Positions 1 to 64,000 of a stretch of 64,000 bases of DNA are shown here, in pieces (positions within the stretch are counted from its first letter, which is position 1; every line of letters starts with the position of its first letter). This stretch comes from Nilaparvata lugens (taxonomy: Eukaryota > Arthropoda > Insecta > Hemiptera > Delphacidae): positions 30,212,436 through 30,276,435 of the forward strand of contig NC_052509.1 in NCBI RefSeq assembly GCF_014356525.2. The letters are read 5' to 3'. A program made the translations under genes and the position numbers. The notes below the pieces were generated by a model. The model was not told the DNA's origin. It ran no database searches and was given only the letters and a program-made list of their open reading frames with translations.

Positions 1-169
1 ATCTACTACTGAGCTGGAGCTGTGGTCTGACCCCAGCATATTTGCAAGCCGGATGGCCTTAACTCTTTGCAAATTTATTTCCAAGCTAGAGATATTAACA
101 GCTACACTAGTATATATCAAATATACTCTTTTATATAAGAATGTCGCCCAATATGGATGGCAATATACC

Positions 170-2116
170 GCTTCACAACATTTGAACATTTGAACATTTT
201 AACATTCAAACATTTGAGCATTTAAACATTTGAACATTTAAACATTCAAACATTTGAACATTTGAACATTCAAACATTTGAACATTCGAACATTTGAACA
301 TTTAAACATTAAACATTTGAACATTTGAACATTTGGACATTTAAACATTTAAACATTTAAACATTTAAACATTTAAACATTTAAACATTTAAACATTTAA
401 ACATTTAAACATTTAAACATTTAAACATTTAAACATTTAACATTTAAACATTTAAACATTTAAACATTTAAACATTTAAACATTTGAACATTTAAACATT
501 TAAACATCTAAACATTTAAACATTTAAACATTCAAACATTTAAACAGTTAAACATTTAAACATTTAAACATTCTAACATTTGAGCATTTAAACATTCAAA
601 CATTTAAACATTTAAACATTTAAACATTTAAACATTTACTCATTTGAACATTTCAACATTTAAACATTTGAACATTAAAAAATTTAAACATTTAAACATT
701 TAAACATTTAAAGATTTAAACATTTAAACATAAAAAATTTAAACATTTAAACATTTAAACATTTAAACATTTAAACATTTAAACATTTAAACATTTAAAC
801 ATTTAAACATTTAACATTAAACATTAAACATTTAAACATTTAACATTTAAACATTTAAACATTTAAACATTTAAACATTTAAACATTTAAACATTTAAAC
901 ATTTAAACATTTAAACATTTAAACATTTAAACATTTAAACATTTAAACATTTAAACATTTAAACATTTAAACATTAAACATTTAAACATTTAAACATTTA
1001 ACATTTAAACATTTAAACATTTAAACATTTAAACATTTAAACATTTAAACATTTAAACATTTAAACATTTAAACATTTAAACATTTAAACATTTAAACAT
1101 TAAACATTTAAACATTTAAACATTTAAACATTTAACATTAAACATTTAACATTTAAACATTTAAACATTTAAACATTTAAACATTTAAACATTTAAACAT
1201 TAAACATTTAAACATTTAAACATTTAAACATTTAAACATTTAAACATTTAAACATTTAAACATTTAAACATTTAAACATTTAAACATTAAACATTTAAAC
1301 ATTTAAACATTTAAACATTTAAACATTAAACATTAAACATTTAAACATTTAAACATTTAAACATTTAAACATTTAAACATTTAAACATTTAAACATTTAA
1401 ACATTTAAAATTTAAACATTTAAACATTTGGACATTTAAACATTTAAACATTTAAACATTCAAACATTTAAACATTTAAACATTTAAACATTTAAACATT
1501 TAAACATTTAAACATTCAAACATTTAAACATTAAACATTTAATCATTTGAACATTTGAACATTTAAACATTCAAACATTTAAACATTTAAACATTTAAAC
1601 ATTTAAACATTTAACATTTAAACATTTAAACATTTAAACATTTAAACATTAAACATTTAAACATTTAAACATTTAAACATTATACATTTGAACATTCAAA
1701 CATTTAAACATTTAAACATTTAAACATTCAAACATTTAAACATTTAAACATTAAACATTTAAACATTTAAACATTTAAACATTAAACATTTAAACATTTA
1801 AACATTAAACATTCAAACATTTAAACATTAAACATTTAAACATTTAAACATTTAAACATTTAAACATTTAAACATTTAAACATTTAAACATTTAAACATT
1901 TAAACATTTAAACATTTAAACATTTAAACATTTAAACATTTAAACATTTGAACATTTAAACATTATAACATTCAAACATTTAAACATTTAAACATTTAAA
2001 CATTTAAACATTTAAACATTTAAACATTTAAACATTTAAACATTTAAACATTTAAACATTTAAACATTTAAACATTTAAATATTTGAACATTTTAACATT
2101 TAAACATTTAAACATT
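170..2116. repeat. 8-bp satellite array (AAACATTT)n
   Basis: Nearly 2 kb of tandem AAACATTT units. Occasional 7-bp units lack one A or T, and variants carry G or C (GAACATTT, CAAACATT), mostly in the first 150 bp and between about 1.43 and 1.75 kb. There is no reading frame of interest. The same motif resumes after the embedded LINE fragment at 2430-2478, so the LINE either sits inside the array or seeded it. Confidence 0.97.
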
Positions 2117-2117
2117 C

Positions 2118-2416
2118 TGGCGTAGGAGGCATGATGACGAACTTTATAGGCTGTACCAGTATGTAGATATAGCCACTGTGATGTGAGTTCGCAGGCTGAG
2201 GTGGGCAGGACACCTGGTACGAGCTGACGATGCCTACCCTCCAAAGATGGCGATGTGGCCGGCGAAGGAAAGGGCGACCCAGAACAAGATGGATAGACGT
2301 AGTGGATGAGGATGCAGCAGTAATTGGGGTGCGAAGATGGAAAAGTGCAGCGGTGGACAGAGATGCTTGGAGGTGGAAATTGAGGGAGGTTGTGGCCCGC
2401 GCTGGGTTGTAATGCC
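2118..2416 (+). pseudogene. 3' end of a non-LTR retrotransposon (reverse transcriptase C-terminus)
   Basis: Two frames carry the familiar C-terminal tail of insect LINE polymerases. One reads RRLRWAGHLVRADD from about 2190. The other, from 2230 to a TAA at 2410-2412, contains GRPRTRWIDVVDEDA and a WRWKLRE-like end. A frameshift near 2230 separates them. Only about 90 residues of tail remain, and the endonuclease and RT core are absent, as in a 5'-truncated LINE copy. The clade cannot be fixed from so little (RTE, CR1 and jockey types all have this tail). It is followed directly by more AACATT satellite. Confidence 0.65.
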
Positions 2417-2429
2417 AAATAAGAAGATA

Positions 2430-2478
2430 AGAAACATTTAAAGATTCAAACATTCAAACATTCAAACATTTGAACATT
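2430..2478. repeat. AACATT satellite continuation / LINE tail
   Basis: A short run of CAAACATT and GAACATT units directly follows the LINE stop codon. It may be the 3' microsatellite tail of the LINE or the far side of the satellite array it entered. Confidence 0.7.
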
Positions 2479-3078
2479 AAGAGAAATGCCATACCGTTGA
2501 CTAGAATCTTAGACCTCACTTCGCTCGGTCAATTAGTGAGCAATTTCTGTATTTTTTCATCTGGTCATTTATATTCAACGGTTCACGAAATCGGCTCTAA
2601 GGATTTTTTACGAAATTTGGAACATAGTAGGTTCATGATATAAAAATTCGATTGCACTAGGTCTCATCCTTGAGAAAACTCGCTGAACTACATTAGAAGG
2701 ATAATTCATCCTTGGCTTATACAGCTGAGACTTTCGTCGCCTGTGGATAGTAAAAAGTGAGCGAGTGATTCTGTGGAAAATGAGAATATCGCATCCCCAA
2801 AATTCATAAGCTGACGTATAGCCCAGCTGTGAAATATAAAAGCGATCATTTTAGATAATTGTGTTATGTTTATCAATAAATAAAAATAACGAGCGAAGCT
2901 CGGTATCCCGATATTTGACATTTAAACAAATAATATCGGGGCACCGAGCTTCGCTTGTTATTTTCATTTGTTGACTAGCTGGCCCAGCGAACTTTGTACC
3001 GCCAAATAGTTAATGCATTTCATGACAAACTTTAGCTGGATGCAAACCTGAGGAAGCGCGATGTGGCATTTATTTATA
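2479..3078. other. No gene seen; contains a hairpin repeat
   Basis: AT-rich sequence with only short ORFs of no recognisable family. The one structure I see is the inverted repeat at 2882-2974, listed separately. Confidence 0.6.
2882..2974. repeat. Imperfect inverted repeat (GAGCGAAGCTCGGT hairpin)
   Basis: The left arm (2882-2915, AACGAGCGAAGCTCGGT and flanks) pairs with the right arm (about 2934-2974, ACCGAGCTTCGCTTGTT and flanks) with a few mismatches around a roughly 20-bp loop. The arms look like two head-to-head copies of one dispersed repeat end or a small foldback MITE. No clear target duplication is visible. Confidence 0.75.
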
Positions 3079-4423
3079 TACGAGGGTTATCTCCAAAGTG
3101 AAGACCGTTTTGTTGTAAAAAAATTATTAAAAAAATATATTCAAACAAAGTGATACAGAATGAAATACACAACTTACATTAGTGCTCTACATAGTCGCTA
3201 TATGAATTGAGACATTTGTCATAGCGATTCACCAGCTTTAATATACCCTCGTCGTATTCTTCTGCCACCAGTTCATTTAGCCATCGATTCACGGCATCTT
3301 TAAGTTCGTCATCACCCGCGAATTGCTTACCTCCCAAAAATTCTTTCAATTTGCCAAACAAATGGTAATCTGAAGGTGCTAAATCTGGACTGTATGGTGG
3401 GTGACTGAAAATTTCCCATCGGAATCTGTTCAGTAAATCGAGCGTCTTACCAGCCACATGTGGGCGAGCATTATCGTGCAACAGTATGATGCCATCGGTA
3501 AGTCGTCCGCGGCGGCGATTCTGAATGGCACGCCGTAATTTGTAGAGTGTTTCACAGTTATATTCTGCATTTACAATTGTTCCGCGTGGCGTAAAGTCAA
3601 TCAATATAATGCCAAATCGATCCCAAAATACCGTGGCCATCAATTTCCTTCCAAACGGCAGTGGCTTGATCTTTTTTGGTTTCGCTGGTGACTGAGGATG
3701 ACGTCATTCACATGACTGCCGTTTTCTTTCTGGCGTGTGATAAGAAATCCAGGTTTCATCGCCGGTAACTATTGAATTGAGGAATTCATCACCATTTTCT
3801 TTGTAGCGCATTAGGAATTCCAAAGCAGATCCCATTCGGATTTGTTTGTGACGCTCCGAAAGCGCGTACGGCACCCAACGCGCACAAACTTTTCTGAAGC
3901 CTGAATGGTCATGCACAATGCGACCAATAACAGCTCTTGAAACACCAGGGAAAATACGGGTCAATTCAGATATTGTCACATGACGATTGTTTTTTATTTC
4001 TTCATCAACCTTTTTCAACAAGTCCTCGTTGATTATTGAGGGCCTCCCGGAACGTTCTTCATCATGCACGTTAACTCTCTCTTTTCTAAACATTTCACAC
4101 CATTTTCGAACGTTTCTTTCATTCATTACATTTTTACCGTACACAGTAACCAACTGCCTATGAATTTCGACCGGTTTAACGTTTTGATGGTTTAAAAAAC
4201 GTATCACTCCACGAATTTCACAATCGGCGGCAACATCAATTGTCTCATTCATTTCTAAACGCTATAACTGAAACGTTAATAAAGATAGAATAACGCGACA
4301 AATGGCAGACAACAATGCAGTGTGTATATTTATATTACAAGACTGGATTCAGCCGACACAGGTTAGCCAACCTCACGGCGAGAAATTTCCCAACGGTCTT
4401 TACTTTAGAGATAACCTCTCGTA
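3079..4423 (-). mobile_element. Mariner transposon with TIRs and TA target duplication
   Basis: A 1341-bp element (3081-4421). Its TIRs of about 29 bp start CGAGGGTTATCTCCAAAGT on the left and, read inward from the right, CGAGAGGTTATCTCTAAAG. TA dinucleotides at 3079-3080 and 4422-4423 are the expected target duplication. It holds one transposase gene on the minus strand. Length, TIRs, TA target and a DD34D transposase all fit a Tc1/mariner-superfamily mariner. The copy is close to intact, with one nonsense codon. Confidence 0.96.
3179..4252 (-). pseudogene. Mariner transposase with one in-frame nonsense codon
   Basis: This DDE transposase would cut and paste the surrounding element. The frame opens at 4252 (MNETID) and is interrupted by a single TGA at 3704-3706. 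It continues in the same frame, with no shift, to a TAA at 3179-3181, for about 357 codons in total (family usual near 345). The N-terminal half holds the paired helix-turn-helix region (MNERNVRKWCEMFRKER, then GRPS). Catalytic residues are all visible: D in VTGDETW, D in LLHDNARPH, and D in PYSPDLAPSDYHLF, with 34 residues between the last two (DD34D). The TGA lies where the family normally has a Trp, just after the WISYHTPERKRQS segment, so it is probably a TGG to TGA change. The gene is dead as read but recently so. Confidence 0.94.
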
Positions 4424-5940
4424 GATAATTTTCCAACTGCAAAATTAAAAATTTACTAAAAATAAACTTATTCTGAACACAGAAGACAGCACAATTATTC
4501 GAAACAAAGCATGTAAGTCTTTAGAGCATGTAAGTCTTTAACTCGAGGTCGCACTGCTGGATGGTTACACACAGAACAGTCATTTTGTTTTTAGTCGGGG
4601 CGTTTAGATTTTCAAAATTGTCTTGTTCTATTCAATCAAAAATACCATGAAGAATTTATCCTTCATTCACTTCTTACCGAATTTGAAATGTTCTGTCTCA
4701 AAAATGTAAACTTTAGGCGCTCATAACTCGGAAAGGTAAAAAAATGATCGGAAAAAAATGTTATCCCACGAAAACTTTTTCATTTTGTTAGCTTGATAGT
4801 ATACAATTCGCAAAACTTTGAAAAATATCACTGATAGAAAGTTTATTTTTCGCCTATGCACAGCCTTAAGACTAGACTGCGAAAGAGTATTAGGCCTACT
4901 TAACTTGCTAACTAATTATTAAAACTACAACTTTCACAACAAAAGTTTGTTTAACACACCTGTTTGGAACTTGTCTGACCTTTGCATGGGAAAAATCCAT
5001 CACCAATTCTTCAAGATCTGGGGACTGAGCTAGTTTATGTTTGCTAGACCACTCAGCATTCCTGGACATTGTTCATCTTAGAAAAATTTTCATTAGCAGG
5101 AGTTTGGAAAAGTTCCTTTTATAATTTCACTATTTACATTCAATATTATGAACTTATTATATATTTGTATTTTGAAATTTGCTGCCACAAGATTTGCCGC
5201 CCTGGGCAGCCGCCCGGTCCGCCCACCCCTGGGGCCGACCTTGTGCTGCTGTCTATAAAGGTAACCATCGATGAGTAATTTTATCAGAAGATGGTAAATT
5301 GCCTCTGCCTTTATTGTTAGAGCTGTAGTTTTATGTAGAATAATTTCCATTCAGCTATATTATTTAATTGGGGTTTTCTTGACCTATAAAAATCGTTATA
5401 ATATTTCTCATAGCTTTGTAGATATGAACTCTCGAAGGTGTCACATAAGAAAAACCCTTCCGGCTCCGATTATTTCATTTTCTGGCCTATAAAACTACTT
5501 TACGAATGATTAAAATTTGAGAAAATCCGTACTAATCATGAGCTTATAGAGCATTATATTCTCTGCAATTCCATGTATTATTTCATTATTATAAGCATCT
5601 CACTACGATTCTTGCAGCCGTTATAGTGTTGAGTGTAAAATCTCCAGACTACCAACAAAAGATGAATTATTGACAGGGAAACTTGGAAGGAATGTTTAGA
5701 ACGCAATATTTGACTTTGCTGCTTTGTTTGGACTAGTTGGATGGTCAACATATCAAAAGTCCTCATCCCTAATATAATCAAATCAGAATATATTATGACC
5801 TTTTAGTGTGTAATATGAAGAACGAAAATGACTATCAGGTTTAATGTGAGGTACAATATTAAACATAAAGTTCAATAGTAATCTGAGATTCGATTCTATT
5901 CAAATATCAGGTCCAATATATAAAAGTCGATTATTTGTTA
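4424..5940. other. No gene seen
   Basis: AT-rich with scattered short ORFs and no recognisable domain. A short GC-rich patch near 5200-5245 (GCCGCCCTGGGCAGCCGCCC) looks like a repeat fragment but has no supported identity. Confidence 0.55.
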
Positions 5941-6370
5941 TAATGAATTGTGAGCCGGGGGAACCCAAGAGCTGGAGCCGTAACGAAGCATTACAGCGCA
6001 GCGATAAACTATCAATGACATTATTAGCGATTTAATTGAATATCAAATGAGAAGACTAATCGATGATAGCGTTATGGAACTCTATCTGGTCACGCTTGCC
6101 AAACCTCGATCGAGCAGATTTATTGCGCTTGTGCTCGACAATCGGATAAATTATAACGGACTGGCGAAATCCTAACGGATGCTGGCAGCTTAGCGTGCAT
6201 TGTTGCATCCAGTAGGGCGAAAAATTGCTTCCAATTCAATTTCAGGTCAATTGCAAAATTTAATTGTCTCATTTGGTCGACAACAATGAATGATTTTTCC
6301 TTAGCGACTCGGCGCTCGCTTCAAATGATCGCTTGTAATTAGTTCGGGGATGAAGCTGTTTCGCTATTCT
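5941..6370. other. Compositionally distinct non-coding block, possible conserved element
   Basis: This block is less AT-rich than its flanks and free of obvious repeats. It contains homeodomain-type ATTA cores (TTTAATTG, TGTAATTAG) amid mixed-composition sequence. No reading frame of note crosses it. It could be a conserved non-coding or regulatory element, or an old unrecognised repeat; sequence alone cannot decide. Confidence 0.2.
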
Positions 6371-8828
6371 TGCAATAGTTCATTTCTGTTTTCATTGATA
6401 TTGGATTGGATCATTCCAACTAATTTCAATTGTTTTGAGCAAGAAGTGGTCTTTCGCGCTTCCCTTTTTCTGGAGAAAATTATGTTTTGACTACATAGTT
6501 AAAAATAATTATTATTGAACTAGACTTCTTCCATAGAATATTTAATTTTCATTGAGATTGGATTGGATTCTTCCAAATATTATTTTCTTGGAGGATGAGT
6601 ATTTTCCCTTCTATTTTTCAGCACACAAGTTTATTCTGAGATGAATATTTTCTCACAATGATATTGGAATGGATTTTTCTGATAGTTTTGCAAATGTAAT
6701 ATTCTCTCTCCATCTAAAGGTGAGTACAGACTTGAGCGCCACGAGCACGCGCATTCACCTTTCATTAGCTGATGCTACTACGCTTTTTATGTTATCACTG
6801 AGACTTATAATAAACGAAAAACTCACACTCTCTACTCTTTGAAAATTTCAGGAACATCACTCTCGAATTTTTTTCATATACCGTAATAAAATGGCGAATG
6901 AAATGGAATAATTCAGAGCTTTCTATCTTTATTGAGTGCAGAATTACAATTTTTTCAAAAACGAATCAAATTTTCTGATGACACGGAATAAGGAGAAAAT
7001 TCCGTTCTCAATCAAATACATCTTTCAATTTCCACATTGACCCTGTTTCCTGTTTCCGGTTGTTTTTGTGACATTGTAAACAACTGGTATGTGTTCATTT
7101 GTACACGGGTTAAAGTTTTGGTTGTAACTCTACGAATAGTATTTTTTTCGCATAAATCAAATTTTGAAAGTTATATATGAGAAAAGGAGAAAAGAAAAAT
7201 TATCGGCGCTAAAGGGTTTCAGGAAAAATACTTACTTGAAGATCACAAAATAACAGAATTCCTCTCCTCTTTCGAATGTTGGATATCAAAATATTTATTA
7301 AGCGTGAATGGGTATTGCAATATTGATTCATAATAAGAAGGGATTCCTACTTACAGGGGGCCTGCTTCCTTGAAATTCTTGGCGAGGGGGGTGTCAAAAA
7401 CCAACTGTTGTGGGAGGGGGGTCCCATTCTTTATTGGGAGGGTGCCCCCTTGTGGGGGGAGCTGAGTACTTAATTTTGGGTGTATTTAGGGGTTCTCATC
7501 ATTATCCTTGATTTTAGAGAAAAGATACGAACCACTGTTGCCATTCAAAAAGATTCCACTTCAAACACAAACTGAACAATAATATACTAAGAAAAATGCA
7601 ATCAAGTTCAAACAATTTAATTATATTGTATTGACCTTTCTGATAATAATTGTGAAGGTCACAGATAAAACATATTTTGTTTTTGTTACTCTGTTTTTAT
7701 TTTATAGTTCGAATTTCACATGAGGTGACAATCTTATTCCTCATTGTTTCTCAATGAATTTCAGAGAACAGACAATCGGATTGATAATGTAGGCTACAAA
7801 GTCTTATTATCCAGAGCTATCCTCACTACTTGATCCATGAATGTGACTCACGATTATTTGACGGCGGAATGTGAGAGGGATATTTCCTGTTTTCTTCCTA
7901 TTTTCCCCATATATGATGGGAATCGTTACCCAACATAGAGATCATTGCACATCCACAATCTTCAATACATGTTCAATGTTCTTGAAATTGGTTGCATCGA
8001 ACACCGTAAATAATAATAATTCCGGGTCAACGCAATGCTGAGTGGAATATTTTCATTTGTAAGCTTGTTTCAAGAATTGATTCACTTCTCATGGAGTTAC
8101 TCCGTCTTATTTCTATTGGATATTGGATTCATATACGTCATTCCAACTTCTATCACTTTCAAAAACACCAATCACTAACTAGTACATTTCGAAAACTCAC
8201 AACCACAATATTAATTTTATCCCAGGACAAATTTCCCAGTGACGAAACTTTTTGAATACTAATAACAAATTCCAAGCAGGGTCTACATCCTACCCGGAAT
8301 GATGGAATATGGAAGTTTCAGAAAGTGGTAAGTATGCAGAGGGCTGAAAAGTTTGCACGATTTCCTCTCCAGAAGATTGCACCGACCAAACCCCTCAAAG
8401 CAAGGGTTGGGAATTTGAAGGGCTCCATCCCTCCAACGTATTCCGGAGTTTCAGGTGGAATTGGGAGTTACAAGTGAAAATGCACTCAACAAGTAGTCTT
8501 TAACAAGTTGCCGAACAAGTGGTTGGCTGTTCAACTATTTTGCCTCACCATCATCTTCCAACCCTTCATCCACCATTATTTTCAATCCTATCATATTAGA
8601 CTCCACCACAAAATATTCATCGATGACAGTAACCAACTTCATAACGCTTGTAGCATCAACCACCCATTCGATTTGTGGATTTTCGTAAGTTTAGCCTGAA
8701 TATTATGTCAGGATTATTATAAAATAATTTAACTACTACTTCTCTAGAATATTACTATCTATCAATTCGACCTAATACATTCTGAAGTCTCCAAATTTAT
8801 ATATTCAAATTTCTCATCTGCGATTATA
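6371..8828. other. No gene seen; repeat-like fragments
   Basis: Mostly AT-rich. A segment starting near 6720 (GAGCGCCACGAGCACGCGCA) resembles a dispersed planthopper-type repeat, which is a pattern recollection only. A G-rich patch at 7366-7465 has several runs of five to seven G (GGGGGG at about 7386, 7418 and 7455) and could form G-quadruplex structure. No coding frame is supported. Confidence 0.45.
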
Positions 8829-8915
8829 GTATTGATTGTAGTGGTGTGGTAGTGTGTAGTAGTGTGGTAGTGTGGTAGTGTGTAGTAGTGTTATAGATTG
8901 TAGTAGTGTGGTGAG
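8829..8915. repeat. GTAGTGTG-type minisatellite
   Basis: Irregular tandem GTAGTGTG / TGTAGTAGTG units over about 85 bp. The threonine-rich short ORF antisense to it is a by-product of the repeat. Confidence 0.85.
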
Positions 8916-10254
8916 TTGAATAGCTTGCAAACTTACAGTAGTTGGATGAATCGCATTGAATACAGAAATACTTCGAAAGGACAGAAATAGGTTGGAAAAA
9001 TGAGAACATTGTAGTCAAGAAAATAGTGGAAAAAGTCAAGATAGAAATAAGATCGGGAAACAGATCAGTGTAATGGACCAATCACGAACAAGGATCAGAT
9101 TGTTGCCACGCCTAAACGCTTTGTTTTCTTTCTCCTGATTGATTTACATTGAATTTCTCAATTTTATCGATAGATGACAGTAGTTACTTGATAATGTCCA
9201 ACTTCATTGTTGTGCTCTTAATGGAGATAGCTTCAGCAAATTGGAGTTAATGAAAGCATCAACTGTTGAATCAATAATTTATCTACTGAATCGTGGTTTC
9301 TCCCTCGTTCTCCCCTATTCCATTTAACCTGTATTACATTCTCTATAATACATGAATACAGAGAATAATACTCAAATACCAAAATGCCTTTCCCAAAATT
9401 TATGGAAATACTATATGAGAATATAGGAGTAATTTTGAAGTGAGTGAAGTTAGTAAAAACAACTAGAAAAAACGTTAGTAAAAACGCCACAAGTCTAGGC
9501 TATAATAACTACAATTGAGAGAACAATTTTGGTTTGTCTTTGTCAACCTCATACTTGTAATGACTGAATTTTCTGAAAACCATAGCCGAGACCAAACACG
9601 TAGTGGCATAGCACAATAGTGGAGGGTTGTAATTTTCCTGATTCAATTGGTCGCTCTGAGGAAGTAGAAGTACCAGTGGTGAAGTTAGTAACTACTTGGC
9701 TCTTTGTTTGGAGACAGCAGCAGTGAGCAGAACTACTTTACCACTTCTCTCCTTCCACTCCCACTCATTCACATTTTCTCTCCCTCTGTCTCTGTCCTTC
9801 TACACTCCCAGTTCATCTTCCTAACCTCAAATTCACCACCCCCCGCCCGTAACCGAGCACTTGAACACGGATTAGACTTGAAGTCGAGAGGCGGAACTTT
9901 GAATCCAGTTTGCAGTTGGCAATCCAAATAGCTGCGGGCGACTTCAAGGAGAAGCTCAAATCTCGATAGATAATCAAACATAGCTACGGCTTAATATTCG
10001 CGAGCATGAGGAGAAATTGTGCTGCTAGTCCTTGTATAAATTATAGTAGCTTGCATAATCAGATTACCCAGATTAAACACTCAAACTAGTACAGCAGGTA
10101 TTGAAAAACTTAATTCATTCTCTACTAATTTCTGATTATTGCGTTATGGAAAAAGGTATAATTTGAAAAGATACTGTATGAAGCAGTAAGAGATATGGAG
10201 ATTGGATTTTCTCACATTTGACATCTTTACCGCACTATTTCAACTACAATGTCT
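8916..10254. other. No protein gene seen
   Basis: AT-rich with a pyrimidine-rich patch (about 9720-9835) and a tRNA-like patch at 9848-9916, listed separately. The short ORFs here show no family resemblance. Confidence 0.5.
9848..9916 (+). other. Degenerate tRNA-Ser-like sequence (possible SINE or tRNA pseudogene)
   Basis: The segment starts with an A-box-like TAACCGAGCAC and has GACTTGAAGTC in the place of a serine TGA anticodon arm. It ends with a B-box-like ACTTTGAATCCAGT that could form a T-arm (AACT/AGTT). The acceptor stem does not pair convincingly and both boxes deviate from consensus, so a functional tRNA is unlikely. Confidence 0.25.
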
Positions 10255-10283
10255 CATGTTGAAATAGTAACTATTTCAACATG
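10255..10283. repeat. Short perfect inverted repeat
   Basis: CATGTTGAAATAG pairs perfectly with CTATTTCAACATG around a 3-nt TAA spacer. It sits just before the AT microsatellite. Confidence 0.9.
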
Positions 10284-10286
10284 AAT

Positions 10287-10316
10287 AAGAATATATATAT
10301 ATATATATTATATATA

Positions 10317-10356
<40 letters not shown>
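10287..10356. repeat. (AT)n microsatellite
   Basis: About 70 bp of alternating AT with two interruptions of the TATTAT type. Confidence 0.97.
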
Positions 10357-10359
<3 letters not shown>

Positions 10360-10753
10360 TAAATAAGAAAATATATAACGAATAAGAATATTGATGATTG
10401 AAACAACGAAAATATTAAAAATAATTGAAAAATACAAGATGAAAATGAAAATGAGAATGAAAAAATCCTTTATTAGGCGGAGTTAGGACTTTTAAGTCCT
10501 CTCTACCACTCAACCTCAACATAACAAATGCAATTGAATAAAAAAATACAGTGTAACATGTAATAAAAATACATTACATAATATAGCTACAAAATAGAAA
10601 CATAGTTGGAACAAAACAGTCAATCTGCATTTAGACTGAAAAATCAATTATATAATTCAAGAAACAATATGGTGAAAAAGTAATTATCAATATAATCATT
10701 CACACATCATTCACACACAGCCCACCAGACCAGTTCCAAGCGCCAACCACACG

Positions 10754-13726
10754 CTACCCCCGCAGACACGCCAACAAAATCCGCTTGACCACCACCCCAA
10801 AGCGAGCACGCCCATCAATGGCCCGGACAGAAGCAGGAAGATTATTCCACAGCCTACAACCAGTGACAGTAAATGATCTCTCAAAAGTCGTCGTTCTATG
10901 AATGGGAAAAGCTAGCAGCAATTTGCCATGCCTTGTTGCACGTTCACCGATCTCAGACAGGAATCTGAAGCTCCCAGACAGATAAGATGGAAATTTGGTT
11001 TTGATTATTGAGTGAAGCAGAGTCAATATGTGCAAAGTACGAAGATCATTCAATTTTAGGAGAGATAGCTGTACATAAAAAGATGTAACATGATCAAATC
11101 GTCTAGCATTGAAAATAAATCGAATACAATAGTTCTGAGTACGCTGCAGTCGGTTAGAGAGCTCAACAGTCATGTCGTTGATGACAGTGTCGCAGTAGCT
11201 GAAGTGAGGCAGCACAAGAGTCTTGACCAGCATGATCTTGATGTTGAGTGGAAGAAACAGGGCAAATCGTTTCAAGCTATGGATGCAAGCAAACACCCTC
11301 TTACAAACAATCTCAACCTGATTGAGCCATGAGAGTGCTTTAGAGATAACAAGACCAAGGTTTATAACACTCTCAGAATACTCCAACTCAATGCCATTCA
11401 ATCTCAACCTTGGAACATTCTGAGCTCTGAATCGGTTATGAGTCACAATGATACTGTGTGTCTTACCTTCATTCAATCTCAATGCATGATTATATGCCCA
11501 GCCACTAATAGCATCAATATCAGAATTCATCTGCTCGACACATGCATCAGACTCACCTGCAGAGAAATGTTTATAGATCTGAAGATCATCAGAATACAGA
11601 TGATATTTGCAGTGTTTTATGCATTTTGCGATGTCATCGATGTGGATAGAGAAGAGAAGAGGCCCAAGAACAGAGCCTTGGGGGACTCCTCGGGTTACAT
11701 TTCTCCATGAAGAGACCTCATTATTGGCCCTGACACACTGTTGGCGATTCGACTAGTAGGACTCGATCCATTTCACACAACACTCTCCAAAACCAAGATT
11801 TCTTAATTTCAGAAGGAGGAGTGGATGATGAACACAGTCGAACGCCTTTGAAAAATCGAATAGTGTCAGAATAGTACCCTGACTACTATCCATAGCTGAC
11901 CTGATATCCTCAGTAACTTTGAGCAGAGCAGTGGTCGTACTGTGACGTGTGCAGAACCCAGACTGAAAGGTGGACAGAAGATGGAAACGTTCTAGAAAAA
12001 CAGAAAACTGCTGATGAACAAGTTTCTTGAGACATTTAGACAGAGCTGGGAGAATACTGATAGGCCTCAGATCTGATAATGATTTAACTGAAGAGCATTT
12101 GGGCAGAGGTGAGACTAAGGCTGATTTCCAAATTGAGGGGAAAAAGGACGATTCCAGAGATTTATTGAAAATTATCATAAGAATAGGCAAGGTGAAGGGA
12201 AAAGTATCTTTGATGAATTTGATAGGTATGCAATCAACTCCAACTGCATTGCTTGTCATTCCAATGATTATCCTCATTACATCAGCTTCAGTCACAGGAG
12301 AAAAGGAGAGCTGCTGAGCAGGAACTACATGAGGCACCGCTCTTAGCCTGTTCAAGTGGTCATGAGCACCGGACAGGTCAACAGGATTATCAGTAAAGTT
12401 ATCATTGATATCATCTAAATTGAAAGGTATATTATGGTGAACATGTGATCTTCCAATACCCAAGTTTTTCAATTTCGACCATACCGTTCTAGTAGGCTGC
12501 TTGCCAGAAAGAGAGTGGTAATAGAACCTGACCTTGGCATTTCTAATCTCCTGCTGGGTTTTGTTTCGAAGCCGCTTATACTCCGCCCAATCCACCACAG
12601 ATTTTGAGCGTTTGGCTCTACGCAGAGCAGCGTCTCTCATCATCTGCAATCTACGGATTTCCTGGCTGAACCAGGGTGCAGGCTTTTTATTTACTCTTTT
12701 CGTGACCATAGGAGCATGCCTGTCATACAAGAGAAGTGGAAAACTGTTCAACCTGTCGACCATCTCCTCGACATTATCTGTGAGAATGACTTCATGCCAA
12801 GGAATAGAGGCAGCATCAAACCTAAAAGCACTTATATCCAGGCACCTATAGTTTCTATATGTGATGAACTCCTGCTTTGGTTTCGGCGGGTGCAGTCTGT
12901 AGGCACAGAACACAAGGTCATGTTTGGAGAGCCAAGAAGCCGGGAGTTGACCGTGTTTCGCAACTAGATTCACATCACTGACAGCAACCACATCTAACCA
13001 AGTTTCTGCAGTTGCTGTATGGTGTGTCGCCTGCATTGGTAATATTGTTATATCACAGCTATTAAACATTGAAATAAAATTTTTACTATTTACAGAAGCT
13101 AAATCGAGTAGATTTGTATTGAAGTCACCCATGACAATGATATGTCTTTAGTGAGTCATCAAATTCAACATAGATACCTCAAATTCAGCAAGTGATCTAA
13201 TATCAGGAGCTTTATAACAAACACATACAAGCACATGCACACCACTCACAGAGACATCCAAAAACATGAATTCAGATACACTCGCTACTGAGTTATCAGA
13301 CACATGTAAAACAGAAACAGGTAGATGAGTTCCCACATAAACCGCTACTCCACCACCTCCCTTATGCGAACGGTCATTCCTGAACAGCGCGTAGCCATTC
13401 AATTCCACACTCTTATCACTTATGTGTGGCTTCAGCCAAGTTTCAGATACAAGAATCACATCAATCAACTGGGAATCAAAAATTGATCTGAATTCATCAA
13501 TGTGACACAAAAGCGACTGGGCATTTACGTGAGCTACCTTCAGCAAGCCAGAGCAATGTGAGAGAGCTTGAGAGAGATCACAAGCCGCCTGAGATGATGG
13601 AGCGCGCCGGCCCGGGGAGGCACTGTCAGGGACCACTGCGACACGTCGCGACGGGACCGCGCCAGCAGCGAGCAGAAGGCAAACACAACAGGCATAGCGA
13701 GCTAAACATACACACACAACACACAC
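10754..13726 (-). pseudogene. LINE ORF2: AP endonuclease - reverse transcriptase, two nonsense codons
   Basis: This polyprotein would nick target DNA and copy the element RNA. The N-terminal part is an APE-type endonuclease: the LKVAHVNAQSL strand, SETWLKP, and MGDFNT after the first stop. The RT follows, with PLPKCSSVKSLSDLRPISIL, FDFSKAFDCVHH (first catalytic Asp), [13 protein letters not shown] and the active-site box YSDD near 11600, where YADD is usual. A thumb/C-terminal region ends at 10754. In-frame stops lie at 13148-13150 (TAA) and 11753-11755 (TAG). The frame is otherwise continuous for 991 codons. The start is uncertain: an alanine/cysteine-rich leader precedes the endonuclease. 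Confidence 0.92.
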
Positions 13727-13740
13727 TCAAGCATACATAA

Positions 13741-14962
13741 CTATTCAAAATAATCGTGAAGTACAAAAAAAGTAAATACCCCAGGGGATGAGTCATATTT
13801 GACTCCTAAGTAGACTGAGAATAATTCATGATAATTAGTGGGTATCAAGAAAACTATGAGAGTAGAATAGGATAAGCCCATATTATACAGTATTTCCAAT
13901 ATCCTAATGATAATTTTCCAGATAATCAATTAAAAAATATATACTGTACATACATGGATGAATAAAAATATATGAAAGACCGACAACATTACTATGAAAT
14001 ACTCAGACATAGCCTAACTATAAATGGGTCCTCGGTTAAATAATAGATATTGATAAATAGATTAATATTATCAAAATAATTCATTTTAGTAAGCCATAAA
14101 TCCATATATACCTGAAAGAGAAATTGAAATACTATAATCTATATTCATTCCACTTTGAAGGAATTTCAGAAAATAATACTGATAATAAAATCCTCACAGA
14201 CAACAATAAATTGATAAGTAGTTGGTGGGCGTTTAATAAATATTCAGTAACAAAAAACAACTTTGCAATGACATAAGATCGGAAAACTGATAACGGCCAG
14301 AAAAAAAAATACGTGGAGAAAGATTGATGAGATAACTTTACTAAATGAAATATGGTAGATCACTGATATTCAAAATAGTCTTGCTGGAATGTTATGAAAT
14401 AGAACTATGATACGTGAATTGAATAAAAAATCGTGATTGTATTGATAAATTGTACAATGAGTCTATCAGCACAAATCGTAAAAAAACCCAATTTGAATGA
14501 AGCAAAGTGCAGAAGAGAATATAGTTACCTAATGTGAAAAAAAAATTATCTCAATAATGTCAAACTAAGATAGGCTATACAACATCAACCGCAAGTTGTC
14601 AGGTCTAATCGTCATCAGTGCTATTTATCATAATTAATTCAGGAAGTTGGTCCATTGGAAAATCTGAAGCAAGACCAGCATCAAGTGCATAATATCCTCA
14701 CGTCTTTCAATTTGAGAAGAGAGAGAAAAAAATAAAACCATAATAATTGAGAGAACATTTGCAAAATAGTGAGTAAGTATGATAAGTAAAATAACAATAA
14801 GTAAATAAGAAGCAAGTCCAGCATATTATTAAATACATATATACTCACGTCTCTCAATCTGAGAAGAGAGAAAAAAAAAAATAAAACCATAATTGAGAGA
14901 ACATTTGCAAAATGATGAGTCTATATAAGCCAATTCAATGAATCAAAATATGTAATCATAAG
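13741..14962 (-). other. LINE inter-ORF spacer with an internal direct duplication
   Basis: A 1.2-kb AT-rich spacer between ORF1 and ORF2 with no credible gene. Two related copies of a segment of about 90 bp (about 14690-14775 and 14838-14915) share CTCACGTCT, GAGAAGAGAGA and AATTGAGAGAACATTTGCAA. The spacer is long for this kind of element and could include an unrecognised insertion. Confidence 0.55.
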
Positions 14963-15772
14963 TTAGTCGAGATCACTGAGGCTAACCGCAGAACGAATAA
15001 CCCTTCGCTCACCGTCACCAACAATCCATTTTACAATTCCATCGCTGGACCATACATTTGCGAAACCATATCTCGCCGCCGCTGCCTTGTACAACTCAAG
15101 TCTAAACTTTGTCAAGTCTTCTTTAATTGTAATATTGGTGCCTTTCAACAGCCTTTTCTTCTCAAAAACTCGCCGTCTCTCCCTCTAACCAGCAAAGCGC
15201 ACAATGATAGGCCTGGGGCGCGCCACACCACCCGCATCCGGAGGCTGCTTCTTGCCGACTCTATGCGAGCGTTGGATCTGCTCCACCGTCATAGTGTCCA
15301 GTTCAAGATTACTCTTGAAAACCTCGAGAAAAAGTTGATCGGTATCTTCATTAGGCTTCTCTGGAATGCCGAAGACTCTCAGATTTGTGCGCCGCTGATA
15401 TTGTTCAAGATCATCAGTGCGATGCTGTAACTTAGCATCAAGAGTCTTTACCTGTTCAGTAAGAGCTGTCACATTCTCCTTCAAAGCTGTCAATTCCTGC
15501 CGCGTAGCCCTGAGTGCAGTCGATATTGACTCATCGATAACTTTCTTGAGTCGATCGGATATTTTTGTCACCAAACTATCGATTATATCATCGTTCGATA
15601 AAACTTTAGTGATGCACGCGTCGACAAATGCCGAGTCAACTTTCGGAGCCATAGCTTCATCAGACCGGACAAAGTTCACAGATAAAGAGCTTTCAATTTT
15701 ATTCACTGAATCTGAACGAAGCCTAGATCTAAGATTCTTTGGAGTATTCGACATACGAAAAACAGTTTGCAC
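14963..15772 (-). pseudogene. LINE ORF1: coiled-coil / RRM nucleic-acid chaperone, one nonsense codon
   Basis: The product would coat the element RNA. A helical coiled-coil segment (LTALKENVTALTEQVKTLDA) is followed by a transposase_22-like RRM region (RRTNLRVFGIPE, RSHRVG, RPIIVRFAG). A C-terminal domain (ITIKEDLTKFRLELYKAA, WIVGDGERRV) completes it. A TAG at 15185-15187 interrupts the frame just after VRFAG, and the same frame continues 12 codons later. The first ATG (15772) or the one at MSNTPKNLRSR, five codons on, could be the start. It lies upstream of ORF2 on the same strand. Confidence 0.9.
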
Positions 15773-15960
15773 ACATTCACTGCCAAGTCCAATTGGGAAT
15801 TAGAGAACACCAGGAGATCCACAAGAATAAGACGGAAACACTGGTACCACACAACTCAAATTTAACTTAAAAAAACCCAACAAATACAACGATATTTTAA
15901 GGAGCCAAACAGAACTGCTCTTCACTACTCAATCATTACCCCCACTCCCATGATGGTGGT

Positions 15961-16769
15961 CATTATTGGCAGAAATTTTTATATCGCTTGTTATTCAGTT
16001 ATTGTGAGAAATATCGGATTGGTTTTACCACCAAAGTGTTCAAAATCAACCAAACAATGATGTTCGAGAGAATCATCTCATTTCGACCACTCTTTTCATT
16101 ATCTATTGAACTTGGAACCGTTTTGGACGATTTAGCCTGTGGTACTTTTCTGTAACTTGTGTAATCCTGAATGATTGAATAAATAAATAATGTTTTCATG
16201 GGGTAAGCTTATCATCCTTCTTCAGTTTCTGAACATCGTTTTGTTGTGAAAAATTTACCCCTTTTGACTTCCTCTTAGCTCTCATGAAGAACTACATAGT
16301 GAAGATTGCAACAACTGACCGATTCATAAATTCATGTTACTGGCCATCTTCAATTTTATAATACCGCAATTATCATTTTTTACAATTACATGATAACTCA
16401 AAGAAAATTGTCCAATTCCGTTTATAAATATCTGATCCACTTCAATCAATCACGTATCAATTTGAAATTTCTCAGATGATTCATGACAAGGTACCTAGAA
16501 TACATGTATTCTAGGTACATTCATTCATGAATTTTTTTCTCAATTACAACTTTACAATTGAAAATTTTCCACATCTTGGAGAAACATGTCTATTTAACAT
16601 GACATTTGTTCGCCATTTAAACTTTTCCATCTTTGAAGGTCTTCTTCCATATTTATAATCGAAATTTCCTTTTTAAATATTCCTGACATATGAATGTGAA
16701 TACATTCAGCCCCAAACCCCTCTCCCCTTCCCGCCCATACCTAATTCCCATAAATTTCTTCTTTATAGA
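15961..16769. other. No gene seen
   Basis: AT-rich sequence between the LINE and a MITE. It holds one perfect 28-bp palindrome at 16491-16518 and otherwise nothing I can name. Confidence 0.55.
16491..16518. repeat. Perfect 28-bp palindrome
   Basis: The half-site GTACCTAGAATACA is followed immediately by its reverse complement, with no spacer. It could be a cruciform, a dimeric protein site or chance; the context gives no hint. Confidence 0.93.
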
Positions 16770-17063
16770 GCAGAACCATAGAGAAACATTAGCATAAGTA
16801 GATATCCCATGGTATAGGGCGTTTATGTCGCAACTTTTACTGGTATCTCAAGCCGACTACTGTTGATTATTGTCGAATTCTACTGTTTTGTTGGGGTGAG
16901 AGTGTATGAACGTCACAATATGAGAGACCACCAGCAGTGTCACACAGCTTCACGGGAAAGAATTACATGAATACTATCGGCTTGAGATAACAGTAAAAGT
17001 TGCGACATGAACGCCCTATACCATGGGATATCTACTTATGCTATTGTTTATCTATGGCAGAAC
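16770..17063. mobile_element. Foldback MITE with about 85-bp TIRs and a 7-bp target duplication
   Basis: The element (16777-17056, 280 bp) has terminal arms of about 85 bp, including GATATCCCATGGTATAGGGC and its inverse, with only a few mismatches. The flanking GCAGAAC at 16770-16776 and 17057-17063 is a 7-bp direct repeat consistent with target duplication. It has no coding capacity. Superfamily is uncertain: 7-9 bp duplications occur in hAT- and Mutator-like families. Confidence 0.85.
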
Positions 17064-17116
17064 ATAGTTATTATCATTGGAAACAAGAATATATTATTGT
17101 AGATCACAAAAAATCA

Positions 17117-18378
17117 TTATAGTCCGGGCGCGAATGTCATGAATAAGAAACTCCGTGGTCATTTTCGAGTAACAGCCATGGAAGATGTCTCAATTTTTTC
17201 GTTAGGTCTAGCATAATAAGGATCTTGATGATCATGAGTCGAAATCACAGGCAAACACCTCGGAAACAAGATGACCGCCAAAATTTTCAGGGTTTTTCTA
17301 TATCACTTGTATTTCAGTAATCGTTGAAGATATTCAACCGTTTTTTTAGACGAAAATATTTTAAAAATCTTTCTCTACAATTTTTTCTCATAAAATTCTC
17401 CTCAAAATATTTTGATATTTTTCAGTTATAACCTTCAAAAGCCCAAATAACTTTTTTACTTTCCTTGCCCTATTACCATAGGTAAGGAAAGTATTGCTTT
17501 CCAAAAAAAATTAAGGTACCCTAATTTTCAGTTTTCTATACGTTTCAAGGTCCCCTGAGTCCAAAAACATGATTTTTGGGTTTTGGTCTGTGTGTGTGTA
17601 TGTGTGTGTGTGTGTGTAAGTGTGTATGTCTGTGAACATGATAACTCCATTCCTAATTTACCGAATGACTTGAAATTTTAAACTTAAGGTCCTTATACCA
17701 GGAGTATCCGACAATAAGAAATTCAATTCAAGATGGCGGGAAAAATGGTGGATAATTACTAAAAAACCAAGTTTTTCACGGTTTTCTCAAAAACGGCTCC
17801 AACGATTTTCTTCAAATTTATACCATGGATAGACATTTATAAGCCCTATCAACTAACATGAGTCTCATTTCTGGAGAAATTCCAGGAGCTCGGTAATATT
17901 ATTGAGAAAAATGGCTGATAATCACTAAAAAAACATGTTTTTCACGATTTTCTCAATAATGACTTGACCGATTTTTTTCAAATTCATACCCTGTTTAGTT
18001 ATTCATCGGCTCTATTAACTGGAATGAGTCTCCTTCCTGGGAAACTAATGGGGGGTCCACCCCATCCTTGAGAAATGGACTTTGTACCCTCCTTCTCGTG
18101 CATAAGGTAGGTAGGTAGAGCAGTTCACAAAAAGAACACATAGTCGAGATATTTCATCTGTAGAACAGCTGTTTTGACGACTTTTAAAAAATATCGAATT
18201 TCACAATTTACACAAAGGAGAAAGTACTCTGGAAACAATTATAGCTACACATAATATACAGAAGTCTGATCATAGTTTCAAATATGAGCAAGGAAAGTTG
18301 TGTGAGTGTACCACACCAGATTCTTTGTGCAAGAGATTCAAAAATGACCACGGAATGACATTTGCACCCGGACTATTA
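17117..18378. mobile_element. Non-autonomous DNA element with TTA duplications and a nested repeat
   Basis: The ends TAGTCCGGGCGCGAATGTCAT (17120) and the inverse of TAGTCCGGGTGCAAATGTCAT (ending 18375) are imperfect TIRs. Both continue inward through CCGTGGTCATTTT. TTA at 17117-17119 and 18376-18378 fits the 3-bp duplication of PIF/Harbinger-type elements. No transposase frame is present. Inside, about 17455-18305 carries a second repeat whose ends are ACTTTCCTTGCCC and the inverse of ACTTTCCTTGCTC. That segment includes a TG-rich microsatellite near 17588-17630. Confidence 0.7.
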
Positions 18379-18395
18379 CAGAACATCAAATTTCA

Positions 18396-18714
18396 TTGTT
18401 GTCCTGCGAGTATTTCGCAACTGATTACTTGAAACATATTCTCTTCCGCAATTTCAACTTTCTTATGAATAAAAATGAAAAGTATAAAGAATGTAGCCGA
18501 CATTTTGCTGGAAAGTGGCTGTTTATTTAGATCACACAGATACACACAATACAGTAATATAGAGATGGCACTACTTCAAGTAGGCGGCAAAATAGAAATT
18601 TCTCCAACACTCCTCCTTGATTTAAATTTTTATTCTCAAGAGGAAAAAAAAGTAAAATCATCAGATTATAAGCAAATGAAATTATGAAATGAAAACAAAA
18701 GTAAAACAAAATCA
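18396..18714 (-). other. Probable copia 3' LTR remnant and polypurine tract
   Basis: Downstream of the copia RNase H (minus strand), a purine-rich AAGGAGGAG is followed by TGTTGGAGAAATTTC at about 18609, the usual order of polypurine tract and LTR start. AATAAACAG in this stretch could be the LTR polyadenylation signal. I cannot define the outer LTR end; ...GACAACA near 18396 is a guess. No second LTR is found in the window. Confidence 0.4.
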
Positions 18715-20739
18715 CACAATAATATTTATACCATTTCTCATTTTTGAAAATTTCTCATATGACAGAGCTTTAGTTAGGATGTCACTCAGATTTTCTTCAC
18801 TTTTTACATACTTGATGGTTGATATACCTTTACATACAACATCTTCAATAAAATGAGCCTTTATATCTATATTGTTACTCCTTTAACCATTCTTAAAATT
18901 TCTAGTCATTTGTATGGCAGCTTGATTATCAATAGATAAATAAGTTTTACATTTATTGTAACCTTAGTCATTAGCAATGCCTTTCAAATTAATTAATTCT
19001 GTGGCTGTAGCATACTTGCAGCAGCCAAATATTCAGCTTCTGCAGTTGACAGAGCAATACAATTCTGTTTTCTTGAAAACCATGATACAGGATTCCCAGC
19101 AAATAAAACTACACAACCACTGGTACTTTTCCTATCAAGTTTATCACCTGCCAAATCTGCATCACCATAACACTGTAATAATTCAGATGAATTCAATTGA
19201 AGAGTGAGACTATTATCCTGTGTTTCTTTCAGATATCTTGAAATCCTTTTTCCTGCTTCCCATACTTTTTCACTCGGTTTCTCAGTAAATCTACTCAAAT
19301 AACTAACACTGAATGCAATTTCAGGTCTTGTACTTGTTGCAATGTTCATGAGGCTTCCAATCAATTTACGGAAAGAAACATCAATTATTTCATCATTAAT
19401 TGACAGATTCAAATCTTTTTCCATAGGAGTTTTCATACCTTCACAATCAAGCATCTGAAATTTGTTGAGTATTTTCTTTATGAATTTTGTTTGAGACAGT
19501 TTCAAACCATTAACGCTTCTCCTGAGTTCTATGCCTAGAAATTGTGATATTTTCCCCATATATGTTTGGCATTGAATTTTTCTTGCAAATTTATAATCAC
19601 ATTTTCGGAATTACCAGCAATCAAAATGTCATCAACATGAACTAACATATTCACATCATCAGAAATATACAAACAGTAATCATAATCAGATCGTTTGAAA
19701 CCAAGTTTATTAGCAAAGTTATTAAATTCATCATTCCAACATTTGGGCGATTCCCTGAGTCCATACAGTGCTCTATTCAATTTCAAAACTTTATTTTTAT
19801 CATGATTAGTTCCTTCTGGTGGCAGAATATAAACTTCAGTATTGAGTTTCCTATTCAGAAAAGCTTATGGAATATCCATTTGAATCATCTTTTGTTTTCT
19901 CAATAATGATACATTTAAAAACACCTAATACAACTCATTCTAGCAACAGGAGCATAAATATAGTTTCCCTTATCCTCAACTTGAAATCCCTTAGCTACTG
20001 ATCTGGCCTTTCTAATTCCATTATCCTTTTTCCTAAAAACCCATTTCATTTCTTTGGCTTTCTGTCCTTCTGGCAATTCTACTGGTGTCCAAGTATTCAA
20101 CTTTTGTAATCCATGAATCTCTTTATCAATTGCTTCTTTCCATTCTTTTTGTTTCATTGCTTCTGTGAATGTTATAGGTACTTCATCTGACTCCACATAC
20201 AAAGCAATCTCTTCATTACACTCAGTAAAATATCGACTTGGTTTTCTTAAAAGCTCTCTTGATCTAAGATTTAGATTATTTTCTTCCACTTTTTTCTCAT
20301 AATCTTGTTGATTCACATTAGAATTTTCATCATTCATGAGATTTCCATTACACAAGTCTTCTCCATTATTCTCTGTTTGTTCTTGATTTCTGTCTACGTT
20401 ATCATTACATAGTTCTCTCTCATAATCTTGTAATGTCCTTTCTCGATTTCTTTCAACATTTTCAGTACAAAATTCTTTCTCACTATTTTGTGAAATTAGT
20501 TCTCGATATAAATCAATACTTACTTTTGAATCAAAATTGTCACTTCCAGGGGATTTATTTTCATTGAGAAGTGCATCTCTAGTAACTACTATTGATTTAT
20601 TTACTATGTCTATTAGCCTGTGATTATTTGATTTCCCATCATAGCCTATTAGTATCATTTTCTTTGATTTAGAATCCAGTTTCTTCCATCCACAATCCGG
20701 TGTCCACAATCCCACTAGAAGACCTCCATTTTTGTTCAA
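18715..20739 (-). pseudogene. Ty1/copia pol fragment (RT and RNase H), frameshifted and 5'-truncated
   Basis: These are polymerase remains of a copia LTR retrotransposon. From the upstream side they comprise an integrase-to-RT linker ending in the RVT_2 start (KQKEWKEAIDKEIHGLQKL, MKWVFRKK, 20739-19915). Next come RALYGLRESPKCW and LVHVDDILIAG with the YxDD-equivalent VDD (19786-19535), then the RT end and RNase H with DRKSTSGCVVLFAG and CIALSTAEAEY (19559-18993). The RNase H tail continues in broken frames to about 18715 (KYVKSEENLSDILTKAL). At least two frameshifts and several stops interrupt it. Gag, protease and integrase core are missing because the element is cut at about 20740. Confidence 0.9.
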
Positions 20740-21189
20740 GTACTTATTTTAAAAAAATATGTAGACATATCACTTGCAAGATCCTCCTTCCAAACAAGCT
20801 CCCCTACCACCCCCTATGCTGCCGCCCCCCGCCGCCCTGCTACTTTTGGCAAGCAGAATATCTTATAGCTTTGAAGCTTGATGTTTATTACTTTACCGGT
20901 TATGTAATGTAAGTAGATTGATGGTTTTATTTCTTGCATTAGAAAAAGTGTATAGCAAAAAGTATGTAGTATTACTTCTTATCTATAGAAGGAAAATGTA
21001 TGGAATGTTGTTTTAACAATGAATGGAACTTTATGCTGAGGTACTCTGGATTGCGAGAGAAGCCAAATGAAAGCTTGTTTACATCTGTACTGACCTACCC
21101 TAATCTTTTTTCTTCTTCTTCTCTCATCTACCTTTTTTCTTCTTCTTCTCTCGGCTGCTAACTCAAACAGGTTCTCAGTTTCTTGCTCA
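20740..21189. other. No gene seen (left margin of Polinton A)
   Basis: The stretch contains a short CCGCC-rich patch near 20820, possibly a repeat fragment, and otherwise AT-rich sequence. It must include the junction between the truncated copia element and Polinton A, but I see no terminal inverted repeat that marks it. Confidence 0.45.
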
Positions 21190-22205
21190 CATCAAGACCT
21201 AGTCTTTTTATTGTTCAGAGTCATATTATAGTCATCGTATCTTTTCAAGAGTCTAGTTTAGAGCAGCCTATTTGAAAGTGTCTCATCATATTTCACCTCA
21301 GGTTCTGAAATGTTAATCATTTTAAAAAACTCATTTATCATGTGATAATCTGGTAGCCCCCTCTCTTGTAGACTTTTCCAATCGAATGTTTTTGATGCAG
21401 TAAGACACTAACTAATCAAATAATGAGTAAATTTAATTATTTCTGTGTGTAGTTTTTCTATGAAAATATTATTATCAAAAATAATATCACCCATGCTATC
21501 TCTCACAACTTGTAGCATCATATTTAGATCTCCAATACTAACAAGTTGTGCTCTCTCAATATAAAACTCTTTTCTTGATATAAAATTCAATTTCTCATTA
21601 TTACTTATGTATGCTGAATTTAATTTCTCCTGAAAATCTCTGTTTTCATATACTAATTCTGGAAAAATACTTTTAATTGTTTCTACTGTAGACGCGTGGT
21701 TTTACAGAACATGAATAAGTGCGTGGGGTACAGTTGTATCCCAAGATTAGTATATTGATTTATCATCCTGTTGTTTGACACTGCATCCTGTAGTATTTAA
21801 ATTTCCTAAGCTTACCAATGTTGCTTTTTCAATATTAAACTCTTTTCTTGATATAAAATTCGATTTCTCATTATTACTTATATATGCTGAATTTAATTTC
21901 TCCTGAAAATCTGTATTTTCATATTCTCATTCTGGAAAAATACTTTTAATTGTTTCTACTGTCGTATTTAAATTTTCTAAGCTTACCAATGTTGCTTTTT
22001 CAATATTAAACTCTTTTCTAGATATAAAATTTGATTTCTCATTATCAAACAAATCTCTTACAGCTGCTTTAAAGTTCAACTGAATATTTTTAGTTTCCTT
22101 TTCTAGCATATCTACTTTAGAATTACTTGTATTTATTATATTAGTTCTATACTGATTAGCAGAATTCCTGTTAATAAGCATTCGTCCAAACTTATCAATA
22201 CTCAT
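21190..22205 (-). pseudogene. Polinton A fibre-like / MSIDKFGR protein, decayed
   Basis: The start MSIDKFGR at 22205 is, to my recollection, the usual opening of a family of long, fibre- or stalk-like proteins of arthropod Polintons; that is memory, not a search. A coiled-coil-like region follows, and then repeated modules containing NFISRKEF(N/Y)IE(K/R)A and STVETIKSIFPE, present up to three times (about 22040, 21850 and 21590). The modules reflect a tandem duplication of roughly 200 bp with an extra 100-bp segment at 21692-21795. Frames are broken several times. The start lies about 30 bp from the retrotransposon LTR, directly downstream of the displaced end of the PW-type gene. Confidence 0.5.
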
Positions 22206-22238
22206 TATTATAATCTTGCTTATATTATATATCCAAAC

Positions 22239-23237
22239 TGTGCCTGACCTTTTTAAAAGATGATAAAGAAGATAATTTTGAATAAAATTTAGAATTTAGA
22301 AATAGGCAGACACATCTAGAAAATACCTGAGTCTATACCTAATTCATGCAGGTGAACGGGCTAGAGTCAAGAAAACTTCAATCAATCTTGCCATGCCCAA
22401 TTTAATAGGTTCATACTATAGAATAACACTACAATTTGGAATAATTGAAAAATACAAACAGATTCAATAAGCATTGGCAACTAAAAGCGAACAACAGAAA
22501 CAACGATTTCATGTTACTTTGTTGACATTCTTCATCTGATTTGGGGGCGCATTACTATCCTTGGGGATAGGGGAAGTTGGTTTGGGGACACACATGAACC
22601 ACTTAGCGGTTATTTGAAGAAACAATTATTCGTACATGATGAAGAAACACAATTAAACCTTTCAGGACATGGCACTACCAGAAAATTTAAACTTAAATAA
22701 AAATAAAACTAGCTCCTACATTGACTAATGATATAAACTTGCCCAAAAATGGCGAAACATAATGACTACATCTTTACTCTCATAGTGCTCCTAGCAAAGT
22801 GTCCTCTGAAACGTAGTCTGGTCTCGCGGCTGGGGAATCGCCCCACTACTGTATTTAGAAACAGGTCTCCTATTGGGCGAAGGGAATCAATTTGACCAAT
22901 CGTCGCGTGGCTTCTAGAGCCTTTGGATCAAATAGTAACTGCAAAATCGGTAGTTTGTTATAATTTCAATGCTTGCTGTTTTCCAGCTTATTGCACTCCA
23001 TGTCGCGACAGGAAGGCTACGTTTTAGAGATAATTCCATAATCTACATTCCTCGACAACTCGGAGCCACAATTTTTGAATATCTATCATGGGAAACTCGA
23101 AGTCACGGCCGTTCATAATAGTTTATAATTTAAATAATTTATTTTGCTAACTCACAATAATGGCTCTAGTCTATTGCGTATTAAATTTACTATTATAACT
23201 TGGGAAAAGGCCTGAATTAAAAATAGTGCTCAGCACA
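22239..23237 (-). repeat. 3' LTR of the gypsy-like element
   Basis: Starts TGTGCTGAGCAC on the minus strand and ends ...GTCAGGCACA, the TG...CA form. It is collinear with the LTR at 43540-44736 apart from point differences and one internal deletion of about 190 bp near 22565, where the other copy has extra sequence. Confidence 0.85.
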
Positions 23238-23252
23238 CTCCCCCTCCTCACG
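23238..23252 (-). other. Polypurine tract
   Basis: The minus strand reads GAGGAGGGGGAG directly before the LTR start TGTG. This is the position of the plus-strand primer of an LTR retrotransposon. Confidence 0.75.
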
Positions 23253-23288
23253 GTGTAAAACACGCAAAAAGAAATCTAATCAGGATAT

Positions 23289-23464
23289 GTTACCATAGAG
23301 GCATTCTGTGTAATTTGAGAGTCAAATTTCTGGATTGATAGTAGGATCCAATTTGAAGCGGGCCCTCTTCAAAAGAAATCTCTTTAATCATTCCGAGATT
23401 CAGCAAAATATATAACTAATTGAGATTTGTGGCAAGAGTCTTCAAAACTGTGGCAAGAGTCAGG
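23289..23464. repeat. Left copy of a 176-bp direct repeat flanking Polinton B
   Basis: From GTTACCATAGAGG to GGCAAGAGTCAGG. It looks identical base for base to 37774-37949 and is in the same orientation. Outside it lies the 3' end of the retrotransposon; inside it begins the truncated left end of Polinton B. It includes a small internal repeat (GTGGCAAGAGTC twice). Confidence 0.93.
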
Positions 23465-23540
23465 TCAACCACACCCACCTCAAGGTCATCTAGGTCAACC
23501 AGACCTACCTCAAGGTCATCCAGGTCAACCACTCTAACCT
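23465..23540. repeat. Polinton B left terminal repeats (truncated)
   Basis: Two complete AAGGTCA-nnn-AGGTCA units and a partial one, inverse to the array at 37425-37720. The junction with the 176-bp repeat shares CAGG with the unit sequence, a possible microhomology. Confidence 0.85.
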
Positions 23541-23735
23541 CAAAAAAAAAAAAAAAAAAAAAAATTAAAAAAAAAAAAAAAATGAAAAAAAAAAAAAATA
23601 AATACCCTAAAAAAAATAAAAAAAATTGAAAAAAAAAAAAAATTGAAAAAAAAATAAAAATGAAAAAAAAAAAAAAAAAAAAATTAAAAACACATAAAAT
23701 GGAAAAAAGGGAAAAAAAGGGAAAAAAAATTCCCT
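23540..23735. repeat. A-rich tract, left arm
   Basis: Runs of A broken by single T or G, then a GGGAAAAAAA motif repeat. The inverse T-rich tract is at 37215-37416. Lengths differ between arms, as expected for slippage or for consensus error. Confidence 0.9.
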
Positions 23736-23753
23736 CCAGATCCTGAACTGGGG

Positions 23754-23761
23754 TATAAAAG
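23754..23761 (+). promoter_or_regulatory. TATA box of left POLB
   Basis: TATAAAAG in GGGGTATAAAAGGAG, followed by a leader of about 100 bp and a consensus splice donor at 23877. It is mirrored exactly at 37183-37190. The transcription start is not certain. Confidence 0.7.
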
Positions 23762-23876
23762 GAGTTGTTCTACAAGGAGTGGGACATTGTGTCTTGGGCA
23801 GTCGTGCCGTCAGTACGTGTGTGTGTGATTTTAGTATATTGGTTTTGGATCACTTTCATCTTTATCAACATCAAGA

Positions 23877-24859
23877 GTAAGTACCAGTGCATTTTATAGT
23901 TCTATATATTTATATTATATTCATGATTTAAAAATTAAGTTCAAAAGAGTAGAATTTTGAAGTAGTTTGAGACTGACAATTAAATTCTAAAATGACTTTA
24001 ATTCGAAAATGACAAGTTTAATAATGAATTAGGTTCCAATACATAGAGTACATGACATAGTCAAAAATGACTAGTGTAATTATGAATTAGTTCCAATACA
24101 TACAAGTTATGAGTTTAATTATGAATTAGGTTCTTTGAGTTGGTGGTTGTAATCCATCCTAACCTAAAAAACATATAATTACAAAGTAGATCCTAGACCC
24201 CCATTCACATTCCCCCATACAGCTCAAGACTATTATCCTTAGAACATAAACACCATAGAGTAAATGACATAGTCAAAAATGACAAGTTTAATTATGATTA
24301 GGTTCCAATACATAGAGTAAATGACTAGTCAAAAATGACTAGTGTAATTATGAATTAGGTTCCAATACATACAAGTTATGAGTTTAATTATGAATTAGGT
24401 TCTTCGAGTTGGTGGTTGTAATCCATCCTAACCTAAAAACGTATAATCATAAAGTAGATCCTAGACCTCCATTCACATGGTTGTAATTCATCCTAACCTA
24501 AAAACGTATAATCACAAAGTAGATCCTAGACCCCCATTCACATTCCCCCATCCCCACCCATCCCCATAAGTAGATCCTAGACCTCCATTCACATGATTGT
24601 AATTCATCCTAACCTAAAAACGTATAATCACAAAGTAGATCCTAGACCCCCATTCACATTCCCCCATCCCCACCCCACCCCACATACAGCTCCGGACCAT
24701 CATCCCTAGAACATAAACACCTATGAACCTCCATCCCCCGACCCACGATCCTAGATACTGATTCCACCTCTTCATCCCCCACATCCGTTGATAGTGATTC
24801 ATATATAGAGTTGAATACTGCATACCATACTAATACAATATTGTTTTGCATTGTTCCAG
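23877..24859 (+). other. 5' leader intron of left POLB, with internal repeats
   Basis: Donor GTAAGT at 23877 and acceptor TTGTTCCAG at 24859, with the POLB ATG as the first codon after the acceptor. Length 983 bp. The intron contains two to three imperfect copies of a block of about 100-150 bp (ATGAATTAGGTTCCAATACA; CATCCTAACCTAAAAA; AGTAGATCCTAGACC). The same structure occurs in the right arm (37049 down to 36061). Confidence 0.65.
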
Positions 24860-27800
24860 ATGAGCAAGGCTGCACGATGTCAGCAAACAGCAAACTCTGT
24901 GGACGAGTTTGTTGTCCTGGAGGAGGCATTCAAATCCCGACTCACGACTCTATACTACAATAATGCATACAAGGATGAGCCTGCCAAAGATTTCCACACC
25001 TTTCTGAGCAGTCTGAAGGATAAAATTGTTCACATCATCAGTCAACAACTGCAGACACATGGGGCAATGAAGTTCAATCTAGTATTGGAGGCAACATATT
25101 TCCGCAGCACCCTTGATAAGACCTTCTTCGATCAAGAAGAGTTTCAGAATGTTGCCTTCAAAACTCCAAACTACACCATCTTCAGTATCATCAATCTTCC
25201 AGACATCATCAACCAAGCGTGCATGACCCTACTGGATGAGGAGTCGAAATTTGAAGGAAATTCTAGTGGATGGAGTTTGCTTATCATTGATGGATTGCTC
25301 ATCAGGATTAGCAAACATACTCCCCTGCGTGGATCATCCTACATCAGTCTTCCACCTCTTCTATCAGCACGAAAGGCAATCATCAATCCTATAAACAAGG
25401 ACCAGCAATGTTTCAAATGGGCTATCCTCGCCAAACATGTACAAGGCAGTAATCCTCAACGAGTCAATGAGCGATACCATCAATTGGAAGAAACATACAA
25501 CTTTTCAGGCATTGGATTTCCCACTACCATCAACCAAATCGATATATTTGAGAAAGATAATCTGGAGGTATCAGTTAATATTTATGGTGTGGATGAGAAG
25601 AACGTTATATTTCCAAGAAGAGTTGGAAATGCAATGAAGGCAGATCACTTTGATCTTCTCCTCCTCTGTGAGAGTAGGATGATGATGAAAACAGCACCCT
25701 TGAGGATGACAATGAACATAAATCAAATAGCCACTACTGCTACATTAAAATTTTGAAAACTTGTAGATCCCAACTCACAAAACATCAGCATAAAATTATC
25801 ATCTGCAGACGATGTTTCACCCATTACACCCTCGACAGAGATGGAGAACGCAGGATGGCTGAGCATGAGGAGTATTGTGCTAGCAATAATACAGCAAGAA
25901 TCATCATGCCACAGGTTGGAAAAGATGGTAAACCTCCAACCTTGAAGTTTGAGAAACATGTGCAAAAGTATAGAGTACCTGTTGTAGCATACGCCGATTT
26001 TGAGTGCATCCTGGAGAAACCTGATGAAGACAATGAACAATGGATTGGTGAAGCTACCAAAGTTATCCAGTATCATCGGGCAATGAGTTACTGCTTATAC
26101 TTTGTGCGGGACCCATATTTGGAAGATTCCTGGCTGACAATCACTAACCTAATCCCTCATGAGCCGATTGTCTACAGGGGTCCTGATGCCGCCAAACATT
26201 TCATGAAGACCCTCACCATGTATGCAAAAGATTTAGATGAGGCAATTGACTGCAGGAATATCAAGTTGCTCCCACTAACCAAAAGAGAGAAAGAACGACA
26301 TAATGCAGCTGATTTCTGTGAGGCCTGCAATGAACGGTTCAATAAAGATAAGGTGTATGACCATTGTCATATAACTGGTATCTACCGGAATGCATTATGC
26401 CGTAAATGCAACCTGCAGCGAGAGCGACAATCATTCATACCAGTGTTTCTCCACAACTCTTCAAACTACGATACACACCTCATTATTCCAGAGCTGGGTA
26501 GAGATAAGGATCGGCTGTTTGTCATCCCAAACTCGTCGGAAAAGTATATATCATTCACCAAACGAATATCTCCAAAAATGCACCTTCGATTCATTGATAC
26601 ATTCCGGTTTACGCCTGATAGTTTAGACAATCTGGTCACCAACCTAGTCAAATCAGCATCAAATCCAGAAGACTTGTCCAAAGTGCTACCACATACTGCC
26701 AAGGTGTTTGGAAACAAATTGAGCCTTGTCTCAAGGAAAGGAGTGTTTCCATACGACTACTGTGATTCATGGCAGAGACTCGAAGAAACATTGCTACCAC
26801 CCAAAGAGGCATTTTTCAGCAAGCTGGTTGATAGGAGTGTTAGCAGTGATGATTATGAACATGCTCAAACTGTGTGGAACCAATTCAGTTGTAGAACTCT
26901 GGGAGAATACAGTGACCTATACTTGAAAACAGATGTTCTCCTGTTGGCTGATGTCTTTGAGAGCTTCCGCGATGTATGCATGAAGACTTATGATTTGGAT
27001 TGTGCTCACTACTTTACATCTCCAGGCTTTTCCTTTGATGTCATGCTGAAATATACTAAAGTCGAGCTTGAGCTCCTTACTGACTATGACATGTACATGT
27101 TTATCGAGCGAGGTATCAGAGGAGGAATAACAAATTGTATACACCGTCATGCTGTAGCCAACAATGCCTACACAGGAGCGCCTATTGACCCCGAGAAGCC
27201 TACATCATATCTCCTGTACACAGATGCGAACAACCTGTATGGCTGGGCAATGTGCCAACCACTTCCATGCCGGAAATTCCAGTGGATGGAGAAAGATGAG
27301 TTGGAGGGGGTGAGCAGAGGTATTGAGGGTGTTGGAGATGTTCAAAAGATTGGCTACATCTTGGAGGTGGACATTGAGTACCCTTCTGAATTGCATGATG
27401 AGCACAACGACTTCCCATTCCTGGCAGAGAACAAAAAAACTCTTAAATCTAATCATGTACGACTCATGACAGCTCTAAGCAACCGTGAACAATATATATG
27501 TCATTACCGCACCCTCAAGCAAGCAGTACAGCATGGATTGAGAATCACTAAAGTTCATCGAGGTGTAAGGTTTGAGCAGGAGGACTTCCTAGCACCCTAC
27601 ATCATGCTAAACACCAGACTTCGACAGCAGTCGAAGAATAAGTTTGAAAAGAACTTTTTCAAACTTATGAACAACACAGTTTTTGGCAAGACGATGGAGA
27701 ATGTGCGAAAAAGGATGAGTATGGAGCTAGTGAATGACGAGAATCGATTGAAGAAACTGATTGCTCGACCAGTGTACAAGGACCGCATCATCTTTGGTGA

Positions 27801-28808
27801 GAATATTGCGCTGTTACGATGCATAAGGAAAAAGTGGAGCTGAACAAACCTATATACATTGGTTTGACAGTGTTGGACATCAGCAAGACCCTTATGTACC
27901 AGTTCCACTATGATGTGATGAAACCTAAGTACAAAGAGAACCTGCAACTGCTTTATCAAGATACTGATAGCTTGTTCTACCTTGTCAAGACAGAGGACAT
28001 GTACAATGACATCATCAACAACCAACAACTGAAAGATGTCTTTGACACCTCAGAGTACCCTGCAGAGCACCCATGCTACTCAGATGGAAACAAAATGGTG
28101 CTTGGCAAGTTTAAAGATGAATATGCTGGCCGAGCGCCACTTGAGTATGTAGGCCTGCGATCGAAGCTATATGCCTGTAGGTGTTACAATAGTGATCCAA
28201 ATCAGCTGACAAGTGGATTGATAAAGAAAGCTAAAGGAGTGAGGAGACCAATACTTGGGCGAGAACTCTCAAAAATGCATCCAGATGCTGAACGTTACAT
28301 AGGCTTCCAAGACTATCTAGATTGTCTATATGGTGATGAGGATATCTATAGAGAACAAGTGATGTTTGGTACTAGGAAACATCAGATCATGACCCAAGTC
28401 ATGAGAAAGAAGGCATTGAGCAAAGCTGATGAGAAGAGGTATATTCTAGATGATGGAATTACAACTCTTGCACATGGACATTACAAGATCCCCACTCTAG
28501 CACACATTGATGAGGAGGCAGAGGAGGAGGATGAGGAGGAGGAGGAGGAGGATGAGGAGGAAGAGATGATTGACTCTCAAGAAATTCCCAAGGTTCAGGC
28601 AGCTAGCAGTACTACAACAGCTAAACGGCTACATTCCTCATCACATGATGAGCTCATTGATAAAGTCAATGAGTCAGGAAGCAGTACTATCCCTGCTAAA
28701 CGATCACGTCCCTTATCAAATGATGAGCTTGCTGATATGATCAATGACTATAAAATAGATGGTGATGCATCTCAGTATAGCATACTGAGAAAATTGCTTG
28801 AAAAGTGA
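24860..28808 (+). pseudogene. Polinton B POLB, left-arm copy with single-base deletions
   Basis: This is the protein-primed family B DNA polymerase of Polintons, with the same domain order as the right-arm copy. Compared with that copy there are four one-base losses within about 90 bp (GGG to GG near 25678; three A-run losses between 25745 and 25766) and one T lost in ATTT near 27808. There is also an extra in-frame TTC near 25132. All five frame-changing losses are in short homopolymers. Between them the frame is open: 24860-25756, 25753-27843 and 27819-28808. YADFEC (Exo I), TDANNLYGWAM (motif A) and QDTDSLFY (motif C) are intact. The start is the ATG after the splice acceptor, not the upstream TTG. 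It may be a real pseudogene or a consensus-error victim. Confidence 0.9.
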
Positions 28809-28951
28809 CGTCATACCTCATGCCAGGAAGTGTCAACAAATCCACTATGCATACAATCTGTGCACATGTCTTCACCATACATTCGCATCGCAAGACTTTT
28901 TGGAAGCGGTCATCATCAGTTGAGGTCTGTGCACCATGCTGTAAAGACGCC

Positions 28952-29095
28952 GCCCATCACCCCACCACCGCCACCAGTCAGCCCACCATCGTCACCAGTC
29001 GCCCCACCATCACCACCAGTCAGCCCACCATTGTCACCAGTCGCCCCACCACCGCCGCCAGTCGCCCCACCACCGCCGCCAGTCATCCCACCGGC
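28952..29095. repeat. 21-bp Pro-codon tandem repeat, left arm (inner arm limit)
   Basis: CCACCACCGCCACCAGTCGCC-type units downstream of POLB. The inverse repeat is at 31765-31965 with more units. Arm similarity ends in this repeat. Every frame through it gives a low-complexity peptide (PPPPPV, TTAASRP, GGGGAT), so I do not call it a gene. Confidence 0.85.
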
Positions 29096-31764
29096 CGAGG
29101 CCAAGACGGCTTCAATTTTGTAGTAGCCCTCATCACACCAATCAGTTAATATTGAATGTATAACCATTGTAATATGATAATAAAGAAATAAACCCTCATT
29201 GGCTGATCCACTGTCTAAAACTACTCTCATGTAATGATGTAAACATGTATGAAATAAACCTCATTTTATATGTTAACCATTGATTGAGAGTTTCATTAAT
29301 TCATATAGGTAGAAAATCACCTTACTTTACTTTAGGCGACCCCACTCCAACTCCCTCTGTCACATGACCAATGGCCACCAGCATTAAGATGCTCTAGCTC
29401 AAGATGGTCATGCAGGACCTATCACTCTACATGGTCATGGAGACCTATCACTCCAGATCAATATGTCCATGGTAGACCTACTAGATCAAGATGTCCATGA
29501 AGACTCTAGATCAACATGACCATGCTGCTCTAGAGATCAAAATGGCATTGAAGATAGATATTTTCAACGACTCCCACTCCATGCTCAGACATGACATATT
29601 TTCAATGACCCTCACTCCTCCTGTCACATGTCTGTATGGTATAATTGGGTCGTCCACTCAGTGGTCAGTCAGTCAGTTCAATTACTGTTCAGTTACTGAT
29701 CAGTCATTGTTCAGTCACTGTTCAACTGTTCAATTACTGTTCAGCTATACAATTACTGTTCAGTCACTGATCATCACTGTTCAGTCACTGATCAGTCACT
29801 GTTCAGTTACTGATCAGTCACTGTTCAGTTACTGATCAGTCACTGTTCAGTTACTGATCAGTCATTGTTCAGTCACTGTTCAGTCACTGTTCAGTCACTG
29901 TTCAGTCACTGAACAGTCACTGATCAGTCTGATCAGTAACTGATCAGTTATTGATCAGTCACTGTTCAGTCACTGTTCACTTACAGCAAGCTGCAATGAG
30001 CTTGGACATAGTTGTTAGAGTATACATAGTATAGGAGTTAGAAGAAGGCTAGAATTGCTCATTATTGCAATCAAACAGGTATTTGTAGGAACAATAGTTA
30101 AGAGTACAAGGCACATCCTGCACTATCAACTCCTATAGTAAATTTCTCTTGGAAACATTTATGGATAGTCATATAGTGCTAACAAAGTAAAGTATTAGTG
30201 AGTTATGATATTATATGATGTTATGAATTGAAATTTATAAATTTATTAGAATAAATGGTTTTGTTTCAATTCAGAACTGGGATGAATCTGAATTCAGGTT
30301 CATGATCTGGGAATTTCTATCAGAATCGATGAATGGGAGAATACAAAAAAAAGGTACTTGGTAACTTCTATTCCATTTTAATAATTTCAGAAGCTGTACA
30401 GAGAACAGTGAGTATATTAAGTTAATATTGGATTATTCAATTTCATTTCAGTATAAGGCCGACGATTTTCATTCAAGAATGGAGCTGATATGACAGACAA
30501 TTCCACTTTAGTCAATATCTTTCAAGTTATATTACAACTTGAATTTCTACTTTTCTCATTCTATCACCCCAGCATCAAATTAATGCAATCGGTAGTTATT
30601 ATAATGAAATCATATAGAGCTCTAATTTTATACAAAATTGGCATTTCCAATAATGTTTTACTATGTATGGATCTCTCAATTAAGCTTTTCGCATTCAATG
30701 CATGAGTTGTAACAGTAATGTAGCAGTAGATTGCTGTTAGCGAAGTGTAGAACTAGATAATTTGCACCGCATATCCTGTTTCAATTTTGATAAGAGTGAA
30801 AGGAATAAACACTTCATAATAGAACAAATTCACACCTGGACTAAGAATAGAGTTCGCGGGAAATGATTCACACCGCATATATCCTGCTTTTATTTTTATT
30901 AGAGTGGGAGGTATAGAGGAAACATTGTTTTGTGTGAATGAGATAATAGGATGTTTTTCCTAATCATTGAATGGAAAGGATATGTGGTCAAGAAGTGGAG
31001 CAATTTTTAGAACAAGAAACCATAAACAGCTTTACTCGCAAACTTATTATTTATATACTTTTCTCATTGGAAATATACATATCGTCTCCTAACAATAAAG
31101 TCGGCTTATCCATAAGGAAATATCCTACACAATCCCGTTTTTTCATAGAAGGATGCTTCCTATTGTATTTACTATACCTTAAATGTCTAAGAGTGCTTAC
31201 TCTAGAAGTTGAAGGGTGTATGGAATAAGATGTACAACATATTTCTCTTGAAATAACACACTCTCTCTTTTATTGATACATAACATAATATATATAAACT
31301 GAGCATTCATATGAATAATATGATTATTTACATTACAATTCAATAGATTCAGTCCAATATATCGAGAACTATCCAGTGATATAATTCACCCAATCTATCA
31401 CTTATTTCGCAGAATCCTCTGCTGAATGAGAATTTCAAGATGGCTGCTCCCTCGCATAGGTCGGTATAGCTTGACACTTCGGCATCATGAAAGATGGATT
31501 TTAGTGTCTCTAGAAAGTTTTGAGCTGTTCCAAACGGTTCTGGTAGGTCCTTATCTCCAAACTTCAGAAATGGTTGTACAATCCATTGGTTGCTGGTTAC
31601 TAGTTGACAGTCTCCACACTCACACATATCTGCTCGCTCCACTGCAGGCTGATGTTGGCAGTGGTAGTGGTAACAGCAGGAGTACTAGCTGGAGTAGTAG
31701 CTGGAGTTCTAGTTGCAGCTGATGCTAGTTCTTCACAGCACTGTGCACAGACCTCAACTGATGA
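29096..31764. other. Unique centre (loop) of the Polinton B palindrome
   Basis: About 2.7 kb not duplicated in the arms. It contains AATAAA signals downstream of the left POLB (for example near 29180 and 29253), a 10-11 bp tandem array at 29655-29985, and otherwise AT-rich sequence with short ORFs. A 97-codon minus-strand ORF at 31349-31642 (start MERADMCECGDCQ) matches no family I know and could be chance. I see no integrase or capsid motif. Confidence 0.6.
29655..29985. repeat. 10-11 bp tandem array (CAGTCACTGTT / CAGTTACTGAT)
   Basis: About 30 imperfect units alternating CAGTCACTGTT and CAGTTACTGAT, often in pairs of about 21-22 bp. CAGTNACTG is itself a short palindrome, so each unit is self-complementary. 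Confidence 0.9.
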
Positions 31765-31965
31765 TGGTGGGGCGACTGGCGGCGGTGGTGGGGCGACTGG
31801 CGGCGGTGGTGGGGCGACTGGCGGCGGTGGTGGAGCGACTGGCGGCGGTGGTTGGATGGCTGGCGGCGGTGGTGGGGCGACTGGTGACGATGGTGGGCTG
31901 ACTGGTGGTGATGGTGGGGCGACTGGTGACGATGGTGGGCTGACTGGTGGCGGTGGTGGGGTGAT
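31765..31965. repeat. 21-bp tandem repeat, right arm (inner arm limit)
   Basis: The inverse of the left-arm Pro-codon repeat, with about three more units. A sequence of about 30 bp (GAGGTCTGTGCAC followed by CAGTGCTGT or CATGCTGT on the minus strand) borders the repeat on both sides, suggesting the tract grew within a duplicated segment. Confidence 0.85.
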
Positions 31966-32112
31966 GGGCGGCGTCTTTACAGCATGGTGCACAGACCTCA
32001 ACTGATGATGACCGCTTCCAAAAAGTCTTGCGATGCGAATGTATGGTGAAGACATGTGCACAGATTGTATGCATAGTGGATTTGTTGACACTTCCTGGCA
32101 TGAGGTATGACG

Positions 32113-35100
32113 TCACTTTTCAAGCAATTTTCTCAGTATGCTATACTGAGATGCATCACCATCTATTTTAGAGTCATTGATCATATCAGCAAGCTCATCA
32201 TTTGATAAGGGATGTGATCGTTTAGCAGGGATAGTACTGCTTCCTGACTCATTGACTTTATCAATGAGCTCATCATGTGATGAGGAATGTAGCCGTTTAG
32301 CTGTTGTAGTACTGCTAGCTGCCTGAACCTTGGGAATTTCTTGAGAGTCAATCATCTCTTCCTCCTCATACTCCTCCTCCTCCTCATCCTCCTCCTCTGC
32401 CTCCTCATCAATGTGTGCTAGAGTGGGGATCTTGTAATGTCCATGTGCAAGAGTTGTAATTCCATCATCTAGAATATACCTCTTCTCATCAGCTTTGCTC
32501 AATGCCTTCTTTCTCATGACTTGGGTCATGATCTGATGTTTCCTAGTGCCAAACATCACTTGTTCTCTATAGATATCCTCATCACCATATAGACAATCTA
32601 GATAGTCTTGGAAGCCTATGTAACGTTCAGCATCTGGATGCATTTTTGAGAGTTCTCGCCCAAGTATTGGTCTCCTCACTCCTTTAGCTTTCTTTATCAA
32701 TCCACTTGTCAGCTGATTTGGATCACTATTGTAACACCTACAGGCATATAGCTTTGATCGCAGGCCCACATACTCAAGTGGCGCTCGGCCAGCATATTCA
32801 TCTTTAAACTTTCCAAGCACCATTTTGTTTGCATCCGAGTAGCATGGGTGGTTTGCAGGGTACTCTGAGGTGTCAAAGGTATCTTTCAGTTGTTGGTTGT
32901 TGATGATGTCGTTGTATAGGTTCTCAGTTTTCACGATGTAGAATAAGCTGTCAGTATCCTGATAAAGCAGTTGTAGGTTCTCTTTGTACGTAGGTTTCAT
33001 CACATCGTAGTGGAACTGGTACATAAGGGTCTTGCTTATGTCCAACACTGTCAAACCAATGTAGATAGGTTTGTTCAGCTCCACTTTTTCCTTATGCATC
33101 GTAACAGCGCAAATATTCTCACCAAAGATGATGCGGTCCTTGTACACTGGTCGAGCAATCAGTTTCTTCAATCGATTCTCGTCATTCACTAGCTCCATAC
33201 TCATCCTTTTTTGCACATTCTCCATCGTCTTGCCAAAAACTGCGTTGTTCATAAGTTTGAAAAAGTTCTTTTCAAACTTATTCTTCGACTGCTGTCGAAG
33301 TCTGGTGTTTAGCATGATGTAGGGTGCTAGGAAGTCCTCCTGCTCAAACCTTACACCTCGATGAACTTTAGTGATTCTCAATCCATGCTGTACTGCTTGC
33401 TTGAGGGTGCGGTAATGACATACATATCGTTCACGGTTGCTTAGAGCTGTCATGAGTCGTACATGATTAGATTTAAGAGTTTTTTTGTTCTCTGCCAGGA
33501 ATGGGAAGTCGTTGTGCTCATCATGCAATTCAGAAGGGTACTCAATGTCCACCTCCAAGATGTAGCCAATCTTTTGAACATCTCCAACACCCTCAATACC
33601 TCTGCTCACCCCCTCCAACTCATCTTTCTCCATCCACTGGAATTTCCGGCATGGAAGTGGTTGGCACATTGCCCAGCCATACAGGTTGTTCGCATCTGTG
33701 TACAGGAGATATGATGTAGGCTTCTCAGGGTCAATAGGCGCTCCTGTGTAGGCATTGTTGGCTACAGCATGACGGTGTATACAATTTGTTATTCCTCCTC
33801 TGATACCTCGCTCGATAAACATGTACATGTCATAGTCAGTAAGGAGCTCAAGCTCGACTTTAGTATATTTCAGCATGACATCAAAGGAAAAGCCTGGAGA
33901 TGTAAAGTAGTGAGCACAATCCAAATCATAAGTCTTCATGCATACATCGCGGAAGCTCTCAAAGACATCAGCCAACAGGAGAACATCTGTTTTCAAGTAT
34001 AGGTCACTGTATTCTCCTAGAGTTCTACAACTGAATTGGTTCCACACAGTTTGAGCATGTTCATAATCATCACTGCTAACACTCCTATCAACCAGCTTGC
34101 TGAAAAATGCCTCTTTGGGTGGTAGCAATGTTTCTTCGAGTCTCTGCCATGAATCGCAGTAGTCGTATGGAAACACTCCTTTCCTTGAGACAAGGCTCAA
34201 TTTGTTTCCAAACACCTTGGCAGTATGTGGTAGCACTTTGGACAAGTCTTCTGGATTCGATGCTGATTTGACTAGGTTGGTGACCAGATTGTCTAAACTA
34301 TCAGGCGTAAACCGGAATGTATCGATGAATCGAAGGTGCATTTTTGGAGATATTCGTTTGGTGAATGATATATACTTTTCCGACGAGTTTGGGATGACAA
34401 ACAGCCGATCCTTATCTCTACCCAGCTCTGGAATAATGAGGTGTGTATCGTAGTTTGAAGAGTTGTGGAGAAACACTGGTATGAATGATTGTCGCTCTCG
34501 CTGCAGGTTGCATTTACGGCATAATGCATTCCGGTAGATACCAGTTATATGACAATGGTCATACACCTTATCTTTATTGAACCGTTCATTGCAGGCCTCA
34601 CAGAAATCAGCTGCATTATGTCGTTCTTTCTCTCTTTTGGTTAGTGGGAGCAACTTGATATTCCTGCAGTCAATTGCCTCATCTAAATCTTTTGCATACA
34701 TGGTGAGGGTCTTCATGAAATGTTCGGCGGCATCAGGACCCCTGTAGACAATCGGCTCATGAGGGATTAGGTTAGTGATTGTCAGCCAGGAATCTTCCAA
34801 ATATGGGTCCCGCACAAAGTATAAGCAGTAACTCATTGCCCGATGATACTGGATAACTTTGGTAGCTTCACCAATCCATTGTTCATTGTCTTCATCAGGT
34901 TTCTCCAGGATGCACTCAAAATCGGCGTATGCTACAACAGGTACTCTATACTTTTGCACATGTTTCTCAAACTTCAAGGTTGGAGGTTTACCATCTTTTC
35001 CAACCTGTGGCATGATGATTCTTGCTGTATTATTGCTAGCACAATACTCCTCATGCTCAGCCATCCTGCGTTCTCCATCTCTGTCGAGGGTGTAATGGGT

Positions 35101-36060
35101 GAAACATCGTCTGCAGATGATAATTTTATGCTGATGTTTTGTGAGTTGGGATCTTACAAGTTTTTCAAAATTTTTAATGTAGCAGTAGTGGCTATTTGAT
35201 TTATGTTCATTGTCATCCTCAAGGGTGCTGTTTTCATCATCATCCCTACTCTCACAGAGGAGGAGAAGATCAAAGTGATCTGCCTTCATTGCATTTCCAA
35301 CTCTTCTTGGAAATATAACGTTCTTCTCATCCACACCATAAATATTAACTGATACCTCCGGATTATCTTTCTCAAATATATCGATTTGGTTGATGGTAGT
35401 GGGAAATCCAATGCCTGAAAAGTTGTATCTTTCTTCCAATTGATGGTATCGCTCATTGACTCGTTGAGGATTACTGCCTTGTACATGTTTGGCGAGGATA
35501 GCCCATTTGAAACATTGCTGGTCCTTGTTTATAGGATTGATGATTGCCTTTCGTGCTGATAGAAGAGGTGGAAGACTGATGTAGGATGATCCACGCAGGG
35601 GAGTATGTTTGCTAATCCTGATGAGCAATCCATCAATGATAAGCAAACTCCATCCACTAGAATTTCCTTCAAATTTCGACTCCTCATCCAGTAGGGTCAT
35701 GCACGCTTGGTTGATGATGTCTGGAAGATTGATGATACTGAAGATGGTGTAGTTTGGAGTTTTGAAGGCAACATTCTGAAACTCTTCTTGATCGAAGGTC
35801 TTATCAAGGGTGCTGCGGAAATATGTTGCCTCCAATACTAGATTGAACTTCATTGCCCCATGTGTCTGCAGTTGTTGACTGATGATGTGAACAATTTTAT
35901 CCTTCAAACTGCTCAGAAAGGTGTGGAAATCTTTGGCAGGCTCATCCTTGTATGCATTATTGTAGTATAGAGTCGTGAGTCGGGATTTGAATGCCTCCTC
36001 CAGGACAACAAACTCGTCCACAGAGTTTGCTGTTTGCTGACATCGTGCAGCTTTGCTCAT
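32113..36060 (-). CDS. POLB: Polinton B protein-primed DNA polymerase B, intact
   Basis: An uninterrupted frame of 1315 codons from the ATG directly after a splice acceptor; an upstream in-frame TTG at 36069 lies within the intron end. Residues from that ATG: an N-terminal domain (1-300); a C2HC-type zinc motif (CRRC...H...C, about 317-340); Exo I YADFEC (near 379); an endonuclease VII-like CEAC...DHCHITG...CRKC motif (487-518); Exo II NSSNYD (near 535); Exo III YLKTDVLLLADVF (near 692). Then polymerase motif A TDANNLYGWAM (near 789), motif B KNFFKLMNNAVFGKT (near 930) and motif C QDTDSLFY (near 1035), and an acidic Glu-rich tail. All catalytic acidic residues are present. It would replicate a linear genome from a protein primer. 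It converges on the left-arm copy, and transcription of both would run toward the centre. Confidence 0.97.
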   Translation of the reverse strand: MSKAARCQQTANSVDEFVVLEEAFKSRLTTLYYNNAYKDEPAKDFHTFLSSLKDKIVHIISQQLQTHGAMKFNLVLEATYFRSTLDKTFDQEEFQNVAFKTPNYTIFSIINLPDIINQACMTLLDEESKFEGNSSGWSLLIIDGLLIRISKHTPLRGSSYISLPPLLSARKAIINPINKDQQCFKWAILAKHVQGSNPQRVNERYHQLEERYNFSGIGFPTTINQIDIFEKDNPEVSVNIYGVDEKNVIFPRRVGNAMKADHFDLLLLCESRDDDENSTLEDDNEHKSNSHYCYIKNFEKLVRSQLTKHQHKIIICRRCFTHYTLDRDGERRMAEHEEYCASNNTARIIMPQVGKDGKPPTLKFEKHVQKYRVPVVAYADFECILEKPDEDNEQWIGEATKVIQYHRAMSYCLYFVRDPYLEDSWLTITNLIPHEPIVYRGPDAAEHFMKTLTMYAKDLDEAIDCRNIKLLPLTKREKERHNAADFCEACNERFNKDKVYDHCHITGIYRNALCRKCNLQRERQSFIPVFLHNSSNYDTHLIIPELGRDKDRLFVIPNSSEKYISFTKRISPKMHLRFIDTFRFTPDSLDNLVTNLVKSASNPEDLSKVLPHTAKVFGNKLSLVSRKGVFPYDYCDSWQRLEETLLPPKEAFFSKLVDRSVSSDDYEHAQTVWNQFSCRTLGEYSDLYLKTDVLLLADVFESFRDVCMKTYDLDCAHYFTSPGFSFDVMLKYTKVELELLTDYDMYMFIERGIRGGITNCIHRHAVANNAYTGAPIDPEKPTSYLLYTDANNLYGWAMCQPLPCRKFQWMEKDELEGVSRGIEGVGDVQKIGYILEVDIEYPSELHDEHNDFPFLAENKKTLKSNHVRLMTALSNRERYVCHYRTLKQAVQHGLRITKVHRGVRFEQEDFLAPYIMLNTRLRQQSKNKFEKNFFKLMNNAVFGKTMENVQKRMSMELVNDENRLKKLIARPVYKDRIIFGENICAVTMHKEKVELNKPIYIGLTVLDISKTLMYQFHYDVMKPTYKENLQLLYQDTDSLFYIVKTENLYNDIINNQQLKDTFDTSEYPANHPCYSDANKMVLGKFKDEYAGRAPLEYVGLRSKLYACRCYNSDPNQLTSGLIKKAKGVRRPILGRELSKMHPDAERYIGFQDYLDCLYGDEDIYREQVMFGTRKHQIMTQVMRKKALSKADEKRYILDDGITTLAHGHYKIPTLAHIDEEAEEEDEEEEEYEEEEMIDSQEIPKVQAASSTTTAKRLHSSSHDELIDKVNESGSSTIPAKRSHPLSNDELADMINDSKIDGDASQYSILRKLLEK

Positions 36061-37049
36061 CTGGAACAATGCAAAACAATATTGTATTAGTATGGTATGC
36101 AGTATTCAACTCTATATATGAATCACTATCAACGGATGTGGGGGATGAAGGTGGTGAATCGGTATCTAGGATCGTGGGTCGGGGGATGGAGGTTCATAGG
36201 TGTTTATGTTCTAGGGATGATGGTCCGGAGCTGTATGGTGGGGTGGGGTGGGGATGGGGGAATGTGAATGGGGTCTAGGATCTCCTTTGTGATTATACGG
36301 TTTTTAGGTTAGGATGAATTACAATCATGTGAATGGAGGTCTAGGATCTACTTATGGGGATGGGTGGGGATGGGGGAATGTGAATGGGGGTCTAGGATCT
36401 ACTTTGTGATTATACGTTTTTTAGGTTAGGATGAATTACAACCATGTGAATGGAGGTCTAGGATCTACTTTATGATTATACGTTTTTTAGGTTAGGATGG
36501 ATTACAACCACCAACTCGAAGAACCTAATTCATAATTAAACTCATAACTTGTATGTATTAGAACCTAATTCATAATTACACTAGTCATTTTCGACTATGT
36601 CATTTACTCTATGTATTGGAACCTAATTCATAATTAAACTTGTCATTTTTGACTATGTCATTTACTCTATGGTGTTTATGTTCTAAGGATAATGGTCTGG
36701 AGCTGTATGGGGGAATGTGAATGGGGGTCTAGGATCTACTTTGTAATTATATGTTTTTTAGGTTAGGATGGATTACAACCACCAACTCAAAGAACCTAAT
36801 TCATAATTAAACTCATAACTTGTATGTATTGGAACCTAATTCATAATTACACTAGTCATTTTTGACTATGTCATGTACTCTATGTATTGGAACCTAATTC
36901 ATTATTAAACTTGTCATTTTCGAATTGAAGTCATTTTAGAATTTAATTGTCAGTATCAAACTACTTCAAAATTCTACTCTTTTGAACTTAATTTTTAAAT
37001 CATGAATATAATATAAATATATAGAACTATAAAATGCACTGGTACTTAC
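36061..37049 (-). other. 5' leader intron of right POLB
   Basis: Mirror of the left intron: donor GTAAGT (plus strand ACTTAC at 37044-37049) and acceptor just before the ATG at 36060. It holds the same internal repeat blocks. Confidence 0.65.
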
Positions 37050-37182
37050 TCTTGATGTTGATAAAGATGAAAGTGATCCAAAACCAATATACTAAAATCA
37101 CACACACACGTACTGGTGATACACACACGTACTGACGGCACGACTGCCCAAGACACAATGTCCCACTCCTTGTAGAACAACT

Positions 37183-37190
37183 CCTTTTAT
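37183..37190 (-). promoter_or_regulatory. TATA box of right POLB
   Basis: CTTTTATA on the plus strand is TATAAAAG on the minus strand, in the same context as the left arm. The leader between it and the splice donor carries an extra stretch of about 18 bp relative to the left arm. Confidence 0.7.
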
Positions 37191-37214
37191 ACCCCAGTTC
37201 AGGATCTGGAGGGA

Positions 37215-37416
37215 ATTTTTTTTCCCTTTTTTTCCCTTTTTTTCCCGATTTTATGTGTTTTTAATTTTTTTTTTTTTTTTTTTTTATTTTTTTTTTATTT
37301 TTTTTTTTTTTTTTTAATTTTTTTTTTTCATTTTTTTTTTAATTTTTTTTTTTTTTTTTATTATTATTTTTTTTTTTCAATTTTTTTTTTTTTTTTTTAA
37401 TTTTTTTTTTTTTTTG
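37215..37416. repeat. T-rich tract, right arm
   Basis: Runs of T with occasional A or C, the inverse of the left A-rich tract, directly inside the terminal repeat array. Confidence 0.9.
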
Positions 37417-37424
37417 AGGTTAGA

Positions 37425-37720
37425 GTGGTTGACCTGGATGACCTTGAGGTAGGTCTGGTTGACCTAGATGACCTTGAGGTGGGTGTGGTTGACCTGGATG
37501 ACCTTGAGGTAGGTGTGGTTGACCTAGATGACCTTGAGGTGGGTGTGGTTGACCTAGATGACCTTGAGGTGGGTGTGGTTGACCTGTATGACCTTGAGGT
37601 AGGTGTGATTGACCTAGATGACCTTGAGGTGGGTGTGGTTGACCTAGATGACCTTGAGGTTAGGGGTGGTTGACCTGGATGACCTTGAGGTTAGGGTGGT
37701 TGACCTGGATGACCTTGAGG
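37425..37720. repeat. Polinton B terminal 30-bp array of AGGTCA direct repeats
   Basis: Ten units of 30-31 bp. Each contains TGACCT-3 nt-TGACCTTGA, which on the other strand is TCAAGGTCA-3 nt-AGGTCA. The two hexamers and the TCA extension are the same in all ten units, while the 3-nt linker (GGA, AGA, GTA) and the 13-bp inter-unit stretch vary. TCAAGGTCA is the known extended half-site of FTZ-F1/SF-1/ERR nuclear receptors, and the arrangement is a DR3. A regulatory role is inference. Confidence 0.9.
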
Positions 37721-37721
37721 T

Positions 37722-37763
37722 AAAGGGCGACTCTGGCACACTTGTGTGCCAGAGTCGCCCTTT
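37722..37763. repeat. Perfect 20-bp hairpin at the right terminus of Polinton B
   Basis: AAAGGGCGACTCTGGCACAC pairs with its exact inverse across TT. It is followed by TTATACTACT and then the 176-bp direct repeat. It has no counterpart at the left end, which is truncated before this point. Confidence 0.93.
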
Positions 37764-37773
37764 TTATACTACT

Positions 37774-37949
37774 GTTACCATAGAGGCATTCTGTGTAATT
37801 TGAGAGTCAAATTTCTGGATTGATAGTAGGATCCAATTTGAAGCGGGCCCTCTTCAAAAGAAATCTCTTTAATCATTCCGAGATTCAGCAAAATATATAA
37901 CTAATTGAGATTTGTGGCAAGAGTCTTCAAAACTGTGGCAAGAGTCAGG
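37774..37949. repeat. Right copy of the 176-bp direct repeat
   Basis: Same length, sequence and orientation as 23289-23464. Beyond it the sequence (ACAAAACAATATGGGCG) is retrotransposon interior or an unknown neighbour. Confidence 0.93.
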
Positions 37950-38799
37950 ACAAAACAATATGGGCGTGTCCACTTTTTAAGTAGGTACTAAAGACGGACC
38001 GAGTATAATGATCTTGAATACTTCAATCACTTTATTGAGTCCCTGGTTATTTTCTTGGCAAAATCCAACAAGGGAAAACGCTTAAAAGACATTGTAGTTT
38101 TAATTGGTTCTATGTTACTCTGCTGTTGTAAAATATGAAGTACGTTGATTATAATAGTAAAGGATGAAACTTTTTCACCTTGCTGAATGTATTGAAATCT
38201 AAATATCATTACTATTGAGTTGAGAGTGCAACATATTTTTTACAATATAAAGCAATTTGGTAGGTAATACTATTCTACATAGGCTACGATTCAAAGATAA
38301 TAATGGTTGAAACTGCAATGCTAGCGAGCCATCGGAAAGCAATGACACACGCTTGATGTACATTCCTTATCTATGAAAATTTTCTATCCATTATTGTATT
38401 CCAGCCGGAAATCTCTACCACTGAATTATATTAAGTGAACTAAAACGGAAGCAGTTGAACTGAATACACCTATGAAAAGTTTATAATTGCATTAATCATG
38501 GAAGGTAAACTAATAGAAAAAATAGGGATACCAACAAAAATAATATGAAATATAAAGCGAATAGAATATAAAATATGAGGCCTTAGATATTATTCTTATT
38601 ATTCTGTGAATGGGAATATATTTCATCTATATGTACTAACTCCTAACTATGTGAATGTATAATTCTTAACTATGAATGGATGAGTATTAAGCGATAGAAA
38701 ATGGGTATAGTATAGAATATTATGATAAATCGTCTTATGCTAAATAGCTTCTTATTATTATTAGAGACATCATGTACATACATTGTCACATAGGATATT
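37950..38799. other. No gene seen
   Basis: AT-rich stretch inside the LTR element where pol would be expected. I find no RT, RNase H or integrase motif on either strand. Confidence 0.5.
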
Positions 38800-39115
38800 A
38801 TGACGGGTCGCTGACAACCATTCTCCACGACAACCATTCTCCTCTTGATTTTGACCGTAGGGACAGCCAATACCCTGCTGAAAATATGCCAATGCCGACA
38901 ACCATTCTCCTCGACATCCGTTCTCCTACTGAAAAGAAGGAGAACGTCTGTCGGAAGTGTTCCCGACAACCGTTCTCCTCGAGCGCTTCCGACAACCGTT
39001 CTCCCCGACATCCGTTCTCCTACTGAAAAAAAGGAGAACGTCTGTCGGAAGCGTTCCCGACAACCGTTCTCCTCGAGCGCTTCCGACAACTGTTCTCCCC
39101 GACATCTGATCCCCT
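38800..39115. repeat. Minisatellite of about 106 bp with internal hairpins
   Basis: About 2.5 units built from CCGACAACCGTTCTCC, GAGCGCTTCCGACAA and AGGAGAACGTCTGTCGGAA. The first and last are partly complementary, so each unit can fold. Open frames through it are repeat by-products. Confidence 0.85.
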
Positions 39116-40034
39116 ATTGGGCATTGACTTGTAGCAGGCGCGAAAGTAGTACCATCACAGACTCTGTTTAACACATTCTATGAATTTGATTATTGGAAGT
39201 AAAGCTTGTTGATGTTATGATTTATATAACTGCAAATATTAGAAGAGAGAGAATATTTATATTCCCAAACTCCTGCACATGAATGAATGAATAATTTTAA
39301 TCAGTAAAAAGATACAATCAAAACAATTTGATGCTTCCTGTTAGATTTACGACTAGAGTAATTTAATGAGGATTTCGAGCCTGTAAGGTGTAAGGGATGG
39401 ATATAGAGCCAAAATTGGATGGTCCTCGCATTTATTTATTAACAAATTCATAATAGGATATAAATACACAACTGAAGTTCAAGAAGTATTTTTGGGTCAA
39501 ATTTGATATAGTATATTTCAAATAAAGTTTGTGTTCACGTCAATTTTACTTCTTTTATTAGATGAACAATACTTGAATCATCTGTTTTGTTGGAAAGATT
39601 CAAGGTATTCACAATATTAGTATTATTTTTTAGGAAGATTCATTTCCGAACTGAAATCCACCTATGCTGCTTTGTCAGTTTCTATCGGTTTAATAATTCT
39701 CAATATTTAATTTCTGATTCGATCCAAAAGTTGCATTGTCATTAGGTTTTGATCTATTCTGAAAGTTTCAAGTCTCTAGCTCGTCGGGAAGTGGATGAAA
39801 ATTAATTTACAAAATTCTACCCTGACAGAGATGATCCAGAGTAAGTTAAGTAAAACGCTGTAAAAAGAATTCTATAAATAACACACTCACATATTCTGCA
39901 ATACATAAAATTAATTACACACAATACAATACAATTACACAGAATACAATGCAATTAAACACAATACAATACAATCACACACAATGCAATACAATTACAC
40001 ACAATACAATACAATTACACACAATACAATAAAT
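39116..40034. other. No gene seen; ends in an ACAATACAATT microsatellite
   Basis: Mostly AT-rich. From about 39896 to 40034 there are tandem ACACAATACAAT / ACAATTACAC units, which also extend the RING ORF below with a repeat-encoded tail. Confidence 0.6.
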
Positions 40035-40333
40035 AAAATTTTTTGCTACTTCATAATGAGACCGAATTAGTTTTCCAATAAGACACATGCATCGCGTGCA
40101 TCTTATTGGAAGCCTTATTTCCTCTAATTCAAACTCCTCCCCCACCTTATAGTAGGAGGGGGTTTGCAAATGCGCTACAATGCACTGGCTGCAACCCATG
40201 AAATGCCCGCATGGCACAGCCATCCTTGTAGCAGTGTTCGTTAAGCAAATGGAGCACTCCGGTAGTGGAGGCTGACTCGGTGTAGTTTCCTCATGGTCCT
40301 CATGTGCTGTCCAGCATAGGCTCCTCCACCTGC
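40035..40333 (-). CDS. RING-finger-like protein fragment
   Basis: A minus-strand frame reads a Pro-rich lead (EETTPSQPPLPE) into CSICL, then about 15 residues, CGHFMGCSQCI, a long insert, and CTRCMCLIGKLIRS. This matches a RING-HC zinc-binding order (C-x2-C ... C-x-H ... C-x2-C ... C-x2-C) with an unusually long stretch before the last pair. RING proteins of this sort are ubiquitin E3 ligases. No start codon with a credible upstream region is seen, and the C-terminus runs into microsatellite (formal stop at 39975). It lies inside the LTR element between Polinton B and gag. Whether it is a captured exon, a retrotransposon accessory gene or Polinton debris is unknown. Confidence 0.55.
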
Positions 40334-40799
40334 TTGTCGACGAAGGAGGCCGAAGGACAATCTAATATCGAGTGTACTTCAAGGAATATTTTTTTCATTC
40401 AGTACTCCTTCAACTGCGAATCCACTGGTTCTGAAATAAGAGTAAACCATGTTATTTTCCATTGTGTTATGTTATGCTCCATTACAATATATATTTAAAA
40501 AAATTAGTAGTAACTTACAATTTTAATTCTTACTTGGTCTCAATTCTTGGAGTGTAGAGGCTTGAGGCCTGAGTATAATGTAATGAAAGCTGAGTTATGG
40601 GCGTTATAACGCTAATTTTTAAAACTTTTTTCTTAATTCAAGCATTAAACATGCATATCCAGGACTTCTCAGCTTAGTAGAAAAATAAAAACAGGCTCTT
40701 CCTGTAAGAGTTTTTGAAAAATTGTTATTCAATTTACAGTGGGTTAATAGAGTCTTGCAAATCCACATGAACATGTCTGTGAATTGGGTTTAATATTCA
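40334..40799. other. No gene seen
   Basis: AT-rich stretch between the RING-like frame and the protease remnant, with no recognisable motif. This is probably a deleted part of the retrotransposon pol region. Confidence 0.45.
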
Positions 40800-41190
40800 T
40801 TGTTTGTGTGCCTTGAACTTTCAACCAAAGGTATAGCATAATTCAACATATTGGTCATCAATACAATTTTTGTTGCTTTTGTTCAATTCCTATCCATTTC
40901 AAATTGAAAATTGAGTTTTTTTAACATATCTTGCCCAATACATAATGGATTTCTCAACATAAGTAACCTCATAAGGCCGCAAAAAATCCTCAAATTGAAA
41001 CTTTGAAGAAGAATGTAAAATTCTCCACCATCATTATATATAATTGTTAACAAAGCATTTTACTGGAACTCTTCTCTCTATTTTAATGTAAGGAAGCATG
41101 TCACGAAGTTTTTCTTGTTATATCAAAAACACCCTGTAAATTCATCCATACTTAAATAAATAGGTATAAATATTATTGAATAATAATTTT
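40800..41190 (-). pseudogene. Retrotransposon protease remnant
   Basis: Broken minus-strand frames contain LPYIKIERRVPVKCFV, resembling the strand before the DTG active site, and NPLCIGQDMLKKLNFQ, resembling the (I)LGxDxL segment after it. The catalytic DTG itself is not readable. Position directly after gag fits gag-PR order. Confidence 0.45.
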
Positions 41191-41198
41191 TACCTTCT

Positions 41199-42830
41199 TC
41201 AACATCCAACTTGTGTTTGACCTTGGGCATTATTGTTATTTCGCAAAACGTGAGTTGTTGGGATTAGAATGACAGAATCTAGCAATATGACCAACTTTCT
41301 TATAATAGAAACACCTCTGTTCAAGTTGTTCATTACTCCTACTAGGCGGGTTAGGACTTGACCCATAATTATCGTTCCTAGGCCATTCAACTCGGTTTCT
41401 CTCTTCATCGGCGAAACTCAAGTTTTGAGCTTGTACGCTCATATCAATCAATATTCTTTTCATGTCTGAGGACGACTATGGAAGATGAGTCTGGATCTTT
41501 TGGCAGGAGTAAGTCCCAAACAAATGGTATTCACAATTTCACATTCGATTAAATTTAAACGTAATAATTTCGCGGCCTCTTTAATTGATACTATGTATGC
41601 GGACAACGGTTTGCCTGTTCTCTGGAGTCGGTAGAATTCCTCCCTTTCAATGACGGCCAATAATCTTTGCGGCACAAAATATTTTAGAACCTCAGCATGA
41701 AACTGATCAAATGTATAATTAGAATTAATAGCAAAATTTATGTGATCGGCTAGAGGTCCTAGAGAGAAAGGTTGAAGGATCTGGAACAATTGTACATCAG
41801 GCAAATCGAACTGAGTTGAAATTTTAATGCCAGAGCGATGAATTTTAACAATTTGTCCACGACTAAACCATCAGTGTGTGGCAAATCACACAATAAATGT
41901 TCGATCGGGTTAGGGAGACGATTATAAATCGTATTGAACACCAGTGTATAACCTGATTGAGGTACACATTGAGGTAGCACCCTAGTAGATGTGATATTAC
42001 TGACTGATTGCCTAATCGGAACAAATTGATGGGGGCATTCAATGCGTATACTGTTAGGGTTCAGTCCCAAGCATGAATCAAAAGTTAGAGTTTCTTTCGG
42101 TGGGATAACCAAGGCAGGTGGAATGTGCTCTGTGTCGCCGTGTTCATTAGAAACTGGTGGTGAGGCAGGGACCTCTACTTTTCCTACATCTACTTTATCT
42201 TTAACACTTGTCCCCGGGAAATCAAAAAGCGATGGACTTAAGACAGGGGTGGTGAATACTACCGGAGCTGGGGACGGGGCGCGACTTTTGACCTCCTTTT
42301 GTACTTGCAACATAACGGGGTAAGCTGCCTCCATGGTTGCAAGGCGTTTCTGGATTTCATTAATCAGTTCGGAATCAGACCTCTCCTGAGCATAATGAGA
42401 CAGGTGAATAATTCTATTCAATACGTGTAAGAATTGGTTCACTATTCGATTGAACAATTCTTTCTCTTCAGCATCGGAACCAGTTCTCAGTTGAGGTAAC
42501 CACTCATCAATTTTAGCAGTAATTTCATTGATACTCTTTAATTCGAGTCGGGACCTGTCTTCATCATACACCGCGTGATGAATTCTACCACTACCCTCAC
42601 CACGTATTTGACGGTATTGTTGTCTCAAATTAGCGACATCACAATCAACATTACTAGACCAACCGAATGAATTGAGTTCAAAAAGTAATTCCCCTTTTAG
42701 CAGATAGTTTGGATTGATACTACACGAATACAAAAGACCAAGATCGAAATTTTTTTCTATGTCCTCTTTGACATCCCAAAAATCAACCTTAACCGGGTGA
42801 TGGCCGGGGAACGCGGGCTGGAAGCCATAG
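41199..42830 (-). pseudogene. Ty3/gypsy-like gag with zinc knuckle, frameshifted
   Basis: This is the capsid protein of the LTR element. An N-terminal region from about 42826 contains LLYSCSINPNYLLKGELLFELNSFG. A proline-rich linker follows, then (in another frame) a retrotrans_gag-type capsid region with FDQFHAEVLKYFVPQRL and EFYRLQRTGKPLSAYI. It ends with a CCHC knuckle near 41290 in which the second Cys has become Tyr (CFYYKKVGHIARFC). Frameshifts lie near 41820 and 41463. The frame is open upstream to a TAA near 42835 with no ATG, so the start is lost or non-AUG. The gene reads away from the LTR at 43540-44736, as expected for a 5' LTR. Confidence 0.85.
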
Positions 42831-42835
42831 TGTTA

Positions 42836-43539
42836 TGATTTCAATCCCTTCGCACAAACTTACAGAAGATTAACCTTATCACCAATTTAGCATTCATTTG
42901 GAATCAGTTTCACATTTCTAATTTCTTCAACTAATAAATTATTATTCAGGTTTTAAACTAAAATCTCTCAATTCACTTTCACTACTACTATACTATGATG
43001 ATACTCAAGTACCCGATGCGTGAGACGAGAATACGTATGTTGACATCACAATAATTTCTATCATCATTCACGGAATTACAGAATGCAAAAAATTTACTCA
43101 GCATTCAGAATCAGTTGTTTCTCACATATTCTAGTTTCTTCTACTCATTTTTTTATTCTAACGTTGAACCTTTAATTCCTCAATGATCAATTTCAATATG
43201 AAGTTTCAGAATAGTTTCAACTTAAGCATCAATGTTACTCAACTTTATCTTTAAGCACTTCAAAAGATTATCATTTTAATGGTTTAACATAACTGAGTAA
43301 CTTTCCTGTTTCATCTACAATTATTTAAACTTCAGAAAAATTGGAGTAGCAACAATGAATTATTCATTCAACTCCAAACCCAAAATATTGACAGTTAACA
43401 CGTTCACAGAATGAATTATTAAGTATCGACTCAGAAAAATTAATCTTAACTAATTAGAATGAATTAGAAAATTTGATTCTGTTTTTCAAATTTGAATTTC
43501 AGAGATATAAAATGCTCTGTAGCAGAGTCGGCGCAGTTG
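42836..43539 (-). other. Retrotransposon leader region
   Basis: About 700 bp between the 5' LTR and gag, AT-rich, with no ORF of note. The bases next to the LTR (minus strand CAACTGCGCCGACTCTGC) do not start with TGG, so no clear tRNA primer site is identified. Confidence 0.55.
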
Positions 43540-44736
43540 TGTGCCTGACCTTTTTAAAAGATGATAAAGAAGATAATTTTGAATAAAATTTAGAATTTAG
43601 AAATAGGCAGACACATCTAGAAAATACCTGAGTCTATACCTAATTCATGCAGGTGAACGGGCTAGAGTCAAGAAAACTTCAATTAATCTTGCCATGCCTG
43701 ATTTAATAGGTTTATACTATAGAATAACACTACAATTTCAAATAATTGAAAAATACAAACAGATTCAATAAACATTGGCAACTAAAAGCAAACAACAGAA
43801 AAAACGATCTCATATTACTTTGTTGACATTCTTCATCTGATTTGGGGGCGCATTACTATCCTTCGTTTTAGATAGCAATATGTCACAAAAGCAAACAATA
43901 TCAGTCATGAAATAACAAATTAATTTCAATATGAGATTACTCAAGAAAGAAAAGAACTTTTACTGGTTGAATTTGGCTTGACGGTGACGTCCTCTTACGT
44001 CCCTAGACCTGTCGTCTGAACAGGTGTCTTGAAGTGGTGTTACATAAAGTTGCGGAACCAAAGGGGTGGTACATGGAGTTGGTTTGGGAGTACACATGAA
44101 CCGCTTAGCGGTTATTTGAAGAAACAATTATCTGTACATGATGAAGAAACACAATTAAACCTTTCAGGACATGGCACTACTAGAAAATTTAAACTTTAAT
44201 AAAAATAAAACTAGCTCCTACATTAACTAATGATATAAACTTGCCCAAAAACGGCGAAACATAATGACTACATCTTTACTCTCGTAGTGCTCCTAAGAAA
44301 GTGTCCTCCGAAACGTAATCTGGTCTCGCGGCTGGGGAATCGCCCCACTACTGTATTTAGAAACAGGTCTCCTATTGGGTGAAGAGAATCAATTTGACCA
44401 ATCGTTGCGTGGCTTCTAGAGCCTTTTGATCAAATAGTAACTGCAAAATCGGTAGTTTGTTATAATTTCAATGCTTGCTGTTTTCCAGCTTATCACACTC
44501 CATGTCGCGACAGGAAGGCTATGTTTTAGAGATAATTCCATAATCTACATTCCTCAACAACTCGGAGCCACAATTTTCAAATATCTATCATGGGAAACTT
44601 GAAGTCACGGCCGTTCATAATAGAGAGAGAAAATGATTTATTTCGCTAACTCACAATAATGGCTCTAGTCTATTGCGTATTGAATTTACTATTATAACTT
44701 GTGAAAAGGCCTGAATTAAAAATAGTGCTCGGCACA
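43540..44736 (-). repeat. 5' LTR of the gypsy-like element
   Basis: Starts TGTGCCGAGCAC and ends GTCAGGCACA on the minus strand. It is about 1.2 kb and collinear with 22239-23237 but retains the stretch of about 190 bp deleted there. Its first bases supply the false C-terminus (AEHYF and stop) of the interrupted PW-type frame. Confidence 0.87.
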
Positions 44737-45729
44737 GAACTCACGTAGTTCTTCAATGATACTAGCGATCTCAACTTGATGACTGTCATGACCTGTCTGT
44801 TGTGATCTCACCAACAAGTCTAACATTGAAATAAGCTCATTTACATCATCCCAATAAATATAAGTACGGTTTGGATTGATGTTCTTAATAAAAGTTAGAC
44901 CTTTACCTTTCTTTAATCGTGAACTTTGTCGTTGCATAGGGAACAGTAGTCTTTGAATTAATTTTGATTTCATACCATTCACATGTTATAAATTCCTGTT
45001 AGAGGTAAGATGTGCGTCTGTAAACAATAATAGCCTTTTATATTTCTTGAAATCATTAGTTTTAATAAGGTTAATATCTGGTTTACTTTCAAATAGTAAT
45101 TCCAGCAAACCTTGACTCAATTTAAATTTAAGCTGTACTGATTCTCCTATAACTAAATAATCATTATTGAATATTAATGGTATCTTTCTACCCATATAGT
45201 AAGAACTTGTATACTCATCAAATTGTATTCCATACATTACTGATTCACGTCTCAAATCATGAAACTCACTAATATACTTATCTAACATGATGCTTAGTGG
45301 TGTTATTTTATGAGTAAAGCTAGTCTTATCGTACACTATTCTACTATCATCTCCCTCATTATTCGTTTCCTCTCCCTCATCCTGCTCAAATCTCTCTTGT
45401 TTCATATGAACTGAATTATGTCTTTCACCTTCTTCTCCTTCTTCTTCTTCTTCCTCTTCATCTTCCTCTTCTCCTTCTTCATCTGATGAGATTTCATATA
45501 TATTCTCATCATCACTAATTCCATATTCTCGATTTTTATCCTCTTCAAATTGTTTCTGTATTTCCAAATTAGATTGTTTAATCTGTTCCAATGGTGATAT
45601 TATTGGCTCGTATTTTTTCTTCAAGTTAACTGCAGTCTCTGATTGTAATCCTTTCAGATTATTATACTTTTTGATTATTGAATTTCTCAAACTTTGTAAC
45701 TGATTTTCCAATCGATTATCAGCATTCAA
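44737..45729 (-). pseudogene. Polinton A PW-type protein, interrupted by the LTR element
   Basis: This is a Polinton protein of unknown function. The N-terminal half is coiled-coil (LENQLQSLRNSIIKKYNNLKGL) with a long Glu run. The middle has DKYISEFHDLRRESVMYGIQFDEYTSSYYMG and IPLIFNNDYLVIGE, and the C-terminal part has YIYWDDVNELISMLDLLV and EIASIIEELREF. These last motifs are, from memory, typical of this family in arthropod and cnidarian Polintons. One in-frame TAA (44986-44988) interrupts it. The frame is also open upstream to about 45815 (basic, KRNRCKISQSV) with no ATG. The last few codons lie beyond the insertion at about 22238. Confidence 0.72.
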
Positions 45730-45960
45730 ATTACTCCTGATTATATTATTATTAACTGATTGACTTATCTTACATCTATTTCTCTTTCCTTGACTCTTAG
45801 TTTTTCTATTTGGTTATTCTTGTTTAGTTAGTTGGTTTGTTTAAATATTCTATATGTATATGTTTCCTATCACCCATTTTTAACATTACCTTATGAAGGT
45901 TTGTTATTAACTGAAGCCTATCAATGATAGTGTTAACTTAATTAGAATAATTTCCGTATG
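45730..45960. other. Short intergenic stretch between PW-type gene and ATPase
   Basis: AT-rich, about 230 bp, partly covered by the open but ATG-less upstream frame of the PW-type gene. Confidence 0.5.
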
Positions 45961-46677
45961 TTAAAAATTTGTTATAAAAACATTTAAATTCACTCTATAC
46001 ATTCCATTATGTTTCTTACAGTCTGTAAATATAGAAACAAAGTAATGACTTCCCTTAGACCATACCTCTGTACACATGCTTTTAAATTTATTATAATCCA
46101 TATCAACATTAACAAAATCACAATAAACTAGTTTTAGATTTAAAGGATCCATTTTGAAAATCATCAGAATATTAGCATTATCTCTCAGTAAATGCTTTGG
46201 TATGCAAGCATAACTTTGAATAAGATAAAGCGTATTCACTCCATTATGTCTTCCGATTGAAAAATAGCTTTTTATTATTGGTAGGTTACTCGTTTGAAGA
46301 TCATCAAATATAACTAAGCTATCTTTCGCTATTTTGGCTGGATGCGGAATATTAATTGTATCACTCGATTTTATAAACTTAAGTCTGCTTAATTTAGAAA
46401 ATACTTAATCTAGAAATATGTATTTATCTTGTTTCAAACTTTTACTGAATAGATATAGATGTGTGAAGCTAAGTCCATCAGTATTAAAAATTAAATTCAA
46501 TACTAGATTCGATTTTCCACATCCTGATGGACCTACAATTAATGCTCTAACATTGCTAGGAAATAAACTTCCATGTTTATTTTTATTTTCCTGTTCAGTG
46601 GAACAAGAACTAACAACAAATTTATCAAAATCTACTATAGCTATCCATTTTTTTTAAAATATCTTTCTCTTCTACCA
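45961..46677 (-). pseudogene. Polinton A genome-packaging ATPase (A32/FtsK-like)
   Basis: The motor would pump DNA into capsids. Walker A is GPSGCGKSN near 46530. Walker B is SLVIFDDLQ (near 46320), followed by YFSIGRHNGVNTLYLIQSY, the sensor region typical of Polinton and virus packaging ATPases. Start ATG at 46677 (MVEEKDI). A run of eight A near 46650 puts the start out of frame with the rest (one base too many), and a TAA at 46405-46407 interrupts it in frame. End TAA at 45961. It lies in the minus-strand gene block. Confidence 0.85.
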
Positions 46678-46905
46678 TAATATTCTATGTTGCTAGTATG
46701 AAGGCTTCCTTACTACTGTTCAATCGATTATATGTGTACATACTCAATCAGACTAAACCAGCTTCATACATTATTCGAACTTACTCATACCTTTACAACT
46801 AGAGTAGCTTGGTTTAATTCAATAAATCAACATAGAATGAGAAACATTATACAGCATTTATTTTTGATAAATCTTTACAGAATTGAAGTATATAGTTTAT
46901 ATTCA

Positions 46906-48133
46906 TTAAATTTTAATATGGTATACAATAATCGAAAATTTGTACAATATCAACTTTTTTTTCAAACTTTTGTCGATGGTTATAATTATTTTACATTTAT
47001 TTATTTTCAACTTACAACTAATACATTTATTCCTTAAACCTCTACAAGTATTACTACTACTATTACAATCTATTTTCTCATTCAAAGCTAAATTATTTAA
47101 TAGTCTTATTCTCTCCTCAATTAACGAGTTCATCATGATTTCTGTAAAAAAGTTGATTTTATGGCTTATACAATATTGCTGACTCTCCACACATTTTCAT
47201 AGTCTCAAACATGAATCTTATCTTATCATTGTTTTCATCTGTTCTATCATCAATGAAATAACGCATTTGAATATTTAACCAGCCTAACGAATTACAGTAA
47301 CAAAATTCAGGGATTTCATTTAATTCACATCTTCGATGTCTTTCAGTTATATTTTTACTTATAATATAGCATACACTTATATGTTTTGATTTTTCTTCTT
47401 CACTTTTACCAGGTTTTATAAATGTTAAATATTCTTCAAGTGTTAGTCCTACTTTCCCAAATTTATTCAATTCAAATATTGTTTTGTCAACGAGTTCAAA
47501 GTAACAACACCTATATTTTTTATCGATTTTTATGAAAAATGGTTAATATCGAATGATTCCATCAGCAATCTGGAAATTAAACATATACTGTCAATCCTGT
47601 TCTAGCCCACTCCCATATGCACGTTCATAAAAAAAATTCCAGATAAGCTTATTTAATTGTTCTTTTGTTAAATGTTTATTCTTTTCTGTTATAATTTTTT
47701 TAATTCTATCAATGGATTCTTGTAGTTTTGAGCAATCACATCTCCACGAGTCCGGTAAATCCTTATCTATGTGAGTATTATATGTTGTACCATATAAATC
47801 ACAAACTAAAATATGATTATATTCATCACTATGCCAAACTCCTAATTTTTCATAGTCTCTCACAAATGTTAGATATTGTAGACTTGTCCATCCTTTTTCT
47901 GCTAATTGGTTCAATAACTCTTGATGCATCTCCAATAGCTCAGTTAGTTTACATCGATAACTCTGTATTCTCAGCATTTTCTCTAAAGAAACAGAATCAA
48001 ATTTACATAATTCATTAAAATGTCTCTTTAAAATATATACTGAGCTTATATATTCATCAAATGTTACTGTTTGACAGGTCATATCTTGAAAAATATCAAA
48101 CTGAAAGTCGTGATGATCAGCATATATAATCAA
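46906..48133 (-). pseudogene. Polinton A gene of unknown function
   Basis: One frame runs from 48133 (MIIYADHHDFQFDIFQDM) to 47159, broken only by in-frame stops at 47591-47593 (TGA) and near 47537 (TAA). It contains LTELLEMHQELLNQLAEKGW, WRCDCSKLQESIDRIKKII and NKFGKVGLTLEEYLTF. A further frame, 47190-46906, adds a Cys-rich stretch (CRGLRNKCISCKLKINKCK) that may be the true C-terminus after a frameshift or a separate small gene. I recognise no domain. It is positioned between integrase and ATPase on the same strand. Confidence 0.5.
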
Positions 48134-48750
48134 TTGTGAAATATTTTACTTAGTAAGTAATTGACTCTTATCTATCCAAGACAGTTCACTAAAACCGAGC
48201 CACTTCACGAGATAACGTTTACCAACTTTCTTCAATATTTTCTCTACAAGATAAACTTGCATTTCATCTAAAGTTAACTCAGATTCCTTTAATTCTTGTT
48301 CATAAAATTTACCTAAGATTTTTTCATTAATTGAATCTTCTAATTCATAATTATGTAGGTGGAATGCTTGCATAAACTGATATAACTTTATAAAGCTCCG
48401 GACTCCAATTAATTGTATAAGATTCATCAAATATAGCTCTTCGTTTACTAATTCTCACTATATCAATTATTTTGAAGTGAGGTTTGATTATCTTTTTACC
48501 CTTTGAAGCTTTCAATTTATGTTTATTCAACTCATTAAGAATTTGATGTTCATGTTTCTTTCTTACCTGAGAAGGCTTTAACTTTATGATGGAATGTACT
48601 GTATTATTATAATCTTTAACAATCTTATCTATTGAGTCAATCCATCTTAATGATCCAGTTATAGTAAAGTTTTTGTGTAATTTAGACTTAATAGTTCTAT
48701 TTAAATGTTCTACTAATGCAGCTCCTATATGTGAATAAACATTATAGTGA

Positions 48751-49689
48751 TTAATTTTATATTACTCTGTAGTATATCCATACTTTTTCACTATTAAAAT
48801 TAAACTTGAATTTTAAAAAACTTTTGAAGTGAAAATGCACTTACTTTTTGTATAGTGACGATCGTTTCGACCTGTTGTTGGTCATCATCAGACTGTGGGA
48901 ATTCACTCAGATGACAAGGCTATGTGTGGTAAGGGATGGAGGTGGTGGAATAGGTTGTGGGGGGGGTTGGGTTGGTGGATATTTAGTGCGGCGGTATTTT
49001 TGAACTTTGGACTATTTTGTCAAAGAGTGTGTGGGAAGAGAAATTTATTTGATCATTTAGGAGACTGTTGGGAAACTGTTTTGTGTGGTTGTAGATTTCG
49101 TATTGTTCTAATACATTGAGTTTTCTGCTTTTTTGAGAGATATGGAGGATTTCAAGATTGGTGGCGATGTCTGTGTATGTGTGGTTTGTGGATATAATAT
49201 GGTCTGCAAAGTTTGAGTGGCTATGTGGTTTATTAATGGCTCTGATGTGCTAATAAACCACATAGCCACTCAAACTTTGCTGACCATATTATATCCACAA
49301 ACCACACATACACAGACATCGCCACCAATCTTGAAATCCTCCATATCTCTCAAAAAAGCAGAAAACTCAATGTATTAGAACAATACGAAATCTACAACCA
49401 CACAAAACAGTTTCCCAACAGTCTCCTAAATGATCAAATAAATTTCTCTTCCCACACACTCTTTGACAAAATAGTCCAAAGTTCAAAAATACTGCCGCAC
49501 TAAATATCCACCAACCCAACCCCCACCACAACCTATTCCACCACCTTCATCCCTTACCACACATAGCCTTGTCATCTGAGTGAATTCCCACAGTCTGATG
49601 ATGACCAACAACAGGTCGAAACGATCGTCACTATACAAAAAGTAAGTGCATTTTCACTTCAAAAGTTTTTTAAAATTCAAGTTTAATTT
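48751..49689. mobile_element. Foldback insertion with arms of about 435 bp and a 7-bp duplication
   Basis: The insert (48758-49682) is flanked by TTAATTT at 48751-48757 and 49683-49689. About 48797-49230 and 49246-49689 are near-perfect inverted copies around a loop of about 15 bp. The arms carry a CGTTTCGACC...GGTC block, with the strand order of a hammerhead ribozyme core (listed separately). Such blocks occur in the terminal repeats of Penelope-like retroelements. There is no coding capacity. The insertion has split the Polinton integrase. Confidence 0.88.
49582..49656 (+). ncRNA. Hammerhead-ribozyme-like motif (right arm; mirrored on minus strand in left arm)
   Basis: In order: CTGATGA (49595-49601), a stem II with GACC/GGTC, GAAAC (49618-49622), a GATC loop and GTC (49627-49629). 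GAAAC-GATC-GTC gives a minimal helix III (A-U and C-G pairs), and the cleavage position would follow C49629. Helix I could form from AGT/ACT next to the core and a distal AGTGAA/TTCACT pairing after an internal loop. This minimal-helix-III type is the one reported for Penelope-like elements. The same motif lies on the minus strand at about 48857-48891. Confidence 0.6.
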
Positions 49690-50207
49690 CATATTCTTTT
49701 GTAAGTTCGGAAACCTTTGCATAAAAAAACTCCTTCCCCATATCTGTTTGAAGATTTTTTAATTTAGGATCATTTTTAAAAATTAATTCCAATGCTCTAC
49801 TAACCTCTTCAGCACTCTTTGTTTTTAATTTTATTGCATAAGCAAATTTGGTAAATGCGTTCACAGCAGAAAGAAAATATTTATAATTATCATCAAATTT
49901 ATGCAAAGGAATCATTTCTACAATATCTGCCTGAATAAGATCATTAACACTCTTTATTTTATAACTTCTTCTCTGAAAGTTCTGATGTGCAAGTCCACAC
50001 CTTGTGCAAGCTGACTTACACCGTATACTAGATTATATTTTTTAACAAGGTTATAAGTACGTTTATTTCAGTTAAGTTCAACTTTGCTAAATCAGGTTCT
50101 CTTTATCTTTAATGTTTTCGAACTCACTTCTCACTTCAATACCAGTTCATGTACTTCCTTCTAGCAAGGTTACGTAACTAACTGGTTTTCCTTGTTTTGA
50201 AAGTAGA

Positions 50208-52884
50208 CTAGTCCAAATTGTCTGTATCTGGACCTACCTCAATACTTGAACCATCAGATTCATACTGATCCAACAATTTCTTGATATCTTTATGACCCCA
50301 AGATTTACTTTCAATGAAATTTGAAGATATAATAAATCTTTTATCATCAAAAGGACTTAAACTGATTTTTGACTGTTTTATTTGATAAATATCATGCTTA
50401 AATGATCTCATATTATTAGAAGTTTCATATTGAATCTTTCTATTGAACAAACAATCCTTATAAATATCAAAATTCAATTTCTGTGCTATGGTTATTCGAG
50501 AAACTCCCTTAGCCAAACATTTCTGTTTCATACTTAATACTCCATCTTTGTCTATGCTATCTATATATTTAAAACTGTATAATTTTGATTAAAATCCTAC
50601 AAAAGGAATTAAAATTCGAGAAGAAAGCTCATCCTCAAATTTACCAGGTTGCTTCTCATTTTGAGTAGAATAACAAAAATGTGAAGTATGATATTGAGAA
50701 GTATCAAATAAATATGAGTTTAACTTTATATCAGCATATATGTCTGGTGTGAAAATTTGATAGAGGAAACTGTCAGTATCCGACATTAGTAATCATATTT
50801 TATCATAATTATACATTTTAAGCATTGATTTATAATGAAACTCATACATATTCAGTTTACTTAATTCTAAAACAGTGAAATCAGCATAAATAGGTTTATT
50901 AAGTACTATATTCTTTTTTCTAGATTCAATCGCAATTACATTTTCATCAAAAATCATCCATCTATCAACAAATGGTTTACATGCAAGTTTTTCCAATTTT
51001 TTTTCGACAGTAACTAATTGAATATCTAACTGCTTACGTTGATTTTGAAATAATTTTCCCAAAAGATGATTATTCATTGCCTTATAAAGTGATGAGTCAA
51101 AACTATTTGTTGATTCTTGTCTTAGTTTTGTGTTAAAGTTAATATAATCTTTTAGCCATGCTCTCTTCCTGAATTTTATGATTTAATGTATTTTTTCTAG
51201 CTTCATACCAAGTTCTAAGTATAATTTTAAGATACGATAATGTAAAACATAATTCTTACGATCATAAAAATGAGCTAAAAGCTTATAATTTTTGTGTCTC
51301 ACTTCAGGTTCAGTCTGGTTCAATTCTGTTCTCTCTCTCAGATTGGTTTCACTACTATCTACTAGAAAGGAAGCTCCCGCATCAACACTGCTACATACGG
51401 GAAATGAAGCTCCTATCTTATCTACTGGATACAAAGCTCCGCGTTCCACATTTTCTCTAAGCTTATAGCTTATCTTAAAATCTTTTGTTTTCTGCTGATA
51501 ACGTAAAAATGAATTGATTGGAGCTTCATCTCTAACTGGGGCTAATGGATAAGAGTCATGAGCATCATGTAGATGTTCTGGATATGATAAATCACACTGT
51601 ATAGCATACCCATATTCTGAATCATCAGATATTGTTCTAACATCAAAATTTTCAATTTCCTCATCACTTAAAGAATTAAAATCATTCAATGGAAGGTTCT
51701 GACACATTGCCCAGCCATACAGGTTATTGGCATATATGTACAGAAGGTAATTAGAGGGTAATTTATCATTATAAAGATGTGACATGAATACTTGTTATTA
51801 GTGAGTGCAAATCTTTTCACAATGAGTGATAACTCACCCCTTATGTTATCCTCAAAAAATAAATGCTGATCAATATCAGTGAGTAATTCTAATTCAACTT
51901 TTGTTTTTTCTGTGCTGCGAACCATGAATAATGTGCAAGACTCAAAAAATGACAAATATCAAGATCATAATGTTTATAAAAAATCTCTCTTGCATTTTCA
52001 AAAACATCACAGAGTGATAAGACATCACTTATCAAATAAGTATCATGGAACTCGCCTAGATTTTTCATAGAGAATACTTGCCATACTCTAGTTGCATGTT
52101 TATAATCTGTTTCATCTACATGTTTCCTAGTTAAACTATTATAAAATTTATCTTTGGATGGGAGTGAAGTCTCTGCAAATTTTTCTACACAGTCAATGTA
52201 TTCATAAGGATAGCACCCTTTTTTAAAAAAACATTCCTGCTGATCTTTTTCACTGAATACAGTACACATTCGTTTAAACCTAACTTCATAGTTTGTATCA
52301 ATTGATGCTAGATTTTTCACAAGATTATCTAATGATGTACTCAAAAAATTAATGAATCCAAAAACTTGATATGACCTACGTTTATTGATTGAAATTTTTC
52401 AGATGATTGAGCAACACACTTTATTTTGTTCGTATTTTTAGATAATGCTTTTATTATATAATGACAGTCATAATTTTTCATATTATGAAAATAGCATGAA
52501 ATATATTTCGGAATACGATATAGTAAATTACAAGTTTCATGTGCATAACCATAAATTTTTGATGTGGAATGGTCGTGATGTAGATGTTTCACATCTGTCT
52601 CACAGAACTCAACATCACAAATTACAAAATTTTTTATTTGCTGAAGCCTGTTTTGTTCTTCTAGACTTATATCTTCCATTGGTAATCTAATAATTAGATC
52701 CTTATACAATTCTTCACCTATTTCTACGATTTCATTGATAAATCTCTCAATAATTGGTTCACCAACATAAGTAGCTCTATATAAAAATGGACCTTTATAG
52801 ATTTCACCATCGTAGTTTAAAACTACGAAAGAATAAGAACATGGTAGATGTCTACTGGTTTTTTTAGTGTATAAATAATTCACA

Positions 52885-52915
<31 letters not shown>

Positions 52916-54063
52916 TATCACTGCTAACATTATTATCAATTGGAAGAATGAACGATTCGAAATCTGCATATATTCTATACTTAAATCGAAGCATAAAACT
53001 ATAATCTCTAAGCTTAATGATTGAATTATGGCTATTCGGTTTTGGAAGTGACGTTTTCTGTTCACCATACTTAGAACAAGTAATCAAATATGATTTTAAA
53101 TTCGCTCTCCCATCAACATTTTTATTCTTATCACTTGTAAACCTATGAAAACAAAACTGACATACATGAACAGATTCATGATTTGAACTTAATGAGGATA
53201 ATAGACAAGAAAGCCCATTTTTATTATTTGTTGTATTAATTAATATGAAATGTGAATTCTTAATATCACTTTTATTAATTAGTAAAAGTAATGAGATATT
53301 ATGTTCATGTTCCTTATATATCGAAATTCTATATGGATAAAACTTTTTAGTTGCGATACAATAAGCAATCACGCTAACCAAAATATCTTTATTCAACATT
53401 TCAAATTTTTATACCTTGTACATTGATAGGGAATTTTATACCATTAATGTTCAAAGTATGCTCAAATTGTTGTGGGTTATTAACAGTTAATTTACACTCA
53501 CCATAGTGTAGATAAGCTAAAATACACCAAACAAAGCATTTATAATCCGAATTCTTGATATTAATGATAGCTTTCTTTTGTAAAATCTCCTTGTGTGTTT
53601 TTATGTAACTTGAATTTGAGCCATAAATTAGATTATATCTCATAAAGTTGATGTCAAGATATTCTATTTTTGGAATACACCATCCAGAACCTTCTGAAAT
53701 ATATTTATCTAATGAGTTATATATTTTATTACAACCAAAAATGAATTGATCTTCTAACTCTTCAATATTCTCATTAATATTAATAATATTCTGTGATGTA
53801 CTGTGGAAAGTAACACCAGCTTTTACTTGATGTTCTCCATCATCATTTAATGTTAGAAGTTTTATCAGATTGACGTTAATAGCGAGATACCATCTTATAG
53901 AGCCAAAAAACCTTGTAGATTCATTTAGTAATATATTAAGAATTCTATCTTTCAGCTGATTAAAAATTAGAGTTACATCTACTTCATTATTTCTAAAGCT
54001 CATTCTATATCTGATAATATTACTATTAATAGCAGTGACCCGCTTAATTTCAAAGTCTATCAT
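50208..54063 (-). pseudogene. POLB: Polinton A POLB, heavily decayed
   Basis: The same protein family as in Polinton B but divergent, spread over at least six frames (54063-53401, 53399-52341, 52344-51889, 51785-51183, 51077-50793, 50786-50589, 50531-50208). Visible parts are the N-terminal domain (SGWCIPKIEYLD), Exo I RIYADFESF, endonuclease VII-like CDVEFC...HLHHDHS, Exo II NMKNYDCHYI and Exo III YLISDVLSLCDVF. Motif A reads IYANNLYGWAM, where Asp is expected in place of the Tyr. Motif C DTDSFLY and the C-terminal CLFNRKIQYE...SPFDDKRFI region remain. Loss of the motif A Asp would abolish polymerisation even without the stops. The likely ATG is at 54063 (MIDFEIK). Confidence 0.92.
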
Positions 54064-54345
54064 TCCAACACTCACCCTTTGAGACTGTTATGTTGCCTTC
54101 TTTGTTAGATGCACTGTACTTGAATGCAGTCCAATCATGTATATCATAAAAGACAGTAAATTCGGTACATGGGCTTAACTGCACTTACAAGTAACATTAA
54201 CATATACACCTTCTAATTTAAGTACAAGGATGTGTTAGCCTCGCTATTCTCACCAAGGTAATGAAATTCACCCCTTCCAATTCAGAATTACGGAAGACAA
54301 TATCCCACCATCAGATTTCAGAGTGTAGAAGAAGAAAATTTTTAG

Positions 54346-54353
54346 TATAAAAG
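54346..54353 (+). promoter_or_regulatory. TATA box of the Ser/Pro-repeat gene
   Basis: TATAAAAG about 38 bp before the ATG at 54391, leaving a very short leader. The same octamer is used before Polinton B POLB. Confidence 0.6.
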
Positions 54354-54390
54354 CAACCAAAGTTTTGATTTGAATCATAGTGTTCATCTG

Positions 54391-55474
54391 ATGAAAATGT
54401 CATCTACTAACTCTACTGATTTGACCAAGAACGTTGCTATGGATCAGCCAATGGTAAGTTTCAATCAATAAACTACTGAAACTATAATTATGCATAGACT
54501 AACTTAATAATATAACTCTTTCTCAACTTAAATTAGTAGTTAATATCTAATGCTATAACAAATACAAAAATTATTTTATATTTCAAATATACACAAAAAA
54601 ACTTGTTTCAGATTTAAATGTGTTAAAGTTTCAATTAGAAATAGAGAATACAAAGGAAGTCTGTATTGGAATGAAAATATTGATTGTTAGATAGATTTCA
54701 TGATTCATCAAATGAAGTCAAATATGGTATGAGATAAATTAACTTTTTAACAGAATGAAGTTCGCCAGACAAGCTAGTTATCAATGATTGGAATTTGTGA
54801 ATCTAATTCTTTTTAGTAGTTACCAATCATTTTACTTAGTAAATGATCTACTATAAATTATCGTTTTTTAATTTTAGGTAACATATGCAAGTGTTGTAGC
54901 CACACCAAAGATGGTGTATTCACCAGCTCCGACAACAGTTCCGCAAATACCGTGGGGATTCCCATATAATATATGGAGTAATCCACAATTTTATAATCAA
55001 GCATTTCCTGGATTAGGGATGATGCAAACCATTCCCGGACCGACTTCATCTTCGCCAGCCGTCTCTGAAACGCCTATTGCTTCACCAGCTGTCTCCGAAC
55101 CGTCTACTTCTTCACCAGCTGTCCCCAAACCATCCACTTCTTCACCCGCAGTTCCTGAAACGTCCACTTCTTCACCCGCAGTTCCTGAAACGTCCACTTC
55201 TTCACCCACAGTCCCTGAAACGTCTATTGCTTCACCCGCAGTCCCTGAAGCGTCTATTGCTTCACCCACAGTCTCTGAAATGCCTATTGCTTCACCTACT
55301 GTCTCCAAGCCGACTACTGATCGAGCTGTTGCTGACGAGGAGGCTGCGGTGTCAAGGGTGAGTAATTCTTCATCCTCATCAAGCTCAGATGAGGATGAAG
55401 CAACATTTTCAGTTAAAAAATTTAATTGTGCACATCCATTATGTGAACAAATGCTGTATATCCACACACTCTAA
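54391..55474 (+). CDS. Two-exon Ser/Pro/Thr-repeat protein of Polinton A, function unknown
   Basis: Exon 1 (54391-54453) encodes 21 residues starting MKMSSTNSTDL and ends at a GTAAGT donor. The intron is 54454-54877 with an ATTTTAG acceptor. Exon 2 continues in phase (VTYASVVATPKMVYSP) to a TAA at 55472-55474. The protein has an aromatic/Pro segment (IPWGFPYNIWSNPQFYNQAFPG). About ten decapeptide repeats of the SSPAVPETST / ASPAVSETPI type follow, then a Ser-Asp-Glu cluster. It has no signal peptide and no enzyme motif. It could be a flexible virion or DNA-binding accessory protein; that is a guess. A GTGAGT at 55359 and ATTTTCAG at about 55412 suggest an alternative second intron. This is one of the few intact frames here, divergent from POLB. 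Confidence 0.6.
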
Positions 55475-57515
55475 GTACCACATTTGAATACCCGATAATC
55501 AAGGCAAGATTTGTTAAGACGCTGTGGGGGGATAGCTACATATTACATTCAATGAATCAAAAAAAATAAAGAAATAAGCATATTCCTCCCATGAAGATAT
55601 TCAAGCTGGCTAAATAAAAAAAACTTGGATTCGTTCAATAAATCTAAATTAAAACTAAAAGCAAAACATCGACTAGTAAACAGATTAACGAAAGGGAAGG
55701 AGATATCAGTAATGGTTACTGACCTTACCTTAATAGACTACTCCTGAACTCTTGTAAGGATATGTTAACTATATTAAACATTAGACTCTTAACAATTCGA
55801 GTATACCTTAATTTGAACTTGATGAAGATTAAACAATATTTTCAGTAAAAAAATTCAACTGTACTCAATCATATATGTAACCAAATGCTGCATATCTATA
55901 CAAACTCAAAGTACCACATTTGAATACTTGATAATCAAGGCAAGATTTGTGAAGACACAGTGATGGGGATAGTTACATATTACATTTGATGAATCAAAAA
56001 ATAAAGAAATAAGCATATTCCTCCCACGAAGATATTCAAGCTAGTTAAATAAAAAAAAACTTAGATTCTTTCAATAAATCCAAATTGACACTAAAAGCAG
56101 AACATTGACTAATAAACAGATTAATAAAAGGGAAAGAGATATCAGTAATGGTTACCGATCTTACCTTGATAGACTACTCCTGATGAACTCTTGAAAGGAT
56201 ATGTTAACTATATTAAACATTAGACTCTTAACAATTCGAGTATAGCTTCATTTGAACTTGATGAAGATTGAACAACATTTTCAGTTAAAAAATTTAATTG
56301 TACACATTCATATGTGAACAAACGCAGTATATCTGCACAAACTCTAAGTACCACATTCGAATACTTGATAATCAAGGCAAGATTTGTAAAGACACAGTGA
56401 TGGGGATAGCTACATATTACATTCAATGAATCAAAAAATAAAGAAATAAGCATATTCCTCCCATGAAGATATTCAAGCTGGCTAAATAAAAAAAACTTAG
56501 ATTCGTTCAATAAATCTAAATTAAAACTAAAAGCAAAACATCGACTAGTAAACAGATTAACGAAAGGGAAGGAGATATCAGTAATGGTTACTGACCTTAC
56601 CTTAATAGACTACTCCTGAACTCTTGTAAGGATATGTTAACTATATTAAACATTAGACTCTTAACAATTCGAGTATACCTTAATTTGAACTTGATGAAGA
56701 TTAAACAATATTTTCAGTCAAAAAATTCAACTGTACTCAATCATATATGTAACCAAATGCTGCATATCTATACAAACTCAAAGTACCACATTTGAATACT
56801 TGATAATCAAGGCAAGATTTGTGAAGACACAGTGATGGGGATAGTTACATATTACATTTGATGAATCAAAAAATAAAGAAATAAGCATATTCCTCCCACG
56901 AAGATATTCAAGCTAGTTAAATAAAAAAAACTTAGATTCTTTCAATAAATCCAAATTGACACTAAAAGCAGAACATTGACTAATAAACAGATTAATAAAA
57001 GGGAAAGAGATATCAGTAATGGTTACCGATCTTACCTTGATAGACTACTCCTGATGAACTCTTGAAAGGATATGTTAACTATATTAAACATTAGACTCTT
57101 AACAATTCGAGTATAGCTTAATTTGAACTTGATGAAGATTGAACAACATTTTCAGTTAAAAAATTCAATTGTACACATTCATATGTGAACAAACGCAGTA
57201 TATCTGCACAAACTCTAAGTACCACATTTGAATACTCAATAATCAAGGCAAGATTTGTAAAGACATAGTGATGGGGATAGTTACATATTACATTTAATGA
57301 ATCAAAAAATGAAGAAATAAGCATATTCCTCCCATGAAGATATTAAAACTAGTTGAATAAAAAAAAGCTTAGATTCTTTCAATAAATCTAAATTGACACT
57401 AAAAGCAAAACATCGACTAGTAAACAGATTAATAAAAGGGAAGGAGATATCAGTAATGGTTACCGATCTTACCTTAATAGACTACTCCTGATGAACTCTT
57501 GAAAGGATATGTTAA
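55375..57515 (+). repeat. Tandem array of about 435-bp units with alternating A/B variants
   Basis: Five units starting near 55375, 55812, 56250, 56690 and 57121. Each has TTTGAACTTGATGAAGATT, an ATTTTCAG splice-acceptor-like site, CAAGGCAAGATTTGT, AAAAAATAAAGAAATAAGC and TAGACTACTCCTGA. Units 2 and 4 share one set of variants (AAACAATATTTTCAGT) and units 3 and 5 another (GAACAACATTTTCAGTT), so the higher-order period is about 870 bp. The first unit overlaps the 3' end of the Ser/Pro gene, so the array grew from the end of that gene. Confidence 0.92.
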
Positions 57516-57517
57516 CT

Positions 57518-57850
57518 AAATTTCTTGATTCAGCTTAATATTTGTTTTGATATGACACATTATTTGTTTTCATATGTTTAAGTACAGTTGAATTAAATAA
57601 TATAAAAGATAGTCACATCCAGATAAACAATATTGTATCAAAATTTCTTGATTCAGCTTAATGTTTGTGTTCATGTGCCGCATTATTTTGTTTTCATATG
57701 TTTGAGTACAATTGAATTTATTAACAGAAAAAAGGTAGTCATATATAAACAATTCTATAAAAATTTCTCGATTTGGCTTAATGTCTGTGTTGATATGACG
57801 TATCTGTTTTTATACAAAAATAATGTATCAAAATTCCTTATTTGAAATGA
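57518..57850. repeat. Three tandem units of about 120 bp
   Basis: Units start near 57521, 57642 and 57761 with TTTCT(T/C)GATT(C/T)(A/G)GCTTAAT, followed by TGTTTTCATATGTTT and a poly-purine stretch. They are diverged copies. No gene. Confidence 0.85.
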
Positions 57851-58297
57851 AGTTAGTTAAAATTCAATTTGTAGATTATTCACTTACCTTTCAATTAATG
57901 ATAGAGTTGATTACTGCTACAGTCCTGCTAAAGATGTTATAGTGATGATGAAGATGATGATGATGATGATGTAACACTATTATATAGTAGTTGCTTCCTT
58001 CTTGAAGAATCACTAAGGAGTGAAGATTTTCCTGATCTGAACTTATATTTATACTTTTTTGTATTGAACAGTAAAAAGTCTGTTAGTAACGTTTCACATA
58101 CATGTTTGAACATGTATAAGAAGATGGTGACTGGTTATGCAACAATGCGTATACTGAATAATGAATCAAGACTCCACTTACATGTTCAAACATGTGTGTG
58201 AGATCAATAGTTAGTTCTCACTCTACTAAATAGTGAAGACAGTATATTTGTATTTATCAAACTCGCATTTATCAGTCTTAGTTGGAGCTTTGAGAAG
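57851..58297. other. Non-coding stretch with a (GAT)n run and two 16-bp inverted sites
   Basis: A GATGATGAAGATGATGATGA-type run near 57943-57970. Further on, ACATGTTTGAACATGT (58100-58115) and its reverse complement ACATGTTCAAACATGT (58180-58195) lie 64 bp apart. Each is also a near-palindrome. They precede the membrane-protein ORF and could be regulatory sites. Confidence 0.5.
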
Positions 58298-58555
58298 TTG
58301 AGACATAAAATGTTATTACAAAATGGATCTGATGAGTGTGAAAATAATAGCATGACTAAAAACAAAATTTCGTATTCAATCAATTCATTAAAATTAATTT
58401 GTATTTTCACTGTAATCTTATATTGGTTTGCAATAATTATCCTATTATATGCAAATTATAATAAATTCTGTAGATGTGGTGACTTGGCTTCATCAAATTT
58501 TACAAATATACTTCAGTTCAATATATCGCTTCAAACAAATAATAGCAATGAGTGA
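58298..58555 (+). CDS. Small single-pass membrane protein of Polinton A
   Basis: An 85-codon intact frame. A polar N-terminus (MRHKMLLQNGSDECENNSMTK) precedes one strongly hydrophobic segment of about 22 residues (LKLICIFTVILYWFAIIILL). A Cys-containing tail with possible N-glycosylation sites (NFT, NIS) follows. ATGs at 58298, 58310 or later could start it. The orientation and neighbours are those of the capsid-side genes. I do not recognise the family; it might act in virion exit or entry, but nothing in the sequence shows this. Confidence 0.5.
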   Translation: MRHKMLLQNGSDECENNSMTKNKISYSINSLKLICIFTVILYWFAIIILLYANYNKFCRCGDLASSNFTNILQFNISLQTNNSNE

Positions 58556-58684
58556 TAATAGTTAGATAGTTAGAGAGTGATAATATTGATTCAGATGAAT
58601 TTTCTAAACACTTGTTAGATATGGAAAAAACAAAGACTAGTACTCTATCTTATTCATAATCTTGTATTATTTCAGCGATAGGTA
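58556..58684. other. Short non-coding gap before the MITE
   Basis: AT-rich, with no motif noted. Confidence 0.4.
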
Positions 58685-59317
58685 TTAACCCTTCCACTAC
58701 CAAGCGGGGTAATTGGACTACCCCAACCCACATTTTCCCCATTTTTTTGTAGATAATGTTGTTGTATTTCATTGAAAACTTGAGTACTTGTTAAAAACAT
58801 ATCACTTTAGTTGTTTTTTCTCATAAAATCATTTCATTCCTCTTATTTTTTCAATTATTAGCAGATTTATCCTTGGGGTAACTCTATAACCCCGCTTGGT
58901 ATTCCATGTCATGCAATTTTTTGGTATATTCCATCCATTATCGGAATGCATAAGATATAAATTTAATGTCCAATTATCATTTTTTCGCCAAACCTGATTC
59001 ATAATGATCACTTGAAATCTAAATTTGAAAAAATTGCTTCTCTATAGCCATAATTTAATTATTTGACAACATTTCCCCTACATCTATTTGATAGAATGCT
59101 CAATTTTTTTGTCCTGTCAGTTTTTGATTGAAAACATATTTTTCAACAAAAGAAATTTATTTTTAATTATATTAAAAGCTTTTGTAATGCATTTCATAGA
59201 TGAATTAATGGAAAAAAATATAGAATAAAGATATAAAACAGAAATCTTGTTGGGGTGACCCAGTTACCCCAGTTGGTATTCCGTGTATGTGAAGAAGGTT
59301 GGTAGTCCAAGGGTTAA
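58685..59317. mobile_element. piggyBac-type MITE flanked by TTAA
   Basis: TTAA at 58685-58688 and 59314-59317 flanks a 625-bp element whose ends are CCCTTCCACTACCAA and, read inward from the right, CCCTTGGACTACCAACC. TTAA targets and CCCTT-type ends are hallmarks of the piggyBac superfamily. No transposase is present. Internal blocks (GCGGGGTAA...CTACCCC; GTGACCCAGTTACCCC; TTGGTATTCC) are repeated near both ends. Confidence 0.85.
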
Positions 59318-59619
59318 GAAAATATCTGAATCTTTTGGAAATGAGCTAAATGACTGGTATTCTTCATTGATTAATCCCTATTAAGATATATGTAACTTTT
59401 ATAATAATTATAATGTAATCAACAATTGTGTAAACCCACAATTTGATGTTATTGATGTTGATATAAATCTACTTTTAAACAAAACAAAACAGTTTTGTAT
59501 TACAAATTGAAAGATGACTGACAGAAGTTAGGAGTATTGAATGTCATTCTTTCGAGTTAGGTAGTCGGATGTAAGTTTATAGTTTTGATTAGTGTTACAG
59601 TGACTGTCTAAGTGATAGT
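59318..59619. other. No gene seen
   Basis: AT-rich upstream region of the PLA2-protein gene. No TATA box as clear as those of the other genes. Confidence 0.5.
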
Positions 59620-60320
59620 ATGGTGAAAGTTGGATGTAAAGGGAAGGTTAGTTCACATAGTACAAGTCATATCAAGTCTAAAAAATTCAAAAAAGTGGTA
59701 TTGTTGGTAGCAGACTATTATCAGAGCTCGGTAGTATAGCATCTAGCATAATTAATGAGGGGATCAATATTTTACCAATTTAAATTCATCCATTTTCATA
59801 CCAGTATTGCAGCCCTGGCACAAAGTTGGAAAAGCGATTGAAAAGAGGTGATAAGTGTATAAATTCATTAGATAAAGCATGTAAGGTACATGACATAGCC
59901 TACAGTCAGTTCAGCGATAACAAAACACGTGCAAAAGCTGATGCTATATTAGCTGATAGAGCTTGGGAAATTTTTAAAGATTCAAATACACCACTTCCTG
60001 AGAAAGCATCAAGTTATTTGGTAAATCTTGCAATGAAGACTAAGAAAGCTATTGGTTCTGCTATTCATCGTATACGTAGAAGAGGTAGAAAAAGAAAAGG
60101 TGAGAGGTATTCAGTGAGAAAGCCATCCACCATGAAAAGCGATTTAATTCGTAAAGAGACTATTAAGCAACTCAAAACACATGTAAAAGGGAGAGGATAT
60201 TATTCAAAGCCATATCCACAGTATTATGGAGGAGGTAGGTTATTAAACACAGCAAGAACACATATTCCATTTGGTGCAATCGGACTAGTAGGAAAGAAAA
60301 AGAAAAGGAGAAAAGTTTAA
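59620..60320 (+). pseudogene. Polinton A virion protein with phospholipase A2-like domain
   Basis: From an ATG at 59620 (MVKVGCKGKVS) through a glycine/hydrophobic region in a shifted frame (VGSRLLSELGS) to an intact stretch 59826-60320. The key motif is YCSPGTKLEKRLKRGD followed by DKACKVHDIAYSQ, the calcium-loop and HD dyad of the parvovirus-VP1/Polinton PLA2 fold. In viruses this enzyme acts on endosomal membranes. Downstream are RAKADAILADRAW and a strongly basic stretch (RIRRRGRKRKG, KKKKRRKV), nuclear-localisation or DNA-binding in type, with YYSKPYPQYYGGG between. At least two frameshifts affect the N-terminal third. Confidence 0.82.
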
Positions 60321-60346
60321 AGAAAGCGTATTAGGAAAACACGAAA

Positions 60347-60718
60347 ATGAATTATTTAAAGTGAGATAAAGCATTATCAAACTTTGATTTGCTAATTTCA
60401 GCTAAACTATCAAAAATACCATTACGTGGTGTTTATATGTTGAACAAGCTACCGGATAGAGTACTTACTAATGAAATGATAATAGTTAATTTGGATAGAG
60501 ATAGTGGAGTTGGATCACATTGGGTAGCCTGTCATAAAATAGCAGATAATATTTACTATTTTGATCCTATAGGGAATTTACAGCCTCCAAAAATGTTAGT
60601 GGATTACTGGTGTAAACAAAAGAATATTAATATCTATTATAATATTGATCAGGTACAATCATATACTTCAAATATATGTGGACATCTATGTCTCTTGTTT
60701 CTTTGTAATCAGTTATAA
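60347..60718 (+). pseudogene. PRO: Polinton A maturation protease (adenain-like, C5 family)
   Basis: This cysteine protease would process capsid precursors. Visible active-site parts are GSHWVACHK (catalytic His), YYFDPIGN (Asp), a Gln in DQVQSYTSN, and CGHLC (nucleophile Cys). The frame opens at ATG 60347 and has a TGA at 60362-60364, then is open from 60365 to the stop at 60716-60718. About 122 codons is near the usual short Polinton form. It lies directly between the PLA2-protein and penton-like genes. Confidence 0.88.
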
Positions 60719-60748
60719 GTGTTGAATGCTGAGAGAAGAATCTATAAA

Positions 60749-61441
60749 ATGGTTGTTATAACATTATCATCAAATACGAGTGAGCTTTATGAAACTTTAC
60801 CAGAAGTACTTGAACTTTCAAGCGAGACTGAATGGGAGATAGGCTTAATAAATTTGTGGACCTTCAACTCAATACCTAATGTAGAGAAAGGAAAGAACTC
60901 TAGTTTCAAATTCGGTGATAATCTACTGAAACTGGAAACAGGATCATATGAAATTGATACAATTATAGAAGCATTAAAAGAAAAATTTAACATAAGTGAT
61001 GAATCTAATGATTTAAAAGTTATAGGTGATAACAATACATGAAAAACAGAAATATATTTGAGTAAAGCAATTGATTCAAGTCAGCAAGATTCTATTGCAC
61101 CGATATTAGGTTTTGATAGAGAAATTTGAGTGCCAAATGTTTGGCATTACTCGAAAAATCAAGTATCAATATCAAATATTTCCTCGATTATAGTTTCATG
61201 TAATCTAGTGTGTAGTACATATGCTAATGGAAAAGAAACACATAGTTTATATGAATTCCCACCAAAGGTACCACCAGGTTATCTGATCAATGAAACACCA
61301 AATCCAATAATTAATGTGAGCTTATGTACACATAAATTTCAAACCATTAGTGTAAAGATCACTGACCAGAACGGTAGTTTATTAGATTTCAGAGGTGATA
61401 GAATAACAGTGAGATTACATATACTTAAAAAACAGTATTAA
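60749..61441 (+). pseudogene. Polinton A penton-like / minor capsid protein
   Basis: From ATG 60749 (MVVITLSSNTSELYETLPEV) one frame runs to 61439-61441, broken only by TGA at 61040-61042 and 61127-61129. N-terminal strands resemble the single jelly-roll protein of Polintons (WEIGLINLWTFNSIPNV; SYEIDTIIEALKEKF). The C-terminal part has SLYEFPPKVPPGYLI and LLDFRGDRITVRLHI, a signature I associate with this family from memory. It should form capsid vertices with the major capsid protein. It lies 30 bp after the protease. Confidence 0.72.
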
Positions 61442-61522
61442 CATGGGCTTTATTGTTTACAATTTTTGCAAGCATATTCTTAATATAGAAATGTAAATCA
61501 GACTGGATGGAAAGGATAAAGT

Positions 61523-61699
61523 ATGAAACCAATTAAATGGGGTGTGCCTAAAAAGAGAAAGAAGTTAATGCATAGATACAATGGTGGAGATTTGATTAGT
61601 AAGAGTTCATACTCTGTGCTGTTAACATCAAAAAACGTACGCATTTTAGAGAGATTAGGATCCCGTGCTAATTATTTTGTCAATGGCGGCAATAAGTGA
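61523..61699 (+). CDS. Small basic protein of Polinton A
   Basis: A 58-codon intact frame starting MKPIKWGVPKKRKK. The basic cluster PKKRKK resembles a nuclear-localisation signal. The C-terminal part (YSVLLTSKNVRILERLG) resembles a short protein I recall just upstream of Polinton capsid genes. It overlaps the start of the major capsid gene by 17 bp in another frame, which supports it as a real gene in a compact array. Function unknown. Confidence 0.6.
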   Translation: MKPIKWGVPKKRKKLMHRYNGGDLISKSSYSVLLTSKNVRILERLGSRANYFVNGGNK

Positions 61700-62895
61700 G
61701 ATACTAGATGTAGAAAGCGATGTACACTACTACAATGATATTACAAATTTTGAGTATCATACACATGGACCATATGCAAATCAAAAACTTGAACGCTCAG
61801 ATGAAGTGAGAATTCCTATAAATTCTATTGATCTTTATTGTCTTCCATGTCGTTCGTTTCTATTAATTGAAGGTCGAGTTGATCAAGTCAGATGCTGTGA
61901 CTGAGGTGTCAGCAACATATAGATTAATAAGTAACGCAATTGGCTATTTGTTTGATGAAATCAGATATGAGCTTGCAGGTACATCTATAGCTAAATCAAG
62001 ATTGGTTGGTATAACTTCTACAATAAAAGCATTATTGTTGAAAAATTTATGCGATAAGAATATTTTCCATTTAGCAGGATTTGATCATGAAGGATATACA
62101 TTAACTGATAATAAATTCAGCTTTTGTGTACCACTAAAACTAATTCTTCCTTTTTTCGAGGATTTCAAACATGTAATATTGAATTTAGAACAAGAGCTTG
62201 TACTACTTAGATCATCATCAGATATAAATTGTATTGAATCAGCAGATGGTGAGAGAGTTTCAATAACTTTGACTAAGCTAGTATGGAAGATGCCATATAT
62301 TGAGCTAGAAAATCATAGGAGACTAAAATTTCTGAAAATACTTGATGCAGACAGACCATTAAAATTAGCTTTCAGGGAATGGGAGATTCATGAATACCCA
62401 GTTCTTCCTTTAACAAAGGAGCATAGTTGGACAATCAGAACAACCTCCTCAGCAGATATTCCAAAATACATGATTTTAACATTTCAAACAAATAGGAAAT
62501 TAACAATGAAAGCTAATATGGCGAAATTTGATTTTTGTCATCTTCATAATGTTAAACTTCATTTGAACTTTCAGTATTATCCCTATGATCATTTCCTAGG
62601 TGGTAAGGTTTTGATGTACGAATCATTTCTTGATTTTGCATTATCGTACTATAATTTACCGGTAAATGCTGGATATGGAAATGCAATTGATTTTGCTAAG
62701 TTTAAGGATGAAACACCGATTTTTGTAATAGATTGTTCACATCAATCAGATCACTTGAAGGTATCGACTGATGTTAGAGTAGAAATTGAATTTGAAAAGC
62801 CAGTAACAAATTCGACAACAGCATATTGTATTCTTGTAAGTGATACATTAATGGGATATAAACCACTAACATCGCTTGTAAGAGAAGTGCAATAG
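61683..62895 (+). pseudogene. MCP: Polinton A major capsid protein (double jelly-roll)
   Basis: The main capsid building block. Start ATG at 61683 (MAAISEILDVESDVHYYNDI). The first frame gives EVRIPINSIDLYCLPC and FLLIEGRV, then shifts near 61870 into the frame that runs unbroken to 62895. The long part shows LFDEIRYELAG, DADRPLKLAFREWEIHEYPVLP, a FQTNRK region, HLNFQYYPYDHF, FVIDCSHQ and a closing LMGYKPLTSLVREV. These are the landmarks of the Polinton double jelly-roll capsid family. Total about 400 codons is slightly short for the family. One frameshift is the only lesion seen. Confidence 0.88.
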
Positions 62896-63059
62896 GTTTC
62901 TAATGGTATGTGTAGGTTTGTCAACTTCACAACAGAGTGCACGTAAATCAGTAAATGAGTTTAAGTATGAAGGTTAGTAAGTAGTTGCTCGCGAGATGTG
63001 GTGATACACACACCATTGATTCATCGTCAACAGCATTATTCTTAAGGCTACTGCAGAAG
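62896..63059. other. Short gap after the capsid gene
   Basis: Contains a 24-codon frame (MVCVGLSTSQQ) and several stops. No motif. Confidence 0.4.
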
Positions 63060-63254
63060 ATGGAAGAACTAGTTAAGATCAAGGAGGAAGAAGAGGGTGA
63101 TATTTATGATAGACTTTCAGCTTACTATACCGGTACTAATAGTTCATTTAATGAGATGCATCATTCTAAACCAGTTTCTAAACAAGAACGACAAGCATAT
63201 TCTCGTGCTGTTCAGTATAATTTAGATAGTGAAGACACTTTGCAAATTGATTGA
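63060..63254 (+). CDS. Small acidic ORF of Polinton A, unknown
   Basis: 64 codons from ATG 63060 (MEELVKIKEEEEGDIYD) to a stop at 63252-63254. Upstream the frame is open to 62985 without an ATG. It overlaps the start of the next ORF in a different frame, so it may be the true N-terminus of that gene after a frameshift. No family recognised. Confidence 0.35.
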   Translation: MEELVKIKEEEEGDIYDRLSAYYTGTNSSFNEMHHSKPVSKQERQAYSRAVQYNLDSEDTLQID

Positions 63255-64000
63255 AGAAGATGAGGTGCTCAATAATGAAGCTGAGAAGGAGAATGCAGTA
63301 TTGAAAGAAACAGGTGAGTCAGATATTTCAACTCTCTGTGTGGTCGAATTTCATGGATTTAAAAATTATTCAGATAATTCATTTATTCTAAAAGAATTTG
63401 CGCTTATTGATACATGTCAAACATACGTTTTATATCATTTCAAACCACCATTTCCTAAATCAGAACTTCCATGGAAATCATATTGTGATGTATCTTGGCT
63501 GGAATTTTATCATCATAAGATGATATGGGAGATGGGAGATACTGAATACTCAGATAATATTATCAAAAGTTGTCTACAAAACTATCAAAAAGTTTATACT
63601 AAGGGTAGAGAAAAGATGGGATTTTTAAAGAAATTTCATGCTAATGTAGAGATGATATCAGATAATTCTTAAAGACCGGATTACAAAAAATTTGAAAGTA
63701 GTTGGTGTAATGAGATTTGCAAAATACATAGATCGGTTGGGAATAGACATTGTGCGCTTTTCAGCGCAAATCATTATCTTTCAGAATTACTAATAAAGTC
63801 AGAAGTAATGTGTAAACAACATGTGGATTATATGTGTGAGAGTGAGAGGATGAGATCTATGAAAAGTTGTCCTTTTTATAATAGTGAGAAAAAAAGAAAG
63901 TATGCAAGACAGGGTTTTCTCTACAATGGTAGTAAAGTAATTTGTGTTTATTGTGGATATGAACTGTTTATGCATAGAGCTAGAATATGTAATCTTAATA
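63247..64000 (+). pseudogene. Nuclease-like ORF running into a BIR-like zinc motif (cut by window end)
   Basis: One frame runs from about 63247 to the window end with a single TAA at 63670-63672. The first part (VVEFHGFKNYSDNSFILKEFALID, then HFKPPFPKSELPWKS) resembles a DEDD-exonuclease-like ORF that, from memory, is associated with arthropod Polintons and related repeats. NRHCALFSANHY follows. Near the end, KYARQGFLYNGSKVICVYCGYEL matches the core of a baculoviral IAP repeat (A-x-x-GF-x-Y-x-G...V-x-C-x-x-CG). The rest of the BIR (its His and last Cys) lies at or beyond the window edge. BIR proteins block caspases; such a function here is inference. Confidence 0.5.

What the first reader, a model, noticed from the sequence alone, without database searches (positions are those of the whole stretch)
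23465..37773. A palindromic, POLB-only Polinton: inverted arms of about 5.6 kb around a 2.7-kb loop
Both arms carry the same terminal repeats, TATA box, leader intron and full POLB, in opposite orientation, with no integrase or capsid gene anywhere between. Ordinary Polintons are 15-20 kb with one POLB and short-to-moderate TIRs. Protein-primed linear replicons such as adenoviruses are known to throw off palindromic, end-duplicated defective genomes, and this looks like such a genome caught in a chromosome. One arm keeps an intact polymerase, so a self-replicating minimal element is conceivable. Small real differences between the arms (extra leader segment near 37110, unit number in the Pro repeat, different outer ends) argue against a simple inverted-read artefact.
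Basis: partly seen in the sequence, partly recalled or inferred. Interest (0 to 1): 0.92.

Follow-up and report, generated by a model that had tools for sequence, protein, structure and literature searches.

The report
Palindromic Polinton keeping only its polymerase
In the brown planthopper genome, a virus-like jumping element has shrunk to little more than two mirror-image copies of its DNA-polymerase gene, and it has spread as a unit to many places, probably by borrowing the insertion enzyme of its complete relatives.

Summary
In detail: inverted arms (23461-29092, about 31829-37773) surround a 2.7-kb loop, the right arm has an open 1315-codon POLB, and homology searches find no integrase, ATPase, protease or capsid gene between. 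It is neither an assembly artefact nor a one-off. The host is Nilaparvata lugens. Part of the loop has 11 other full-length copies in the genome (97-99%); short probes put element arms on both sides of 10 of 11, and the one copy whose ends I read has (AGT)2/(ACT)2 ends, 11.15 kb apart, and a perfect 6-bp target duplication. A second POLB family has independent palindromic POLB-only elements, two with perfect 6-bp duplications. A full-gene-set relative carries POLB at both ends, and its inner edges match the window's loop. Best reading: an internal-deletion derivative of a Polinton whose terminal repeats had grown to include POLB, a replicase-carrying satellite probably mobilised by integrase in trans. 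This copy has one canonical end and one broken end joined by 4-bp microhomology, with an aberrant 172-177-bp target duplication inside a host repeat whose other copies show the empty site. Replication, trans-integration and packaging are inferred.

The parts
23288..23464 (+). left copy of the duplicated host target (part of a dispersed host repeat); last 4 bases CAGG shared with the element
   Evidence: 100% identical to 37773-37949; other scored genome copies at most 98% identical
23461..29092 (+). left arm; outer end truncated inside the 30-bp array
31829..37773 (-). right arm, ending in a canonical Polinton terminus
23461..23543 (+). left remnant of the 30-bp terminal tandem array (2.8 units)
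23754..23760 (+). TATA box of the left POLB promoter
   Evidence: read
23877..24859 (+). putative leader intron (GTAAGT ... CAG directly before ATG)
   Evidence: read; not tested with RNA
24860..28808 (+). left POLB, broken into three ORFs at homopolymer runs
28957..29092 (+). Pro-rich coding tandem array downstream of POLB, left (6.5 units)
29093..31764 (.). loop; edges homologous to the inner edges of a full Polinton's inverted repeats; part 30404-31700 has 12 full-length genomic copies including this one
31349..31684 (-). C-terminal part of the small gene following the right POLB; protein-level match to C6b
31765..31973 (-). Pro-rich coding tandem array, right (10 units)
32113..36060 (-). 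right POLB, one open frame of 1315 codons, Endonuclease_7 plus family-B polymerase
32755..33064 (-). divergent tract inside the right POLB (91.9% to the left arm, 83.4% to C6b); reads as a gene-conversion tract
36061..37049 (-). putative leader intron, right arm
   Evidence: read; not tested with RNA
37185..37191 (-). TATA box of the right POLB promoter
   Evidence: read
37414..37721 (-). 30-bp terminal tandem array, 10.2 units
37722..37763 (.). terminal hairpin (19 pairs, 4-nt loop); in four ends of the family 7 pairs change on both sides, 1 on one side, 2 have an unpaired cell
37768..37773 (.). canonical Polinton end motif (ACT)2
37774..37949 (+). right copy of the duplicated host target (base 37773 is shared with the end motif)

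Best explanation
This is one copy of a dispersed family of POLB-only, palindromic mini-Polintons in Nilaparvata lugens. Step 1 (inferred from relative C6b): the terminal inverted repeats of a full Polinton grew inward past POLB, so that both ends carry terminus, hairpin, 30-bp array, promoter, leader intron and POLB. Step 2 (inferred from the loop edges): the unique middle with INT, ATPase, PLA2/minor capsid, PRO and DJR capsid was deleted. Step 3 (shown by the ends of the C1 copy): the palindrome inserted as a unit with the usual 6-bp duplication. The likely working mode is a satellite that makes its own protein-primed replicase and borrows integrase, and perhaps capsids, from full Polintons in the same genome; the long inverted arms would let each displaced strand fold into a panhandle that restores a double-stranded terminus, and would let one POLB copy repair the other. 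In this copy only the right end was joined in the canonical way; the left end had been lost inside the 30-bp array and was joined by 4-bp microhomology 172-177 bp away, giving a long direct duplication (aberrant, one-ended integration).
For: Same centre: 12 of 45 matches to window 30404-31700 are full length, the window included. Of the 11 others, 8 have inverted arms on both sides, 2 more (C14, C16:7893398) have a rearranged second arm, and 1 (C1:29096640) had no second arm at its probe (one side was taken from POLB hits for C7, C14, C16:7893398 and C3). The C1 copy, 63592126 to 63603278, has AGTAGT and ACTACT ends and GGAGAG on both sides. The window's right end shares its hairpin with C6b, C14 and the C1 copy: 97.4% of cells paired, 7 of 19 pairs changed on both sides, 0 of 500 shuffles reach the covariation score. 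C6b: full gene set between inward POLBs, arms 98.4-99.3% identical, 95% to the window, inner edges matching both loop edges. Single insertion: identical 177-bp host repeats; 8 of 8 other host-repeat copies examined run unbroken across both boundaries, 5 of them over at least 770 of 777 bases. POLB constrained: arm-to-arm dN/dS 0.22; 23 of 40 codon differences synonymous against 10-12 expected (codon 299, beside a frame gap, dropped there but kept). Independent family: C3 and C15a, TSDs TAAGTG and AATCGA, centre shared also with C15b.
Against: No replication, transcription or mobility was measured. The 11 other loop copies were probed with short pieces, not read end to end (C14 in part), so their lack of other genes rests largely on spacing (C1 copy: 4.1 kb and 5.7 kb outside the loop piece). 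C6b's left outer repeat is in a 2500-N gap, so POLB in both repeats is shown only for the inner 3.9 kb. Outside the divergent tract the synonymous excess is weak (8 of 18, P 0.05-0.16). Several copies have one arm shortened, so two full POLBs are not required. In this copy the left POLB is broken and the left end is lost, so this copy itself may be dead. Hairpin symmetry in DNA can also be kept by copying one strand from the other, without selection; the C1 end has one mispair and one G-U pair. The order 'long repeat first, deletion second' rests on one relative.
Confidence: 0.75

Rival explanations
1. One reading: a one-step, adenovirus-like end-duplicated (snap-back) defective genome that integrated by chance.
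For: Palindrome of one end around a loop; this copy's left end is broken and its integration is aberrant.
Against: Part of the centre recurs in 11 other places with arms, with a canonical 6-bp duplication in one; loop edges match both inner edges of a full element; the arms are not copies of one arm. A one-step origin followed by spread as a unit is not excluded.
Confidence: 0.14
2. Assembly or library artefact (inverted chimaeric reads or a mis-join of two insertions).
For: Single assembly; the left arm carries many one-base homopolymer deletions, typical of poorly polished long reads; N runs lie in or beside three of the six other pairs fetched.
Against: Flanks are not mirrored; direct 177-bp host duplication with a consistent empty site; real substitutions between arms; the same centre at 12 loci.
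Confidence: 0.03
3. Two separate Polintons inserted or recombined tail to tail in the chromosome, later trimmed.
For: Arms differ and one has a foreign tract.
Against: One shared target duplication and one empty site for the whole unit; the same centre elsewhere between canonical ends.
Confidence: 0.04
4. Ordinary Polinton with very long terminal repeats, simply decayed here by loss of its middle; no separate mobile lineage.
For: C6b shows such a full element.
Against: The deleted form itself recurs with a shared 1.3-kb centre, 97-99% identical, at 11 other sites, and one has its own canonical insertion.
Confidence: 0.08

Closest known systems
Polintons/Mavericks (polintoviruses, Eupolintoviridae, adintoviruses)
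   Same: POLB with endonuclease VII domain as in insect Mavericks (PMC5803895, passages seen); (AGT)2//(ACT)2 ends and 6-bp TSD as in vertebrate Mavericks (PMC8097293, passages seen).
   Different: No integrase, ATPase, protease or capsid gene found; POLB in both arms; arms of 5.6 kb against 46-1,447 bp in intact vertebrate Mavericks (PMC8097293).
Galileo 2-TIR and recombinant-TIR copies (Foldback-like DNA transposons)
   Same: Terminal repeats that extend inward; chimaeric arms (PMC3573991, passages seen).
   Different: Galileo's longest-TIR copies lack the transposase gene; here the long arms retain a replicase gene.
Palindromic adenovirus defective genomes and symmetric recombinants
   Same: Two copies of one end in inverted orientation in a protein-primed replicon (recalled; the listings gave no usable paper).
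   Different: Integrated and multicopy with canonical Polinton junctions; a full relative already carries POLB at both ends.
Bidnaviridae
   Same: A small replicon that keeps polintovirus POLB and terminal repeats (PMC4061559, passages seen).
   Different: Bidnaviruses have parvovirus-type capsid and helicase genes (PMC4061559); no capsid gene found here.

Membership tests
Polinton/Maverick | Protein-primed family-B polymerase gene | tested here: met
   PF03175 in a left-arm ORF and in both arms by genome search; 221 homologues, many of the 120 listed from insects. Protein priming itself not testable
Polinton/Maverick | (AGT)2//(ACT)2 or related end motifs | tested here: met
   Right end of this copy and both ends of the C1 copy with the same centre; this copy's left end is lost
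Polinton/Maverick | 6-bp target-site duplication | tested here: not met
   This copy has a 172-177-bp duplication. Met in the C1 copy of the same family, GGAGAG
Polinton/Maverick | Terminal inverted repeats | tested here: met
   5.6-kb arms
Polinton/Maverick | Retroviral-type integrase gene | tested here: not met
   tblastn and Pfam: none found, so it is filed as a non-autonomous derivative, not a complete Polinton
Polinton/Maverick | Capsid, protease and packaging ATPase genes | tested here: not met
   none found
Adenovirus-type palindromic defective genome | Extrachromosomal linear palindrome made in one replication error | not testable with these tools
   needs DNA from insects; a multicopy centre argues against a one-off
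Full Polinton with POLB-bearing long inverted repeats (C6b type) | Same repeat and inner boundary | tested here: met
   arms 95% identical; inner edges match; C6b's left outer part is in a gap

The most novel reading that the evidence does not exclude
Replicase-only Polintons are a recurrent, living class: palindromic linear replicons that encode little recognisable but their protein-primed polymerase, copy themselves outside the chromosome from two hairpin-tipped ends, and parasitise the integrase of full Polintons; they arose in at least two POLB families of one insect and may outnumber complete elements there.
Probability: 0.3. Interest if true: 0.88.

Novelty: new variant of a known kind. 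Interest (0 to 1): 0.72.

Why it matters
Many reduced transposons lose the enzyme and keep the ends. Here the ends have absorbed the replicase and the other known genes are gone. That separates the two halves of Polinton biology (replication and integration/packaging) in nature, gives a natural test of whether Polinton POLB acts on its own DNA, and offers a route by which protein-primed linear plasmids and bidnavirus-like replicons could emerge from Polintons. It also warns annotators that POLB genes are not a proxy for complete Polintons. No paper describing palindromic or POLB-only Polintons appeared in the listings (open-licence papers only).

Tried and rejected
Rejected: assembly artefact (mirrored flanks expected, not seen); a capsid gene in the left loop edge (MCPVI E 0.038, below cut-off, in a Pro-rich frame); the right-end palindrome as a foreign MITE (it is the terminal hairpin, shared by C6b, C14 and the C1 copy). 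Led nowhere: viral contigs with P0001 and A1, phages, the 30-bp unit in viral contigs, homologues of the loop ORF, PDB sequences. Genome contigs gave six MAG contigs with distant POLB relatives, used only as gene queries. The dN/dS script on the second family stopped after 8 of 21 pairs on an N-containing codon (0.25-0.36 in 7 pairs, 0 in one pair with a single difference); not repeated. Genome counts are lower bounds, because the tool scored 91 of 1716, 40 of 503 and 40 of 290 first-look candidates.
Full report
Where it is. The window is G000:C6:30212436-30276435 of a 1.085-Gb assembly. One of its contigs, C7, has the same length (65,058,112) as the contig that carries Nilaparvata lugens LOC120352187, so the host is the brown planthopper.

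The structure. Inverted arms run from 23461 to 29092 and from about 31829 to 37773 around a 2.7-kb loop. Aligned, they show 5333 identical columns, 91 substitutions and 17 gaps. Right POLB is one open frame, 36060 to 32113. Left POLB lies in three ORFs broken at homopolymers; one-base losses are far commoner in the left arm (10 against 1 before the Pro array), so some of these breaks may be consensus errors. TATA box, leader intron and ATG are alike in both arms (read by eye). No INT, ATPase, PRO, PLA2 or capsid gene was found in between, though the same queries find them in another Polinton at 46-63 kb (the DJR query and one PLA2 query came from that element itself).

The ends. The right end reads ...TTTTTATACTACT, the (ACT)2 motif reported as commonest in vertebrate Mavericks (PMC8097293, passages seen). 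Just inside it is a 19-pair hairpin. Three other ends of the family in this genome, C6b, C14 and the C1 copy, have the hairpin with changed stems. In the first three ends 5 pairs changed on both sides and none on one side; with the C1 end added, 7 pairs change on both sides, 1 on one side, 2 have an unpaired cell, and 97.4% of cells pair. The left end lacks all this and starts inside the 30-bp array.

The insertion. Host sequence 23288-23464 is repeated exactly at 37773-37949. It belongs to a dispersed host repeat; the other scored copies are at most 98% identical (40 scored of 503 candidates, two of them the window's). Flank, repeat and flank joined in a script align unbroken across both boundaries in 8 of 8 other copies fetched, 5 of them over at least 770 of 777 bases. 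So the whole structure entered one repeat copy and duplicated 172-177 bp, the range reflecting a shared T on the right and a shared CAGG on the left. One normal junction plus one microhomology junction with a long duplication is what one-ended integration of a molecule with a broken end would leave (inference).

Not alone. The loop segment 30404-31700 has 12 full-length matches at 97-100%, the window included, and 22 loci match only its outer 550-580 bases. I probed the 11 other full copies for arms (C14). Eight have arms on both sides in inverted orientation (for C7 and C3 one side rests on the POLB hit); C14 and C16:7893398 share a rearranged second arm; C1:29096640 had no match at its second probe. 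In several, one arm looks shortened, as the probes land further out than expected. C14's outer arm is cut off at 16253911. The C1 copy is bounded: AGTAGT at 63592126, ACTACT ending at 63603278, GGAGAG on each side, 11,153 bp; its interior was probed, not read through. Thus a palindrome with this centre has inserted as a unit in the ordinary Polinton manner.

Where it came from. C6b (C6:3.247-3.267 Mb) is 95% identical to the arms and has POLB facing inward at both ends, with DJR capsid, PRO, PLA2, ATPase and INT between. Its left inner edge matches window 28961-29303 at 85%, its right inner edge matches the protein at 31481-31624, and a 36-base piece from just upstream of its INT occurs inverted in the loop. 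This fits inverted repeats that first grew past POLB and then lost the middle. The outer part of C6b's left repeat is in a 2500-N gap, which leaves this step less than proven.

Twice over. A second POLB family in the same genome has its own palindromic elements with POLB reading outward: C15a (17.2 kb, arms 8.0 kb, TSD AATCGA) and C3 (20.2 kb, arms 8.4 and 10.6 kb, TSD TAAGTG), sharing their centre with C15b at 93-97%. No INT, ATPase, PRO or capsid homologue was found in C3, C15a, C15b or C1720, and the middle pieces L025 and L022 of C15a and C1720 hold no closed ORF of 100 codons. Of 85 POLB genes merged from 92 scored matches, 14 lie in 7 inverted pairs within 21 kb and 2 in one same-strand pair. 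Two of the seven pairs, C6b and C13, belong to full-gene-set elements; C13 is 24 kb with TSD GCTACT and 1.8-kb terminal repeats that reach into POLB. So most POLB genes in the list are single: eight single POLB hits checked are 88-98.7% identical to the window's arms, one of them being C14.

Is POLB used? Arm-to-arm dN/dS is 0.22, and 23 of 40 codon differences are synonymous against about 10-12 expected (codon 299, beside a frame gap, dropped there). Most of the signal is in a tract at 32755-33064 that the right arm seems to have gained by conversion. Outside the tract the excess is weak (8 of 18, P 0.05-0.16). Between POLB copies of the second family, two of which (C2, C12) are not known to be palindromic, most ratios are 0.25-0.36 (8 of 21 pairs computed). 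This shows constraint in the history of these genes, which could predate the deletion.

How it likely works. Shown: structure, ends, hairpin covariation, multicopy centre, canonical ends and duplication of a sister copy, no integrase found here and integrase found in relatives (C6b, C13, the second Polinton of the window). Inferred: protein-primed copying from both ends, panhandle rescue through the long arms, integrase in trans, possible packaging by full Polintons. Not shown: any activity today.

Novelty. Polintons, extended terminal repeats in other transposons and palindromic adenovirus genomes (the last recalled) are known. Palindromic POLB-only Polintons that spread as families were not found in the listings, which cover open-licence papers only.

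Noticed in passing
window 46018-62895: A separate Polinton lies about 8 kb to the right: ATPase 46560-46018, INT 48746-48354, broken POLB 53613-50325, PLA2 59787-60065, protease 60371-60703, DJR major capsid 61867-62895.
   Followed up: partly
window 48797-49689: A near-perfect palindrome with arms of about 446 nt and almost no loop (97.9%) directly beside the integrase fragment of that Polinton.
   Followed up: no
window 22239-23237 and 43540-44736: A 94-97% direct repeat on both sides of the element, 21 kb apart; probably two copies of one host transposon.
   Followed up: no
window 32755-33064: A 310-bp tract in the right POLB about 8% diverged from the left arm and 17% from C6b, with codon frame kept: probably a conversion tract from an unsampled POLB lineage.
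   Followed up: yes
L001-L006: Six contigs in bacterial MAGs carry Polinton-type POLB, with PLA2-integrase and protease genes in L003 and an ATPase in L004: probably eukaryotic virus contigs misbinned as bacteria.
   Followed up: partly
window 177-2116 and 55388-57522: A 246-copy (AACATTTA)n array and a 4.9-copy 436-bp tandem array.
   Followed up: no
L030/L032 (C13:31257609-31281952): A 24-kb Polinton with integrase, ATPase, protease and capsid genes whose 1.8-kb terminal repeats reach into POLB: a possible intermediate in terminal-repeat growth.
   Followed up: partly
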